This document shows, one piece after another, positions 1-50,076 of a stretch of 50,076 nt of DNA. Numbering within the stretch: position 1 is the first letter of the stretch; every line of letters begins with the position of its first letter. A program made the position numbers and the translations under genes. Location of the stretch: assembly GCA_902619165.1 (NCBI GenBank), contig CACNDI010000017.1, positions 1 through 50,076 on the forward strand, read 5' to 3'. Under the pieces are notes generated by a model that saw only the letters and a program-made list of their open reading frames with translations, made no database searches and was not told where the DNA came from. This DNA comes from an uncultured Alphaproteobacteria bacterium (lineage in GTDB: Bacteria > Pseudomonadota > Alphaproteobacteria > Rhodobacterales > Rhodobacteraceae).

Positions 1-210
1 GGATGCTTAGATTCTACTACGAACTTTGTTGAGCATCCAATGCTTGTTGCAGAAAGAATAAATAAGTTCGTGAATATTGTAGGACACGACCGTGTAATTG
101 GTGGTACGGATTGTGGTTTTGGTACATTTGCTGGATTTGGGGCTGTTGATCCAGACATCGCCTATGCAAAGCTGAAATCATTAGCAGAGGGTGCGTCACT
201 AGTAAAATGA
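1..210 (+). CDS. MetE-like cobalamin-independent methionine synthase family protein (3' end only)
   Basis: The last 69 codons of a gene that begins before the window. Frame 1 is open from base 1 to the TGA at 208-210. The visible residues include E-H-P near the start, V-A-E-R-I, then V-I-G-G-T-D-C-G-F-G-T-F-A-G. This is the C-terminal signature of the MetE C-terminal/UROD-like barrel family, where the Cys of TDCGF is a zinc ligand. In alphaproteobacteria many such proteins are stand-alone barrels of uncertain methyl-donor substrate rather than true MetE, so the reaction cannot be fixed. The stop overlaps the next start as ATGA, implying translational coupling with the hydrolase downstream. 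Family call fairly sure; function open. Confidence 0.75.
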   Translation, partial: GCLDSTTNFVEHPMLVAERINKFVNIVGHDRVIGGTDCGFGTFAGFGAVDPDIAYAKLKSLAEGASLVK

Positions 211-905
211 AGCCATCTGTCGTTCTTATACCAGGAATGATGTGTAATGAAAATATTTTTTCTCATCAAATCAATGTATTAGAAAAAGTTTTTAATGTTA
301 TAGTTATTGAGTTCAATGAGCATCGTGATATCGAGTTGGGTGTTAAAAATTTAGCTTCAAATTTACCTAATAAATTTCATCTTCTAGGCCATTCGATGGG
401 AGGTATTGTAGCTATGGAATTTGTTAAGCAACATAGCAAAAGAGTACTCTCTTTAGTACTTCTAAATACTAACCCTTATGAAGAGAAACAGGAGATAAAG
501 GACAGAAGAAATGTAATACTTAAAGAGTTGGATAAATTAGATTTAATTACGTTAATGAGATCTGATTATATATCTCGATACTTTCCCAATGATTGCAGAG
601 ATAAAAAAATACTAATTCAAAAATGTGTTGATATGGCATCTACACTGGATAAAAGAGTTTTTTATAATCAATCTGTTGCACTTAGAGACCGAAAGGATCA
701 AACGGCCATTTTAGAAAACCTTAATTGCAAAACGCTACTTATATGTGGTGAGCTTGATAAAATGTGTCCAGTATCCTATCACTCTGATATGAATAAAATG
801 ATAAAAAGTTCTAATCTTACAGTTTTGGAGGGTGTAGGTCACATACCAATGCTTGAGTGCCCTCAAAAATTGAATAACCATTTAAAAAACTTTTTCTTCA
901 ATTAA
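207..905 (+). CDS. Alpha/beta-hydrolase fold protein
   Basis: A 232-residue alpha/beta hydrolase with no signal peptide, so probably cytoplasmic. The nucleophile elbow is G-H-S-M-G-G with Ser at about residue 63. The likely acid is the Asp of GELDKMCPV near residue 184, and the His of GVGHIPMLE near 211 completes the triad. The length fits small esterases or hydrolases of the MenH/BioH type, but nothing fixes a substrate. The ATG at 207 overlaps the upstream MetE-like stop (ATGA), so the two are probably co-transcribed. A 42-base gap separates it from the glucokinase gene. Confidence 0.8.
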   Translation: MKPSVVLIPGMMCNENIFSHQINVLEKVFNVIVIEFNEHRDIELGVKNLASNLPNKFHLLGHSMGGIVAMEFVKQHSKRVLSLVLLNTNPYEEKQEIKDRRNVILKELDKLDLITLMRSDYISRYFPNDCRDKKILIQKCVDMASTLDKRVFYNQSVALRDRKDQTAILENLNCKTLLICGELDKMCPVSYHSDMNKMIKSSNLTVLEGVGHIPMLECPQKLNNHLKNFFFN

Positions 906-947
906 AAATAAGTAGTGTATAGTTCAAAGTAGTATTAGGGGGCTGAT

Positions 948-1955
948 TTGAAGCTATTAGTTGCTGACATTGGCGGGACAAATGCACGCTTTGGTTACCA
1001 GGAGAATAACAAATCCGAAATAAAGCATATTGAGTTCCTAAATTGTATTGAGTTTGAAAATATTGGCAAAGCAATAGCTCATTATGTTTCTAAAAACCAC
1101 CTAAATATTGAGAATTTATCTTTATCTATAGCAGGACCCTGCGGCAATAATTTTGTAGAATTTACAAATAATCATTGGTCTTTTGATAAGAGAGATCTTT
1201 TAAACGCAACTAATTGCAATAGTTTGTTGGCCATAAATGATTTTGCTGCGCAGGGATTAGGCTTTACAAACTTCTTCAGTGCTAATTCAAACTTTTTAGA
1301 AAAAAAGGTTCTTGAACAGCATAAACTTGCTTTATTAAACCACGGAAAATCTTTAGATGGGACAAATGTACTTATAACAGGCCCAGGGACCGGGCTAGGA
1401 GTTGGGACATTAGTTTTTATCGATAATATTCCTTTGCCAATTCAAGGAGAGGGCGGTAACGTGCATTTCTCGCCTGCGAGTAAAGAAGAAATTAACCTAT
1501 TAGAGTGGTTGTCTAAAAAGGTTGATTATGTTTCAACAGAAGAAGTTCTAAGTGGTAGAGGCCTTGTGAATATTTATAATTATCTTTGCTTTAAAGAAAA
1601 TCATACCTCTGAAATGTCTTCTGCAGATCAAATTGGGCTTGCTGCAAAGGAAGGTAATATATTAGCTAGAAATGCTGCTAGGCTTATGGTCGAAATTTTT
1701 GCAACGTCTATTGCAAACAATATTCTTGTAACGGGAAGTCAAAAATGCGTTATTATTTGTGGTGGAATATCAGCAAAGCTATCTGAAGTCTTTAATGATA
1801 GCATGTTTCATGACAGGCTCCGTAATAAAGGAAAATACAAAAATTACGTTTCAGATGTACCTATTCTATTGTCGTTTGACGATAACAATGGCTTGAAGGG
1901 ATCAGCGGAAGCCTTCTACAGTCCATTTTTTCAAAGACAAAAAGTTTCTATTTAA
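948..1955 (+). CDS. glk: Glucokinase (ROK-independent Glk family)
   Basis: Phosphorylates glucose with ATP to glucose-6-phosphate in the cytoplasm. The 335-residue product starts with the phosphate-1 motif A-D-I-G-G-T-N-A-R-F and carries the phosphate-2-type loop T-G-P-G-T-G-L-G-V-G, E-G-G-N-V-H-F and the C-terminal C-G-G-I-S-A. All are typical of bacterial Glk, and the length is slightly above the usual 320. The start is TTG at 948, supported by an AGGGGG ribosome-binding site at 936-941. The 3' end overlaps the convergent GH1 gene by 8 bases. Next to the agl transporter and two glycosidases it presumably traps glucose released from imported glucosides. Confidence 0.92.
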   Translation: MKLLVADIGGTNARFGYQENNKSEIKHIEFLNCIEFENIGKAIAHYVSKNHLNIENLSLSIAGPCGNNFVEFTNNHWSFDKRDLLNATNCNSLLAINDFAAQGLGFTNFFSANSNFLEKKVLEQHKLALLNHGKSLDGTNVLITGPGTGLGVGTLVFIDNIPLPIQGEGGNVHFSPASKEEINLLEWLSKKVDYVSTEEVLSGRGLVNIYNYLCFKENHTSEMSSADQIGLAAKEGNILARNAARLMVEIFATSIANNILVTGSQKCVIICGGISAKLSEVFNDSMFHDRLRNKGKYKNYVSDVPILLSFDDNNGLKGSAEAFYSPFFQRQKVSI

Positions 1956-3276
1956 GGTTAGAGGAAAACTCATACCACGAGTTCTTTTTTATACGCTTCT
2001 GGCTTTCAAAATCAACATAGACAAGACCAAATCGTTTATCGTATCCATAAGACCATTCATAATTATCTAATAAAGACCAAGCAAAGTAGCTTCTGATATT
2101 ATAACCTCTATCTAAAAGCGCTTGTATTTCTTGAAGATGCAAAAAATAATAGTCGATCCTCTTTTGATCATCAATTTTCCCATCTATAATTAAATCTTTG
2201 TTTGCCATCCCATTTTCAGTGATATGAATAGGTAATTTCAGATTGTAGCTATTAACTTCAGTTTCAATTACTTTTTTAAGCCCCTCTGGATAAATCTCCC
2301 AATTCATATCCGTTTTATTTAAAGGACCTTCAATATCTGTTAATTGGAATATTTTTTCTTGCTTATCAAATTTTATTAAATTTCTTGTGTAGTAATTTAT
2401 TCCAAGCCAATCTATAGGCGTTCCTATTATTTTTAGGTCCTCTTCATATTCAGCAGGCATATAATCTCCAAGAATATTTAGAAGACTCTCTGGATATTTA
2501 GATTTAAAAACGGCGTCACTAAACCACGAGTTATGAATTTTTTCATATAAGTTTGCGGCATCAATATCTTCAGGTTTATCTGAATAATTTTCTACAGCAG
2601 CTTTATTTAAAACTATTCCAGCATTCTTAAATGAATAAGACCTTATTGCTTCCATTCCATACCCATGCGCTAACATTATGTAGTGCATCGCTTTCGCTGT
2701 GCTTTCAATATCTTTAAGGCCTGGTGCATGGACACCTAAGTAGTGAGAAAGCCATGCGACACACCAAGGTTCGTTTATTGTAGCAACTGAATATAGCCTA
2801 TCTCCAAAATTTTTCATTATTACTTCAGAGTAATCAGCAAAATACTTCGCTGTATCTCTTTTTGCCCAGCCACCTAAATCTGCTAAATAAATCGGTAAAT
2901 CCCAGTGGTAAAAAGTCCCAAATGGCTTTAAATCCAACTCAAGCATTTTATCGATGAGTTTATCGTAAAAGGATATTCCTTTTTGATTTAAAATCTGATT
3001 TCCATCAGGCATCAATCTTGGCCAAGAGAACGAAAATCTATAGGCACCGAACCCTGCATCACTAACTAACTGAAGATCTTCTTCCCAATATTCAATATGA
3101 TTGCATGCTATTCGTCCATCTTGTGAATTGAAAACCATGCCGTCAATTTTTGCAAATTGATCCCAATGGCTTTTCCCGGATTCGCCAAAACTATTCCCTT
3201 CTATTTGGTAGCTCGAAGTTGCAGTGCCAAATATAAAATCTTTTGGAAAATTTTTTATTAGAGATAAATTATTCAA
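1948..3276 (-). CDS. GH1 family beta-glucosidase
   Basis: A 442-residue family 1 glycoside hydrolase without a signal peptide, so it acts on imported disaccharides. Diagnostic residues: the N-terminal block G-T-A-T-S-S-Y-Q-I-E-G (residues 17-27), acid/base Glu169 in T-I-N-E-P-W, and nucleophile Glu354 in I-T-E-N-G. The C-terminal S-Y-F-A-W-S-L-L-D-N-Y-E-W block ends in the usual G-L-V-Y-V-D. Length is normal for the family. It is transcribed away from aglE across a shared 178-base promoter region, suggesting common control. The family contains beta-glucosidases, beta-galactosidases and related enzymes. Beta-glucosidase is the most likely activity, but the sugar cannot be proven from sequence. 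Confidence 0.9.
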   Translation of the reverse strand: MNNLSLIKNFPKDFIFGTATSSYQIEGNSFGESGKSHWDQFAKIDGMVFNSQDGRIACNHIEYWEEDLQLVSDAGFGAYRFSFSWPRLMPDGNQILNQKGISFYDKLIDKMLELDLKPFGTFYHWDLPIYLADLGGWAKRDTAKYFADYSEVIMKNFGDRLYSVATINEPWCVAWLSHYLGVHAPGLKDIESTAKAMHYIMLAHGYGMEAIRSYSFKNAGIVLNKAAVENYSDKPEDIDAANLYEKIHNSWFSDAVFKSKYPESLLNILGDYMPAEYEEDLKIIGTPIDWLGINYYTRNLIKFDKQEKIFQLTDIEGPLNKTDMNWEIYPEGLKKVIETEVNSYNLKLPIHITENGMANKDLIIDGKIDDQKRIDYYFLHLQEIQALLDRGYNIRSYFAWSLLDNYEWSYGYDKRFGLVYVDFESQKRIKKNSWYEFSSNLK

Positions 3277-3369
3277 ATAATCAGCTCTTTTTTCGTTATC
3301 TATTTGGTTAAAATTTAGTCTGTTGCTTAAAAGTTAATCAGATTGAAGTGGTATTTTCCAAAATAAAAA

Positions 3370-3420
3370 TTGAACGCACCAAATAATTACGCTAGGTTTG
3401 TAACACTGTGTAACAGTTTG
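3370..3420 (+). promoter_or_regulatory. Divergent bglA/aglE control region with TGTAACA repeats
   Basis: Lies in the 178-base gap between the divergent GH1 gene and aglE. TGTAACA occurs twice, at 3399-3405 and 3409-3415, exactly 10 bases apart, so both face the same side of the helix. The overlap also forms the small palindrome ACAC-T-GTGT at 3403-3411. Just upstream is a possible -35 TTGAAC at 3370-3375 with a weak -10 TAGGTT at 3393-3398, spacing 17. A repressor site just downstream of a promoter would suit a sugar-induced operon, but no regulator gene is seen nearby. The aglE ribosome-binding site AGGGGG lies at 3445-3450. Confidence 0.35.
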
Positions 3421-3454
3421 AGTCTACTATAACAATAATCAATTAGGGGGAATA

Positions 3455-4768
3455 ATGAGAATAACACGTTTTTTTCTTATTGTACTATCAATAATAATCT
3501 TGCCCTTTACCTCAGCGTTTGCAGGGGGGCATTACAGTGGACCAGATCTTTCTGGTCAAAAAATTACGATTTCTGGACCGTGGTTGGCGCCACAAGATGA
3601 CCAATTTAGAAAAGTTATCAAGGCATTTACAGATGCTACTGGTGCAGTTGTCGAATATGGTGGGTCTGACTCTTTTGAACAACAGATCACAATTGACGTT
3701 AAAGCAGGAAGCCCGCCAAACCTAGCGATCTTTCCACAACCAGGGCTCGCAGCTAATATTGCAGCTATAGGTGGATTAACACCACTTGGAGCTGACACTC
3801 AAAAGTGGGTATTGGATAATTACGCGGCTGGGCAATCCTGGATTGACTTGGGAACATACCCAGATAAAAGTGGCAAAGACCAGTTTTACGGCTTCTTCTA
3901 CAGAGTAAATGTTAAAAGTTTAGTTTGGTATTCACCAGATAATTTTGAAGATAATGGTTATGAAGTTCCAAACACTATGGAAGAGTTAGTAGCGCTTACA
4001 GAAAAAATGGCTAAAGACGGAAATACGCCTTGGTGCATTGGTTTAGGTTCAGGTGATGCAACGGGTTGGCCTGGAACTGACTGGATGGAAGACATAATGC
4101 TAAGAACACATGCACCATCAATTTACGATGCTTGGGTTACAAATGAAATGCCTTTTAATGATCCAAAGGTCATTGAAGCTATGGATTTCTTTGGTTCTTT
4201 CGCACGAAATGATGCTTATGTTGATGGTGGTGCTGCTGCTGTGGCAACAACTGATTTCAGAGACAGCCCTAAAGGTCTATTTACTTCACCTCCAAAGTGT
4301 ATGATGCATAGACAAGCTAGCTTTATTCCTGCATTCTTTCCCGAAGGCGTTAAAGCTGGCGAAGACTATGACTTCTTCTATTTTCCAGCGTACTCAACGA
4401 AGAAGCTAGGAAACCCTGTTTTGGGCGGTGGAACACTTTTCGCGATCACTAACGATAGCCCTGCGACAAGAGAGTTTATAAATTATCTAAAGCACCCTCA
4501 ATCTAACCATATATGGATGGAAATTGAAGGTTCTGGATTTTTAAACCCTCACAAGGGTATTGATTTAGCAAAACACTCAAGCGATACCTTCAGAGGTTTA
4601 AATCAAATTCTACTTAATGCGACCACTTTTAGATTTGATGGCTCAGACTTAATGCCCGGCCCAATCGGAGCAGGTTCATTTTGGACAGGAATGGTTGATT
4701 ATACCGGAGGTAAATCTGCTAAGGATGTAACCGCTGAAATCCAAAAAAGCTGGGATGCGATAAAGTAA
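3455..4768 (+). CDS. aglE: Alpha-glucoside ABC transporter, substrate-binding protein AglE
   Basis: Periplasmic solute-binding protein of 437 residues. A Sec signal peptide occupies about residues 1-24, with a basic start, a hydrophobic stretch and an A-F-A-G cleavage region. The mature part is a family 1 (carbohydrate) binding protein with the early motif S-G-P-W-L-A, then F-T-D-A-T-G and a central G-W-P-G-T-D-W. AglF, AglG and AglK homologues follow, so it is named by synteny with the alpha-glucoside system described in Sinorhizobium meliloti. The ATG is preceded by a strong AGGGGG. A hairpin terminator follows the gene, as is common where binding protein is needed in excess over permease. 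Confidence 0.88.
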   Translation: MRITRFFLIVLSIIILPFTSAFAGGHYSGPDLSGQKITISGPWLAPQDDQFRKVIKAFTDATGAVVEYGGSDSFEQQITIDVKAGSPPNLAIFPQPGLAANIAAIGGLTPLGADTQKWVLDNYAAGQSWIDLGTYPDKSGKDQFYGFFYRVNVKSLVWYSPDNFEDNGYEVPNTMEELVALTEKMAKDGNTPWCIGLGSGDATGWPGTDWMEDIMLRTHAPSIYDAWVTNEMPFNDPKVIEAMDFFGSFARNDAYVDGGAAAVATTDFRDSPKGLFTSPPKCMMHRQASFIPAFFPEGVKAGEDYDFFYFPAYSTKKLGNPVLGGGTLFAITNDSPATREFINYLKHPQSNHIWMEIEGSGFLNPHKGIDLAKHSSDTFRGLNQILLNATTFRFDGSDLMPGPIGAGSFWTGMVDYTGGKSAKDVTAEIQKSWDAIK

Positions 4769-4786
4769 ATCGCTAATTAAAATTTT

Positions 4787-4813
4787 AGAGGCGGTTTTTA
4801 ACCGCCTCTTTTT
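4787..4813 (+). terminator. Rho-independent terminator/attenuator between aglE and aglF
   Basis: A perfect 10-base stem, AGAGGCGGTT paired with AACCGCCTCT, with a TTT loop and a run of five T (4809-4813). It sits 18 bases after the aglE stop and 17 bases before the aglF start. Some transcripts probably stop here and others read through, giving more binding protein than permease. Structure is seen directly; partial read-through is inferred. Confidence 0.85.
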
Positions 4814-4829
4814 ATTAATCGCCAGAAAA

Positions 4830-5813
4830 TTGTCTTTTATTAATTTTATAGTTTACGTCGTAATAGGTGTCTCAGCTGTACTTAGCTATTTTGTGCTTGC
4901 TAACTGGGCACACGATTATCTGGTGAATAAGTTCAGCAAAAGGAACTTACAAGATTCTATGTTTCGGCCTTGGATTTTTATGGCACCAGCTCTAATAATT
5001 TTGTTAGTTTATTTAATCTATCCAGTATCAGAGACTATTCGGCTTAGCTTTTTTGATAACTATGGCCGTGAGTTTACTGGAGTGAGTAACTACGTTTGGG
5101 CTCTGAATGACAGTGATTTTCGTCAAAGCATTCTTAACAATTTTTTGTGGCTTATCGTTGTTCCAACAACTTGTACTTTTTTAGGGTTAACCATAGCTAC
5201 ATTAGCGGATAGGGTTTGGTGGGGCGTATTTGCAAAAACTTTAATTTTTATGCCAATGGCAATCTCTTTTGTAGGTGCAAGTGTTATATGGAAATTTGTT
5301 TATGAATACAGAGGGGCTGGAAATGACCAGATTGGTATTCTTAACGCAATAATTGTTTATTTTGGTGGTGATCCACATGCATGGATAGCTATCCCGTTTT
5401 GGAATAACTTCTTTTTAATGGTAATAATGATTTGGATCCAAACTGGACTCGCAATGGTTATTTTCAGTGCAGCCCTAAGGGCTATTCCTGAAGAAACACT
5501 TGAAGCTGCAAGGATAGATGGCGCAGGTGAAGTAAGAATATTTTTTTACATTATTATTCCGTTTCTTTCAGAAACAATAGTAGTTATTTGGACTACTATA
5601 ACGATATTAGTGCTAAAAGTTTTTGATATCGTTTTAGCAATGACAAATGGGCAATGGGGAACAGAAGTTCTCGCAAACTTAATGTTCGATTGGATGTTCA
5701 GAGGTGGAGGGGACTCGGGCAGAGGTAGTACCATAGCGCTTTTTATAATGCTTGGCGTTATCCCAATAATGATTTGGAACCTAAGGCGGTTCAAAATGGA
5801 ACAAGAAAGATGA
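4830..5813 (+). CDS. aglF: Alpha-glucoside ABC transporter permease AglF
   Basis: Inner-membrane permease of 327 residues in the MalF-like (BPD_transp_1) family. An N-terminal helix at residues 5-27 is followed by R-P-W-I-F-M-A-P-A-L and five more membrane segments. The permease EAA loop reads E-E-T-L-E-A-A-R-I-D-G-A-G near residues 220-232, the contact for the ATPase. The phrase L-I-F-M-P-M-A-I-S-F-V-G-A-S-V-I-W-K is characteristic of AglF. The start is TTG at 4830 with no clear Shine-Dalgarno sequence, consistent with expression lowered relative to aglE. The stop overlaps the aglG start (ATGA). Confidence 0.9.
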   Translation: MSFINFIVYVVIGVSAVLSYFVLANWAHDYLVNKFSKRNLQDSMFRPWIFMAPALIILLVYLIYPVSETIRLSFFDNYGREFTGVSNYVWALNDSDFRQSILNNFLWLIVVPTTCTFLGLTIATLADRVWWGVFAKTLIFMPMAISFVGASVIWKFVYEYRGAGNDQIGILNAIIVYFGGDPHAWIAIPFWNNFFLMVIMIWIQTGLAMVIFSAALRAIPEETLEAARIDGAGEVRIFFYIIIPFLSETIVVIWTTITILVLKVFDIVLAMTNGQWGTEVLANLMFDWMFRGGGDSGRGSTIALFIMLGVIPIMIWNLRRFKMEQER

Positions 5814-6949
5814 AACACTTTTCTTTTGGTAAATTTCTAGCGCATTTCTTTTTGCTAATAATTGTGTTTATTTGGGTTATTCCTACCTTCGGGTTATTAA
5901 TTAGCTCTTTAAGAGACAAAGACCAAGTAGCGTTAACTGGTTGGTGGACGGCATTAAAGCATAATGAGTTTAATGAAATTGTTAGGACTGATAAAAGCAA
6001 TGTTCAATTTGAAGAGAATGGTATTTTTATCATAACAGGCAATTTGCTAAAGAATTCACCAACTAAATCTGTGATAAACTTTGGAATTACTAGCAAAAAT
6101 CCAAAAGCATTTAAGGCTCCTTCAAAAGTAACAATGAAGAATGGGAGTACTTTTTACCTAAAAAAGGATGGGAGCTATAGATGGACGTCTGATAAAGAGT
6201 TTAAGCATAAGAAAGGGAAAAGGATTTTTCTTACTGTAAACACGCCTCCCAGCCTAACCTTAGAAAATTATAAAGAAGTTCTAGTATTCCGGGGACTAGG
6301 CCAATCTTTTATTAATTCGCTAACAGTTGCTGTGCCGTCTACAATTATACCGCTAATAATAGGAGCCTTTGCAGCCTATGCACTTTCTTGGATGAATTTT
6401 TATGGGAGAGATCTTATTTTTGCTACTATTGTGTGCCTTTTAGTTGTTCCTTTGCAAATGTCGCTTATTCCTATTTTAACTGTCTACAATCAAATAGGTA
6501 ACTTCTTTGGTGTTTCTGCAAAATCCTACGTTGGCATATGGTTGGCTCATACTGGTTTTGGGTTGCCTTTGAAAATTTTTCTGTTGAGGAATTTCATAAA
6601 AAGCCTACCGCATGAGATGTTTGAGGCTGCTAGAGTTGACGGGGCCAGCCACTATCAAATTTTTATGAAAATTATATTACCATTATCCATACCAGCTTTC
6701 GCATCAATTGGCATTTTACAGTTTTTGTGGGTCTGGAATGATTTGCTGGTCGCGTTGGTATTCCTAGATAAAATGCCCAGTGAAATAGTTTTGACCTCTC
6801 GCTTAAGAGAAATGTTAGGTGAGTTTTCTCAGAACTGGGAGATTTTGACAACAAGTGCTTTCGTTTCAATGATAGTGCCGCTATTTGTATTTCTTTCTTT
6901 ACAGAGATATTTTATAAGGGGCTTAGTAGCTGGATCTGTGAAAGGGTAG
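5810..6949 (+). CDS. aglG: Alpha-glucoside ABC transporter permease AglG
   Basis: Second permease subunit, 379 residues from the ATG at 5810, which overlaps the aglF TGA as ATGA. A TTG at 5774 would add 12 residues inside aglF and is less likely. One N-terminal membrane helix is followed by about 130 soluble, presumably periplasmic residues, a layout usual for AglG. Five membrane helices then follow from G-L-G-Q-S-F-I-N-S onward. The EAA motif is E-M-F-E-A-A-R-V-D-G-A-S-H. It pairs with AglF to form the channel and with AglK for energy. Only two bases separate it from the GH4 gene. Confidence 0.9.
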   Translation: MKHFSFGKFLAHFFLLIIVFIWVIPTFGLLISSLRDKDQVALTGWWTALKHNEFNEIVRTDKSNVQFEENGIFIITGNLLKNSPTKSVINFGITSKNPKAFKAPSKVTMKNGSTFYLKKDGSYRWTSDKEFKHKKGKRIFLTVNTPPSLTLENYKEVLVFRGLGQSFINSLTVAVPSTIIPLIIGAFAAYALSWMNFYGRDLIFATIVCLLVVPLQMSLIPILTVYNQIGNFFGVSAKSYVGIWLAHTGFGLPLKIFLLRNFIKSLPHEMFEAARVDGASHYQIFMKIILPLSIPAFASIGILQFLWVWNDLLVALVFLDKMPSEIVLTSRLREMLGEFSQNWEILTTSAFVSMIVPLFVFLSLQRYFIRGLVAGSVKG

Positions 6950-6951
6950 AG

Positions 6952-8268
6952 ATGGAAAAGATTGTTTTAATTGGTGCCGGTAGCCAAAATTTTGGATTGG
7001 GTATAATTAGCGACATCTTTAAGTCAGGCACTTTGGATGGTTGTGAGATTTTTCTTCATGACATAGATAAAACAACACTCGCTAATACTAAAATAATTGC
7101 AAATGACTATAAAGAAAAGCTAGGAGTAAATGTTGATATAAAGGCCTCTATTTCAAGAAAAGAGGCTCTAAAGGGAGCAACTTTTTGTATAATCTCAATC
7201 GAGGTTGGAAAACGATTTGATCTTTGGGATCAAGACTGGAAGATACCATTGCAATATGGAATAAGGCAAGTCTATGGAGAAAATGGTGGGCCTGGAGGCT
7301 TATTCCACTCTCTGAGACAAATACCTCCAATTTTGGATATTTGCGAGGACATAAATGCTATTTGTCCCGATGCCTTTGTTTTTAATTTCTCAAACCCAAT
7401 GCAGCGCATTTGTCATGCAGTCACCACAAAATTTCCAGATTTAAAATTTATTGGGATGTGCCATGAAATTGCATCAATGGAGAGGCAACTACCGGATTTA
7501 ATGGAAACTGACCTGTCGAACATTGAATTTAGGGCAGCTGGATTGAACCATTTCAGTATATTATTAGAAGCTAAATATAAAAATACCGGTAAAGACGGTT
7601 ATCCGATAATTAAGCAAAACTTTTCAACCTATTTTGCAGACTTAATTAACAAACATGACGCTAAGCCCTCTAAGCCTGGCGCGGAAAGAGGCGTTTTTCG
7701 TGAACTTTTTAGAATTTATGGATACCTCCCAATTACAACTGATAGTCATTTAGGAGAATATATACAGTGGGCTTACAGCGTAGCCGACCATGATGCAATT
7801 CTAGATTTTTATGATAATTATAAGGCAAAGTGTTTAGCTTTTTATGATGATAAAAGTTCGTATGATCATTTCTTCGATCCTAAGAATATTGGCACACACG
7901 AAAGAGTAATTCCCATAATTGAAGGTATTTTAGGTGACTCCGGATACGAGGAAGCTGCGGTTAATATACCGAATAGGGGTTATATAGCATGCCTTCCAAG
8001 AGATATTGTAGTAGAAGTACCTGGAAAAGTTAATAAATCTGGCGTGCAAGGAGTTTCATTCGAAAATTATCCCAGTGCATTTGGATCTTTATTAAGTTTG
8101 CAATCGGGTGTTATTCAAATGACAACAGATGCAGTTCTTAATTGTTCAAAACATTCAGCTTACCTAGCACTTTTAGCTGATCCTGTTGTAAATGACTCCA
8201 CTCAAGCCGCAAGGCTTATTAACAACATGCTTGAGACCCAAAGTAAGTTTTTAGGTTATTTAAAGTAG
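6952..8268 (+). CDS. GH4 family NAD/Mn-dependent glycosidase (alpha-glucosidase/alpha-galactosidase type)
   Basis: A 438-residue family 4 glycoside hydrolase. These enzymes use NAD+ and Mn2+ and cleave by oxidation-elimination rather than by paired carboxylates. The N-terminal dinucleotide fold shows L-I-G-A-G-S-Q-N-F (residues 6-14). N-F-S-N-P-M lies at 145-150. The metal ligands are Cys170 in G-M-C-H-E and His200 in G-L-N-H-F, at the positions usual for the family. It is cytoplasmic and lies inside the agl operon, where the S. meliloti system instead has a GH13 alpha-glucosidase (AglA). The intact C-H-E motif fits the alpha-glucosidase/alpha-galactosidase branch acting on unphosphorylated sugars, as expected for ABC import. 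Exact sugar unknown. Confidence 0.88.
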   Translation: MEKIVLIGAGSQNFGLGIISDIFKSGTLDGCEIFLHDIDKTTLANTKIIANDYKEKLGVNVDIKASISRKEALKGATFCIISIEVGKRFDLWDQDWKIPLQYGIRQVYGENGGPGGLFHSLRQIPPILDICEDINAICPDAFVFNFSNPMQRICHAVTTKFPDLKFIGMCHEIASMERQLPDLMETDLSNIEFRAAGLNHFSILLEAKYKNTGKDGYPIIKQNFSTYFADLINKHDAKPSKPGAERGVFRELFRIYGYLPITTDSHLGEYIQWAYSVADHDAILDFYDNYKAKCLAFYDDKSSYDHFFDPKNIGTHERVIPIIEGILGDSGYEEAAVNIPNRGYIACLPRDIVVEVPGKVNKSGVQGVSFENYPSAFGSLLSLQSGVIQMTTDAVLNCSKHSAYLALLADPVVNDSTQAARLINNMLETQSKFLGYLK

Positions 8269-8277
8269 ATCACAAAT

Positions 8278-9354
8278 ATGTCTGAAATTGTTATAAAAAA
8301 CCTAAATAAATATTATGGCAAAAACCACGTTATACAAGATGTCTCTCTCAATATAGATAGCCAATCATTCACGGTTTTGGTTGGACCGAGTGGTTGTGGT
8401 AAATCCACCATTTTAAGAATGATTGCAGGACTAGAGAGCATTAATTCAGGGACAATCTCTATTGATGGAAATATTGTTAATGATTTGTCACCAAAAGACA
8501 GAAATATTGCGATGGTGTTCCAGTCTTATGCTTTATACCCACATATGACGGTTTATAACAATATGGCCTTTGGGTTAAAGTTAGAGAAACTAACTAAGGA
8601 TGAAATCGATAGCAGAGTTTATGATGCTGCAAAAATTCTTCAGATAGAAGAACTTCTACAAAGAAAACCAAAACAACTTTCTGGTGGCCAAAGACAAAGG
8701 GTTGCCATTGGACGTGCAATTACTAGAAAACCTAAGGTTTTTCTTTTTGATGAACCTTTATCAAACCTCGATGCTGCATTGAGAGTTCAAATGAGAGTTG
8801 AATTAGCAAAATTACATGATCAATTAGATGCAACTATGATATATGTGACCCATGATCAAACAGAAGCCATGACTATGGCTGATAAAATTGTTGTGTTAGA
8901 TCAAGGTAAAATATCCCAATCTGGAAGCCCAATGGATTTATACCATAATCCCAAAAATTTATTTGTAGGCGGATTTATTGGGTCTCCTAAAATGAATTTT
9001 ATAAAAACAAAGATATTAAAAAAGAGTAGCCAGAGTATTAGTATAGATTTGCTTGGTCAAAAAAGCTTTATATTAAAGAAAACTACCACAAATTTAAAAA
9101 CTGGGGATGAAGTAACTCTAGGCATAAGACCCGAACACTTAAAAGTTAGCAAAGATTTAAAAAATGCCTGGAAAGGCAAGGTTTTTGTTGTTGAAAAACT
9201 GGGGTCTGGCACTTTTCTATATCTAGAAAAGGAGGGGGAACCACTTGTTGTCGAAACAGATGGGGACTCAAAAATAAAGGTTGGAGACACAATTAATGTA
9301 GCTTTCAATCAAAACAAGTGCCATCTTTTCAATTCAAATAAGGGTTTGATATAA
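8278..9354 (+). CDS. aglK: Alpha-glucoside ABC transporter ATPase AglK (MalK/UgpC family)
   Basis: ATP-binding subunit, 358 residues. Walker A is G-P-S-G-C-G-K-S-T (about 37-45), the Q-loop is in V-F-Q-S-Y-A-L-Y-P-H, and the signature is L-S-G-G-Q-R-Q-R-V. Walker B is V-F-L-F-D-E-P-L-S-N-L-D, and the switch His is in Y-V-T-H-D-Q-T-E-A. A C-terminal TOBE/MalK-type domain (about 235-358) contains G-I-R-P-E-H. The length and extra domain are those of CUT1 sugar importers. It closes the transporter operon nine bases after the GH4 gene. Confidence 0.92.
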   Translation: MSEIVIKNLNKYYGKNHVIQDVSLNIDSQSFTVLVGPSGCGKSTILRMIAGLESINSGTISIDGNIVNDLSPKDRNIAMVFQSYALYPHMTVYNNMAFGLKLEKLTKDEIDSRVYDAAKILQIEELLQRKPKQLSGGQRQRVAIGRAITRKPKVFLFDEPLSNLDAALRVQMRVELAKLHDQLDATMIYVTHDQTEAMTMADKIVVLDQGKISQSGSPMDLYHNPKNLFVGGFIGSPKMNFIKTKILKKSSQSISIDLLGQKSFILKKTTTNLKTGDEVTLGIRPEHLKVSKDLKNAWKGKVFVVEKLGSGTFLYLEKEGEPLVVETDGDSKIKVGDTINVAFNQNKCHLFNSNKGLI

Positions 9355-9385
9355 ATAAATATTATTTTTTAAGTTAGGTGTAATC

Positions 9386-10351
9386 ATGAAAAAGATTGGA
9401 GTTCTAACTAGCGGAGGGGATGCTCCTGGGATGAACGCAGCTATAAGAGCAATAGTTAGGACATCACTTAATAACAATATCGAAATAATTGGTTTTAGAA
9501 ATGGGTATGAGGGGCTTATTGACAATGACTATGTTGTTTTTGATAGAAGATTAGTGGGAAATATTATTCAAAAAGGAGGAAGTATTCTACATACCTCTAG
9601 ATCGTCAAGATTTGCAAATAAAAAGTACAGGCTGATTGCTGAAAAAAATCTCCGAGCACTGAATGTTGATGGTTTGGTGATTATTGGCGGTGAGGGGTCT
9701 ACAAAGGGTGCAACTGCTCTATCTAAGATTTCAAAAACAAAATGTGTTGTCATACCTGCTACTATTGATAAAGACATGCCTTTGGTAGGACCTACTATAG
9801 GCTTCGATACCGCTATTAATACTGCATTGAGCGCAATAGACAAAATAAGAGATACTGCAACGACTTCAAACGTTACCCATATCGTAGAAGTGATGGGCAG
9901 AAATTGTGGCTGGCTGGGCATACTTGCAGGAATTGGTGCAGGAGCTGAGGTTACGATAATACCTGAAGTTAAAATTGATATCGCTAAATTATCTAAAAAG
10001 ATTAAAAGCCAATTAGACAGAGGAAAGAAAGGGTGCATTATTATTCTTGCCGAAGGAGGTTTTTCTAAAGGAGGATCTTCATTGGCCAGCGCTCTTAAGA
10101 AAAAGGGTGATTTAGACTTAAGAATTACAACCTTAGGTCATATGCAGAGGGGAGGGAATCCATCCGCATTGGATAGAGTGTTGGCAACTGAACTCGGCGT
10201 TCATGCAGTTAATGCTTTAAAAAATGGCCTTTCAAAAATAATCATCGCAAAACCTTTTGATTGTGTTGAGAAGATTGGCTTTGATAAGGTTATTAATAAA
10301 AAAGTTAAGGTAGATATGTATCTGCATGATCTTATTGAAAATACTGCTTGA
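9386..10351 (+). CDS. pfkA: 6-phosphofructokinase
   Basis: A 321-residue group A phosphofructokinase, converting fructose-6-phosphate to fructose-1,6-bisphosphate. Motifs: T-S-G-G-D-A-P-G-M-N at 8-17, the nucleotide loop G-G-E-G-S at 101-105, catalytic region T-I-D-K-D at 126-130, and M-G-R-N-C-G-W-L. Gly at 104 and Ala (not Lys) just before TIDKD favour ATP over pyrophosphate as donor. Glu at 103 replaces the usual Asp of G-G-D-G-S, and Lys129 replaces Asn in T-I-D-N-D. Both lie in the active site, so donor and kinetics deserve testing. The 31-base gap after aglK suggests it belongs to the same operon, tying sugar import to glycolysis. Confidence 0.88.
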   Translation: MKKIGVLTSGGDAPGMNAAIRAIVRTSLNNNIEIIGFRNGYEGLIDNDYVVFDRRLVGNIIQKGGSILHTSRSSRFANKKYRLIAEKNLRALNVDGLVIIGGEGSTKGATALSKISKTKCVVIPATIDKDMPLVGPTIGFDTAINTALSAIDKIRDTATTSNVTHIVEVMGRNCGWLGILAGIGAGAEVTIIPEVKIDIAKLSKKIKSQLDRGKKGCIIILAEGGFSKGGSSLASALKKKGDLDLRITTLGHMQRGGNPSALDRVLATELGVHAVNALKNGLSKIIIAKPFDCVEKIGFDKVINKKVKVDMYLHDLIENTA

Positions 10352-10363
10352 GAAAAAATTAGT

Positions 10364-11473
10364 ATGAAAATTATAAAAATAACTTTACTCAACTCTTTGA
10401 TGATTTTCTTGCTGACAGTTGCATTATTTGCTTTTTCAGCTCCATCATTCACACAAGATTACAAAGTTAAGAAAGTTGGAAAAGCTTTCTCTCATCCCTG
10501 GGGTATTTCTGTTTTTGATAATGACGAAGTTTTAATCACTGAGAGAGGAGGAAACCTGTTTAAGGTAAATATAAAAAATGGTTCAAGATTAAAAATCAGT
10601 AACTTACCAGAAGTTTTTAACGTCAGGCAAGGTGGTCTTTTAGACGTACTTGTTGATAAAGAGACGGTGTCTGAGAGAAAGGTTTATATTTGTTACTCAT
10701 CTAAGGTTTCTGGAGGCTCCTCTACCACTTTGATGGCTGGGACTTTAAAAGAAGATAAACTCATCTCAAAAAAAATACTATTTAAATCTAATAATGTTTC
10801 GGAGTCAGGGGTTCATTTCGGTTGCAGGCTGGCTATTCTAAATGACGAAATTTTTATGTCTATTGGAGATAGAGGAAATAGATACGAAGCCCAAGATTCA
10901 AACTCTCATGCTGGCTCAGTCATCAGGGTAAATAAATATGATGGTTCTACCAGGGAACAGAAGGCCTACAATAGCTGGCCCGCGGAAGTGTATACAAAGG
11001 GGCATAGAAATCCTCAAGGAATGGCAATAAATAGTAAGACCAATGAAATTTGGGTTAATGAACATGGTCCAAAAGGTGGAGATGAAATCAATGTTTTGAA
11101 GCCAGGGAAAAACTACGGTTGGCCTATAGTGACTTATGGCGAAGAATATTGGGGCGGAAAGATAGGGCAGGGGATAACTTCATTAGAGGGTTTTGAGGAC
11201 CCCTTATGGTATTGGGTGCCTTCAATTGCACCGTCAGGCATGATATTTTATGACAAAAGTATGTTTCCTGAATTCAAGGGGCACTTGTTAGTATCTTCAC
11301 TTAAGTTTAAAAGCCTTTATGTAGTTAAATTAGAAAACGAGTTACCCCAAAAAGAGCTAGTGTTATTTAAAAAACGGTTTGGAAGAATTAGGGATATTGA
11401 ACAACTTAATGACGGCAGTATTCTTATTATTTCTGATGAAAAGAAGGGAGGGTTGTACAGAGTGTACAGATAA
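10364..11473 (+). CDS. PQQ-dependent soluble aldose sugar dehydrogenase family protein
   Basis: A 369-residue periplasmic six-bladed beta-propeller of the glucose/sorbosone dehydrogenase (GSDH, YliI/Asd) family, oxidising aldoses with PQQ. A signal peptide spans about residues 1-31. Family marks in order: H-P-W-G-I, R-G-G-N-L-F, S-I-G-D-R-G-N-R, the H-R-N-P-Q-G-M loop, N-E-H-G-P-K-G-G-D-E-I-N, N-Y-G-W-P, and P-S-I-A-P-S-G-M-I-F-Y. These include the PQQ- and Ca-binding positions. It lies 12 bases after pfkA and ends three bases before the convergent phaR. No PQQ biosynthesis genes are in the window. Confidence 0.88.
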   Translation: MKIIKITLLNSLMIFLLTVALFAFSAPSFTQDYKVKKVGKAFSHPWGISVFDNDEVLITERGGNLFKVNIKNGSRLKISNLPEVFNVRQGGLLDVLVDKETVSERKVYICYSSKVSGGSSTTLMAGTLKEDKLISKKILFKSNNVSESGVHFGCRLAILNDEIFMSIGDRGNRYEAQDSNSHAGSVIRVNKYDGSTREQKAYNSWPAEVYTKGHRNPQGMAINSKTNEIWVNEHGPKGGDEINVLKPGKNYGWPIVTYGEEYWGGKIGQGITSLEGFEDPLWYWVPSIAPSGMIFYDKSMFPEFKGHLLVSSLKFKSLYVVKLENELPQKELVLFKKRFGRIRDIEQLNDGSILIISDEKKGGLYRVYR

Positions 11474-11476
11474 AAG

Positions 11477-12073
11477 TTACGGGTTCTTCTTTGTAATTAT
11501 ATCTCTTAATTCTTCAATTTGTCGCCTTAAGGAGTCCATTTCTTCCACATTACTGTTATCTTTTGACACATTGGAGTTAGATGGCTCTTCAGATGTCTTT
11601 TCTTTAAATAGGGGATTGTTAAGCCAAGGCTGCATCATCTTTTCCATTATTTCAGCCTGACTTTTTTGCCACTCTTCAAAAAAAACGGCATTGTTTTCGC
11701 TAGACTTATTCTCTTTTGCCGGTGAGTTGAATGCTTTTAAAAAACTCTGTTGTTGCTGGTGAAATACTTCGAATGTTTTTGATAATATCTCAGGCATGAA
11801 TTTTTGGGCTGTATTATTATAACTTAAAATTATCTCTTTTAACACATCTTGAGGAAATACATTACCCTTTTTATTCTCGAGGTCTGATATTATCTGTAGC
11901 AAATATTGATTGGTAATATCTTTTCCAGAGTCCTTATCTATGATCTTAAAATTTTTCCCTTCGTTTATAAGCCTACAGAGATCATCTAATGCTACATATT
12001 CGCTAGAATTGGTATTGTATAAGCGTCTGCTGCTATACTTATTGATGATTATTGTATCTGAATCATTATCCAT
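11477..12073 (-). CDS. phaR: PHB accumulation regulator PhaR
   Basis: Repressor that senses PHB and controls phasin synthesis. The N-terminal PHB/PHA-accumulation-regulator DNA-binding domain is seen in N-K-Y-S-S-R-R-L-Y-N-T near residue 10. The PHB-binding domain follows (I-I-D-K-D-S-G-K-D-I-T then Q-Y-L-L-Q-I-I). The C-terminal region has Q/S-rich linkers and a helical, probably coiled-coil end with L-R-R-Q-I-E-E-L-R. The ATG at 12073 (MDNDSD) matches the family start. A TTG at 12091 would add six residues, and neither has a clear ribosome-binding site. It lies downstream of phaP and phaC on the same strand, the usual alphaproteobacterial PHB block. Confidence 0.9.
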   Translation of the reverse strand: MDNDSDTIIINKYSSRRLYNTNSSEYVALDDLCRLINEGKNFKIIDKDSGKDITNQYLLQIISDLENKKGNVFPQDVLKEIILSYNNTAQKFMPEILSKTFEVFHQQQQSFLKAFNSPAKENKSSENNAVFFEEWQKSQAEIMEKMMQPWLNNPLFKEKTSEEPSNSNVSKDNSNVEEMDSLRRQIEELRDIITKKNP

Positions 12074-12113
12074 AATGTTGTATTTTATCAACTAGATGAT
12101 ATTTTGATAAGTT

Positions 12114-12143
12114 AAAAAAAATGGCCGCTAAGCGACCATTTTT
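12114..12143 (-). terminator. Terminator after phaP
   Basis: AAAATGG-c-CGC-TAA-GCG-a-CCATTTT forms a stem with one internal mismatch and a TAA loop. On the minus strand it is followed by eight T, so it should end phaP transcription 24 bases beyond its stop. The plus-strand side also has a T run, so it may work in both directions. It separates phaP from phaR, implying phaR has its own promoter or relies on read-through. Confidence 0.75.
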
Positions 12144-12166
12144 AGGAGGAAATTTTTACGTAAAGT

Positions 12167-12574
12167 CTACTCTTTCGGAGAAGAAGCTTTCTTTGTCACA
12201 TTGGTAAGCTCTTCCTGGGCATCTTTTCCGGCCTTCATCATCAAATCTATTGTTTCTAGCTGGGCCTTTTTAGCCACCTCTGCAAACTCTGCTATATGCT
12301 TTGGTGCGCGTTGGGTTTGTGAGCTCACGTAATCGGTGGCAATCTTCATAAAATCTTCAGGTTTTTCAGTGCTTTTTACAAAGGGGTCTAAGGCCGATAA
12401 ACTTTCCTTTGCCCATGTCTGTGACAGCTCAGTATTCTTTTTTACTGAGTCTAAAGCTATCTTCCCAAATTTTGAGTTATAATCCATTATGGATTTCATT
12501 GCTTCATCAATCTTTATAGGGCTTTGTGACATCATTTTTTCAAAATTCTTAGTATAATCTTCAAAATTAAACAT
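12167..12574 (-). CDS. phaP: Phasin (PHB granule-associated protein)
   Basis: A 135-residue, wholly helical, charged protein of the Phasin_2 type that coats PHB granules. Visible traits: an N-terminal F-N-F-E-D-Y-T-K-N-F-E-K start, a central M-D-Y-N-S-K-F-G, the E-F-A-E-V-A-K-K-A-Q-L-E-T amphipathic helix and a Lys-rich tail. There is no Cys and no signal peptide. The start has a clear AAAGGAGC 8 bases upstream. It lies between phaC and phaR on the same strand and is presumably repressed by PhaR until granules form. Confidence 0.88.
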   Translation of the reverse strand: MFNFEDYTKNFEKMMSQSPIKIDEAMKSIMDYNSKFGKIALDSVKKNTELSQTWAKESLSALDPFVKSTEKPEDFMKIATDYVSSQTQRAPKHIAEFAEVAKKAQLETIDLMMKAGKDAQEELTNVTKKASSPKE

Positions 12575-12657
12575 TTTCTGCTCCTTTTTTTATGCGGATA
12601 CAACAAAATATGCTGCATTTGCATAAAATGTCAATATATTTTTTTGCAATCGCAGAA

Positions 12658-14469
12658 TTACTTGTAATTTTTCATAACGTATTTGCCGGGTGCCAGCCCC
12701 AAAGAGGGATAGTCTTTATGAGAACCAGGCACATATGCTTTTTCATGGGAGCTAGATCTAGCTTTGATCCAGGTAGACCAATATGGCCACCAAGATCCCT
12801 CATGTCGATCTGCAGTCTTGAACCAATCGTCGGGATCTGAAAATGGCTTCGAGTTTGTCCAATAGCCATATTTCTTACTATATGCTGGATTAATTATACC
12901 TGCGATATGTCCACTACCAGCTAAGACAAACCTTTTATTACCTGAGGACTTATTTAAACCATAAAAGGATGATCTCCAAGGAGCAATATGATCAGTATGC
13001 GTTGCTACAACGAAAATAGGTATATCAATGTATTTGAGTGAAAGCCTTTCCCCTATTAATGTTAATTCGCCTCTTGACAGTTGATTTTCTTTGTAAAAAT
13101 TATTCAAATATTCAAGTGCCATTTTTCCAGGTAAGTTGGTAGAATCTCCGTTCCAATAGAGCAAATCAAAACGAGGGGGCTTTTTCCCCATTAAATATGA
13201 TCGAACAGCGGGCCCATAAACTAAATCATTTGAGCGTAAAAAACTGAAAGTTTGAGCAAGAAACGACCCTTCCATATACCCTACCTTTTCGATTTGTCGA
13301 TTTATCTCATCTAGATATTCATCTGTAATAAATAATGACAAATCTCCGGGGTCTTCAAAATCGGTTAGCGTAGTAAAAAAAGTTGCAGAATTAACAAAGT
13401 TTTCACCCTTTTTGCAAAGGTAAGATAAGGCCGTAGCTAAAAGTGTTCCTCCTATGCAGTATCCTATGCAATTTATTTTTTCCTGCTCTGTAATAGCTTT
13501 AACTACTTTTGAGGCTTCAAAAAAGCCTTTTTCAATATAATCTGTGAAATTAACCTCAGTATGCTCCTTACCAGGATTTACCCAGGAGATAATAAACGTT
13601 GAAATGCCTTGTTCTACTGCGAATTTAACGAAACTATTTCTAGGTTGAAGGTCTAAATTATAAAACTTGTTGATCCAAGGAGGAACAATGAGTAGGGGAG
13701 TCTTTGAAACCGTCTCCGTAAGTGGCTTATAGTGTATTAACTCAAATAAATCATTTCTGAAAATAACTCGACCTTCAGTAATAGCGAGATTTTCTCCTAC
13801 TTCAAATGCCTGTGTGTCTGTCAGGGATACTGTTAGATCACCAGTGCTATTTTCTACATCAGTTACAAGATTTTCGAGACCGTCAACCAAAGACTTTCCA
13901 TTAGTTTCAAGAGCTTGTGTTAGAGCTTCAGGATTGGTTCCTAGAAAATTAGAGGGAGAAAAAAACTCAATCATCTGTTTGGTAAAAAAACTTATTTGCT
14001 TTTTATCAGACTTGCTCAATCCATCTAAATCATCAATTGTTTCTTCAATGATCTTTGACGATATAGTGTAATGCTGTTTTATTAGTTTAAAGTATAGGCT
14101 TTCATCCCAACCCTGATCAGTCTTTTCAGGCTCCTTTTTTTTATCTTTTTTGGAACCAGCACTTTTAAGAATGTCATTTTGAATACTTGTCCAATTTTCC
14201 AAAGTCGACTTATAATATTTAACTTGATTTTCAATAAGCTTCGTTGGATTAGACAAAATCTCTGAAAAATATTTTGCAGACGCTTTATAATATAACTCTT
14301 GAGAAGGTTGAGTTTTAACCTCAGGATCAGGTGTTTTAGAAGATAAAGCTATAACGAGCCGCTTTGTAAGCGTGTCTATTTTGTCAAAATTGTTGAGTAA
14401 TTCCTTGTATTCTTTGGGACCTACTGCAACGTCATCTTTAAGATTTTTGTTTTCTTCTTGCACTTTCAT
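12658..14469 (-). CDS. phaC: Class I poly(3-hydroxyalkanoate) synthase
   Basis: Polymerises (R)-3-hydroxyacyl-CoA into PHB at the granule surface. The product has 603 residues, with an N-terminal region of about 240 before the alpha/beta-hydrolase catalytic domain. The lipase-like box is G-Y-C-I-G-G with nucleophile Cys338. Asp493 in T-H-T-D-H-I and His521 in G-S-G-H-I-A-G complete the triad, with a spacing close to that of Cupriavidus PhaC. The conserved N-L-D-L-Q-P-R-N-S-F and the tryptophan-rich W-W-P-Y-W-S-T-W end are present. The first 150 residues are unusually lysine-rich. PhaP lies 83 bases downstream, and phaZ is divergent across 58 bases. Confidence 0.95.
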   Translation of the reverse strand: MKVQEENKNLKDDVAVGPKEYKELLNNFDKIDTLTKRLVIALSSKTPDPEVKTQPSQELYYKASAKYFSEILSNPTKLIENQVKYYKSTLENWTSIQNDILKSAGSKKDKKKEPEKTDQGWDESLYFKLIKQHYTISSKIIEETIDDLDGLSKSDKKQISFFTKQMIEFFSPSNFLGTNPEALTQALETNGKSLVDGLENLVTDVENSTGDLTVSLTDTQAFEVGENLAITEGRVIFRNDLFELIHYKPLTETVSKTPLLIVPPWINKFYNLDLQPRNSFVKFAVEQGISTFIISWVNPGKEHTEVNFTDYIEKGFFEASKVVKAITEQEKINCIGYCIGGTLLATALSYLCKKGENFVNSATFFTTLTDFEDPGDLSLFITDEYLDEINRQIEKVGYMEGSFLAQTFSFLRSNDLVYGPAVRSYLMGKKPPRFDLLYWNGDSTNLPGKMALEYLNNFYKENQLSRGELTLIGERLSLKYIDIPIFVVATHTDHIAPWRSSFYGLNKSSGNKRFVLAGSGHIAGIINPAYSKKYGYWTNSKPFSDPDDWFKTADRHEGSWWPYWSTWIKARSSSHEKAYVPGSHKDYPSLGLAPGKYVMKNYK

Positions 14470-14527
14470 TGCTATCGTTATTATAAATTAGATATAAAAC
14501 CTTAATTTTAAAAAGCTAGTAAAAACT

Positions 14528-15754
14528 ATGCTGTTACCTACATACGACTATTTCGAAAATCTAAGACAATACAATAAGTGGGTCGCGTCAACAACAAGAG
14601 CATTTTGGGAAAATCCATTATTTGGTTTGTACCCAAGTCCTATTCCTTCAACTCTTGCAGCGTGGGGAAAGGTAACTGAGCACAGCTTATCAAGAATTAC
14701 GTCTAAGCCTGACTGGGGAATAGACTCTGTTATTTCGGACGGGATTGAGTATCTTGTAGCGTTAGAGACAATTAAAGAACTTCCTTTTTGTAATCTGATT
14801 AAATTTAAGAGCACACTGCGAAAGAAAATAGATCGAAAAGTGCTAATCATTGCTCCAATGTCTGGACATTACGCAACGTTGACTAGAAATACTGTTATTT
14901 CTCTTCTTCCTAACTGTGATGTGTATGTGACTGACTGGAAAAATGCCCGAGATGTTCCTTTTTCTGTAGGTAAGTTCGATATTGAAGATTTTACAAAGTA
15001 CTTGGTAGATTTTTTTCGTGATCTATCGCCAGACCTCAATGTTATGGCTGTTTGCCAACCAGCTCCGCTTGCTCTCGCAGCTGCAGCGATTACTTCAGAA
15101 AGATTTTCTGAATTTAATCCAAAATCACTTACTTTGATAGGTGGGCCAATCGATCCTGATGCTAATCCAACAGATGTCACGGACTTTGGTCGCAGAACCT
15201 CGATGGAGGCACTTGAATCAACTGTAACAATGCCGGTCGGCTTGAATTATAAAGGAGTAGGACGTGAAGTATATCCTGGAGCAATCCAATTAGCGTCATT
15301 TATGGCAATGAACCAGGAGACTCATAGTAAAGCTTTTATCGATCAAATTGAAAAGGAAGCCGTAGGTCAAGCATCAGAATATGATAGACATAACAAATTT
15401 TATGACGAATATCTAGCAGTTATGGATATGACAGCTGAATTTTATCTCTCGACAGTAGATAGGATATTTAAAAAGCGAGAGATCGCTAAGAATGAGTTTT
15501 CTATTGATGAACAGCCTGTTGATCTTAGAAAAATTACTACCATTCCAACATTTACCATTGAAGGCACTAACGATGATATTTCAGCACCTGGTCAATGCTC
15601 TGCAGCTTTAAATATTTTGAATAAGTTACCGAAAAATATGAAGTTTTCACATATACAAGATGGGGCAGGTCACTACGGTATTTTTAGTGGAAAGGCTTGG
15701 CGAACCGAGATACGGCCACTTTTTCTTGAATTTATAGATTATAAATGCAGCTAA
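14528..15754 (+). CDS. phaZ: Intracellular PHB depolymerase
   Basis: Degrades native intracellular PHB. The 408-residue product starts with the family's Y-D-Y-F-E-N-L-R region and has the catalytic box V-C-Q-P-A-P-L-A-L, with Cys176 as nucleophile where ordinary lipases use Ser. The later I-E-G-T-N-D-D-I-S-A-P supplies the Asp, and G-A-G-H-Y-G-I-F supplies the His. The C-terminal PHB_depo_C domain is complete. It is divergent from phaC with a 58-base promoter gap, so synthesis and breakdown genes share one control region. Confidence 0.93.
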   Translation: MLLPTYDYFENLRQYNKWVASTTRAFWENPLFGLYPSPIPSTLAAWGKVTEHSLSRITSKPDWGIDSVISDGIEYLVALETIKELPFCNLIKFKSTLRKKIDRKVLIIAPMSGHYATLTRNTVISLLPNCDVYVTDWKNARDVPFSVGKFDIEDFTKYLVDFFRDLSPDLNVMAVCQPAPLALAAAAITSERFSEFNPKSLTLIGGPIDPDANPTDVTDFGRRTSMEALESTVTMPVGLNYKGVGREVYPGAIQLASFMAMNQETHSKAFIDQIEKEAVGQASEYDRHNKFYDEYLAVMDMTAEFYLSTVDRIFKKREIAKNEFSIDEQPVDLRKITTIPTFTIEGTNDDISAPGQCSAALNILNKLPKNMKFSHIQDGAGHYGIFSGKAWRTEIRPLFLEFIDYKCS

Positions 15755-15766
15755 TTTAAAAATTAG
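15751..15766. terminator. Weak AT-rich hairpin between phaZ and the DUF4242-like gene
   Basis: CTAATTT and AAATTAG are inverted around a two-base spacer and followed by TTTATTC on the plus strand. The hairpin includes the phaZ stop codon and sits between two convergent genes. Only two G-C pairs make it a weak candidate. Confidence 0.3.
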
Positions 15767-15767
15767 T

Positions 15768-16087
15768 TTATTCTTCAGGATTTATTAACTTTCTATCTTT
15801 AATGTTATCAGCAGTTATAAAACGCTGCATCTCAGAAGGCATAGTTATCATCAGTTCATGACATCCTCCTTTATCAAGGGCGTCCATAATATCATCTGCA
15901 CTATCAGCATACCAGTGACAAAAAAAGAAATCTTCCTTTCCCATCCAATGCGCTAATGTCTCTTCTTTGTCCGTTTTAACTGAGTCAAAAATTCTTGTTC
16001 AGTCATATTAGAGGTGAATTCAGTTCCTTGTTTTTTTGCATCCTCATTTAACCAAGTATGCGTACAAATAAAATGCTTTTTTCCCAT
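15768..16087 (-). pseudogene. Frameshifted DUF4242-like (SCO4226-type ferredoxin-fold) small protein
   Basis: A good start (ATG at 16087, AGGAGAT six bases upstream) opens a frame reading MGKKHFICTH through M-T-E-Q-E-F-L, which stops early. One frame over, the reading continues as D-S-V-K-T-D-K-E-E-T-L-A-H-W, then F-F-F-C-H-W-Y-A-D-S-A-D-D-I, and ends P-E-E-stop at 15768. Adding one base to the A5 run at 15987-15991 (T5 on the coding strand) joins both parts into 106 residues. The joined product looks like the small DUF4242 family: an H-x-F-x-C-H-W-like core and a late E-M-Q-R-F. This is either a true single-base deletion or an assembly error in a homopolymer. Family assignment is from memory of its pattern. 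Confidence 0.65.
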
Positions 16088-16222
16088 TATATCTCCTAAC
16101 TTTAGATTAATAGATTATGAAAAAACATGATTAAATCAAATTAAATAGGCTGAAATTTAAGATTGGTTTAGTATATCTGTATGTTAATTCACCGTCTGAT
16201 ATATAAATAAGGTTAATAAGAT

Positions 16223-17740
16223 ATGTCTTCCAAGAACAAAGCTACAATTCCTGGCGCTTCGCTTGCCTCAACAATAAAAGTTCTAGCGGGGCTTGGTCCA
16301 CTCGGTGAAAAAGTTTTAAAGCAAAATGGAATAAGTGAGATTAATCAAAAAAAAAATTACCCGAGCTCAATAAGACTTAAAATATTTGAGGAGGTAAGAG
16401 ATAGATTTGGAACTGATGCATTGTATGCAATTGGTATAGAGCAAGGGCTTTTAATGTTATCCATGCTTCCGGATTTCGGTAAATACATAGAAAATTCAAG
16501 AAAAAAATACTTAATGAGATCGGTGTCTTCAAATAATAGAATTAGAAATTATAATTTTATAGATGAAACTTTGCCAGGATTACAAAAAATTACAAATGAT
16601 TATATGGAGCAATTTCGTAGCAATAAGCTTAAAGGTAATATAGGTTTTAGGCGGCTATCAGAAGATACGTGGGAAATGGCATTTGTACTGGCTCAGCCAT
16701 TGAAAAATTGGAAATTTGGAATTGGAAATTATCATATTTTTCTTATTAACCTTTTTGGTGACTTGTTTGATATTGAATACGCGCTGGATAAAAAAAGTGC
16801 AGATATTGATGATGGTTGGTCTAGCGGAGCTTTTATCCTCAAATTTTCACAAAATGAGATTTTAAGAGATCAGAAAGAAATAATTGCAAGTACAAGACTT
16901 AAAGCGCATGAAGGTCTAATGAAAGCTGTCCTAGAAGATGCTGAACGGAAAAAAGAGGAAACAGAGAGGTTATCTGTTAGCTTAGCAAAATACCTACCTC
17001 CCCAAGTCCACAAAGCAATTTTTTCTGGTAAGTTTAATACTGGAATTGCTACAAAAAGACGTAAATTAACGATTTTTTTTAGTGATATCTCAAATTTTAC
17101 AGCTACCTCGGAAGGTTTACAACCGGAAGATCTGACAAAGTACCTCAATGAATATTTTTCAGAGATGACTGATATCGCACTCGATCACGGCGCAACAATT
17201 GATAAATATATTGGAGACGCAATGATGGTATTCTTTGGCGATCCAGACAGCAAGGGGGAAAAAGAAGATGCAAGAGCATGCGTTAAAATGGCAATGGAAA
17301 TGCGCGATAGAATATCTGATTTACAAGATAAATGGCAAAAACAAGGTTTTGCGGATCCATTTGTGATTAGGATGGGCATGAATACTGGTTATTGTAATGT
17401 GGGTAATTTTGGAAGCGACCAACGGCTTACTTATACAATTATTGGTAGTGAAGTAAATATTGCTCAACGCTTAGAGGCATCAGCACAGCCAGGAGGGATA
17501 TTGATGTCGTATGAAACATACGCACACGCTCAGGACTTGATAGAAGTAGAACAACTAAACAGTATCTCGATGAAAGGAGTGAAAAGAGAAATTAAAGTAT
17601 TTTCGGTTTTAAATAAAATTAGACAGAGAAGTAAAATAAAAGAAACTTCTCATAAAATAAAAAATGTTCCAGAAAGGATAGGGGATAGGCTGGATGCTCT
17701 GGAAACAAAAATTGAAGAGATTTTGGATCGGATAAAATGA
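16223..17740 (+). CDS. Class III adenylate/guanylate cyclase, copy 1
   Basis: A 505-residue predicted cytoplasmic nucleotide cyclase. The N-terminal 215 residues form a domain I do not recognise, starting P-G-A-S-L-A-S-T-I-K-V-L-A-G-L-G. A charged helical linker (about 220-255) and the catalytic domain (about 278-460) follow. Metal ligands are Asp288 in F-F-S-D-I-S and Asp332 in Y-I-G-D-A-M. Lys328 is the purine-selecting Lys expected for ATP, and N-I-A-Q-R-L-E supplies the transition-state Asn and Arg. It therefore looks active and cAMP-forming. The last 40 residues are a helical coil. The stop overlaps the start of its paralogue (ATGA). Confidence 0.88.
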   Translation: MSSKNKATIPGASLASTIKVLAGLGPLGEKVLKQNGISEINQKKNYPSSIRLKIFEEVRDRFGTDALYAIGIEQGLLMLSMLPDFGKYIENSRKKYLMRSVSSNNRIRNYNFIDETLPGLQKITNDYMEQFRSNKLKGNIGFRRLSEDTWEMAFVLAQPLKNWKFGIGNYHIFLINLFGDLFDIEYALDKKSADIDDGWSSGAFILKFSQNEILRDQKEIIASTRLKAHEGLMKAVLEDAERKKEETERLSVSLAKYLPPQVHKAIFSGKFNTGIATKRRKLTIFFSDISNFTATSEGLQPEDLTKYLNEYFSEMTDIALDHGATIDKYIGDAMMVFFGDPDSKGEKEDARACVKMAMEMRDRISDLQDKWQKQGFADPFVIRMGMNTGYCNVGNFGSDQRLTYTIIGSEVNIAQRLEASAQPGGILMSYETYAHAQDLIEVEQLNSISMKGVKREIKVFSVLNKIRQRSKIKETSHKIKNVPERIGDRLDALETKIEEILDRIK

Positions 17741-19299
17741 GCACATCCGCCAACAAAACAAATAATGAAATGAGAATACCTGGAGCCGCGCTAGCTTCCA
17801 CGATAAAAGTTCTTGCTGGATTAGGGTCATTGGGAGAAAGGGTTCTTAAAGAGCACGGAATTACTCAAATTGATAATGATAAAGAGTATCCCAGTCAATT
17901 AAGAGCAAGAATTTTTGAAGAGATAAGAACCCGTTTCGGGAAAGAAGCACTTTATGCTATTGGGCTTGAACAGGGTTTTTTAATGCTTTCAATAGTACCT
18001 TCAATTGGCAAATTTATAGACGATTTCAGGATGAAATATAAAGAAGAGCTTTTACACCACTCTAATTTCTCTAGAAATCTCAAGATTTTAGATCAAACTC
18101 TTCCGTCTTGGGAAAAAATAACAAATGATTACCTTGGGCAAATGCACAATGATAAAGTACGATCTAAATTAAATTTTATAAAAACCGGTCCAGGTAAATA
18201 CGATGTACCGGTTATAAGCTCTCAAGTGGTTGAAAATAACAAATTTTTTGAAGCCAACTATTCAGTTTTTTTGATAAGTATGTTTTCAGAACTCTTCGAC
18301 ATTAAAATGGCTATCGATGAAGAAAATAGTGAGGATATGGATAATGGTTTCAGTAGATACCAATATACAATAACCTTTAATCAACTACAAAAAACAAGGA
18401 ACCATAAAGAACATTTAGCTCAAATCAGGTTTGATGCAAATCAACTTCTTTTAAGAAGGGTATTAGAGGAAGCCGAACAGCAAAAAAATCTCGTTCAAAA
18501 GCAGAAAGAGGATACAGAAAAACTATCTTCAAAACTAGGTAAGTATTTACCACCTCAAATTCATAATGCTCTATTTTCTGGGCAATTTGATACTGGAATC
18601 GCAACCAAAAGAAAAAAGCTAACTATTTTTTTTAGTGATATAAAAAACTTCACATCTTCATCAGAAGGTTTGCAACCGGAAGACTTAACTAGATATCTAA
18701 ACGAATATTTCTCTGAAATGACTGACATAGCGCTTACTTATGGAGCAACGATAGATAAATATATTGGTGATGCAATGATGGTATTTTTCGGTGACCCAGA
18801 AAGCAAAGGAGAAAGAGAGGATGCAAGAGCATGTGTAAAAATGGCTTTAAATATGCAAAGAAAAATAAAAAGCCTCCAAAGTAAATGGAGAAACGAAGGC
18901 TTTTATGAGCCATTCCAAATTAGAATGGGAATTAATACCGGTTATTGTAATGTCGGAAATTTTGGTAGTGAACAGAGGTTGACGTATACAATTATTGGGG
19001 GAGAGGTAAATATAGCCCAAAGATTAGAGGCTGCCGCGCCGAGTGATGGGATATTAATGTCATATGAAAGCTATGCTCACGCACAAGATTTAGTCGAAGT
19101 AAATGAATTAAGCTCTATTACTATGAAAGGTATTAACAGGAAAATCAAAGTATTTTCAGTTATTCGCGATCTAAAAACGAAAAAATTAGCGAAAGATGAG
19201 AGCAAGATATCTTCAATGGAAAGCAAAAGAAGTTCACTCGAATTAAGGATTGATAAGCTAGAAAAGCTGGTTTTTGAAATGATATCAAAATCAGATTAA
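17737..19299 (+). CDS. Class III adenylate/guanylate cyclase, copy 2 (tandem paralogue)
   Basis: A 520-residue protein alignable end to end with the gene before it. It has the same N-terminal P-G-A-A-L-A-S-T-I-K-V-L-A-G-L-G domain, linker, catalytic domain and C-terminal helix. Catalytic residues are all kept: F-F-S-D-I-K, D-K-Y-I-G-D-A-M and N-I-A-Q-R-L-E. The catalytic halves are much more alike than residues 90-215 of the N-terminal domain, so the two probably sense different inputs. Class III domains work as dimers, so translational coupling (ATGA overlap) may favour a heterodimer. It ends 61 bases before the dif-like site. Confidence 0.88.
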   Translation: MSTSANKTNNEMRIPGAALASTIKVLAGLGSLGERVLKEHGITQIDNDKEYPSQLRARIFEEIRTRFGKEALYAIGLEQGFLMLSIVPSIGKFIDDFRMKYKEELLHHSNFSRNLKILDQTLPSWEKITNDYLGQMHNDKVRSKLNFIKTGPGKYDVPVISSQVVENNKFFEANYSVFLISMFSELFDIKMAIDEENSEDMDNGFSRYQYTITFNQLQKTRNHKEHLAQIRFDANQLLLRRVLEEAEQQKNLVQKQKEDTEKLSSKLGKYLPPQIHNALFSGQFDTGIATKRKKLTIFFSDIKNFTSSSEGLQPEDLTRYLNEYFSEMTDIALTYGATIDKYIGDAMMVFFGDPESKGEREDARACVKMALNMQRKIKSLQSKWRNEGFYEPFQIRMGINTGYCNVGNFGSEQRLTYTIIGGEVNIAQRLEAAAPSDGILMSYESYAHAQDLVEVNELSSITMKGINRKIKVFSVIRDLKTKKLAKDESKISSMESKRSSLELRIDKLEKLVFEMISKSD

Positions 19300-19359
19300 A
19301 CAGTTTACTCTTAAACATATGTTTTTATTCGGTTTTTTGTATAAATTGTTATAGTAAAA

Positions 19360-19387
19360 AAATAACATAATATATATTATGCGCCAA
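19360..19387. other. dif: Chromosomal dif site (XerC/XerD recombination site)
   Basis: Reading plus strand: arm AAATAACATAA (19360-19370), centre TATATA (19371-19376), arm TTATGCGCCAA (19377-19387). The reverse of the known E. coli dif has arm ATTTAACATAA, centre TATACA, arm TTATGCGCACC. The 11-6-11 layout and most arm bases agree, with the ACATAA and TTATGCGC inner ends identical. By that comparison the TTATGCGC arm is the XerC side and the other the XerD side. It lies in a 104-base gap between a cyclase and the KAP gene. It would mark the replication terminus. Confidence 0.85.
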
Positions 19388-19403
19388 ATATTGAAGCACA
19401 AGT

Positions 19404-21416
19404 TCACGCTTCATAGGTATAATTCTCTCCTAAATATGTCTGGGTAATTTCATTATACTCTTGAGACTCCCCTCTTATTTCAATGTCTTTAGCTGTAACA
19501 ACTTTTTTCCTGTTATCAATATTTAACCTAGAGTCCCAATGATGTTCTACCATCTCTATCGACTTTTTAAATAAAGTTAAAATTTTATGTTTGTTAATTT
19601 TATATGCATCTGCATCTTTGAGAGATAATGCATACATGTGAGAGTTATGAGCTGTAGAAGGCTTATCTAAAGAAAATTTCCTATTTTGGGCAGAAACTAT
19701 ATTTTTTAGCAATGGCACCCTGTAATTATTATCAAAATGCTTTACTAATCTTATTACGCAACCATTTTTCCCAAATTTTGCACCAAAATTACAAAACTTT
19801 CTAGAAGCAACGTATCCCGTTATAGTTCCCGCATATAAAAACTCTTCAATAGCTTCGAGTTCTTTTTCCAAATCAATATGAATTTGTTTTATTAAATTAA
19901 TTTGATCATCTGAGTAGCCGTCATTTGTTTGTTTATCCAGTATCCACGTATCCAGGCCGTCCAAGAAGCGTCTTTTATAGGCACCCTGTCTTTCCGGGAG
20001 AATAATTTGCCCTTGGTCTGTAGAAGTGACGCTTGTAACCGAAGTCTGACTCATAACACTTGCAATCGTTTCTCCAATTATTTCCTGCTTGTTTGCCATC
20101 AATTCATCTTTTATGTAACTAAAAAACTTTGATATATCCGCAACTCTAGGCTTCAGCCTAGGTCTATTGAAGCAAATACGATATAGACACTTTTCCCAAT
20201 CTTCATTGAAATCTGAAGTTTTAATAGCGTTTTCGTATTCTTCTGAAAAAGTTTTTGAAGATTCTTCACTTCTCTTAGTTTCTTCAAATGCAAAATCATC
20301 ATCCCAAGCAGAAAAATCGGGTTTTGTTATTAACAGACTATAAATTTGGGGATAAGCTATTTGAAGACATAAAAGAGAAAACATTAGGAATTTATAATCT
20401 CTTTCATCTAGTTCTTCCTCACCTTTTTCTTGTTCATTAGTGGAACTTTCAACTACTACTTTTTCTTCCGAAAAAATCTGAATAAGAGATACAGAGTTTA
20501 CAAGTCTTTTTATAGAACGAGGGTTGCCACCTATAGTTCTTAGTATAATTTCGCGAATAGACTCTTCATTGAGGCCATCGTCGGTTACGAAACCGATATC
20601 CATTAATAGAGAGTTAACATATTTGCCTATATTATACTGACCCATCGGCATCATGAAGGGAAGTTGAATAATCTTATCAAAGAAAGCTCGGAACTCCCAT
20701 TCGTTTTCTGCCGTCTGTTTGCCAAATTTATGCTCTAAGCCTTTAACCACGACTTGATAGTCAATAGCTAAAATAAATACACAATTTGGGACACTAAATA
20801 TGTTTTTTAACAACTCTAAAATAGCAACTGCATTTTTGGGTTCAATTCTATCCAAGTCGTCTACATAAATAATGATCTTCTTATAGGGATTACTGGTTCT
20901 TCTTTCTATTTCTTCTACTAATTCCTTTAATTGCTCTCTTAATGCACCGATGTTTGCTTCTCCACTTGATAGCAATTCACCAGCAACATTTGCGGCCTCA
21001 TTTCCCAATGTTAATTGTGCCCCTACCCTTAAAGCTCCCTGAAATATTTTCTTTGCGCCATCTTGAATCTTTTCTTTCCTTTTTTGATTTTTATCCGCTT
21101 CGATTAATTCATCAATTATTCGATTAACAATTTTTAGCAAGGACTCTTCAGGGGTAGATAGAAGAGAATATTCCCACGAATTTATCCAAATTTGTTTGCA
21201 TTCAGCATTGCTTTCAAAAGAATGGTAAATAGCATTAATTAAAGATGTTTTTCCACTACCCCATTCTCCCTGAATACCTATAGTAATGGGAGTACTAGTA
21301 TCATTTATAAATCGAATTAGCGACTTTGTATGAATAGTAAGGTCTAGATTATCACTGCCACCGGGAACTACTGGTTCATCTTTTATTCCGACTGCTTTCT
21401 GGATATAGACCTCCAC
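19404..21416 (-). CDS. KAP family P-loop NTPase
   Basis: A 670-residue KAP NTPase. Walker A is G-E-W-G-S-G-K-T at 50-57, preceded by T-I-G-I-Q. Walker B is I-I-I-Y-V-D-D-L-D-R at 181-190, followed by I-F-S-V-P-N-C-V-F-I-L-A-I-D-Y. The arginine-bearing G-G-N-P-R-S-I-K-R sensor region comes later. Unlike the animal members there are no clear membrane helices in the KAP insert; a helical A/G-rich stretch at 125-155 may replace them. The C-terminal 350 residues are not recognised. The family includes the F-plasmid phage-exclusion protein PifA and is common on plasmids and in defence loci. As first gene next to dif it is the best candidate core of the cargo function. Role inferred, not shown. Confidence 0.85.
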   Translation of the reverse strand: MEVYIQKAVGIKDEPVVPGGSDNLDLTIHTKSLIRFINDTSTPITIGIQGEWGSGKTSLINAIYHSFESNAECKQIWINSWEYSLLSTPEESLLKIVNRIIDELIEADKNQKRKEKIQDGAKKIFQGALRVGAQLTLGNEAANVAGELLSSGEANIGALREQLKELVEEIERRTSNPYKKIIIYVDDLDRIEPKNAVAILELLKNIFSVPNCVFILAIDYQVVVKGLEHKFGKQTAENEWEFRAFFDKIIQLPFMMPMGQYNIGKYVNSLLMDIGFVTDDGLNEESIREIILRTIGGNPRSIKRLVNSVSLIQIFSEEKVVVESSTNEQEKGEEELDERDYKFLMFSLLCLQIAYPQIYSLLITKPDFSAWDDDFAFEETKRSEESSKTFSEEYENAIKTSDFNEDWEKCLYRICFNRPRLKPRVADISKFFSYIKDELMANKQEIIGETIASVMSQTSVTSVTSTDQGQIILPERQGAYKRRFLDGLDTWILDKQTNDGYSDDQINLIKQIHIDLEKELEAIEEFLYAGTITGYVASRKFCNFGAKFGKNGCVIRLVKHFDNNYRVPLLKNIVSAQNRKFSLDKPSTAHNSHMYALSLKDADAYKINKHKILTLFKKSIEMVEHHWDSRLNIDNRKKVVTAKDIEIRGESQEYNEITQTYLGENYTYEA

Positions 21417-21506
21417 AAATAATACAATTTTAAATATTTATTCTTTATAGTTAATTTTATTTAGTTAATTTTATTATGTCTAGCAATAAAAAGAGATAAT
21501 TAGATT

Positions 21507-21608
21507 ATGAAAATATCGAGTGATTACCCTAAAAGAATTGTAAAAATTCTGAAGGAGTTGAATAAAAATAAAGACGGTGAATGGTTCTACCTAATATTCA
21601 ATTTATAA
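21507..21608 (+). CDS. Possible 33-residue small protein
   Basis: A short frame starting ATG at 21507, 13 bases upstream of the membrane-protein gene and in the same direction. It reads M-K-I-S-S-D-Y-P-K-R and later L-K-E-L-N-K-N-K-D-G-E-W-F-Y, a plausible amphipathic helix. A purine-rich AAAGAGA lies 8 to 14 bases upstream. No family is recognised. It may be a leader peptide for the next gene or a chance frame. Confidence 0.3.
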   Translation: MKISSDYPKRIVKILKELNKNKDGEWFYLIFNL

Positions 21609-21621
21609 GTAAGTTCTTATT

Positions 21622-22158
21622 GTGACTAATTTAAATTTTTTCATTGAAAAAGGCTACAACTGGGAGGTACTTCTTTATATAGTTTTATTTTCTTTTATTA
21701 CTCTATTTTTCCTCGGAATAACTAACAAGATAATAATTTACAGAGATACAAACGATTTCATGTGGAACATTTTTTTAATAATAGTTCCACTTTTCATCTT
21801 GATAATTTTGGCATTTCTTATGCCTGAGCCTTTACCCGATAATTATAATTTTTTTTGGGAAACTCAAAACACGTCGATTATTTCAATAATTGGTTTGAGC
21901 ATATCAGCCTTGTCTTTACTTAAAGTATTTATAAATTGCATCAAAAACAACGGCATGCTTTTTGGACTTGTTATTTTTATTTTCAAAGTTTTTGCAAGCT
22001 TAATAATCACTATTCTCTTGCTCGCGTTTATTGGGAAATTATTTGATGATAAGGCCGCATGGAAAACACTTTTTGTACCCTTGTTATTGTTCGGTCTATT
22101 TATTTTCATAATAAACAGATTAATAAATGGTGATCGTGTAATTTCAAAAACTGTTTAA
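21622..22158 (+). CDS. Integral membrane protein of unknown function
   Basis: A 178-residue protein with about five hydrophobic segments (near residues 15-38, 48-68, 84-103, 113-137 and 148-165) and short, mostly charged loops. No signal for export and no catalytic motif is seen, and I do not recognise the family. The start is GTG at 21622. The gene is divergent from the KAP NTPase and convergent with the TM2 gene, ending 26 bases before it. Small multi-helix membrane proteins often act as effectors in phage-defence loci, but here that is only suggested by context. Confidence 0.6.
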   Translation: MTNLNFFIEKGYNWEVLLYIVLFSFITLFFLGITNKIIIYRDTNDFMWNIFLIIVPLFILIILAFLMPEPLPDNYNFFWETQNTSIISIIGLSISALSLLKVFINCIKNNGMLFGLVIFIFKVFASLIITILLLAFIGKLFDDKAAWKTLFVPLLLFGLFIFIINRLINGDRVISKTV

Positions 22159-22184
22159 GATGCCAACTTGTATAAAAATTTGGG

Positions 22185-22994
22185 TCAATCTAAATAATCT
22201 GAAAAACTATTTGATTTGATGCCTTCCTTTTTAAAACGCATTCCTACGTGTTTTATGCATTGATAATAAATGTTATCAAGCATTTCTTGTACCTCATCAA
22301 AATCATCATCATCAGAGTCAGGTCCATATATTGACTCGGGATTAGTTTTTACTAAGTCTCCACAATCTTTTAGGCCCTTTTTTGATAAGATACTTTCATA
22401 AACAGCGTGTTCAAACATAATATGGTGAATTAATCCTTGCAAAGACATATCATAACTTCCATCCACACGATCCATATAGAATTTATCATAGGCGTACCCT
22501 GGTCTTATATTAAAATCACCATCCATAAACACATCTTTATTGTTATTAATAATGCCATCTAGTATCTTTATTACAAACTCAGACGGGTCAGAGCCTTTAG
22601 AGAATTTTTCAGTACTTTTTTCTATATTTCTTTGCGAGGTCGCTACTTTACCCTCGTATTTCTGGTTGTTTTGTAGCTCGAATTCGTCTTCCTCGCTTAA
22701 TTGATTTTTAGAAATTGACTTGCTACCAGACTTTAAATCCTCTGAAACATTAGTACTCTTTACCCCGCCGAGAAAAGGAATACTAATAAGCTTTCCTCTG
22801 AAAAGAGCTGAAAATAAGTCAATGAAATAGAGTAGAAATAATAAATATAAAGGATAAACGCTTATCCCTATTTCAAAGTTTGTTCCCACTCCACCAAGTA
22901 TCAAGCAAGCCAAAAAAATAAATCCGACTACCTTGTCACCGGTCCAAAATCTGTGTAAACCTGACGGGCCAAAAATAAGCGTTATTAGTATCAA
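22185..22994 (-). CDS. TM2 domain-containing protein
   Basis: The N-terminal TM2 domain has two membrane helices around G-P-S-G-L-H-R-F-W-T-G-D, a form of the family's G-x-x-G-x-H-R-F-Y turn. A low-complexity linker (about 80-130) precedes a C-terminal acidic domain of about 140 residues that I do not recognise, containing H-H-I-M-F-E-H-A-V-Y and a D-S-D-D-D-D-F-D run. The only conventional start is TTG at 22994, which trims the first helix. The open frame extends upstream to an ATA at 23009 preceded by GAGAG, giving M-K-K-F-L-L-I-L-I-T, a much more typical TM2 start. Function unknown. Confidence 0.65.
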   Translation of the reverse strand: MILITLIFGPSGLHRFWTGDKVVGFIFLACLILGGVGTNFEIGISVYPLYLLFLLYFIDLFSALFRGKLISIPFLGGVKSTNVSEDLKSGSKSISKNQLSEEDEFELQNNQKYEGKVATSQRNIEKSTEKFSKGSDPSEFVIKILDGIINNNKDVFMDGDFNIRPGYAYDKFYMDRVDGSYDMSLQGLIHHIMFEHAVYESILSKKGLKDCGDLVKTNPESIYGPDSDDDDFDEVQEMLDNIYYQCIKHVGMRFKKEGIKSNSFSDYLD

Positions 22995-23050
22995 TAAAAA
23001 TTTTTTTATTTTGTTCTCTCAATTTATCTAAAAAACATTAATCATGCGAC

Positions 23051-23233
23051 TCAATCATTCAAATTAACTTCAAAATCTAAGAAATCTTTTAATCCAACGC
23101 ACTCTCTCACTTCTTCTTTTGTTATTTGTAATTTGCGGGCAATTTCGATTATATCTTTAATGGTTGGCTTCTTAATTATGGCCCACTCTTTATTAACTTC
23201 TTGGCACATTTCATCGTAAGTTTTAAATCTCAT
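23051..23233 (-). CDS. Hypothetical 60-residue protein
   Basis: Starts at ATG 23233 with AAGG 7 bases upstream and reads M-R-F-K-T-Y-D-E-M-C. It is all-helical in appearance and includes I-K-D-I-I-E-I-A-R-K-L-Q-I-T-K-E-E-V, which resembles the first helices of a helix-turn-helix or a small antitoxin-like protein, and an acidic end. No toxin-like partner directly abuts it. The TM2 gene follows 41-56 bases downstream on the same strand, so the two may be co-transcribed. Family unknown. Confidence 0.5.
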   Translation of the reverse strand: MRFKTYDEMCQEVNKEWAIIKKPTIKDIIEIARKLQITKEEVRECVGLKDFLDFEVNLND

Positions 23234-23322
23234 CAAATACCTTCTAGAACTATCAACCTATTTTTTCTTAATTTAAATATCTTTATTTTATTTTTTCTTA
23301 CTATTATCGCTATTGAGATACT

Positions 23323-23880
23323 CTATAGCGATTGTATCGTAGCATTTCCTTTGACCAAAAATCCATTAAATATAACATTGGGATATTTATTTTTTAGCGA
23401 ATATAGAGCTTCGATATTTGAACTTAGGTCATCATAAATTGTGACTTTTTTATACCTATTTGTTTCCAAATGCTTTTCAAACACTAATTTTTTGGCGTCA
23501 TAGGATGCTAAGCCAATCTTATTTCCTGCTCTTTCTACGTACAATCTATCAGTATCTATTCCAAACTTTGTGAGGGTCTTCAAAAATAATTCCTTATTAT
23601 CGAAGTCTCGTCTAGCAGTTACTATTATTACGTCTATATCAATTACTTGGTTCAGTTTTTCTTTTAAAATTTCTAAAGTGATATTGATGGGTCTCGCAGT
23701 TCTGTTAAATAGGTTTGCATCTTCAAACTCTTTAAAATCATACTTTTCATAAGCTTGAAGTTTATATCGACTATATTCAGCATTTGATAGCTTTCTCACA
23801 ATCTTATTTTCTTTGCGCACTATCACTTTAGCCGTCGTCTTAAATAAAGTATCATCTAAATCAAAAATAAATAATTCCAT
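23323..23880 (-). CDS. HAD-superfamily phosphatase (phage-type nucleic-acid end or nucleotide phosphatase)
   Basis: A 185-residue single-domain HAD protein. Motif I is F-I-F-D-L-D-D-T at residues 4-11 (Asp7 nucleophile, Asp9 acid). Motif II is V-I-I-V-T-A-R-R. Motif IV is T-I-Y-D-D-L-S-S-N, preceded by K-K-L-V-F-E-K-H. The compact cap and the V-T-A-R-R turn recall phage-borne polynucleotide phosphatases and RNA-repair-type HADs rather than metabolic phosphatases. It is upstream of the TM2 and 60-residue genes on the same strand, about 90 bases away. The substrate cannot be named. It fits a cargo set dealing with nucleic acids. Confidence 0.75.
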   Translation of the reverse strand: MELFIFDLDDTLFKTTAKVIVRKENKIVRKLSNAEYSRYKLQAYEKYDFKEFEDANLFNRTARPINITLEILKEKLNQVIDIDVIIVTARRDFDNKELFLKTLTKFGIDTDRLYVERAGNKIGLASYDAKKLVFEKHLETNRYKKVTIYDDLSSNIEALYSLKNKYPNVIFNGFLVKGNATIQSL

Positions 23881-23942
23881 TTTTTAATGACTTTGTAAAA
23901 AATATTTGAGAACATTGAATTTTAGGATACCAAGTTTGGAAG

Positions 23943-24182
23943 ATGAATAACAACAAAATAAAACTACTATTTTTGAGGGCAATTGTCATTGCCATACCCG
24001 CATATACAGTTGCATTTTTAACTGAAAAGGTAACTTTAGTGGTTCCAACTCTAGCTATGTTCTTATTAATTGCAAATTCGATAGAATCTGGAACCGTATC
24101 AAATAGGAACAGAATAGAGGAAGATGGAAATTCTCAGGATGATGGAGATGGTGGTTTTAATGAAAATGATGGGAGTGTATGA
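23943..24182 (+). CDS. Small membrane protein with acidic tail, copy A
   Basis: A 79-residue protein with one or two membrane spans (about residues 8-26 and 30-46) and then a hydrophilic tail rich in Asp, Glu, Asn and Gly. Its V-T-L-V-V-P-T-L-A-M-F-L-L core matches M-V-F-V-L-P-T-L-A-I-G-L-L in the gene after it, so the two are paralogues. It overlaps that gene by ATGA. It is not recognised beyond this. It could be a holin-like, channel or anchor protein, but there is no direct sign of function. Confidence 0.6.
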   Translation: MNNNKIKLLFLRAIVIAIPAYTVAFLTEKVTLVVPTLAMFLLIANSIESGTVSNRNRIEEDGNSQDDGDGGFNENDGSV

Positions 24183-24418
24183 ATTTGCTTACAAAAAATA
24201 ACAAGTCCTTTTTCTCTTCACTTAAAATAAAGAGCCCTTCCCTCTTATTATTTAAACTAGTTATTATTTTTGTTCCAACTTTTCTAATAGCACTATATGT
24301 CGATAAAATGGTTTTTGTCTTACCAACTCTGGCTATAGGCCTACTCTTGGGGACTGGATTTGATGGGTCAGATACTAATTCGAAAGATAATGAAGAAGCC
24401 GATAGTGGAGATAATTAG
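24179..24418 (+). CDS. Small membrane protein with acidic tail, copy B
   Basis: Also 79 residues, with the same layout as copy A: a basic, Ser/Lys-rich start, spans at about 22-39 and 42-58, then an acidic end with K-D-N-E-E-A-D-S-G-D. The shared hydrophobic core with a P-T-L-A centre and the equal length show tandem duplication, with N-terminal ends diverged. The ATG overlaps the stop of copy A, implying equal amounts of the two. The GIY-YIG-like gene follows 6 bases later on the same strand, so the three probably form one operon. Confidence 0.6.
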   Translation: MNLLTKNNKSFFSSLKIKSPSLLLFKLVIIFVPTFLIALYVDKMVFVLPTLAIGLLLGTGFDGSDTNSKDNEEADSGDN

Positions 24419-24424
24419 TAAAAA

Positions 24425-25132
24425 TTGATAAAGAAGTTCTCAAGACGAACCATAGAAGGAATGAAGTATTACGTCTATGGACTGAAATTTCCGGGTACCA
24501 GGAAATATTTTTACATTGGTAAGGGCAAAGGAAATCGAGTTTTTTCACATCTGAATCAAAAGTTAAAAAAAGGAATTAAAGATCCAAAATATGATGTGAT
24601 TAATAGTCTTATTGTCCAGGGCGGACCTGAAATTGATATTATCAGGCACGGATTAAATGAATACGAAGCGCTATTACTTGAAAGCACTCTTATCGATGCA
24701 CTTGATGTTAGTCAAATTACAAATAAAGTCCGAGGAATTGATGCTAATAGATATGGATTAATGTCACCTAAGAATGTCGAAGCAAATTTCAAAGGAAAGG
24801 AATTTAAACTAAAGATACCAGCAGTCTGTTTTAAAATAAATAGAAGATGGAAAAAGAATATGACTAAAGAAGAACTCTATGAGAGCATACGAGGAACTTG
24901 GTACCTTAGCCTCAATAGAGCGAAAAATGCCCAATATGGAATCGGTCTTTGCTTCGGAATAATTAGAGGTATTTATAAAATAAATGATTGGGAAACTGAT
25001 AATACTCGAACACCAGTAAGACATAGGTTTATTGGCACAGAGGCAACTGAATTAGAAAGGTACTTGGGGTATAATATGTATAATCACCCTGGACACAAAG
25101 TAAGAGGACCTTTATTTTATAATTATTGCTAG
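24425..25132 (+). CDS. GIY-YIG-like (LEM3-type) nuclease-fold protein
   Basis: A 235-residue protein whose first 100 residues resemble the LEM3-like GIY-YIG domain. Y-Y-V-Y-G-L stands for GIY, then F-Y-I-G-K-G-K-G-N-R-V-F-S-H for the YIG plus Arg/His region, and a late N-E-Y-E-A-L-L-L-E-S carries the candidate metal Glu. The C-terminal 110 residues are unknown and W/Y/R-rich (R-G-T-W-Y-L-S). The start is TTG at 24425. An ATG at 24461 is possible but its AAGG is too close. The 3' end overlaps the convergent DUF2779 gene by 4 bases. A DNA-cleaving role is inferred. Confidence 0.68.
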   Translation: MIKKFSRRTIEGMKYYVYGLKFPGTRKYFYIGKGKGNRVFSHLNQKLKKGIKDPKYDVINSLIVQGGPEIDIIRHGLNEYEALLLESTLIDALDVSQITNKVRGIDANRYGLMSPKNVEANFKGKEFKLKIPAVCFKINRRWKKNMTKEELYESIRGTWYLSLNRAKNAQYGIGLCFGIIRGIYKINDWETDNTRTPVRHRFIGTEATELERYLGYNMYNHPGHKVRGPLFYNYC

Positions 25133-26595
25133 GTTTTCAAAGAAGACCTTAACTTTTCAAGTAATAATACCATTGCCTCAGTGTCTAAGTGGCAATAACC
25201 TAAAACTCCTAGCCAGTAATTAGTAAGTTCTTTACCCCTGAGGTCTCCTTTAAAAAAATCTTCATATTTAATTGAGGCTTCCATTCCCCCTTGTATGTCT
25301 AGATTCTTGTAAGTTGTTCCGGTAAATGCCGGTAAAACTCGTTTTATTGAAGCAGAACCATTTTGATCTGGTGAATACACCCATCTGGACCTAAAAGGGA
25401 TAAGAAGGTCAACCATTCTTTTATTTAAATCAAGCAAAGTAGCACCATTTTCAGGAAAGCTCTTTGCTAACAATTTAATTATATTCATTTCAAAACTCTG
25501 ATTATAAACGATTATCGTCCCGATTTGTTCACAAACATTTAAAAGTTTTTTAGTGAACATGATGCGTGGGTCGTCCCTCGTTTGATGAAGGTACTCATGA
25601 TGCTCGAGTTCAGATTCCATATTTCTCTTAATATGTAAAGAGAATTGGAAGGGAATAGGTTCATACGGTTTCGTATTTTCAAAAATGGGTATTGCCGGTG
25701 AAAAAGTTTCAAAATCCAAAAAAAATAATGGATATGACAGCGAATTTAAAAACATAGAAACCTTTTTACGATCTATAAAAGTTTCCTTGTTCAAATACGA
25801 TATTAAATCTATCTTTTTATTTCCATTCGGGTAATCGGTTTCAGTAAGGTCTTCTACTGCCATGCTTTTATTTTGAAGAAATATTTGATCTGCCTTTTTT
25901 CCAGTGAACACAGAGAAAATATTATATTTGGGAATTTCTTTCCAACAATAGTCTCGATACGAACAATTTTTACAATGAGATCCAAGATCAACAACTGGTT
26001 CATTTTTGTAGTGACAAACTTCAATTAAATTCTCTATTCTTTCTTCTATACCTTTTTGTTTTTCTAAGACAACTTTAGTAACATCAGTTTTCATTAATAA
26101 ATCATTGATATTAAGCTCTTTTTTAAGGGAGTAATTTTTGTTTAAATGTAGGACGGAAATGTTTTTTATATTTAATCTATTTTCAGAAAAGACATGATAT
26201 TGAAAACTTAAGTCATCAATATGATAATCTTTTGCACCAGTTGAACTTTTTACCTCTAGTAATTCCCATGACTTATCATTATTTAAAATAAGTATATCGG
26301 CACGTGCAAAAACCTTGCTTTGTGAGTGGATAGCCGTTCCTTCATAGATTATGTTGGCTCCCTCTTTTATGCTCTTAAGTGTAAGTTTATTTGCCCTTTC
26401 TACCTCATAATATTCTGTCTTTGGCTCAAAACCTTCTCCGTAGTATTGTTTAGCAATTTCACCAACCTCATTACCGACGGTAAACCGGTACTCTGCTGAC
26501 ATATCCTCTTTTTCTATTAAATCCCTTCGATTTCTTGAAAGCCAAAGAGCTTTGGGACATTCCAAGCCGACTAAGTATTGAGATTTAGATAACAT
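25129..26595 (-). CDS. DUF2779-type fused Fe-S RecB-like nuclease and DEDD exonuclease-fold protein
   Basis: A 488-residue protein with two parts. The first is a Cas4/RecB-like nuclease: Cys13 in L-E-C-P-K-A-L-W, the PD-(D/E)XK core with Asp99 in A-R-A-D-I-L and Glu114/Lys116 in L-L-E-V-K-S, and Cys208, 211 and 217 in H-C-K-N-C-S-Y-R-D-Y-C. Together the four Cys can hold a 4Fe-4S cluster. The second part is RNase H-like: F-L-D-F-E-T-F (DxE), Y-N-Q-S-F-E and Y-C-H-L-D-T-E-A. All key residues are present. The ATG at 26595 (MLSKSQYL) matches the family start; a GTG at 26610 is possible. Role unknown; likely DNA processing. Confidence 0.82.
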   Translation of the reverse strand: MLSKSQYLVGLECPKALWLSRNRRDLIEKEDMSAEYRFTVGNEVGEIAKQYYGEGFEPKTEYYEVERANKLTLKSIKEGANIIYEGTAIHSQSKVFARADILILNNDKSWELLEVKSSTGAKDYHIDDLSFQYHVFSENRLNIKNISVLHLNKNYSLKKELNINDLLMKTDVTKVVLEKQKGIEERIENLIEVCHYKNEPVVDLGSHCKNCSYRDYCWKEIPKYNIFSVFTGKKADQIFLQNKSMAVEDLTETDYPNGNKKIDLISYLNKETFIDRKKVSMFLNSLSYPLFFLDFETFSPAIPIFENTKPYEPIPFQFSLHIKRNMESELEHHEYLHQTRDDPRIMFTKKLLNVCEQIGTIIVYNQSFEMNIIKLLAKSFPENGATLLDLNKRMVDLLIPFRSRWVYSPDQNGSASIKRVLPAFTGTTYKNLDIQGGMEASIKYEDFFKGDLRGKELTNYWLGVLGYCHLDTEAMVLLLEKLRSSLKT

Positions 26596-26680
26596 ATAAA
26601 ATTTACCCACAATTAAGGATTTAAAAAGTTCAAATAAAAGATATATAATAACTTATATTATATATTCTTGGAGAAAAAAA

Positions 26681-26914
26681 ATGGGTTTTCTTGATTGGGC
26701 AGCTGGAGCTTATCTTGCAGGCAGAGCGCATAATACTATGAATAGACCACATATAACGGTACCGAGTGGCTACGAAATCAGGGGTATGAAAAGTAAAGGC
26801 TTATCTGAATGGACAATAAAGTATGGTAAAATTGGTAGCAACACTACTTCTCAATTTAATGTTAGCAGAAATACAAGGTCAAGGACTGGCGGCTGGAAGT
26901 TTTACTGGAATTAA
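26681..26914 (+). CDS. Hypothetical small Gly/Arg-rich protein
   Basis: A 77-residue product with a good GGAGA ribosome-binding site ahead of ATG 26681. It starts with a short hydrophobic M-G-F-L-D-W-A-A-G-A-Y-L-A-G-R-A segment and continues with a basic, Ser/Thr/Arg-rich, probably beta-rich part ending G-G-W-K-F-Y-W-N. It is divergent from the DUF2779 gene, sharing an 85-base promoter gap. No family is recognised. Confidence 0.6.
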   Translation: MGFLDWAAGAYLAGRAHNTMNRPHITVPSGYEIRGMKSKGLSEWTIKYGKIGSNTTSQFNVSRNTRSRTGGWKFYWN

Positions 26915-27032
26915 ATCTTTGTATTAAACTCGGCGATATAGTTGTTTTCAAACAATAATTTTTGTTTATTTTTAAATGTATTAGGAAGACATTAAAAGTT
27001 TTGTCTGGCTACAAACCTCAATTATTAAAGCG

Positions 27033-27686
27033 CTAATTTACTTTCCTGTGGAAGAAAATATCCAAATCTTTTTTGCTAATTGGTGTCTCTAAAAGTTCTC
27101 TAAACTCTTTACCTTCACCAATTACCAGATATTCATCATCAATTTCATTCATATATCGCCTTAAAGACTCTGCAACCTGTGACTTTACTGAATGTGGAAA
27201 AGAATTCAATTCATTGAAAAACCTTCTTACTCCTCTAGCTACAAAATTAGCAGGTGTATTTTTACTCTGGTGCAACCCAGGTGAAAGAATATATTTTTCT
27301 TCTCTAACGCCATAAACTATTTCTATAGCTTTTAAATATTTTTCTTCTGAGTAATCACTCGAAAAAAAATATTTGGCCACATCTCTTGTTAACTGACAGT
27401 AGTATGGCCATCTCAAAAATTTATAGCCGATATCATTGAAATACAAGGCCCTTTCTTCATCTCTTTTCAATTTCCATACATTTTCATAGTGCTGTGGACC
27501 TTCATATTCAAATACGATTCTTTTTAACTTTGAACAACAATCAACGAGGTAAAACTTTCTCTTATTGGACGGGTCGTAATAATATCTTACCTGACTTTCC
27601 CATTCACCTTCAGGCGAGAAAATTTTTGCCGTTTTATAAAGATTTTTTTCAGTCATCTCCCCTTTTGGAACGATCTCCTTATTCAT
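27033..27686 (-). CDS. VSR/DUF559-like PD-(D/E)XK endonuclease-fold protein
   Basis: A 217-residue protein whose first 110 residues match the pattern of very-short-patch/DUF559 nucleases. An early Glu in E-W-E-S-Q-V-R is followed by V-D-C-C-S-K-L-K-R-I-V-F-E-Y-E-G-P-Q-H-Y. Then come the acid-rich R-D-E-E-R-A-L-Y-F and the core end G-Y-K-F-L-R-W. Asp of VDCC and the Glu and His of E-Y-E-G-x-Q-H are candidate catalytic residues. The C-terminal half is helical and unknown. It is divergent from the last cargo gene. In this family, such proteins occur in mismatch repair, mobile elements and defence; which one applies here is open. Confidence 0.7.
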   Translation of the reverse strand: MNKEIVPKGEMTEKNLYKTAKIFSPEGEWESQVRYYYDPSNKRKFYLVDCCSKLKRIVFEYEGPQHYENVWKLKRDEERALYFNDIGYKFLRWPYYCQLTRDVAKYFFSSDYSEEKYLKAIEIVYGVREEKYILSPGLHQSKNTPANFVARGVRRFFNELNSFPHSVKSQVAESLRRYMNEIDDEYLVIGEGKEFRELLETPISKKDLDIFFHRKVN

Positions 27687-27755
27687 AATCCACCCATATA
27701 TTTGACTAAAATCTGTAAAACAGTAACATTATATTTTATAAGTGGGAACAAAATT

Positions 27756-28388
27756 ATGGCAAAGAATATAGATATTAATGATGCAATATTTGGTTTGATT
27801 TGGTGTATGGCGGCAGTAGATACAAAAATTGATCCTATCGAAACTAAATACCTTCAATATCTCAAAGAGGAAAAGCAAATTAATTTAACTAAAAACGTAA
27901 TTCTTAAAAAAAATGGAACACTTTCTTTTTATGGGAAAAAAGGCATTAAAGAGGCAAAAAGTATTTGGGAAATGTGCTGCAATAGATTAAATGCGTCCGA
28001 GCATCTTCATCGAACCAAAGCTATAGCTGAAGTTTTTGATTTTGTGTACATATTTGAATCTTTTCCAAAATATAAAGATCTTCAGAAAAAAATTAAAAAA
28101 CCAGAAGGCACTTTATTTTTTAATACTTTAGAAAAATTAGATATTTCCGAGGAGGTAGTTTTGCAACTTTCCAATCGAATTGATCCTCACCTAATATGTG
28201 CAATAAGTGGAATAGAGTTGCATTCGAAGTTGTTAACCCTACCAAAAATGACAAAAAAGAAAGTCAATCAAGTGATGAAACACTTTAATAACAGCTATGA
28301 AATAAGAGAAACTTCCCTGAGATCGCTATGTAAAATTGATTTTATTGACGTCGAAGATGCTATTGAAATTCAAAAATGTTTTTACTAA
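27756..28388 (+). CDS. Hypothetical helical protein, weakly TerB-like at its N-terminus
   Basis: A 210-residue protein from ATG 27756; a TTG at 27702 would add 18 atypical residues. The first helices read A-I-F-G-L-I-W-C-M-A-A-V-D-T-K-I-D-P-I-E-T, which resembles the A-D-G-x-I-D-P-x-E turn of TerB-like domains. The rest is Lys-rich and helical with no recognised motif. It is the last gene before the right-hand dif-like repeat and divergent from the VSR-like nuclease across about 70 bases. TerB-like modules occur in phage-response and stress loci, so the hint fits but is weak. Confidence 0.55.
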   Translation: MAKNIDINDAIFGLIWCMAAVDTKIDPIETKYLQYLKEEKQINLTKNVILKKNGTLSFYGKKGIKEAKSIWEMCCNRLNASEHLHRTKAIAEVFDFVYIFESFPKYKDLQKKIKKPEGTLFFNTLEKLDISEEVVLQLSNRIDPHLICAISGIELHSKLLTLPKMTKKKVNQVMKHFNNSYEIRETSLRSLCKIDFIDVEDAIEIQKCFY

Positions 28389-28456
28389 AATTATCACATA
28401 ATTAACAGGCGTGACCAATCAGTACTGTTAAACAAATTTAAAAAAGCAACTAAAAC

Positions 28457-28479
28457 AACCTAACCTCTTTAGTTAGGTT
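28457..28479 (+). terminator. 8-base stem-loop between last cargo gene and right dif-like repeat
   Basis: AACCTAAC pairs perfectly with GTTAGGTT around a 7-base loop. There is no T run after it, so it may be a weak terminator for the gene ending at 28388 or a protein-binding palindrome near the element end. It lies 23 bases from the degenerate dif arm. Confidence 0.35.
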
Positions 28480-28501
28480 AGTGTGACTAGTATAGCGTTC
28501 G

Positions 28502-28529
28502 TCTTAATATACTATATATTATGCGCCAA
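28502..28529. repeat. Second, imperfect dif (right end of the element)
   Basis: Same orientation as the left dif: arm TCTTAATATAC (28502-28512), centre TATATA (28513-28518), arm TTATGCGCCAA (28519-28529). The centre and TTATGCGCC arm are identical to the left copy. The other arm matches it at only 6 of 11 positions and lacks the ACATAA inner end. A degenerate XerD-side arm on one flank is what stabilises known dif-integrated islands. Confidence 0.8.
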
Positions 28530-28530
28530 A

Positions 28531-29898
28531 AAAATAATAAAATTTTTATTATATCTGGCCTGGATACCCTCTTTTCATGCTCTGAAAGCTATTCATAAAG
28601 CTTTTTTCTTAAACTACACGTTGTCGTTATAATTTAAAACGCAAGAAAAAACTTGGATAGTTTTATTTGAAAAAGTAATCTGTTTTGATTTTTTCAGGAT
28701 TATAAAAATTATAAGTGTAAGAGCATAAAAACAGGAAAATAGGAAATAATGTTTTTAAAATGTTTGCAGTGCAAAAGGAGTTCGAAGCTATAGTTGTGAT
28801 ACAGTATATTTTAATATTAATTATTGATCAAAAAGCGATTAGATATAGCGATGATTTTGCTCTTATAACCCTTGTTTCTGCCCGAACTAGGATACTCACG
28901 TTTATTGTTAATAGTTTGGCCTTTCATATCTATAGGGAAAAAGTGCTTTTTCCGCGGTAGAGTAGAAAGGAATTGATACACACTTATCAGACAGCAACCT
29001 AGCAGTATAGAGAGTTCTGTCGTTCTATTTTATAAAAAATAAAGCACTGAATTCATGGAATGTCTCCCCTACCCGTTTTTCCTATGCTGCTACTATTGTT
29101 TTTTTAGAAACGATAACACATTTCTTCCGGCCATATTGTATTTAGTTATGTGTTTCCTTTTATCTATTGTTTGGTTGTTATGGCTTAAAGTAAGGAATAA
29201 CCCAAGATTGAATGATGGCTATTTACTATATTAAAAAATCCAATTTATTTTATTCGTTCAATGTGAACCGATATTATCATCGGCTTGTAGTTCCCTTTTT
29301 TTATTACATACTTTTTTAAAGAGGCTAAAATCTAGATGATTTTTTTGAAACCTGATGCATAATCGGTTGCAGCAATCTTCGCTATTGATTAAGCCCAGAA
29401 AGGTATAGATACTCAAACAAAAATAAACATATTATGTTCTGTTTATTTGTTTTTAGTCTTAGTGTAATTGGGATTTTTGTACTACCGTCTTTCTTATTTT
29501 GTCTATAATTATCGAGAGATTTTACCTAATTTAGCATGAACAATGCTGACTACTTAACAGATATATATCCTAAATTGCAAAAAAATTTAGATGTAATTTT
29601 TTATTCTATTACCTTTATTTTTGTTAAGTTATCATATTTTAAAGGGTTGCTTCCAAGCTATTCTGAAATTTCATCACAGGAACTTTTTATCAATCTTTTG
29701 TTGGAATATTTTTATTGCCTGAGGTAATAAGTATTATGTTTTTTAATAAAAAAGATAGCGCTACTAATGAGTCTTTATATGTTGCCCGTTCTTCTTGGAA
29801 TAACTCAGGATCGTTAATACGTAACAATCTTTCCAATTTTATATTTTTACACCATTTAATTTTATCATTGATATGGACAAGGATAATATATAGACAAA
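28531..29898. other. 1.4 kb region without a convincing gene
   Basis: Unlike the rest of the window, this stretch right of the second dif has no frame I trust. Open frames at 28760-28960, 29536-29727 and 29715-29909 are short, rich in Ile, Leu, Phe and Tyr as expected of random AT-rich DNA, and show no family. The best is an ATG at 29736 (57 codons) with GAGGT ten bases upstream. An AAAGCT/AGCTTT hairpin with a T run lies at 28585-28607. It may be decayed DNA from an earlier insertion at dif, or an untranslated terminus region. Confidence 0.5.
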
Positions 29899-30567
29899 AT
29901 GGTTATTGAGAATATGTTTGTAATTATACCGCCGAAAATAATCAAAGAAGCAGCATCACAAAATAAGTTTATTCCAACTTTATATTCCCATAAGTTCTTT
30001 TTGGTACGTGGTTTTTTTTGGTTACGCCTTCGTTTAATATATTCACTTATAATTGAAACAAGTGTTAACAGGACAAATTGTTTAGATTTCGGAGGGGGTG
30101 GAGGTGCATTGTTGCCAACCTTATCAAGAGTTTTTAAAAATGTTGATTGCAGTGATAAGTTTTGTTACGAGGCTCCCAATATAGTACAATACTATAAATT
30201 AAAAAATATCAATCTTTATGAGGTTGATCTCCTTAATTTTTCAAATAAGGGAGAGCAATACGATAATATAATAGCCGCAGACGTATTAGAGCACTTTATT
30301 TCATTGAGAGAGCCAATAGATAAGATAAAAGAGCTTCTCAAGAAAGATGGCGTCCTATTTACATCCCTTCCAACAGAAAATACTTTTTATGTTTTCTTAA
30401 GGAAGATATTCAATATAATTAAACCCGACGATCATTACCATACCGCAAAAGAAGTCGAAAATTTTTTAGAAAAGGAAGGCTTTATTAAAATAAAATCTAT
30501 ATACGTCCCACTTTATTTTCCTATATTGAAGCTTTTTCATATCACGTCATGGAAAAAAAATGATTAA
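29899..30567 (+). CDS. Class I SAM-dependent methyltransferase
   Basis: A 222-residue methyltransferase of the Methyltransf_11/23 type. The SAM-binding motif I is C-L-D-F-G-G-G-G-G-A-L-L at about 59-70, with motif II-like N-L-Y-E-V-D-L-L. Motif IV is A-A-D-V-L-E-H-F, followed by L-L-K-K-D-G-V-L-F-T-S-L-P-T-E-N. H-Y-H-T-A-K-E-V-E-N-F is a common late motif in small-molecule or sugar methyltransferases. The start could be ATG 29899 or 29914. It overlaps the next glycosyltransferase by 8 bases, so its substrate is probably a surface glycan or lipid-linked sugar. Confidence 0.85.
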   Translation: MVIENMFVIIPPKIIKEAASQNKFIPTLYSHKFFLVRGFFWLRLRLIYSLIIETSVNRTNCLDFGGGGGALLPTLSRVFKNVDCSDKFCYEAPNIVQYYKLKNINLYEVDLLNFSNKGEQYDNIIAADVLEHFISLREPIDKIKELLKKDGVLFTSLPTENTFYVFLRKIFNIIKPDDHYHTAKEVENFLEKEGFIKIKSIYVPLYFPILKLFHITSWKKND

Positions 30568-31531
30568 TAAACTTAAAGTTGCTTGCGTCATCCCTTGCTT
30601 CAAAGAAACGAAACATATAATGAGTGTCCTTAAAAAAATTGAAAGTGATGTTGATAATATCCTTTTAGTTGATGACGGTTGTCCTGATAAAACTGGAGAA
30701 TACGTACTAAACAGGAATAAGGATCCACGGGTCGAAATAATCTTTATGAAGAAAAATTTAGGCGTTGGTGGAGCCACTATGGCGGGCTATAAGGAGGCCT
30801 TAAAGAAAAAAGTTGATATTGTAGTAAAAATAGATGGTGATGGGCAAATGGACCCTTCTTTTTTAAAAGATTTAGTTTCTCCAATAGTCGATGGGAAATG
30901 CGATTACACAAAAGGTAATAGATTTTTTTATCTAAAAGATATCAAGTCTATGCCAAAAAGCAGAATATTTGGTAACATTTGTTTGTCTTTTTTGTCAAAG
31001 TTTTCTAGTGGTTTTTGGCAAATTTCTGATCCTACCAATGGTTTTACTGCGATACATAAAAATGCGCTGGAGTCTATTGAATTAAGAAAAATTTCACATG
31101 GTTATTTCTTCGAGTCAGACATTTTATGTAAACTTTACTTGGCAAGAGCTACCGTAGTTGATGTCCCGTTGCCAGCCGTGTACGGGTCAGAAGAAAGTGG
31201 GATAAATGTTCCCAAAATAATACCTATATTTATCTATCTTCATATTTATAATTTTCTTGAAAGGATTTTCTATACATATCTTTTACGAGACTTCAGTTTT
31301 TATTCCTTAAATTTAGTAATAGGCACCTTTTTTATGAGCTTTGGGTTTCTCTTTGGTGTATTTCATCTAATGGTTAGCCTTTTGTCTGGAATTGCTGCTA
31401 CAGCTGGGACGGTGATGATTTCTGCATTACCAATTTTAATTGGATTTTTTTCTTTGATGCAATTTATGTCATACGATGTTAACAATACCCCCAAGATACC
31501 TCTACAAAAGCTCGTCCAGAAAAAAAAATAA
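30560..31531 (+). CDS. GT2 family glycosyltransferase (dolichyl/undecaprenyl-phosphate sugar synthase type)
   Basis: A 323-residue membrane-attached GT-A enzyme. The first 230 residues have V-I-P-C-F-K-E-T, L-L-V-D-D-G-C-P-D-K-T-G, N-L-G-V-G-G-A-T-M-A-G, and the metal-binding K-I-D-G-D-G-Q-M-D. Two or more helices near 255-310 anchor it. This is the pattern of enzymes moving a sugar from a nucleotide sugar to a polyprenyl phosphate. The GtrA-like gene 20 bases downstream is the usual flippase partner for such a product. Sugar unknown. Confidence 0.87.
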   Translation: MINKLKVACVIPCFKETKHIMSVLKKIESDVDNILLVDDGCPDKTGEYVLNRNKDPRVEIIFMKKNLGVGGATMAGYKEALKKKVDIVVKIDGDGQMDPSFLKDLVSPIVDGKCDYTKGNRFFYLKDIKSMPKSRIFGNICLSFLSKFSSGFWQISDPTNGFTAIHKNALESIELRKISHGYFFESDILCKLYLARATVVDVPLPAVYGSEESGINVPKIIPIFIYLHIYNFLERIFYTYLLRDFSFYSLNLVIGTFFMSFGFLFGVFHLMVSLLSGIAATAGTVMISALPILIGFFSLMQFMSYDVNNTPKIPLQKLVQKKK

Positions 31532-31551
31532 CCAATATTTAAATTTTCTTT

Positions 31552-31944
31552 ATGAGCTTATATAAAAAAAGAACAATAGTTTCGAAATATTTTGCAATAT
31601 ACCTCCTTGTTGGTGGCCTTGCCTTTTTTGTCGAACTTTATTTATTTTATATTTTCAAAGAATTTTTTTCATTAATTTTTGCTAATGTATGCGCCCGTGC
31701 TTTAGCTCTCATTCTCCATTTCTTTCTAATCCGTAGCTATGTTTTCTATAACACGAAACAAACACTATATTCTTTTTTTTACTATGTTATCTTAGGTCTT
31801 TCGAATTCATTAATCACGGGTATTTTTATACAATTATCTTCAAAACTTTTTATAGGCTTCGGAATAGTAATATGTAAAATCTTTTTTGATCTTATACTTA
31901 TAGTAATAAATTATTTGATCATGAGAAAATATATATTTCAATAA
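31552..31944 (+). CDS. GtrA-like membrane protein
   Basis: A 130-residue protein with four membrane helices and the GtrA-family layout. Early Y-L-L-V-G-G-L-A-F-F-V-E-L is followed by an A-R-A-L-A-L-I-L-H-F-F-L-I-R-S-Y-V-F segment and an end with N-Y-L-I-M-R-K-Y-I-F. The family is thought to flip polyprenyl-phosphate sugars across the inner membrane. It pairs with the polyprenyl glycosyltransferase just upstream and shares its operon. Confidence 0.85.
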   Translation: MSLYKKRTIVSKYFAIYLLVGGLAFFVELYLFYIFKEFFSLIFANVCARALALILHFFLIRSYVFYNTKQTLYSFFYYVILGLSNSLITGIFIQLSSKLFIGFGIVICKIFFDLILIVINYLIMRKYIFQ

Positions 31945-32012
31945 TAAGCCAGTTGACCTAATCTTTAACTTACTAATGCCAAGAATATCCACTAAAATAA
32001 TCAGCATTAAAG

Positions 32013-32534
32013 TCAGGTCCTCCACCATACCCATAAATATACTCTTAAAGAAAAAATCTCGGATAATATTGGGTAGTAGACATTAGGCCTTCTTTCTAAA
32101 CTCTCAATATAATTTTTTGATAAATTATTCTCTTTTGCAGCGCTTATTAAGATCCTTAAATACCTTTTAGATGGAGGAATATCTTTTGTTTCTTCAGTTA
32201 TATAAATCAGCGTATATGCTGTTTTTCTTACACCTTGTATATAAATTGATAATTTGACTAATTGATAATCCTCCCCTTCCGTATTCACAATTTTTTGCAA
32301 ATCTTGCTCAGCGATTTTATGTATTACGCCTTCTACCGAAGACCCTTTATAAGGCCTAATGTTTGCAAAAGAAGGTTCTAAGAAATTTGGCCCCCCCATA
32401 TTCATAATCAGTTCATAATCTTTAAGATTAGCAGCCTGACTTTCAAGAGGAATAATTTTTCTTCTCTTAATTAGATATTGTGTTGACATATTCGACCCAT
32501 ATCCAAAATAAAGAAGCGTTTTCATTCTATGCAT
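32013..32534 (-). CDS. Gamma-glutamylcyclotransferase-like (AIG2/GGCT fold) protein
   Basis: A 173-residue GGCT-fold protein. The substrate loop is Y-F-G-Y-G-S-N-M near residues 9-16, and the conserved Glu lies in V-N-T-E-G-E-D-Y-Q. A late N-Y-I-E-S-L-E resembles the C-terminal helix of GGCT-like enzymes. The ATG may be 32534 or 32525; the latter gives the usual M-K-T-L-L-Y-F-G-Y-G-S-N start. It sits among glycan genes without an obvious link, so its true substrate (a gamma-glutamyl compound or other) is unknown. Confidence 0.8.
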   Translation of the reverse strand: MHRMKTLLYFGYGSNMSTQYLIKRRKIIPLESQAANLKDYELIMNMGGPNFLEPSFANIRPYKGSSVEGVIHKIAEQDLQKIVNTEGEDYQLVKLSIYIQGVRKTAYTLIYITEETKDIPPSKRYLRILISAAKENNLSKNYIESLERRPNVYYPILSEIFSLRVYLWVWWRT

Positions 32535-32609
32535 AATTAAATATTCCCAAATTCTTAAGTCTGCTACGCTTTAGCTAAAAACTAGCTTCATTAACGAAAA
32601 GATCTTTGC

Positions 32610-33590
32610 TCATTTAATTGAATGCCTCATAATATCCTCATTGACCATTAGTTTGATTAGATCATCAAAAGAAGTCTTGGGAGACCATCCAAGAACTCGT
32701 TTTGCTTTTGAACTATCACCCTTCAAAGTAACTAACTCTGCAGGCCTTAAAAAAAGAGGGTTTACCTTAATATACTTCTCCCAATCTTTAATTTCTGCAT
32801 ACTTAAATGCTACTGATAATAGCTCCTTTATACTCCAATTTTTTCCAGTTGCCACAACATAATCGTCGGGTTTTTTTTCTTGTAACATTAGCCACATTGC
32901 TTCCACATAGTCTCCGGCAAAGCCCCAGTCTCTTCGTACTTCCAGATTTCCTAGCTCAATAAACTTTTTTTTGCCACTTATGATCTGTCCGACTCCATCT
33001 GTAATTTTTCTTGTTACAAACTCTAAACCCCTTATAGGACTTTCATGATTAAATAAAATGCCTGAACAGGCAAATATTCCAAAACTCTCTCTATAGTTTC
33101 TTACGGCGTTATGCGCAAAAAGCTTTGAAAATCCGTATGGAGATCTGGGTATCATTTGTGTGTTTTCATTTTGAGTACCATTTTTTTCAACCGAGTTTCC
33201 AAACATTTCGCTTGTACTTGCCTGATAAAGCTTTGACGTTGGAGTTATATCTTTCATAGACTCAAGAAGATTGAGAACACCTAAAGAGTTAACTTGTGAA
33301 GTATATATTGGTTCTTGCCAACTTAATCCTACAAAGCTCATTGCAGCAAGATTATAAATTTCATTTGGCCTAGATACCCTTATAGCATGATTAATACTAG
33401 CTAAATCAGTCATATCACCAAAAACATATTCAATTTTGTTGGTTATTCCCAAGTAATCTAAATTTGAAAAATTTTGGTTTACTCTTCTACTAATAAATCC
33501 AAATACGCTATAGCCCTTTCCTATCAGCAACTTGGAGAGATACGCTCCGTCTTGGCCTGTGATACCTGTAATTAAAGCTCTTTTTGTCAA
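32610..33590 (-). CDS. gmd: GDP-mannose 4,6-dehydratase
   Basis: An extended short-chain dehydrogenase of 326 residues that makes GDP-4-keto-6-deoxymannose. NADP motif T-G-I-T-G-Q-D-G is at 8-15, followed by N-L-A-A-M-S-F-V. The catalytic T-S-E lies in A-S-T-S-E-M-F-G, and the Tyr-Lys pair is in S-P-Y-G-F-S-K. N-H-E-S-P-I-R-G and the G-N-L-E-V-R-R-D-W-G-F-A-G-D-Y block are diagnostic for Gmd. It is slightly shorter than most (usually 340-370). No GDP-fucose synthase or rhamnose reductase is in the window, so the next step must be encoded elsewhere. Confidence 0.9.
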   Translation of the reverse strand: MTKRALITGITGQDGAYLSKLLIGKGYSVFGFISRRVNQNFSNLDYLGITNKIEYVFGDMTDLASINHAIRVSRPNEIYNLAAMSFVGLSWQEPIYTSQVNSLGVLNLLESMKDITPTSKLYQASTSEMFGNSVEKNGTQNENTQMIPRSPYGFSKLFAHNAVRNYRESFGIFACSGILFNHESPIRGLEFVTRKITDGVGQIISGKKKFIELGNLEVRRDWGFAGDYVEAMWLMLQEKKPDDYVVATGKNWSIKELLSVAFKYAEIKDWEKYIKVNPLFLRPAELVTLKGDSSKAKRVLGWSPKTSFDDLIKLMVNEDIMRHSIK

Positions 33591-33658
33591 AATAATATTT
33601 TTCTAGAGAAATTAAGTTATACTATAGTCAATAATAAAACGTTAATAAACTTTAATTA

Positions 33659-34501
33659 TCAATTTTTTGATAAAAGTCTGATGTGCTCTTTTTTGAGGAT
33701 TTTATTAGTCTTTGAATCATCCATTTTTGACCTCAACCACTTTGGAGCACCTAGGTAACTATCCTCATATAGCTGATCTACATCAAATTTGTTAAATTGC
33801 TTTGCTAAATCCTTTCTAACTAAATAGAGATCGTGTAAAAAACATACAGGAACATACTCAAGCGCTTCTACAGTGTTAATAATCTCTTTTAGTGGATGAT
33901 GAAAAGTATTTCTAACGTATTCAGCAGTTCTTCCAATAACTTTTGGATTAAAGTGCAAACCGCCTTCTAACAAAACTACTTTTGGTTTAAAATTTATTTC
34001 TTCAAAAACCTCTAGGTCACAACCATCAATATCAATAGAAAGAAAGTCAATATGCGCTGGATTGATATTATTTTTCTCTAAAACCATGAAAAGTGGATCG
34101 CCTATTATTCCTCTTTTTGGAGCTCCAACGAGAGCAGAAATACAATGAATGTTACTAAAGCTTTGGTATTCCAAAGATAAATCTTTAAACTTCTTTTCGT
34201 TTCCTTCAATAAAAACCCCTGCCCAACCCTCTTCAACTAATTTTCTACAATTTGAAAGATAAATGCCATCCCAGGCACCGAATTCACAAAAAAAACCATT
34301 TTTAATATCAAGCTTTTTAAAAATTTCCTGCAGTATACCATCTTGGCCAATTTGGCTATGTACATTTCCATAAAAATTTAATAAAGAACCTTTTGAAATT
34401 TGCGCTAACAATTCAGGAGATCTAGTTTCTTCTGTTGCCTTTTTTTTTAAATAGACCTTACCAATTTTTTTAATAAATTTATTTAGAATTTGTTGTAACA
34501 T
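33659..34501 (-). CDS. FkbM-like SAM-dependent methyltransferase
   Basis: A 280-residue protein. S-Q-I-G-Q-D-G-I-L lies at about 50, the SAM-binding motif is F-F-C-E-F-G-A-W-D-G-I-Y-L-S-N, then V-F-I-E-G-N-E and the acidic pair I-D-F-L-S-I-D-I-D-G-C-D-L-E-V-F. The S-I-D-(V/I)-(D/E)-G block and the C-terminal layout are typical of FkbM-type enzymes that O-methylate sugars or secondary metabolites. It is upstream of gmd on the same strand, with a 68-base gap, and divergent from a glycosyltransferase. The likely target is a surface glycan. Confidence 0.78.
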   Translation of the reverse strand: MLQQILNKFIKKIGKVYLKKKATEETRSPELLAQISKGSLLNFYGNVHSQIGQDGILQEIFKKLDIKNGFFCEFGAWDGIYLSNCRKLVEEGWAGVFIEGNEKKFKDLSLEYQSFSNIHCISALVGAPKRGIIGDPLFMVLEKNNINPAHIDFLSIDIDGCDLEVFEEINFKPKVVLLEGGLHFNPKVIGRTAEYVRNTFHHPLKEIINTVEALEYVPVCFLHDLYLVRKDLAKQFNKFDVDQLYEDSYLGAPKWLRSKMDDSKTNKILKKEHIRLLSKN

Positions 34502-34607
34502 TGAACCAGAAATTGTTTGTTAAAATGGAGCCCCTTAATTAAAACGTGCAAGAAGAGAATTTTTATGATCTTAAGACAACGCTTCACTAACATAGAATTT
34601 TAACCTC

Positions 34608-35411
34608 ATGAAAACAATAATTTCTTTAACGTCTATACCCTCTCGATTTAAATACATTAATATGACGCTAGACTCATTGTTAGCTCAAGACACAAAAGTT
34701 GATAAGATCATTTTATATGTACCCCGATATTACCAAAGATTTAATAAGAAACTTGATAAACTACCTTCTGTTCCCGAAGGTATAATAGCAAAGTTTTCTG
34801 ATGCTGATTATGGACCAGCAACCAAAATTCTCCCCGCTGTAAAGGATTTTTTAGATGAAGATGTAAGAATTATTTTTTGTGATGATGATAGGATATATCC
34901 AAAGAACTTAGTCTCTACCCTGATCTCAGCCTCGAAGAAACGTCCAAACAATGTTATTGCGCTTGAAGGAAGGGATATAAAAGATTTAAGCAAATATAAT
35001 TGGCAAGGCAAAGAGAATCCAAGAGCATCAGTTGTTCAAAAAAATTATATGTATCGAATCAAACGAGCTTTATCATTGGGAATTTGGAAACCAAGAAAAA
35101 ATATGGGCTCTGGCTATGCAGATACGTTTGCAGGCTTTGGTGGGGTATTAGTTTATCCAAAATTTTTCAATGATAATTTTTTCCATATCCCAAAAGAATG
35201 TTGGATGAATGATGACATTTGGATATCTGGTCAATTTGAGATAAATGAAGTTAAGATTTGGGTAACAAAGGTAAAAGAAATAAGCGGAGCTTCACGAAAT
35301 CAGGGAAGAAATGCTCTAGGAAATGAAACACACCATGATAGAGCAAGAGCAAATGTGAACAATGTGGCGATAAAATACTTACGAGAAACAAATGGGATTT
35401 GGAAAAACTAA
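34608..35411 (+). CDS. Glycosyltransferase (GT-A fold, unclassified)
   Basis: A 267-residue soluble protein beginning I-S-L-T-S-I-P-S-R-F, a start seen in small bacterial sugar transferases. It has L-D-S-L-L-A-Q-D-T, a metal-binding cluster I-I-F-C-D-D-D-R-I-Y-P near residues 87-97, and later F-A-G-F-G-G-V-L-V-Y and W-M-N-D-D-I-W-I-S-G. The F-G-G and N-D-D-(I/V)-W blocks fit a GT2-like catalytic core. It lacks membrane helices. It probably adds a sugar in the same surface-glycan pathway as its neighbours. Donor and acceptor unknown. Confidence 0.75.
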   Translation: MKTIISLTSIPSRFKYINMTLDSLLAQDTKVDKIILYVPRYYQRFNKKLDKLPSVPEGIIAKFSDADYGPATKILPAVKDFLDEDVRIIFCDDDRIYPKNLVSTLISASKKRPNNVIALEGRDIKDLSKYNWQGKENPRASVVQKNYMYRIKRALSLGIWKPRKNMGSGYADTFAGFGGVLVYPKFFNDNFFHIPKECWMNDDIWISGQFEINEVKIWVTKVKEISGASRNQGRNALGNETHHDRARANVNNVAIKYLRETNGIWKN

Positions 35412-35436
35412 GGTTTATAAATTTATTTTTTAATAT

Positions 35437-36720
35437 TTAAACTACAACTTTATGAAGAGTTATCTTCTTATCTCTACCTCTCACTTGAAAGTTTTTCACC
35501 TCTTCTGATGGAAGATTTTCAGACAGTCTCAGCTTAACTTCATCTGAAACTAAAACATCAGATTTTACCTCTTTGCACGCCTCACAAATACGACTTGCAA
35601 CATTTACAGTATCGCCAATAACTGTAAACTCAACTCTATCTTCACTCCCAACGTTTCCAACAAAGCATGAGCCATAGTGTACCCCTACTCTATGTTTTAT
35701 AACTGGCAAATCACTATTCGTCCTTTCTTTCTCCCATTCTCGCATTGAAATCTGCATCTGCCTTATACAATTCAATGCATTTTGTGCATCATTACCCCGA
35801 GAAACAGGCGTTCCAAAGGTAGCCATCACACTGTCACCAATAAACTTGTCTACCGAACCTCCGTTTTGAAAAACCGCAGCTACCATTTTGGTTTGATACT
35901 CTGATAGTAGCTCAAGAACCTCCTTAGGCTCTAATCCTTCAGAAAGCTTTGTAAAATCAGATATATCAGTAAACATTACTGCAATGTTTTGTTCTTTTTC
36001 TGAACTTTGACTTAAGTCAAATTTGTTTTTTTCTATTTCATCTCTTACCTCTGGAGAAAAGTACCGTCCCAATAGATTATTAGATCTTTCTTGTGTAGTG
36101 GCTTCTTTTAAATTGCTGTCGATAACCCAAGCCAAGGTAATGACACCCACCGCAACAACAATTAAGTAGGTAATATTCAAACCTAGAATTCCTCCATTAA
36201 TAGCATTAATATTTGTCGCTATAATATTGTTATTAAATGAAATAAACGTATTAGGTATGGAAATTGCTGAAAAAACTTGGAAACCAGCCAAGATACAATT
36301 ATAAATTACAAAAAAAATAGATAAATAGAACCTTGCAAAAAGAATAGAAACTACCATAGGGCCAGCTGCAGCTACGAAGGCATAGTCCATCATTCGACCA
36401 CTAAATAGTTCAAACCCATTTATCATTGAGTACTCATAGTTAAAAAGCGCACTAAACGCTAATGGAAATGCGACTTGCATCGCAATAGCGAAATACAAGC
36501 ACAAATCATAGTTTTTTTCTGATACTGAAGTTCCAATAGCACCAAATGTTATTACACCTGTTACCATCAAGGTGGTAAATAACTGTTTAACTATTTCAGT
36601 TTCAATCCCCGGTATGAAAATAATGTTAGCTAACCCTATTAAATAGAGCCCAAACAAAATTATAGATGCTAGCTTAAGACCCTTTACATACCTTTTTTTT
36701 ATTAATATTTCGTTGTCCAT
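35437..36720 (-). CDS. Membrane-bound class III adenylate/guanylate cyclase
   Basis: A 427-residue protein. About six membrane helices fill residues 15-215, followed by a short linker (N-N-L-L-G-R-Y-F-S-P-E-V) and a class III cyclase domain (about 240-427). Metal-site residues are in V-M-F-T-D-I-S-D-F and F-I-G-D-S-V-M-A-T-F-G. The Lys before F-I-G-D and the Thr in F-T-V-I-G-D-T-V-N select ATP, and N-V-A-S-R gives the transition-state pair. It therefore appears catalytically complete and likely makes cAMP in response to a membrane signal. No named sensor family is evident for the helices. Confidence 0.87.
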   Translation of the reverse strand: MDNEILIKKRYVKGLKLASIILFGLYLIGLANIIFIPGIETEIVKQLFTTLMVTGVITFGAIGTSVSEKNYDLCLYFAIAMQVAFPLAFSALFNYEYSMINGFELFSGRMMDYAFVAAAGPMVVSILFARFYLSIFFVIYNCILAGFQVFSAISIPNTFISFNNNIIATNINAINGGILGLNITYLIVVAVGVITLAWVIDSNLKEATTQERSNNLLGRYFSPEVRDEIEKNKFDLSQSSEKEQNIAVMFTDISDFTKLSEGLEPKEVLELLSEYQTKMVAAVFQNGGSVDKFIGDSVMATFGTPVSRGNDAQNALNCIRQMQISMREWEKERTNSDLPVIKHRVGVHYGSCFVGNVGSEDRVEFTVIGDTVNVASRICEACKEVKSDVLVSDEVKLRLSENLPSEEVKNFQVRGRDKKITLHKVVV

Positions 36721-36811
36721 AACTTATTTTATTAACGTATATATTTTGAACTATTATCACACTAATCAATTTGGCAGACAGAATCCAATTATAATATTCC
36801 GATAATTAATT

Positions 36812-38713
36812 TTAAGATTGTATTCCTGCCTTCTCAAGAGTACCAGCTAACTTTTTCATAAAAGATCTATCCATAATTATGAAGGTTTTCATGGCTCTTC
36901 TTAACTTTTTAAAATTAATGCTACCATCAATTTCTAATATCCTTTCGGCTACTTTCTTGGCATCATTTGACCTGCCTTTTTCCATATCTATATAGACTCT
37001 GATTCCGAGAGCCCCCATTTGTGACCCTCCAAAGTATTGTTCGTTTTCTGATAATTCAGACGCCAACTTATAGGCTTTCTTATACTCTTTCAAATATGTA
37101 AGTGCTAAAGCATAGTTTAACTTTACATTTCCTGGTGGATGAGGAGCGACTTTTAAAGCTTTTTCATAATTTTCAACTGCCTGATCATACAGGCCTACGA
37201 TAAAAAGAGAATTTGCAGCGGATAAGATACTTATGATGCCGGTTGGATTTAGATCTGATGAATTAATCGCATATTTTCTAGCGGTTTCAATCAATTCTTC
37301 TTCTGAATATTCAGGGAATTCCTTAGGATTTTTAGCCATTAAAGTTGCTAGAAGGCTATTGGCATCTGATAAATCTGGGCCATATTTAACTGCTCGCTTG
37401 GCAGTTTCTATCATATCTCTTCCAATATTCCAATCACTTAGCCCTACATTTGCCTCAGCTGTGAAATACCAGGCATACATAGAAAGAACTACAGGGTTAT
37501 TTGGTTCTGTCTCAAAAATAGTCTCAAATAATTGCCCAGCCTCCTTGACACCCTCTAATGACATAGAAAGGAAAAGAGCGTTAGCTTTTAGAAACCTTTG
37601 CCAGTTTTCAGGTTCCTTAAAATATCTTCTATCATCATCAAAGGACTCTCCTAAAGTTAGTTTAATTTGAAGTTTTTCTAGTACTTTTTCTGAAATTGTA
37701 TCTTGAATTTCAAATATATCATTCAATTTAAAGTCAAACTTGTCTGTCCAGACTATCTTATTCTTTACAACATCAGAAAGCTCTACCGCTGTTCTAATTT
37801 TTTCTCCCGAAACTTGGTTGTAACCTCTTAAGATATAGTTCACATAATATTCATTCTTTATTTCTTGATCAGACATACCTTTTTTCTTTATGAAATTACT
37901 AGTGCTGCTTGATTGCACTAAAAGTCTTGGATGACTGGCTAACGAAGAGATAATTATATCAGTCATACCACTGCTAAGCTGGTCGTCTGATTTATTTCCT
38001 GATCTATTTTCAAATGGCATTACTAAAACCATTGGCCTATCGGACTCGGCAATAACTTGTTCAGCATTCTTTATTTCCATACCGTCATTTAAATAAAGGG
38101 AAGATACACCTATAACTAATACTAGTATGCCTACCGCTAAAATTGTTATGAGAACTTTTGACTGCTTAGGCTTCAAAGATCTTTTTTGGGAAGGATATAA
38201 CACAATATCAAAAGCATGGAATTCGTTTTGTTTTACTTTTTGAATGCCAAGATCATTGAATTGATGTTTTGTTTTACCTTTTACATAATCAAAAACACTC
38301 TTAGATACTGAGACTCCACCCTCTAGTGCTAATGCTTCTAGTCGGGCTGCTATATTAACCCCTTCACCTAATAAATTTCCCTTTTCCTTAATTACGTCTC
38401 CCGTATTGATACCAATACGAAATTCCAACGTAACCTTTGTAGATGATGATTCATTACTAGTTTTTATCTTTTTTTGAAACTCGACAGCACACTCGACCGC
38501 ATCCACAGCGCTAACAAATTCTGCCATAAAAGAGTCGCCCCCCGAATTAAATAAGTTACCATTATATTTTTTAAACAACCCTTTAAGTATCTTTTCATAA
38601 AACCTAAGACTTTTTACAGTCTCACTTTCATCAATTTCCATGTGCTTACTGTAATTCACTACGTCAGCAGCAAAAATTACGGCAATCTTTCGGTCAATTT
38701 CTTTAGTGGGCAT
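36812..38713 (-). CDS. Class III cyclase fused to TolB-like and TPR domains
   Basis: A 633-residue protein in four parts. A cytoplasmic class III cyclase domain covers residues 8-190 (I-F-A-A-D-V-V-N-Y-S; G-G-D-S-F-M-A-E-F; G-I-N-T-G-D-V; N-I-A-A-R-L-E). One membrane helix lies near 193-212. A periplasmic TolB-N/FlgO-like domain spans about 230-345 (V-L-V-M-P-F-E-N-R-S-G, then G-M-T-D-I-I-I-S-S-L-A). A TPR-rich C-terminal half follows. This fusion is common in alphaproteobacteria. The second metal Asp is kept (G-G-D-S). The next cyclase gene starts 91 bases downstream. Confidence 0.87.
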   Translation of the reverse strand: MPTKEIDRKIAVIFAADVVNYSKHMEIDESETVKSLRFYEKILKGLFKKYNGNLFNSGGDSFMAEFVSAVDAVECAVEFQKKIKTSNESSSTKVTLEFRIGINTGDVIKEKGNLLGEGVNIAARLEALALEGGVSVSKSVFDYVKGKTKHQFNDLGIQKVKQNEFHAFDIVLYPSQKRSLKPKQSKVLITILAVGILVLVIGVSSLYLNDGMEIKNAEQVIAESDRPMVLVMPFENRSGNKSDDQLSSGMTDIIISSLASHPRLLVQSSSTSNFIKKKGMSDQEIKNEYYVNYILRGYNQVSGEKIRTAVELSDVVKNKIVWTDKFDFKLNDIFEIQDTISEKVLEKLQIKLTLGESFDDDRRYFKEPENWQRFLKANALFLSMSLEGVKEAGQLFETIFETEPNNPVVLSMYAWYFTAEANVGLSDWNIGRDMIETAKRAVKYGPDLSDANSLLATLMAKNPKEFPEYSEEELIETARKYAINSSDLNPTGIISILSAANSLFIVGLYDQAVENYEKALKVAPHPPGNVKLNYALALTYLKEYKKAYKLASELSENEQYFGGSQMGALGIRVYIDMEKGRSNDAKKVAERILEIDGSINFKKLRRAMKTFIIMDRSFMKKLAGTLEKAGIQS

Positions 38714-38811
38714 TTATTAATACTCAATTTGATAAACGAAGTAGATATCAAGATTATTTTTACTGATAATTAACAAGTTTCAAATAGAAACTTACCACTA
38801 TTTTTTTATTT

Positions 38812-40488
38812 ATGTTAAAATTAAATATGATTACTGAAAGTCTACCGTCATTAAATGATAAAACACTTGGATGGTTAACTTTTTTACACCGGAAAGTTTC
38901 AATTAATGATGACTGGTCTGAAGACGGCGAACCCTTAGATTGGTGGGATAAAACATCTAACCCTCCTGTATTGAATTTTGCTAGATTTGACCTTTCTGAG
39001 TCTAGCTATGCACTCGGGTTAATGGCTGATGTTACACCAGCATGGCAAGAAGCGTATTCTTTCATTTTAAAAGGTTTAAGCGAACGACATCTTACCTTTT
39101 GGGCTGCTTACGATTGGTTAACCCAAATTGGCCCTGATCCTAATCGAGACAAATATCCCCAAGAATGGATTGATCTTTGGATACCAGATCACTTGGTAGG
39201 AAAATATGATACTCCAGGCTGGGTTGCAAACGGCATTGAGCCCTGGGGTCTACAGAAAGATCCAATTGGCGCAGATGGAAATTTATTTTTTAAAGGTTGG
39301 CTAAATTTGATTCAAAGTTTACATGTCTACACAACCGGCGAAGACACATGGGGATCTAGTTTTCAAGTAGCTGGGGTCGATAGATCTAAGTTTGATTGGA
39401 CACAACATAGATTAGTTGAACATTTATCTTCACAATGGACAAAAAACAGAATGGGCCCGCATTGCGAAAATACAAAAATATGGCCATATTGCTTATCAGC
39501 GGCAGGATTAGGTCTTCAACTTTATGATGCAATTTTTCAAAAAAATACACACTCTGTTTATCCAGAATGGGTAGAACATACAAAAGATAAGTATTACGGC
39601 TTCGATAGTTCAGGAGCACTAGAATGGACACCAATCTATTATGACCCATTAATAGATCATATTCATGCAGCTGGGCCATCTAATGGATTGACAATAGCCT
39701 TTTATATGATGCCTCAAGATCCAGTTTTTGCCGAGTTTTTATATCGAACAGCGGTTAAAAAACTTGGTTGGGACAATATCAACAAAGAAATAAAAATGAA
39801 GCCTGAACCACGCTTTATGGCTCTTGGGTTAGCCTGTGCAAAGGAATTTGGGGATACAACAGTAGAAATGCGTTTAAGAGCATTTGCTGAAGAACACTTT
39901 GAGCCGCGATGGTTTGGAGAGAATAATATAAACTTTGGTTATTGGTTTAATTTGAATGAAAAATGGCCAAGAGGACAATGGGCTGCACTGGCTATGATGG
40001 CTGAAGTTGGGAAATCAGGTGCATGGTCAAACCTATTTAGAAACCCCAATCTAGAAAAATTCAATGCTCCATCACTTGAAGGCGTCGATTTTCCAAATAT
40101 TTTGGTCGAGCAAGCATTCAACGATCCTAACAGCCAAACATTGTTTTTAAAACTTAAAGGAGCAAATAAAAGTAAGGAGAATAGTCCTTCTAAGATATTT
40201 ATAAAAAAGATACCTGACTTATCAGCCGTTAAGGTCAAAAGGGACGGATATCTTTACGATATGTGGAGAGCAACTGGAAAAGGCTCAATTGAAATTGATA
40301 TTTCTTATTCTGATATGAAACTTGAAATCTATACTGGATGGTCAGGTGCGAAGAAAAGAGGTGAATTCAACAAGGTTATCAAAAAAGATAATTTAACGAG
40401 CATTGGAACCGGAATAATGCAAAGACCACAATCTCTCAAAATAATAAATACGTCATCATGTCCGTGTTGTTCATCTATTGGCAATTAG
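38812..40488 (+). CDS. Linalool dehydratase/isomerase (Ldi)-like (alpha,alpha)6-barrel protein
   Basis: A 558-residue soluble protein. From memory of the Castellaniella LinD sequence, three stretches align. K-G-W-L-N-L-I-Q-S-L at 161-170 matches K-G-H-L-N-L-M-Y-G-L. C-E-N-T-K-I-W-P-Y-C at 218-227 matches C-E-P-D-N-Y-F-V-Q-C, whose two Cys are nine apart and catalytic (171 and 180 in LinD). A late P-x-F-A-E-F-L-Y matches P-x-F-S-E-R-Y-Y. His129 of LinD is Trp163 here. The protein is about 160 residues longer, with an extra C-terminal domain. Family likely, but substrate may well not be linalool. No export signal is seen, unlike LinD. Confidence 0.62.
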   Translation: MLKLNMITESLPSLNDKTLGWLTFLHRKVSINDDWSEDGEPLDWWDKTSNPPVLNFARFDLSESSYALGLMADVTPAWQEAYSFILKGLSERHLTFWAAYDWLTQIGPDPNRDKYPQEWIDLWIPDHLVGKYDTPGWVANGIEPWGLQKDPIGADGNLFFKGWLNLIQSLHVYTTGEDTWGSSFQVAGVDRSKFDWTQHRLVEHLSSQWTKNRMGPHCENTKIWPYCLSAAGLGLQLYDAIFQKNTHSVYPEWVEHTKDKYYGFDSSGALEWTPIYYDPLIDHIHAAGPSNGLTIAFYMMPQDPVFAEFLYRTAVKKLGWDNINKEIKMKPEPRFMALGLACAKEFGDTTVEMRLRAFAEEHFEPRWFGENNINFGYWFNLNEKWPRGQWAALAMMAEVGKSGAWSNLFRNPNLEKFNAPSLEGVDFPNILVEQAFNDPNSQTLFLKLKGANKSKENSPSKIFIKKIPDLSAVKVKRDGYLYDMWRATGKGSIEIDISYSDMKLEIYTGWSGAKKRGEFNKVIKKDNLTSIGTGIMQRPQSLKIINTSSCPCCSSIGN

Positions 40489-40507
40489 CGTTTTAAATAA
40501 AGAGAGA

Positions 40508-41176
40508 TTATTTTTTTAAACTCAGCTTGTAAATTTTTTCTTTCGCTAAAGGAAAAATTTCGTATTGGGCATCAAATAACTCTTGTATTTGTACGCTCTT
40601 TATAGAAAGGCCTCCCGTATAATAACCATATGATGGCATCAATATTCTTTCTTTATTTAATACAAAGCATGCAACCCAAATTCCTCTAGCATTAATTATA
40701 AGCTTAACTTTTGGATGATAGTGACCAAAAACAGAAAACCTCTGATCAATTGATGGGTAATGACTGAAACAAATTCCATCAATAACAACCTTGTCAGTTA
40801 AGGTTAATCCAATATCTTTCAGAAAACTTATATTATCATGGTTGCCAACAGTTAAAGTACAATCGATATTTTTAAGGATTTTAAAAAAAAGTTCTTTTGA
40901 TTTTGCAGTCATCCTTTGAAAGGCAAATTTGTCATGGATCAAATCCCCTAGAAAAATTATCTTTTCGACAGGAAGATTGTTTATAAAATTTGAAAGTTGT
41001 CTAAGCGTCTCAATAGTATCAAAAGGTGGAATATACTGATTTGACTCAGTGAAAAACGAACCTTTTTCAAAGTGTAGATCAGAAATAATCAAAGTCTTTT
41101 TACTTGGCCAATAAAGTTCGCCATTTGCAAAGAAGGAGAACTTTTTATTAGCAAAAATAACGTCCTTACGATGCAT
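40508..41176 (-). CDS. pdeM: Ligase-associated metallophosphoesterase PdeM
   Basis: A calcineurin-like phosphoesterase of 222 residues found in the ligase/exonuclease/helicase cluster. Metal motifs in order: I-I-S-D-L-H-F-E-K-G-S, F-L-G-D-L-I-H-D, V-G-N-H-D-N and F-G-H-Y-H-P-K. I choose ATG 41176 (MHRKDV, with GAAG upstream), which overlaps the helicase stop by 11 bases. A TTG at 41188 is possible. It likely acts on DNA ends during repair. Its coupling to the helicase gene supports that. Confidence 0.87.
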   Translation of the reverse strand: MHRKDVIFANKKFSFFANGELYWPSKKTLIISDLHFEKGSFFTESNQYIPPFDTIETLRQLSNFINNLPVEKIIFLGDLIHDKFAFQRMTAKSKELFFKILKNIDCTLTVGNHDNISFLKDIGLTLTDKVVIDGICFSHYPSIDQRFSVFGHYHPKVKLIINARGIWVACFVLNKERILMPSYGYYTGGLSIKSVQIQELFDAQYEIFPLAKEKIYKLSLKK

Positions 41177-43493
41177 TGACTTCTTCAAGCAATTCGTTCT
41201 CGAGCTTCTCTAAGTAAAAATTATCTAGTTCATTTTTATCTGGTGTCTCTTTATGATATTCAAAGAGTAAAGAGAAGGCTAGAGCAGATGCTCTTTTGAG
41301 TTTGTTTATCTTTATTTTGTTTTTAATTCTAAATAGAAATGTTGAAAGCCTATCAAGATCAACGAGGTCTTTCTTAGCATTTTCTGTAGTGATTTTTAAT
41401 AATATATGGTGCGGCTCATGCTTTCTTAATACTTCATAAATCAAGTCAGTATTAAAAGTCACTTGTTTACCCGTTTTTTGGTTGCCTGGGAGATTTTTAT
41501 AAATTAATCCGGAGATTATAGCGATTTCTCTAAACAATCTTTTTATTAATGGAGTTTCTTCTAACCATTCATATAAATCCTCGATTAAAATATCTTGAGA
41601 AAAAAGGAAGTCGATGTCTTCAATTTCTTTAGAAAATGAAAATAAAATAGAATAATCATTCGCAACAAATCCAAATGGTTGCACTCCAAGCTTTTTAATT
41701 CGTCTTAGAATTAGAAATCCTAGAGTTTGGTGCGTGTTTCTTCCTTCAAATGGATGAACTGCCATATAATATTTTTCGTGCTTGCCATTTTTCCTCTTAA
41801 AGGTCTCGACAAGGAATTCATTCTCTTTTGGGAAGGAAGAAAACTTTTTCTGCAGCTCTGACCATTTTTTTAAACTATCAGGAAGATCTGCTGCCTCAAG
41901 TCGTTTGGAAAAAATCTTTCTTACAGTTTTCGAGAGATGGGTCGACAGCGGTAAATTTCCTCCTTTAAAAGATGGTATTTTTTGATGCTCAAGGGCGGTT
42001 ATTTTAGCATATGCAATATTACCAATAACTTTCTCAAACATCAGCCTCTTTCCACCGAATATGAAGGTATCCCCTGCTGATAAACCACTAATGAACCACT
42101 CCTCAATATTTCCTAAATATCTATTGCCTACCCTTAGACGCAACAATTCGGCTTCAACAATAGTTCCAATATTCATTTTGTATTTTGTAACTAGTGACTT
42201 ATCCCGAATTTCATAATATTCTCCATCCTTCCTCAACCGTGAATACTCTTCATAAGCCTGAAGGGAATAACCTCCATTTTCAACAAATGAAAGAGTTTTT
42301 TCAAAATCCTCAATATTAAGATTTCTGTACGGCCATGCTTCTTTAATTTGCTTGTATAAATCTTCTTTTTTAAATCTTTGGGAAATTGCAACACCAACAA
42401 TATGCTGGGCAAGTACATCTAAAGAGCCGTCAGAATATATTTCATCTTCTAGAAAATCAAACTCCACACACTTTTTTGCAGCAATACATTCTACATACTC
42501 GAAACAATTAGTTGGAACTAGAATAGCTCTTGAAGGAGTATTTATCGTGTGATTTGCTCTACCAATTCTCTGGACCAACCTTGCGACACCTTTAGGAGCT
42601 CCTATCTGCATTACTAAGTCAATATTACCCCAGTCAAGTCCCAAGTCTAATGAACTGGTGGCAACTACACACTCTACATGCCCTTCTACTATTTCCTTTT
42701 CTACTTTTTTCCTAAGGTCTTTTTCAAGACTTCCGTGATGAATCGCTATTTTTTTATTTTTATTGTTAATTGCCCAGAGGCTTTCAAATAATATTTCTGC
42801 CTGAGCTCGTGTGTTTACAAAAAGAATAGATGACTTAAATTTTAGTATTTCTGAATATATTTCTGAAAGTGCATATCTAGGGGAGTGGCCCGACCAAGGA
42901 ATTCTATTTCCTGAATTTAATATCGTAATTTCTGGTGGAACCTTTGATTGTGTACTGACGAGCTTTGTATTCTTATTATTTGAAATATATTTTTTAGCAA
43001 GATTAGTATTTTTTAGAGTAGCTGAGAGCCCAATTACTTGAAACGGTTTAATAGATCGTAGCCTTGCTACATTTAAGCTTAATAAGTGCCCTCTTTTTGA
43101 ATCGAAAAATGTATGCAGCTCGTCAATAATAACAAATTTTAAATTCTTAAACAAATTAGCGACATCCGTCCTAGCCATCAGAAGTGCGAATGACTCAGGA
43201 GTTGTCATCAGAAAATTAGGAGGCTTTTTAATTTGCTTAGCTTTATTATATGTTGACGTATCACTTGTTCGTGTCTCGACTTTAATATCAATCTTTAAAT
43301 CATTGATAGGGTTGAGTAAATTTCTTTTAACATCAGTTGTTAAAGCTTTCAAAGGTGATATATATAAAGTATGGAATTCCTTGCTTTTGTAATTATTATT
43401 TATGAAATCATCGATCGATGGCAAAAAACCACCAATTGTTTTACCCCCGCCCGTTGGGGCATGTAAAATTACATCAAACCCCTTCTTAATCAA
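41166..43493 (-). CDS. Ligase-associated DEXH-box helicase (Lhr-like)
   Basis: An Lhr-core ATP-dependent helicase of at least 775 residues. Motif I is A-P-T-G-G-G-K-T, motif II D-E-L-H, motif III S-A-T, and motif VI Q-R-I-G-R-A-N-H. The winged-helix and Lhr core domain follow. The usual N-terminal W-(L)-x-x-x-G-W-x-x-x-x-H-Q block (the Q-motif) lies upstream of the annotated TTG, in frame at 43509-43547. No ATG, GTG, TTG or CTG occurs in the 38 in-frame codons from 43494 back to the TAG at 43608-43610. The true start is therefore either non-standard (ATT at 43583 is a candidate) or lost. The coordinates give the conventional start only. Confidence 0.87.
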   Translation of the reverse strand: MIKKGFDVILHAPTGGGKTIGGFLPSIDDFINNNYKSKEFHTLYISPLKALTTDVKRNLLNPINDLKIDIKVETRTSDTSTYNKAKQIKKPPNFLMTTPESFALLMARTDVANLFKNLKFVIIDELHTFFDSKRGHLLSLNVARLRSIKPFQVIGLSATLKNTNLAKKYISNNKNTKLVSTQSKVPPEITILNSGNRIPWSGHSPRYALSEIYSEILKFKSSILFVNTRAQAEILFESLWAINNKNKKIAIHHGSLEKDLRKKVEKEIVEGHVECVVATSSLDLGLDWGNIDLVMQIGAPKGVARLVQRIGRANHTINTPSRAILVPTNCFEYVECIAAKKCVEFDFLEDEIYSDGSLDVLAQHIVGVAISQRFKKEDLYKQIKEAWPYRNLNIEDFEKTLSFVENGGYSLQAYEEYSRLRKDGEYYEIRDKSLVTKYKMNIGTIVEAELLRLRVGNRYLGNIEEWFISGLSAGDTFIFGGKRLMFEKVIGNIAYAKITALEHQKIPSFKGGNLPLSTHLSKTVRKIFSKRLEAADLPDSLKKWSELQKKFSSFPKENEFLVETFKRKNGKHEKYYMAVHPFEGRNTHQTLGFLILRRIKKLGVQPFGFVANDYSILFSFSKEIEDIDFLFSQDILIEDLYEWLEETPLIKRLFREIAIISGLIYKNLPGNQKTGKQVTFNTDLIYEVLRKHEPHHILLKITTENAKKDLVDLDRLSTFLFRIKNKIKINKLKRASALAFSLLFEYHKETPDKNELDNFYLEKLENELLEEVNAS

Positions 43494-43600
43494 GCTTAAG
43501 GTTTCAATTTGATGATCATATAAAGACCAACCTTTTTTCTTGAGCCATATGTCAATTGGATTATGTTTAAAACTTACTGTAATAACTAATCTTTCTAAAT

Positions 43601-44590
43601 ATGATATCTATTGATAACAAACTATATATTAGAGACATCGATACATATATAGACCCTTTTTTTCCTGTAGAAAGGGCAATAATAACCCATGGGCACGCCG
43701 ATCACGCAAGAGCAGGTCACAAGCATGTACTCTGCACTCCTGAAACCTCTGAAATTATGAAAATTAGATATGGCGAGAACTGTGCAAGCAGTTTTCAAAC
43801 AATTAAATATGGGCATTCGGTGAAAATAGGAAAGATAAGCGTTACGTTTTACCCTGCGGCACATATATTGGGAAGCGCACAAGTTTTACTAGAGACAGCA
43901 AAGCATAGAATTGTGGTTACTGGGGACTATAAAACAATATTAGATCGACATTTAGATCCCTTTGAGGTCGTTCCATGTGATTTGCTTATTACCGAGGCTA
44001 CCTTCGGATTGCCAATATTTAAATTTAATAAACCAGAAATGGAAATTGAGCGATTGCTGAACAATATTTCTAAAAATAGAGAAAATACATTCTTAATTGG
44101 AGCTTATTCACTTGGTAAAGCACAAAGGATTATCTGGCTGCTTCGAGAGGCAGGTTTTTCAGACGATATTTTTGTACATGGATCAATGGATAAATTGTGT
44201 GACTTTTATCAAAGCAAAGGAATTAGGCTTGGCACCCTAAGAAAGGCTACTTTAGACAACAAAAAAGACTTTAAAGGGAAAATCATTGTAGCACCTCCTT
44301 CTGCACTCAAGGATAGATGGTCACGACGTTTTGAAAATATTACTAGATGTTATGCTTCAGGCTGGATGCAAGTCAAACAGCGCGCCAAGCAGAGCCAAAT
44401 TGAAATTCCTCTTGTTATATCGGATCATTCCGATTGGAATGAGCTTACCAATACTATTAAACAGACTGGTGCAGAAAAAGTTTGGATAACACACGGAAGA
44501 GAAGATGCTCTGAAATATTGGTGCGAAAAAAACGGAATTCAAGCTGAGCCACTTTCTCTTCAACATAGAGATGAAACAAGCGAACTATAA
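43601..44590 (+). CDS. Ligase-associated DNA exonuclease (metallo-beta-lactamase fold)
   Basis: A 329-residue MBL/beta-CASP-type nuclease of the SNM1/Pso2-like, ligase-associated group. The main metal motif is T-H-G-H-A-D-H-A-R at 32-40. Later come A-H-I-L-G-S-A, T-G-D-Y-K and I-T-E-A-T-F-G. The beta-CASP-like part ends with S-D-H-S-D-W-N-E and T-H-G-R-E-D-A. It is divergent from the helicase gene and abuts the ligase gene: the last A of its TAA is the A of the ligase ATG. It probably trims DNA ends before ligation. Confidence 0.88.
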   Translation: MISIDNKLYIRDIDTYIDPFFPVERAIITHGHADHARAGHKHVLCTPETSEIMKIRYGENCASSFQTIKYGHSVKIGKISVTFYPAAHILGSAQVLLETAKHRIVVTGDYKTILDRHLDPFEVVPCDLLITEATFGLPIFKFNKPEMEIERLLNNISKNRENTFLIGAYSLGKAQRIIWLLREAGFSDDIFVHGSMDKLCDFYQSKGIRLGTLRKATLDNKKDFKGKIIVAPPSALKDRWSRRFENITRCYASGWMQVKQRAKQSQIEIPLVISDHSDWNELTNTIKQTGAEKVWITHGREDALKYWCEKNGIQAEPLSLQHRDETSEL

Positions 44591-46158
44591 TGAAAGCTTT
44601 TTCGAATTTACTTTCAGATCTTATTTTGACGAGCTCGAGAAACAGAAAACTATCACTATTAGAACAGTATTTTAGCTCAACACCTGACCCCGACCGAGGG
44701 TATGCTTTGGCGGCACTTACCGGCTCACTTAACTTTAAAAACATAAAATCTTCATTTTTTAAAGATTTAATCAAAGAAAAGCAAGACGAACACTTATTTG
44801 ACCTATCTTACGACTATGTAGGTGATTTAGCTGAAACTATATCGTTGTTATGGGACCAAGAAAAAAGTGGCAATATGCCAAGACTTTCTTCTTTATTCGA
44901 AAACCTAAAAAAGGCTAAAACTGATGAGCTTAAAAGCTATATAATTAACATTTTAAACATTAGTACGGCTGATCAGAGATGGGCTTTCATTAAACTTTTT
45001 ACAGGAGGCTTGCGCATTGGGGTATCAAGCAGGCTCGTAAAGCAAGCACTAGCAAATTATGGCAACGTTGATCTTGATGAAATTGAAAAGATTTGGCATG
45101 GTTTACACTTTCCTTACATTAATTTGTTTTCGTGGCTTGAGAATAAGGGTAGTAAACCGAAAATTTCAATCTATGACACTTTTCATCCAATGATGCTTGC
45201 TCATCCGCTTGTGATGGAAAAAGATTTAGAAGCAGCAAATCCAAAAGATTTCGTTGCTGAATATAAATGGGACGGAATTAGAGTTCAAATTGTAAGCCAT
45301 AGTGAAGGATGTCGCCTTTATTCAAGAACAGGCGATGAAGTTTCTAAGTCTTTTCCAGAAATAATTAAGACAATACAAGGTAATTTTGTACTAGATGGAG
45401 AATTACTCGCTGGAATTAATAATGATCCAAAAACATTTAACGATCTTCAGCAAAGGCTAAATAAAAAAGCTCCCTCAGAAAAGTTTATAGAAAAAAATCC
45501 ATGTTTTATAAAGGTATATGATGTTTTGTTTTTCAACGGCGATGATTTAAGAGATAAAACGCTCATTGAAAGGAAAAAAGTTCTAAGTTCCTATTTTAGC
45601 ACAAATAGATCTCCAATGTTTTTATCGGAAACAATTGAGTTTAAAGACTGGAGATTTTTAGACAAAATAAGAGATATATCCAATAAGCAAATACATGAAG
45701 GTGTGATGATCAAATCAGTTTCTAGTCCTTATATTGCTGGGAGACCGCGTGGCAAATGGTTTAAATGGAAAAGAAACCCAAAGAATGTAGATGCGATAAT
45801 TATGTATGCACAAAGAGGACATGGAAAGCGGAGTTCTTTTTACTCAGACTATACTTTTGGTGTCTTTAACAAAGAAAAGGAACTTGTTCCTATAGGCAAG
45901 GCATATTCCGGCTTTACCGATGAAGAGTTAAATAGATTAGATAAATTTGTTAGATCAAAAACTATAAACCGATTTGGACCTGTTAGAGAGGTTGAAAAAA
46001 CATTGGTTGTAGAGATTGCATTCGACGAAATGTCTTTGAGTCATAGGCATAAGTCGGGAATTGCTTTACGGTTTCCTAGGTTCAAAAGAATTAGATGGGA
46101 TAAGCCAACTAATGAAGTAGAAACTCTGGAACAAATAAGAAAAAGTTTTTTAGAATAA
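44590..46158 (+). CDS. ATP-dependent DNA ligase (cisplatin-damage-response type)
   Basis: A 522-residue ATP-dependent ligase. The N-terminal DNA-binding region (1-200) shows P-D-P-D-R-G-Y-A-L-A-A-L-T-G. The adenylation motif I is E-Y-K-W-D-G-I-R-V, with the AMP-accepting Lys. Downstream are S-R-T-G-D-E-V, L-D-G-E-L-L-A, V-Y-D-V-L-F, G-V-M-I-K-S and the motif V-like K-W-F-K-W-K-R. An OB-fold with V-V-E-I-A-F-D-E closes it. The length and cluster partners (exonuclease, helicase, PdeM) fit the bacterial ligase-associated repair set. It ends at the base before the convergent GlxD-like gene. Confidence 0.92.
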   Translation: MKAFSNLLSDLILTSSRNRKLSLLEQYFSSTPDPDRGYALAALTGSLNFKNIKSSFFKDLIKEKQDEHLFDLSYDYVGDLAETISLLWDQEKSGNMPRLSSLFENLKKAKTDELKSYIINILNISTADQRWAFIKLFTGGLRIGVSSRLVKQALANYGNVDLDEIEKIWHGLHFPYINLFSWLENKGSKPKISIYDTFHPMMLAHPLVMEKDLEAANPKDFVAEYKWDGIRVQIVSHSEGCRLYSRTGDEVSKSFPEIIKTIQGNFVLDGELLAGINNDPKTFNDLQQRLNKKAPSEKFIEKNPCFIKVYDVLFFNGDDLRDKTLIERKKVLSSYFSTNRSPMFLSETIEFKDWRFLDKIRDISNKQIHEGVMIKSVSSPYIAGRPRGKWFKWKRNPKNVDAIIMYAQRGHGKRSSFYSDYTFGVFNKEKELVPIGKAYSGFTDEELNRLDKFVRSKTINRFGPVREVEKTLVVEIAFDEMSLSHRHKSGIALRFPRFKRIRWDKPTNEVETLEQIRKSFLE

Positions 46159-47475
46159 TTAAGTGCCAGGAATCCAGTTCGTTCCAGCTAATGGCACTCC
46201 AGCCATCGCAGCAGACTCCACCGTTAAAGCACATAGATCTTCTGGTTCTAAGTTTCTAAGATCATTTTTACCACAAGCTCTTGCAATTGTTTGCGCTTCC
46301 ATTGTCATTACGTTAAGATAATTCGCCAACCGCCTCCCGCCCAGTTTAGGGTTTAAACGCTCAGCCAGTTTTTTATTTTGAGTCGTTATTCCTGCAGGAT
46401 CAAGACCTTCGTGCCAATCATCAAACGAACCAGCTGTTGTACCTAATTTTTCATAATCTTTCTGATACCTGGGATCATTGTCTCCAAGTGCAATCAATGC
46501 AGCAGATCCAATCGATACTGCATCAGCACCTAAAGCTAATGCCTTTGCGACATCAGCACCATTTCTTATTCCTCCCGAAATAATCAGCTGTACTTTTCTA
46601 TGCAAGTCTAATTCCTGTAATGCTCTTACAGCAGGTCTTACACACGCCAGCGTGGGTATACCTACATTTTCGATAAATACCTCTTGGGTCGCCGCTGTAC
46701 CACCTTGCATTCCGTCCACAACCACGACATCGGCACCAGATTTGGCAGCTAGAGCCACATCATAATATGGTCTAGAACCAGCAACTTTTACAAAAATAGG
46801 GACCTTCCAACCAGTAATTTCTCTCAATTCAAGTATCTTGATCTCCATATCGTCTGGCCCTGTCCAATCAGGATGCCTACATGGCGATCTTTGATCAATT
46901 CCTTTTGGCAGCGTTCGCATTTCTGCAACTCTATCATTTATTTTTTGACCAAGTAACATTCCTCCACCACCTGGCTTCGCACCTTGACCTACAACGATTT
47001 CGATTGCATCTGCCTTTCTAAGATCATCAGGGTTCATTCCGTATCTAGAAGGGAGAAGTTGATAGACTAGCTGTTTTGAATGACCTCTTTCCTCTTTTGT
47101 CATTCCCCCATCACCTGTTGTTGTCGATGTTCCAACCAAACTAGCTCCTCTTCCTAAAGCCTCTTTTGCTTGCGCCGATAGAGCTCCGAAGCTCATTCCT
47201 GCTATAGTAATTGGAATTTCAAGATTTAGAGGATTAGAACTAAATCGGTCGCCTAGGATCACTTTTGTATTGCAAGACTCTCTGTAGCCCTCTAAAGGAT
47301 ACCTAGAAATTGAAGCTCCAAGAAATAATAAATCATCAAAGTTTGGTAAACTTCTTTTAGACCCCCCTCCCCTTATGTCATATATACCAGTCTCAGCTGC
47401 TCTTCTAATTTCAGAGTTTGTATATGCATCAAAAGTATGCGAAGTTCTTGGTTCTGTTATTGATTTCTTTTTCAC
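46159..47475 (-). CDS. FMN-binding glutamate-synthase-like protein (GlxD/MgsC type)
   Basis: A 438-residue stand-alone glutamate-synthase central/FMN domain. Visible motifs: P-I-T-I-A-G-M-S-F-G-A-L-S, G-G-M-T-K-E-E-R, Q-G-A-K-P-G-G-G-G-M-L, V-V-V-D-G-M-Q-G-G-T-A-A-T, and I-I-S-G-G-I-R-N-G-A-D-V-A-K-A-L-A-L-G-A-D. These are the FMN-site motifs of the family. Genes for the GXGXG and glutaminase-like modules precede it. In methylotrophs the same trio is N-methylglutamate synthase; in others it is called GlxBCD. The direct substrate here is not known. Confidence 0.88.
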   Translation of the reverse strand: MKKKSITEPRTSHTFDAYTNSEIRRAAETGIYDIRGGGSKRSLPNFDDLLFLGASISRYPLEGYRESCNTKVILGDRFSSNPLNLEIPITIAGMSFGALSAQAKEALGRGASLVGTSTTTGDGGMTKEERGHSKQLVYQLLPSRYGMNPDDLRKADAIEIVVGQGAKPGGGGMLLGQKINDRVAEMRTLPKGIDQRSPCRHPDWTGPDDMEIKILELREITGWKVPIFVKVAGSRPYYDVALAAKSGADVVVVDGMQGGTAATQEVFIENVGIPTLACVRPAVRALQELDLHRKVQLIISGGIRNGADVAKALALGADAVSIGSAALIALGDNDPRYQKDYEKLGTTAGSFDDWHEGLDPAGITTQNKKLAERLNPKLGGRRLANYLNVMTMEAQTIARACGKNDLRNLEPEDLCALTVESAAMAGVPLAGTNWIPGT

Positions 47476-47484
47476 GTAATTTTC

Positions 47485-48177
47485 CTAATATATTTTAGCA
47501 TTATCTACATTAAAGTTATAAAGTGAACGAGCAGAACCAAACCGCCTAAAGGTATCTGGATTATAATCAGAAACATTAGCATTTGATAAAATATTTTCTA
47601 AATTACTAAGATGCTTTTTTGTCATTTTTTTCTCAATACAATCTGCACCTAAAGAGGCAACTTCACCTGCGACATATATATTAGCTTCGTAGATGCTATC
47701 CCCTAAAGCATGTCCAGCATCACCGAAAATAACCAAATTCCCCTTCTGTGCCATGAAGGCAGACATGTGGCCAACATTCCCCTTTACGATGATGTCTACA
47801 CCCTTCATTGAAATACCACACCTTGAAGAGGCATTTCCTCCGACCAATATGCTTCCCCCATGCCCCGAGGCTCCTGCATATTGACTTACATCACCGGTAA
47901 CATAAATGTTCCCTGACATCATATTTTCGCCTAATCCTGGGCCAGCTGATCCTTCAACTTTAATATCAGAAAATTTATTCATTCCTGCACAGTAATATCC
48001 AACACTACCAACAATTTTCACGGTAATCTTTTTATTGATACCAACAGCTAACGCGTGGCTTCCTTTTGGGTTTCTTACCGAAAAAAAGCTATTTTTATCA
48101 GATTCTTGCAAAGTCTTATTAATGTCTCTTAAGGACAATTTGTTAAAATCAAGAATATGCATTTTTAATGTCCCCAA
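47485..48177 (-). CDS. GXGXG-domain glutamate-synthase-like protein (GlxC/MgsB type)
   Basis: A 230-residue beta-helix protein equal to the GltB C-terminal GXGXG domain. Repeating glycine turns such as G-S-A-G-P-G-L-G-E, Y-A-G-A-S-G-H-G-G-S-I, S-R-C-G-I-S-M-K-G and G-D-A-G-H-A-L-G-D-S mark the family. It lies between the amidotransferase (overlap 13 bases) and the FMN subunit (gap 9 bases). It likely forms the scaffold joining the glutaminase and FMN sites in the complex. Confidence 0.88.
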   Translation of the reverse strand: MGTLKMHILDFNKLSLRDINKTLQESDKNSFFSVRNPKGSHALAVGINKKITVKIVGSVGYYCAGMNKFSDIKVEGSAGPGLGENMMSGNIYVTGDVSQYAGASGHGGSILVGGNASSRCGISMKGVDIIVKGNVGHMSAFMAQKGNLVIFGDAGHALGDSIYEANIYVAGEVASLGADCIEKKMTKKHLSNLENILSNANVSDYNPDTFRRFGSARSLYNFNVDNAKIY

Positions 48178-49061
48178 AAGTAAACAGTAGCGGGCTCTGG
48201 CTCCCAGACTTTGGCCTTTTCTATGTTTGGTAAAGAGGTTAAGGCTCTATACTCGGACCCAAAAGCTACATAATCAGGGGTCTCAGCGAGTACAGCGGGC
48301 TTGCAGGCGATCGGATCTCTTAGAACGCCAAAACCGTTTTCCGTACCAACTACGAACGTATAAAAACCATCAAGCTCTACAAGGGCGCTTTCCAAAGCTT
48401 CCTTAAGTGTTTTTCCATTATTCATTCTGTAAGTAATAAAGCTGGCAGCTACCTCAGAATCATTTTCTGTTTCAAAGGTCATCTCTTTTCTAATTAATTC
48501 TCGTCGAAGAGAGTTGTGATTTGATAGCGACCCATTATGTACCAAACATTGATCTTCGCCTGTGGAGAATGGATGTGCGCCAAGTGTTGTAACTGCGGAT
48601 TCTGTTGCCATGCGGGTGTGGCCAATACCATGGGACCCCTTCATTTTAGCTATTTCAAATCTTTTTACGACTTCAGCCGGCTTGCCTGTCTCTTTATAAA
48701 TTTCCATTTTTTTGCCAACACTTAATATTCTCAAATTGGGGAAGTTATCATTTATGAGATTGGCAACCTGATCTTTTTGCTTCACGTCAAGCTTTATGAC
48801 TGCATGCGTGGAATGAATTTTAAGACTGAAAGATATTTCTTTCTTAGCAGATAAAAACTTTTTTAGCTTTTGAAAGTCGTGTTTGGGTGATCTAGACTGG
48901 ACCGTTATCTTAGTTTTACTAGCCAATGGCTTTCCGTAAATCGCTAAGCCTGCACTATCGGGACCTCTATCGCTCATACTTTCAAGCATTTTTGAAAGAT
49001 GTACCCCTAGATTAGCAGATATATTCTCTTGTTTTGCAAATAGACCAACTATACCACACAT
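48165..49061 (-). CDS. Class II glutamine amidotransferase (GlxB/MgsA type)
   Basis: A 298-residue Ntn-type glutaminase domain. The N-terminal Met is followed by Cys2-G-I-V-G-L-F, the catalytic nucleophile after Met removal. Further family motifs: M-S-D-R-G-P-D-S-A-G, G-I-G-H-T-R-M-A-T-E, L-V-H-N-G-S-L-S-N-H-N and E-N-D-S-E-V-A-A. It would release ammonia from glutamine, or position glutamate, for the partner subunits. First gene of the trio, with about 58 bases to the TPR gene upstream. Confidence 0.9.
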   Translation of the reverse strand: MCGIVGLFAKQENISANLGVHLSKMLESMSDRGPDSAGLAIYGKPLASKTKITVQSRSPKHDFQKLKKFLSAKKEISFSLKIHSTHAVIKLDVKQKDQVANLINDNFPNLRILSVGKKMEIYKETGKPAEVVKRFEIAKMKGSHGIGHTRMATESAVTTLGAHPFSTGEDQCLVHNGSLSNHNSLRRELIRKEMTFETENDSEVAASFITYRMNNGKTLKEALESALVELDGFYTFVVGTENGFGVLRDPIACKPAVLAETPDYVAFGSEYRALTSLPNIEKAKVWEPEPATVYFWGH

Positions 49062-49119
49062 TCAGATTGCTCTTTCAGAATTAAGTAAATACATCGTCTC
49101 TAACTGCTCACCTTTAAAT

Positions 49120-49638
49120 TTAATATGCTTTTTTCAATGCTTTTTCTAATTTTTTGTATTCAGGACAAGAAGTACCGCAAATGTTTTTGAGTAAAATAAG
49201 ATTTTTTTCTGCCAACTCTTTTTTATTGGTTTTAATAAATAACTCTCCTTGATACTCAAGAGCTCCCTTATGCCGTGGATCTAGCTGAAGCGCTTTTTTG
49301 TAGAACTGCCCGCTCTTACCGTACTGCCCCATTTTCCTGTAGATAAAGCCATAATAATTATTTATATCAGCGTTATCTGGGTACTCATTATCTAACAGTC
49401 TAACCTGTGTCAAAGCTTGACTGAACTGGTCGCTGTAAAGCAATCTTTCGATTGAGCCCAGTCTATTCTTCAACTGCATCGCCTTCATCATATCGCCTGA
49501 AGTTAAACTACTACCCCCGGAGCTGGACCCAGAAGAGCTCGAGCCGGAAGAATATGAGCCTCCTCCGCCAGCATTAATATTGAAAATAAATATAAGACCT
49601 AACAAGCCATAATAAGTAGCGAAACTAATTTTTTTCAT
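49120..49638 (-). CDS. Secreted TPR-repeat protein with Gly/Ser-rich linker
   Basis: A 172-residue protein from ATG 49638 (M-K-K-I-S-F), chosen because a GAGG lies 6 bases upstream; an ATG at 49650 would add four residues. A signal peptide (about 1-23) ends at N-A-G-G-G-G. A Ser/Gly repeat linker of about 25 residues follows, then two or three TPR-like units (D-I-N-N-Y-Y-G-F-I-Y-R-K-M-G-Q, then Y-K-K-A-L-Q-L-D-P). A C-x3-C pair occurs near the end (I-C-G-T-S-C). It is probably periplasmic, with protein-binding function only inferred. Confidence 0.75.
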   Translation of the reverse strand: MKKISFATYYGLLGLIFIFNINAGGGGSYSSGSSSSGSSSGGSSLTSGDMMKAMQLKNRLGSIERLLYSDQFSQALTQVRLLDNEYPDNADINNYYGFIYRKMGQYGKSGQFYKKALQLDPRHKGALEYQGELFIKTNKKELAEKNLILLKNICGTSCPEYKKLEKALKKAY

Positions 49639-49713
49639 CACAAACCTCATATTTGTTTTGGTAAAGAATTAAAGCATTATTTCAAAATTTCAAATATAGT
49701 TTTCTGGTCTAAG

Positions 49714-50076
49714 TTAGGTGCTTTCTGAAATAATTGAAATCATTTCGAACATTATAGCCATTGCTGTATGTGCGGTTATATTATTTGGGCTATCTTTTGT
49801 GGGCATCATACAAACTATATCTCCACCAATAACATTCATCCCCCGAGTTAATCTTACTAAACTTATAGCTTCGTCTATATCAAAGCCCCTAGAACTGGCC
49901 TCCAAATTTGCTACACCAGGTGCTATTGTTGGATCAAGGCAGTCCAGATCAAACGTAATATATACAGGCCTACCATCGAGTATTTTTTTTGCTTGTGCTA
50001 TTACGGACTTAAGACCCCTTTTCCTAAATTCTTTCATCGTCACGACATTATACCCGTACTCATAACTAGGTTCCAG
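49714..50076 (-). CDS. Agmatinase/arginase (ureohydrolase) family protein, C-terminal part
   Basis: The last 120 codons of a ureohydrolase whose 5' end lies beyond the right edge; the frame is open to base 50076. The visible Mn-binding motif is V-Y-I-T-F-D-L-D-C-L-D-P-T-I-A-P-G, followed by N-L-E-A-S-S-R-G-F, where agmatinases have T-P-E-x-G-G. The end has M-N-V-I-G-G-D-I-V and a T-A-H-T-A-M-A helix. The pattern fits agmatinase/guanidino-acid hydrolase enzymes better than arginase. The deviation at N-L-E-A leaves the substrate uncertain. Confidence 0.85.
   Translation of the reverse strand: MEPSYEYGYNVVTMKEFRKRGLKSVIAQAKKILDGRPVYITFDLDCLDPTIAPGVANLEASSRGFDIDEAISLVRLTRGMNVIGGDIVCMMPTKDSPNNITAHTAMAIMFEMISIISEST

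Follow-up and report, generated by a model that had tools for sequence, protein, structure and literature searches.

How did a segment of about 9.1 kb come to lie between two Xer recombination sites in the genome of an uncultured member of the Rhodobacteraceae? We addressed this question in a window of 50,076 nucleotides, the whole stretch of DNA that was analysed, in which a preliminary description had placed a Xer-exploiting integrative element (IMEX) in dif. The coordinates of the features are collected in Table 1.

Two Xer sites bounding the segment

The segment had been described as bounded by a perfect direct repeat of 18 bases. Indeed, exact copies of TATATATTATGCGCCAAA were located at 19371-19388 and 28513-28530, both on the + strand, and the window contained no further copy at up to three mismatches. 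In shuffled sequence, the mean number of matches was 0.06, and two matches were observed in none of 100 shuffles. Dispersal of the repeat through the genome was not found either; the 14-bp core GCGCATAATATATA occurred exactly only at the two segment ends, and with one mismatch at two other places, in the 2.28-Mb genome searched (draft, 51 contigs, 88% complete).

The repeat corresponds to the dif centre and the XerC arm. On the XerD side, the two copies differ just as had been written, the left arm being AAATAACATAA (19360-19370) and the right arm TCTTAATATAC (28502-28512); hence, the right copy has kept the centre and the XerC arm and carries another XerD arm. The limits in Table 1 follow the 28-bp dif convention. 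Because 15 of the 22 genomes of the genus, including the genome studied here, contain the complete dif AACATAATATATATTATGCGC, the left copy can be identified as the true chromosomal dif. The cumulative GC skew of the whole window peaked in the 18-19 kb bin.

In difGGI and attP-TLCφ, the XerC arm and the centre are described as conserved and the XerD arm as divergent (PMC5357621), and the right site has this same design, as the likening to dif-integrated islands had implied. The segment is located in the chromosomal dif, with one complete copy retained. It possesses a dif-like site that has the centre and one or more Xer arms of dif, and no recombinase of its own was recognised; XerC-like and XerD-like genes were found in the host. 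To this extent the designation as an IMEX stands, but the segment is not simply a free-standing island, since its right end is of phage type.

Table 1 Features of the segment and its two boundaries
Feature	Position	Strand	Basis
Complete chromosomal dif (XerC arm, centre TATATA, XerD arm), left boundary	19360..19387	-	sequence; relatives
KAP-family P-loop NTPase, 670 aa	19404..21416	-	Pfam KAP_NTPase 4.5e-40; PADLOC PifA 2e-34, QatA 4e-28
178-aa ORF, without recognised family, hydrophobic by eye	21622..22158	+	family scans
269-aa ORF, without recognised family	22185..22994	-	family scans
HAD-type phosphatase-like protein, 185 aa	23323..23880	-	phrog_415 polynucleotide kinase 9.7e-9; weak HAD matches
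Two similar-looking 79-aa ORFs, hydrophobic by eye	23943..24418	+	ORF list
GIY-YIG protein, PD-T4-3 family, 235 aa	24425..25132	+	PADLOC PD-T4-3 4e-32; Pfam LEM-3-like GIY-YIG 2.3e-11
DUF2779 / Cas4-like nuclease candidate, 493 aa	25129..26610	-	Pfam DUF2779 6.5e-41, Cas_Cas4 1.3e-5
DUF559 protein (nuclease-like family), 217 aa	27033..27686	-	Pfam DUF559 7.6e-6
228-aa ORF adjoining the right end, without recognised family	27702..28388	+	family scans
Stretch matching the phage attachment module	28423..28530	+	blastn to L167, L273
Hairpin AACCTAAC-loop-GTTAGGTT beside the second site	28457..28479	+	sequence, recurrence
Second Xer site with altered XerD arm, right boundary, attR-like	28502..28529	-	sequence; phage contig L273 arm identical

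The right end and its phage counterpart

The right end of about 90-108 bp, comprising the hairpin, the altered XerD arm, the centre, and the XerC arm, aligned with a module that marine tailed phages carry just upstream of a RecE/YqaJ-like exonuclease gene. In blastn, phage contig L167 matched at 75% over 114 columns (28423-28530, E 1e-12) and L273 at 78% over 103 columns (28441-28530, E 4e-18); the altered XerD arm of the window was identical to that of L273. When the core was removed, the right-end alignments to the exonuclease contigs persisted, and none of 107 control contigs matched. The exonuclease contigs were chosen by protein, not by dif, and the module was found in 22 of the 27 that were assessable; L285, whose 58 bp ahead of the gene are too few for a judgement, and one distant locus were left out of this number. 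The remaining five lacked the module despite a similar leader, and thus it behaves as an exchangeable cassette. The contig group encodes tail fibres, endolysin, RecE-like exonuclease, primase-helicase, and RusA families, and a phage Xer is encoded in eight distinct contigs. Judging from these alignments, the right end is an attachment half belonging to a family of marine tailed phages. A satellite of filamentous phages had been suggested by 4-10 kb viral contigs with the same hairpin; this candidate was dropped because the contigs of the group carry the tailed-phage genes listed above.

The hairpin beside the second site was also rejected as an ordinary terminator, because it has no T run and its 22-mer (up to three mismatches) was restricted to two of the 22 genus genomes, in both cases to such insert ends. 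The folding energy was unremarkable (z -0.5 to -1.7 for four ends). The stem letters read from the sequences were compensated between types (CCTAAC/GTTAGG, CTTAAC/GTTAAG, and ACTAAC/GTTAGT), and it is this compensation together with the recurrence that argues for the hairpin.

A search of 394 family genomes with the exonuclease profile gave no match, which shows little for a search run without a positive control, and the phage exonuclease gene was not found in genome G000. The 16-mer of the left junction occurred in 27 viral contigs, none of which had the dif core.

Related dif loci and the cargo

A comparison with close relatives for an empty site carrying one dif had been proposed, and half of what was expected was observed: relatives with a single dif exist, and in 7 of 14 relatives the left flank remained colinear as far as dif itself. 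The right flank was present in none, and the only match to 28531-31950 within the genus was a piece of 62 bp in G209. The 15 genomes with a complete dif include four with a common, apparently empty allele and five with a second site or phage traces. Evidently, the XerC side of dif is a hotspot, and in 10 of the 14 relatives it was unlike the common allele.

Several insert ends in the relatives resembled phage variants, namely that of G203 (L167, 92%), that of G214 (L154/L267/L268, 91%), and that of G201 (L282-L284, 93%). Phage-gene relics were found inside the inserts of G214, G210, and G201; some of the related dif inserts are prophage relics. In G203 and G201, the interval from dif to the phage end contains ordinary-looking genes. 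Two ends, at G214 +1922 and G210 +8112, were similar to each other and matched none of the phage contigs. A core occurrence in G090 was rejected as dif.

The family scans covered the larger ORFs between the two sites and, in part, the smallest ones. None of the larger ORFs was recognised as an integrase, transposase, or replication gene, in line with the preliminary description, and type IV secretion families were absent from the scanned ORFs. The cargo consists mostly of putative anti-phage genes. The predicted GIY-YIG protein matched the PD-T4-3 model over 200 of 256 positions (E 4e-32) and can be assigned to that family; only distant relatives of it were found, in 15 of 393 other family genomes. 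The gene for the KAP NTPase ends only 16 bp away from dif, and the match of its product to NCBIfam QatA, 110 bits, is far below the cut-off of 600 bits. When the phage-contig proteins were compared with the window ORFs, no match was obtained, and phage genes were not found inside the segment in this way. For the KAP, DUF2779, and 228-aa proteins, no relative could be confirmed in IMG/VR viral contigs, and no satellite-like viral contig was found via these three proteins. The same cargo was not seen in any second genome. Furthermore, of nine proteins taken from other dif inserts and scanned, a defence model was matched by one alone, an ABC-type ATPase in G210; hence, defence cargo is not general in those inserts.

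Origin of the segment and known Xer-exploiting systems

Taken together, these findings make it reasonably likely that the segment is a Xer-delivered integrative element with a tailed-phage-type attachment site, either a satellite or a gutted prophage or phage derivative. Against this reading stand the missing right flank in the relatives, the absence of matches to phage proteins among the cargo ORFs, and the failure to find the cargo in viral contigs or in a second genome. Because the flank of the second site matches the tailed-phage attachment region, the segment probably entered via host recombinases that tailed phages appear to borrow. A circle with one dif-like site (hairpin, repeats, its own XerD arm, dif centre, and XerC arm) would have entered the chromosomal dif, with host XerC and XerD performing one crossover at the centre in a presumed order of strand exchange. 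The left product would then consist of the chromosomal XerD arm and the XerC arm of the element, forming a complete dif, and the right product of the altered XerD arm of the element and the chromosomal XerC arm, forming a poor dif. The cargo would occupy the place of the phage genes and would function in defence, the hairpin and repeats would play an accessory role, and the segment may be mobile at present. More tentatively, and with less confidence than we place in Xer delivery, the segment could be a small defence-bearing satellite of tailed marine phages, themselves lacking a dedicated integrase; it would carry the Xer module of the phages, occupy the site that their lysogeny requires, and be moved by host XerC and XerD. 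The attachment site is common with the phages, which would be its helpers, and XerD-like proteins encoded by the helper's relatives would perhaps assist the movement.

A prophage scar could account for the same right end: after integration of a tailed phage at dif, almost all phage DNA would have been lost, and the cargo would have arrived later by ordinary recombination between dif and the remaining phage end. The interval would then be a turnover hotspot, not a mobile unit. The phage-gene relics in G214, G210, and G201, the ordinary-looking genes in G203 and G201, and the frequent departure of the XerC side from the common allele are consistent with such a history. However, only 16 bp separate the cargo in the window from dif, and recognisable phage DNA is missing on the left side, so both junctions lie at the Xer crossover; a chance replacement need not place the left junction there. 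Although a Xer deletion in a tandem array, for example that of G214, could also give such a junction, we consider the scar conceivable but rather improbable.

The cassette-like behaviour of the module, missing in five phage contigs, would also fit a transfer in the opposite direction, in which the segment is a free-standing IMEX of the gonococcal-island type and the phages of the host acquired the attachment module from such elements. For several distinct phage variants, a matching host insert exists in each case, and phage genes lie alongside insert ends in three genomes, which renders this direction highly unlikely. Still less credible is an artefact of assembly or amplification, or a chance similarity. 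The draft state of the genome and the MAG labels or single-cell-type names of several relatives could raise this suspicion, but the shuffles did not reproduce the two matches, the phage match of the hairpin and XerD arm is independent of the repeat, and other genus genomes have like structures.

The new part of the Xer-delivered reading would be the source of the right end, namely the tailed-phage module. The accessible open-licence literature describes filamentous phages, microviruses, tail-less membrane phages, islands, and plasmid modules as Xer-exploiting elements; within that text, neither a tailed phage integrating at the main dif via XerCD nor a defence element with such a common attachment site is reported. 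If the reading is true, a marine tailed-phage family would be temperate via the host dimer-resolution system, dif would be a phage-driven gene hotspot in the genus, and the hairpin-repeat module would offer a handle on the control of Xer recombination outside Vibrio. The module could serve as a sequence tag for prophages or satellites missed by integrase-based searches. The satellite, if real, would constitute a satellite system of dsDNA tailed phages that relies on chromosome-dimer resolution.

Among known systems, Methylophilales phage MEP301 has distant homologues of the exonuclease (29%), the holin (41%), and a resolvase-like gene (23-26%). No convincing dif-like site emerged when MEP301 was scanned in a simple way with a dif consensus, and the paper on this phage reports no functional serine recombinase (PMC8024684). 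The dif/pdif modules of Acinetobacter likewise form arrays with cargo bounded by Xer sites, but they are plasmid-linked resistance modules, with no phage-type end in the portion of the source available (PMC12907356). The statement that no such element is known for this group needs qualification, since Jorvik, a non-tailed phage of Rhodobacter capsulatus, uses dif-like sites (PMC10589892); this phage was located in a RuBisCO operon, not at the terminus dif. Jorvik-like and NO16-like phages share dsDNA, dif-like sites, and a suggested use of XerCD (PMC10589892, PMC9966536), but are described as tail-less and about 9-10 kb in size. Legionella LME-1 is a phage-like element in dif with a modified site at one end (PMC9765430), although it is described with a single recombinase, XerL, and has a different host and genes. 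The TLCφ-type IMEX of Vibrio cholerae is alike in its attP, as described above (PMC5357621), but is a filamentous satellite, whereas the phages matched here are tailed. In the gonococcal genetic island, too, the cargo is flanked by a complete dif and by a copy whose XerD arm diverges, and the island has no integrase of its own (PMC5357621, PMC9765430, and in part general background). That island is said to span 57 kb and to include a type IV secretion system, in contrast to the 9.1 kb found here, in which no such system was recognised and the right end is of the tailed-phage type.

Two Xer sites and the dif neighbourhood in the genus

The preliminary description placed a perfect 18-base direct repeat at the ends of the segment and a degenerate XerD-side arm in the right copy. 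Indeed, exact copies were found at 19371-19388 and 28513-28530, and only the XerD arm differed between the two sites. No third copy of the repeat was found in the window when up to 3 mismatches were allowed (0.06 expected). Furthermore, exact matches to its 14-bp core were confined to these two places in the whole 2.28-Mb genome. The cumulative GC skew of the window had its maximum at about 19 kb, as is expected close to the terminus. Immediately to the left of dif, sequence and cross-matches revealed a tandem pair of related cyclase-like genes. To the right of the second site, some 1.4 kb had no convincing gene and no match elsewhere in the genus.

Positions of the sites and neighbouring features in the window, and of XerD-like recombinases in phage contigs
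Feature	Sequence	Position	Composition
Left site (complete dif)	Window	19360-19387	Minus-strand reading: XerC arm, TATATA, TTATGTTATTT
Right site	Window	28502-28529	Centre and XerC arm as in the left site; XerD arm GTATATTAAGA
Cyclase-like gene	Window	16223-17740	
Cyclase-like gene	Window	17737-19299	
Stretch without convincing gene	Window	28531-29898	
Phage XerD-like recombinase	L155	7070-7960	
Phage XerD-like recombinase	L283	5176-6111	

A complete dif identical to that of the window was present in 15 of the 22 genus genomes, the window's own included; the other seven are drafts, 58-90% complete. Of the 14 relatives with this dif, 11 are presumably marine single-cell genomes, and the family is Rhodobacteraceae. 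In seven of them (G172, G200, G205, G206, G208, G211 and G216), the left flank was colinear with the window as far as dif, with 88-95% identity. To the right of dif, one allele was common to four (G172, G205, G211 and G216), where a gene read as epoxide-hydrolase-like adjoins dif and a cyclotransferase-like gene lies 2.3 kb away; the sequence beside dif was unlike this allele in the remaining ten. The window's right flank (28531-31950) had no match in the genus beyond a 62-bp piece in G209 and a second short match in the window's own genome. The ten departures from the common allele and this nearly unmatched flank mark the XerC side of dif as a hotspot. In the empty-site comparison proposed earlier, colinear counterparts were thus found for the left flank only, and a strict empty site for the window is absent from the 22 genomes. 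Separately, a 7.4-kb block beside dif was common to G203 and G212 (neighbourhoods L064 and L074; 94% DNA identity), and in G212 a 1.5-kb block, also present in G201, sat between dif and this block.

Second sites and the phage attachment module

Second cores were found in the window (+9,142) and in three relatives: exact at +9,179 bp in G203 and at +1,133 and +1,922 in G214, and with one centre base changed at +2,808 in G201. All these sites had an XerD arm unlike the one in dif. An insert of 8.1 kb in G210 terminated in a vestigial site joined to the common right flank. A second site or phage traces were therefore present in five of the 15 complete-dif genomes. A hairpin (stem ..TAAC/GTTA.., loop beginning with CTC) adjoined four of the second sites (window, G203, G214 +1,133 and G201), and its 22-mer, with up to 3 mismatches, was found in two of the 22 genomes, at the second-site ends of the inserts in the window and in G203. 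The end sequences at G214 +1922 (L065) and G210 +8112 (L072) formed a second type, 87.5% alike over 80 bp and unmatched in the phage contigs.

The 18-mer occurred in 15 IMG/VR contigs. In 12 of these the hairpin stood immediately ahead of the XerD arm, and all 12 belong to contigs carrying a RecE/YqaJ-like exonuclease gene. A search with the exonuclease (alignment A1) gave 29 loci; the most distant (L290) was omitted and L285, which begins 58 bp ahead of the gene, could not be judged. Hairpin and core lay upstream of the exonuclease gene in 22 of the 27 contigs assessed (core with up to 2 mismatches in 18), counts that are not independent since the 18-mer and exonuclease sets overlap and include close copies of one phage. 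In the other five (L276, L277, L278, L281 and L286), the leader resembled that of the other contigs until about the hairpin, at which point the attachment module was absent; from this, the module looks like a cassette. A 9-bp repeat, GTCAGGTTT, in 5 copies occupied the hairpin-to-site gap of L155. The group encoded tail fibre (L269), endolysin and RusA (L155) and primase-helicase (L166, L281 and L283) families and distant homologues of genes of the Methylophilales phage MEP301. An exact 18-bp core also occurred, with another flank, in the microvirus-like contig L164 (head protein and Rep families); L157 and L161 shared this flank, and the same dif may also serve ssDNA phages.

The right end of the segment was closest to L273 (28441-28530, 78%, E 4e-18) and also matched L167 (28423-28530, 75%, E 1e-12). 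The XerD arm TCTTAATATAC was identical to that of L273; in the alignment, a gap of 13 bp separated the hairpin from the site, and small gaps lay ahead of the hairpin. When the core was deleted, 9 alignments to exonuclease contigs persisted (11 when the XerD arm was deleted as well). A control set of 107 other viral contigs (930 kb), including 80 chosen for a hairpin-like 16-mer, gave none. Without the core, the nearest phages were L167 for G203 (92%), L154/L267/L268 for G214 +1133 (91%) and L282-L284 for G201 (93%).

Host and phage recombinases

Of the two Xer-type genes in the host, C5 scored higher with the XerD model and C16 with the XerC model, both under the equivalog cut-offs. The phage XerD-like protein (L155) was 49% identical to C5 and 31% to C16. 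It was found on eight distinct contigs and as a fragment on L280, and was absent from four contigs that extend past its position (L158, L160, L166 and L273), the last of which is the closest match to the segment's right end. A resolvase-like phage protein encoded nearby (alignment A3) had a predicted fold (mean pLDDT 75, pTM 0.53) for which large serine recombinases were the closest match (Bxb1, E 1.8e-5). It is missing the R-x-S motif usual in serine recombinases; we guess at an accessory role.

Delivered element or scar

The cargo encodes a KAP NTPase, a PD-T4-3-family GIY-YIG protein, a DUF2779/Cas4-like nuclease candidate, a DUF559 protein and a HAD-type protein; further ORFs had no recognised family in the family scans. 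These family names suggest a putative defence role. Of 393 other family genomes, 15 carried distant homologues of the GIY-YIG protein; 184 plasmid records had them too, each below 60% identity. In the other dif inserts and flanks, one of nine proteins scanned matched defence models (an ABC-type ATPase in G210).

The observed pair of sites is what a single Xer crossover would leave if a phage-type site on a circle recombined with dif: the left would join the chromosomal XerD arm with an XerC arm brought by the cargo, the right a phage-type XerD arm with the chromosomal XerC arm, and one complete dif would stay in place. Both junctions of the segment coincide with the crossover, and its cargo begins 16 bp from dif with no phage DNA; on these grounds we lean towards an element delivered by Xer recombination. 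That it is a satellite in the strict sense, given half that weight, is doubtful. The segment could instead be a scar, against which the same junctions argue and which we consider rather unlikely, even though the cargo was not found among the viral contigs and ordinary-looking genes lie between dif and the phage end in G203 and G201. G214 and G210 also resemble relics: a broken exonuclease piece in the G214 insert was the sole such match in the 22 genomes, and G210 carried a 107-aa phage ORF (88%) as well as a sequence weakly matching the resolvase-like gene (E 4e-4), the latter seen in no other of these genomes. Phage DNA also followed the left dif in G210 (91% over 603 bp) and G201 (88% over 475 bp). 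No intact prophage was found.

In the accessible parts of the open-licence literature, no tailed phage was reported at the main dif via XerCD (PMC5357621, PMC9765430, PMC8024684, PMC7901474, PMC10589892, PMC9966536, PMC10011098, PMC3861242, PMC6536676, PMC12907356); this absence is weak evidence, since most subscription papers lie outside that scope. One report (PMC10011098) mentions a filamentous phage that sits at a tRNA gene and encodes its own XerD-like recombinase. In difGGI, the dif-like site of the gonococcal genetic island, a poor XerD arm is reported to hinder excision (PMC5357621); the poor XerD arm of the window's right site should likewise impede it.
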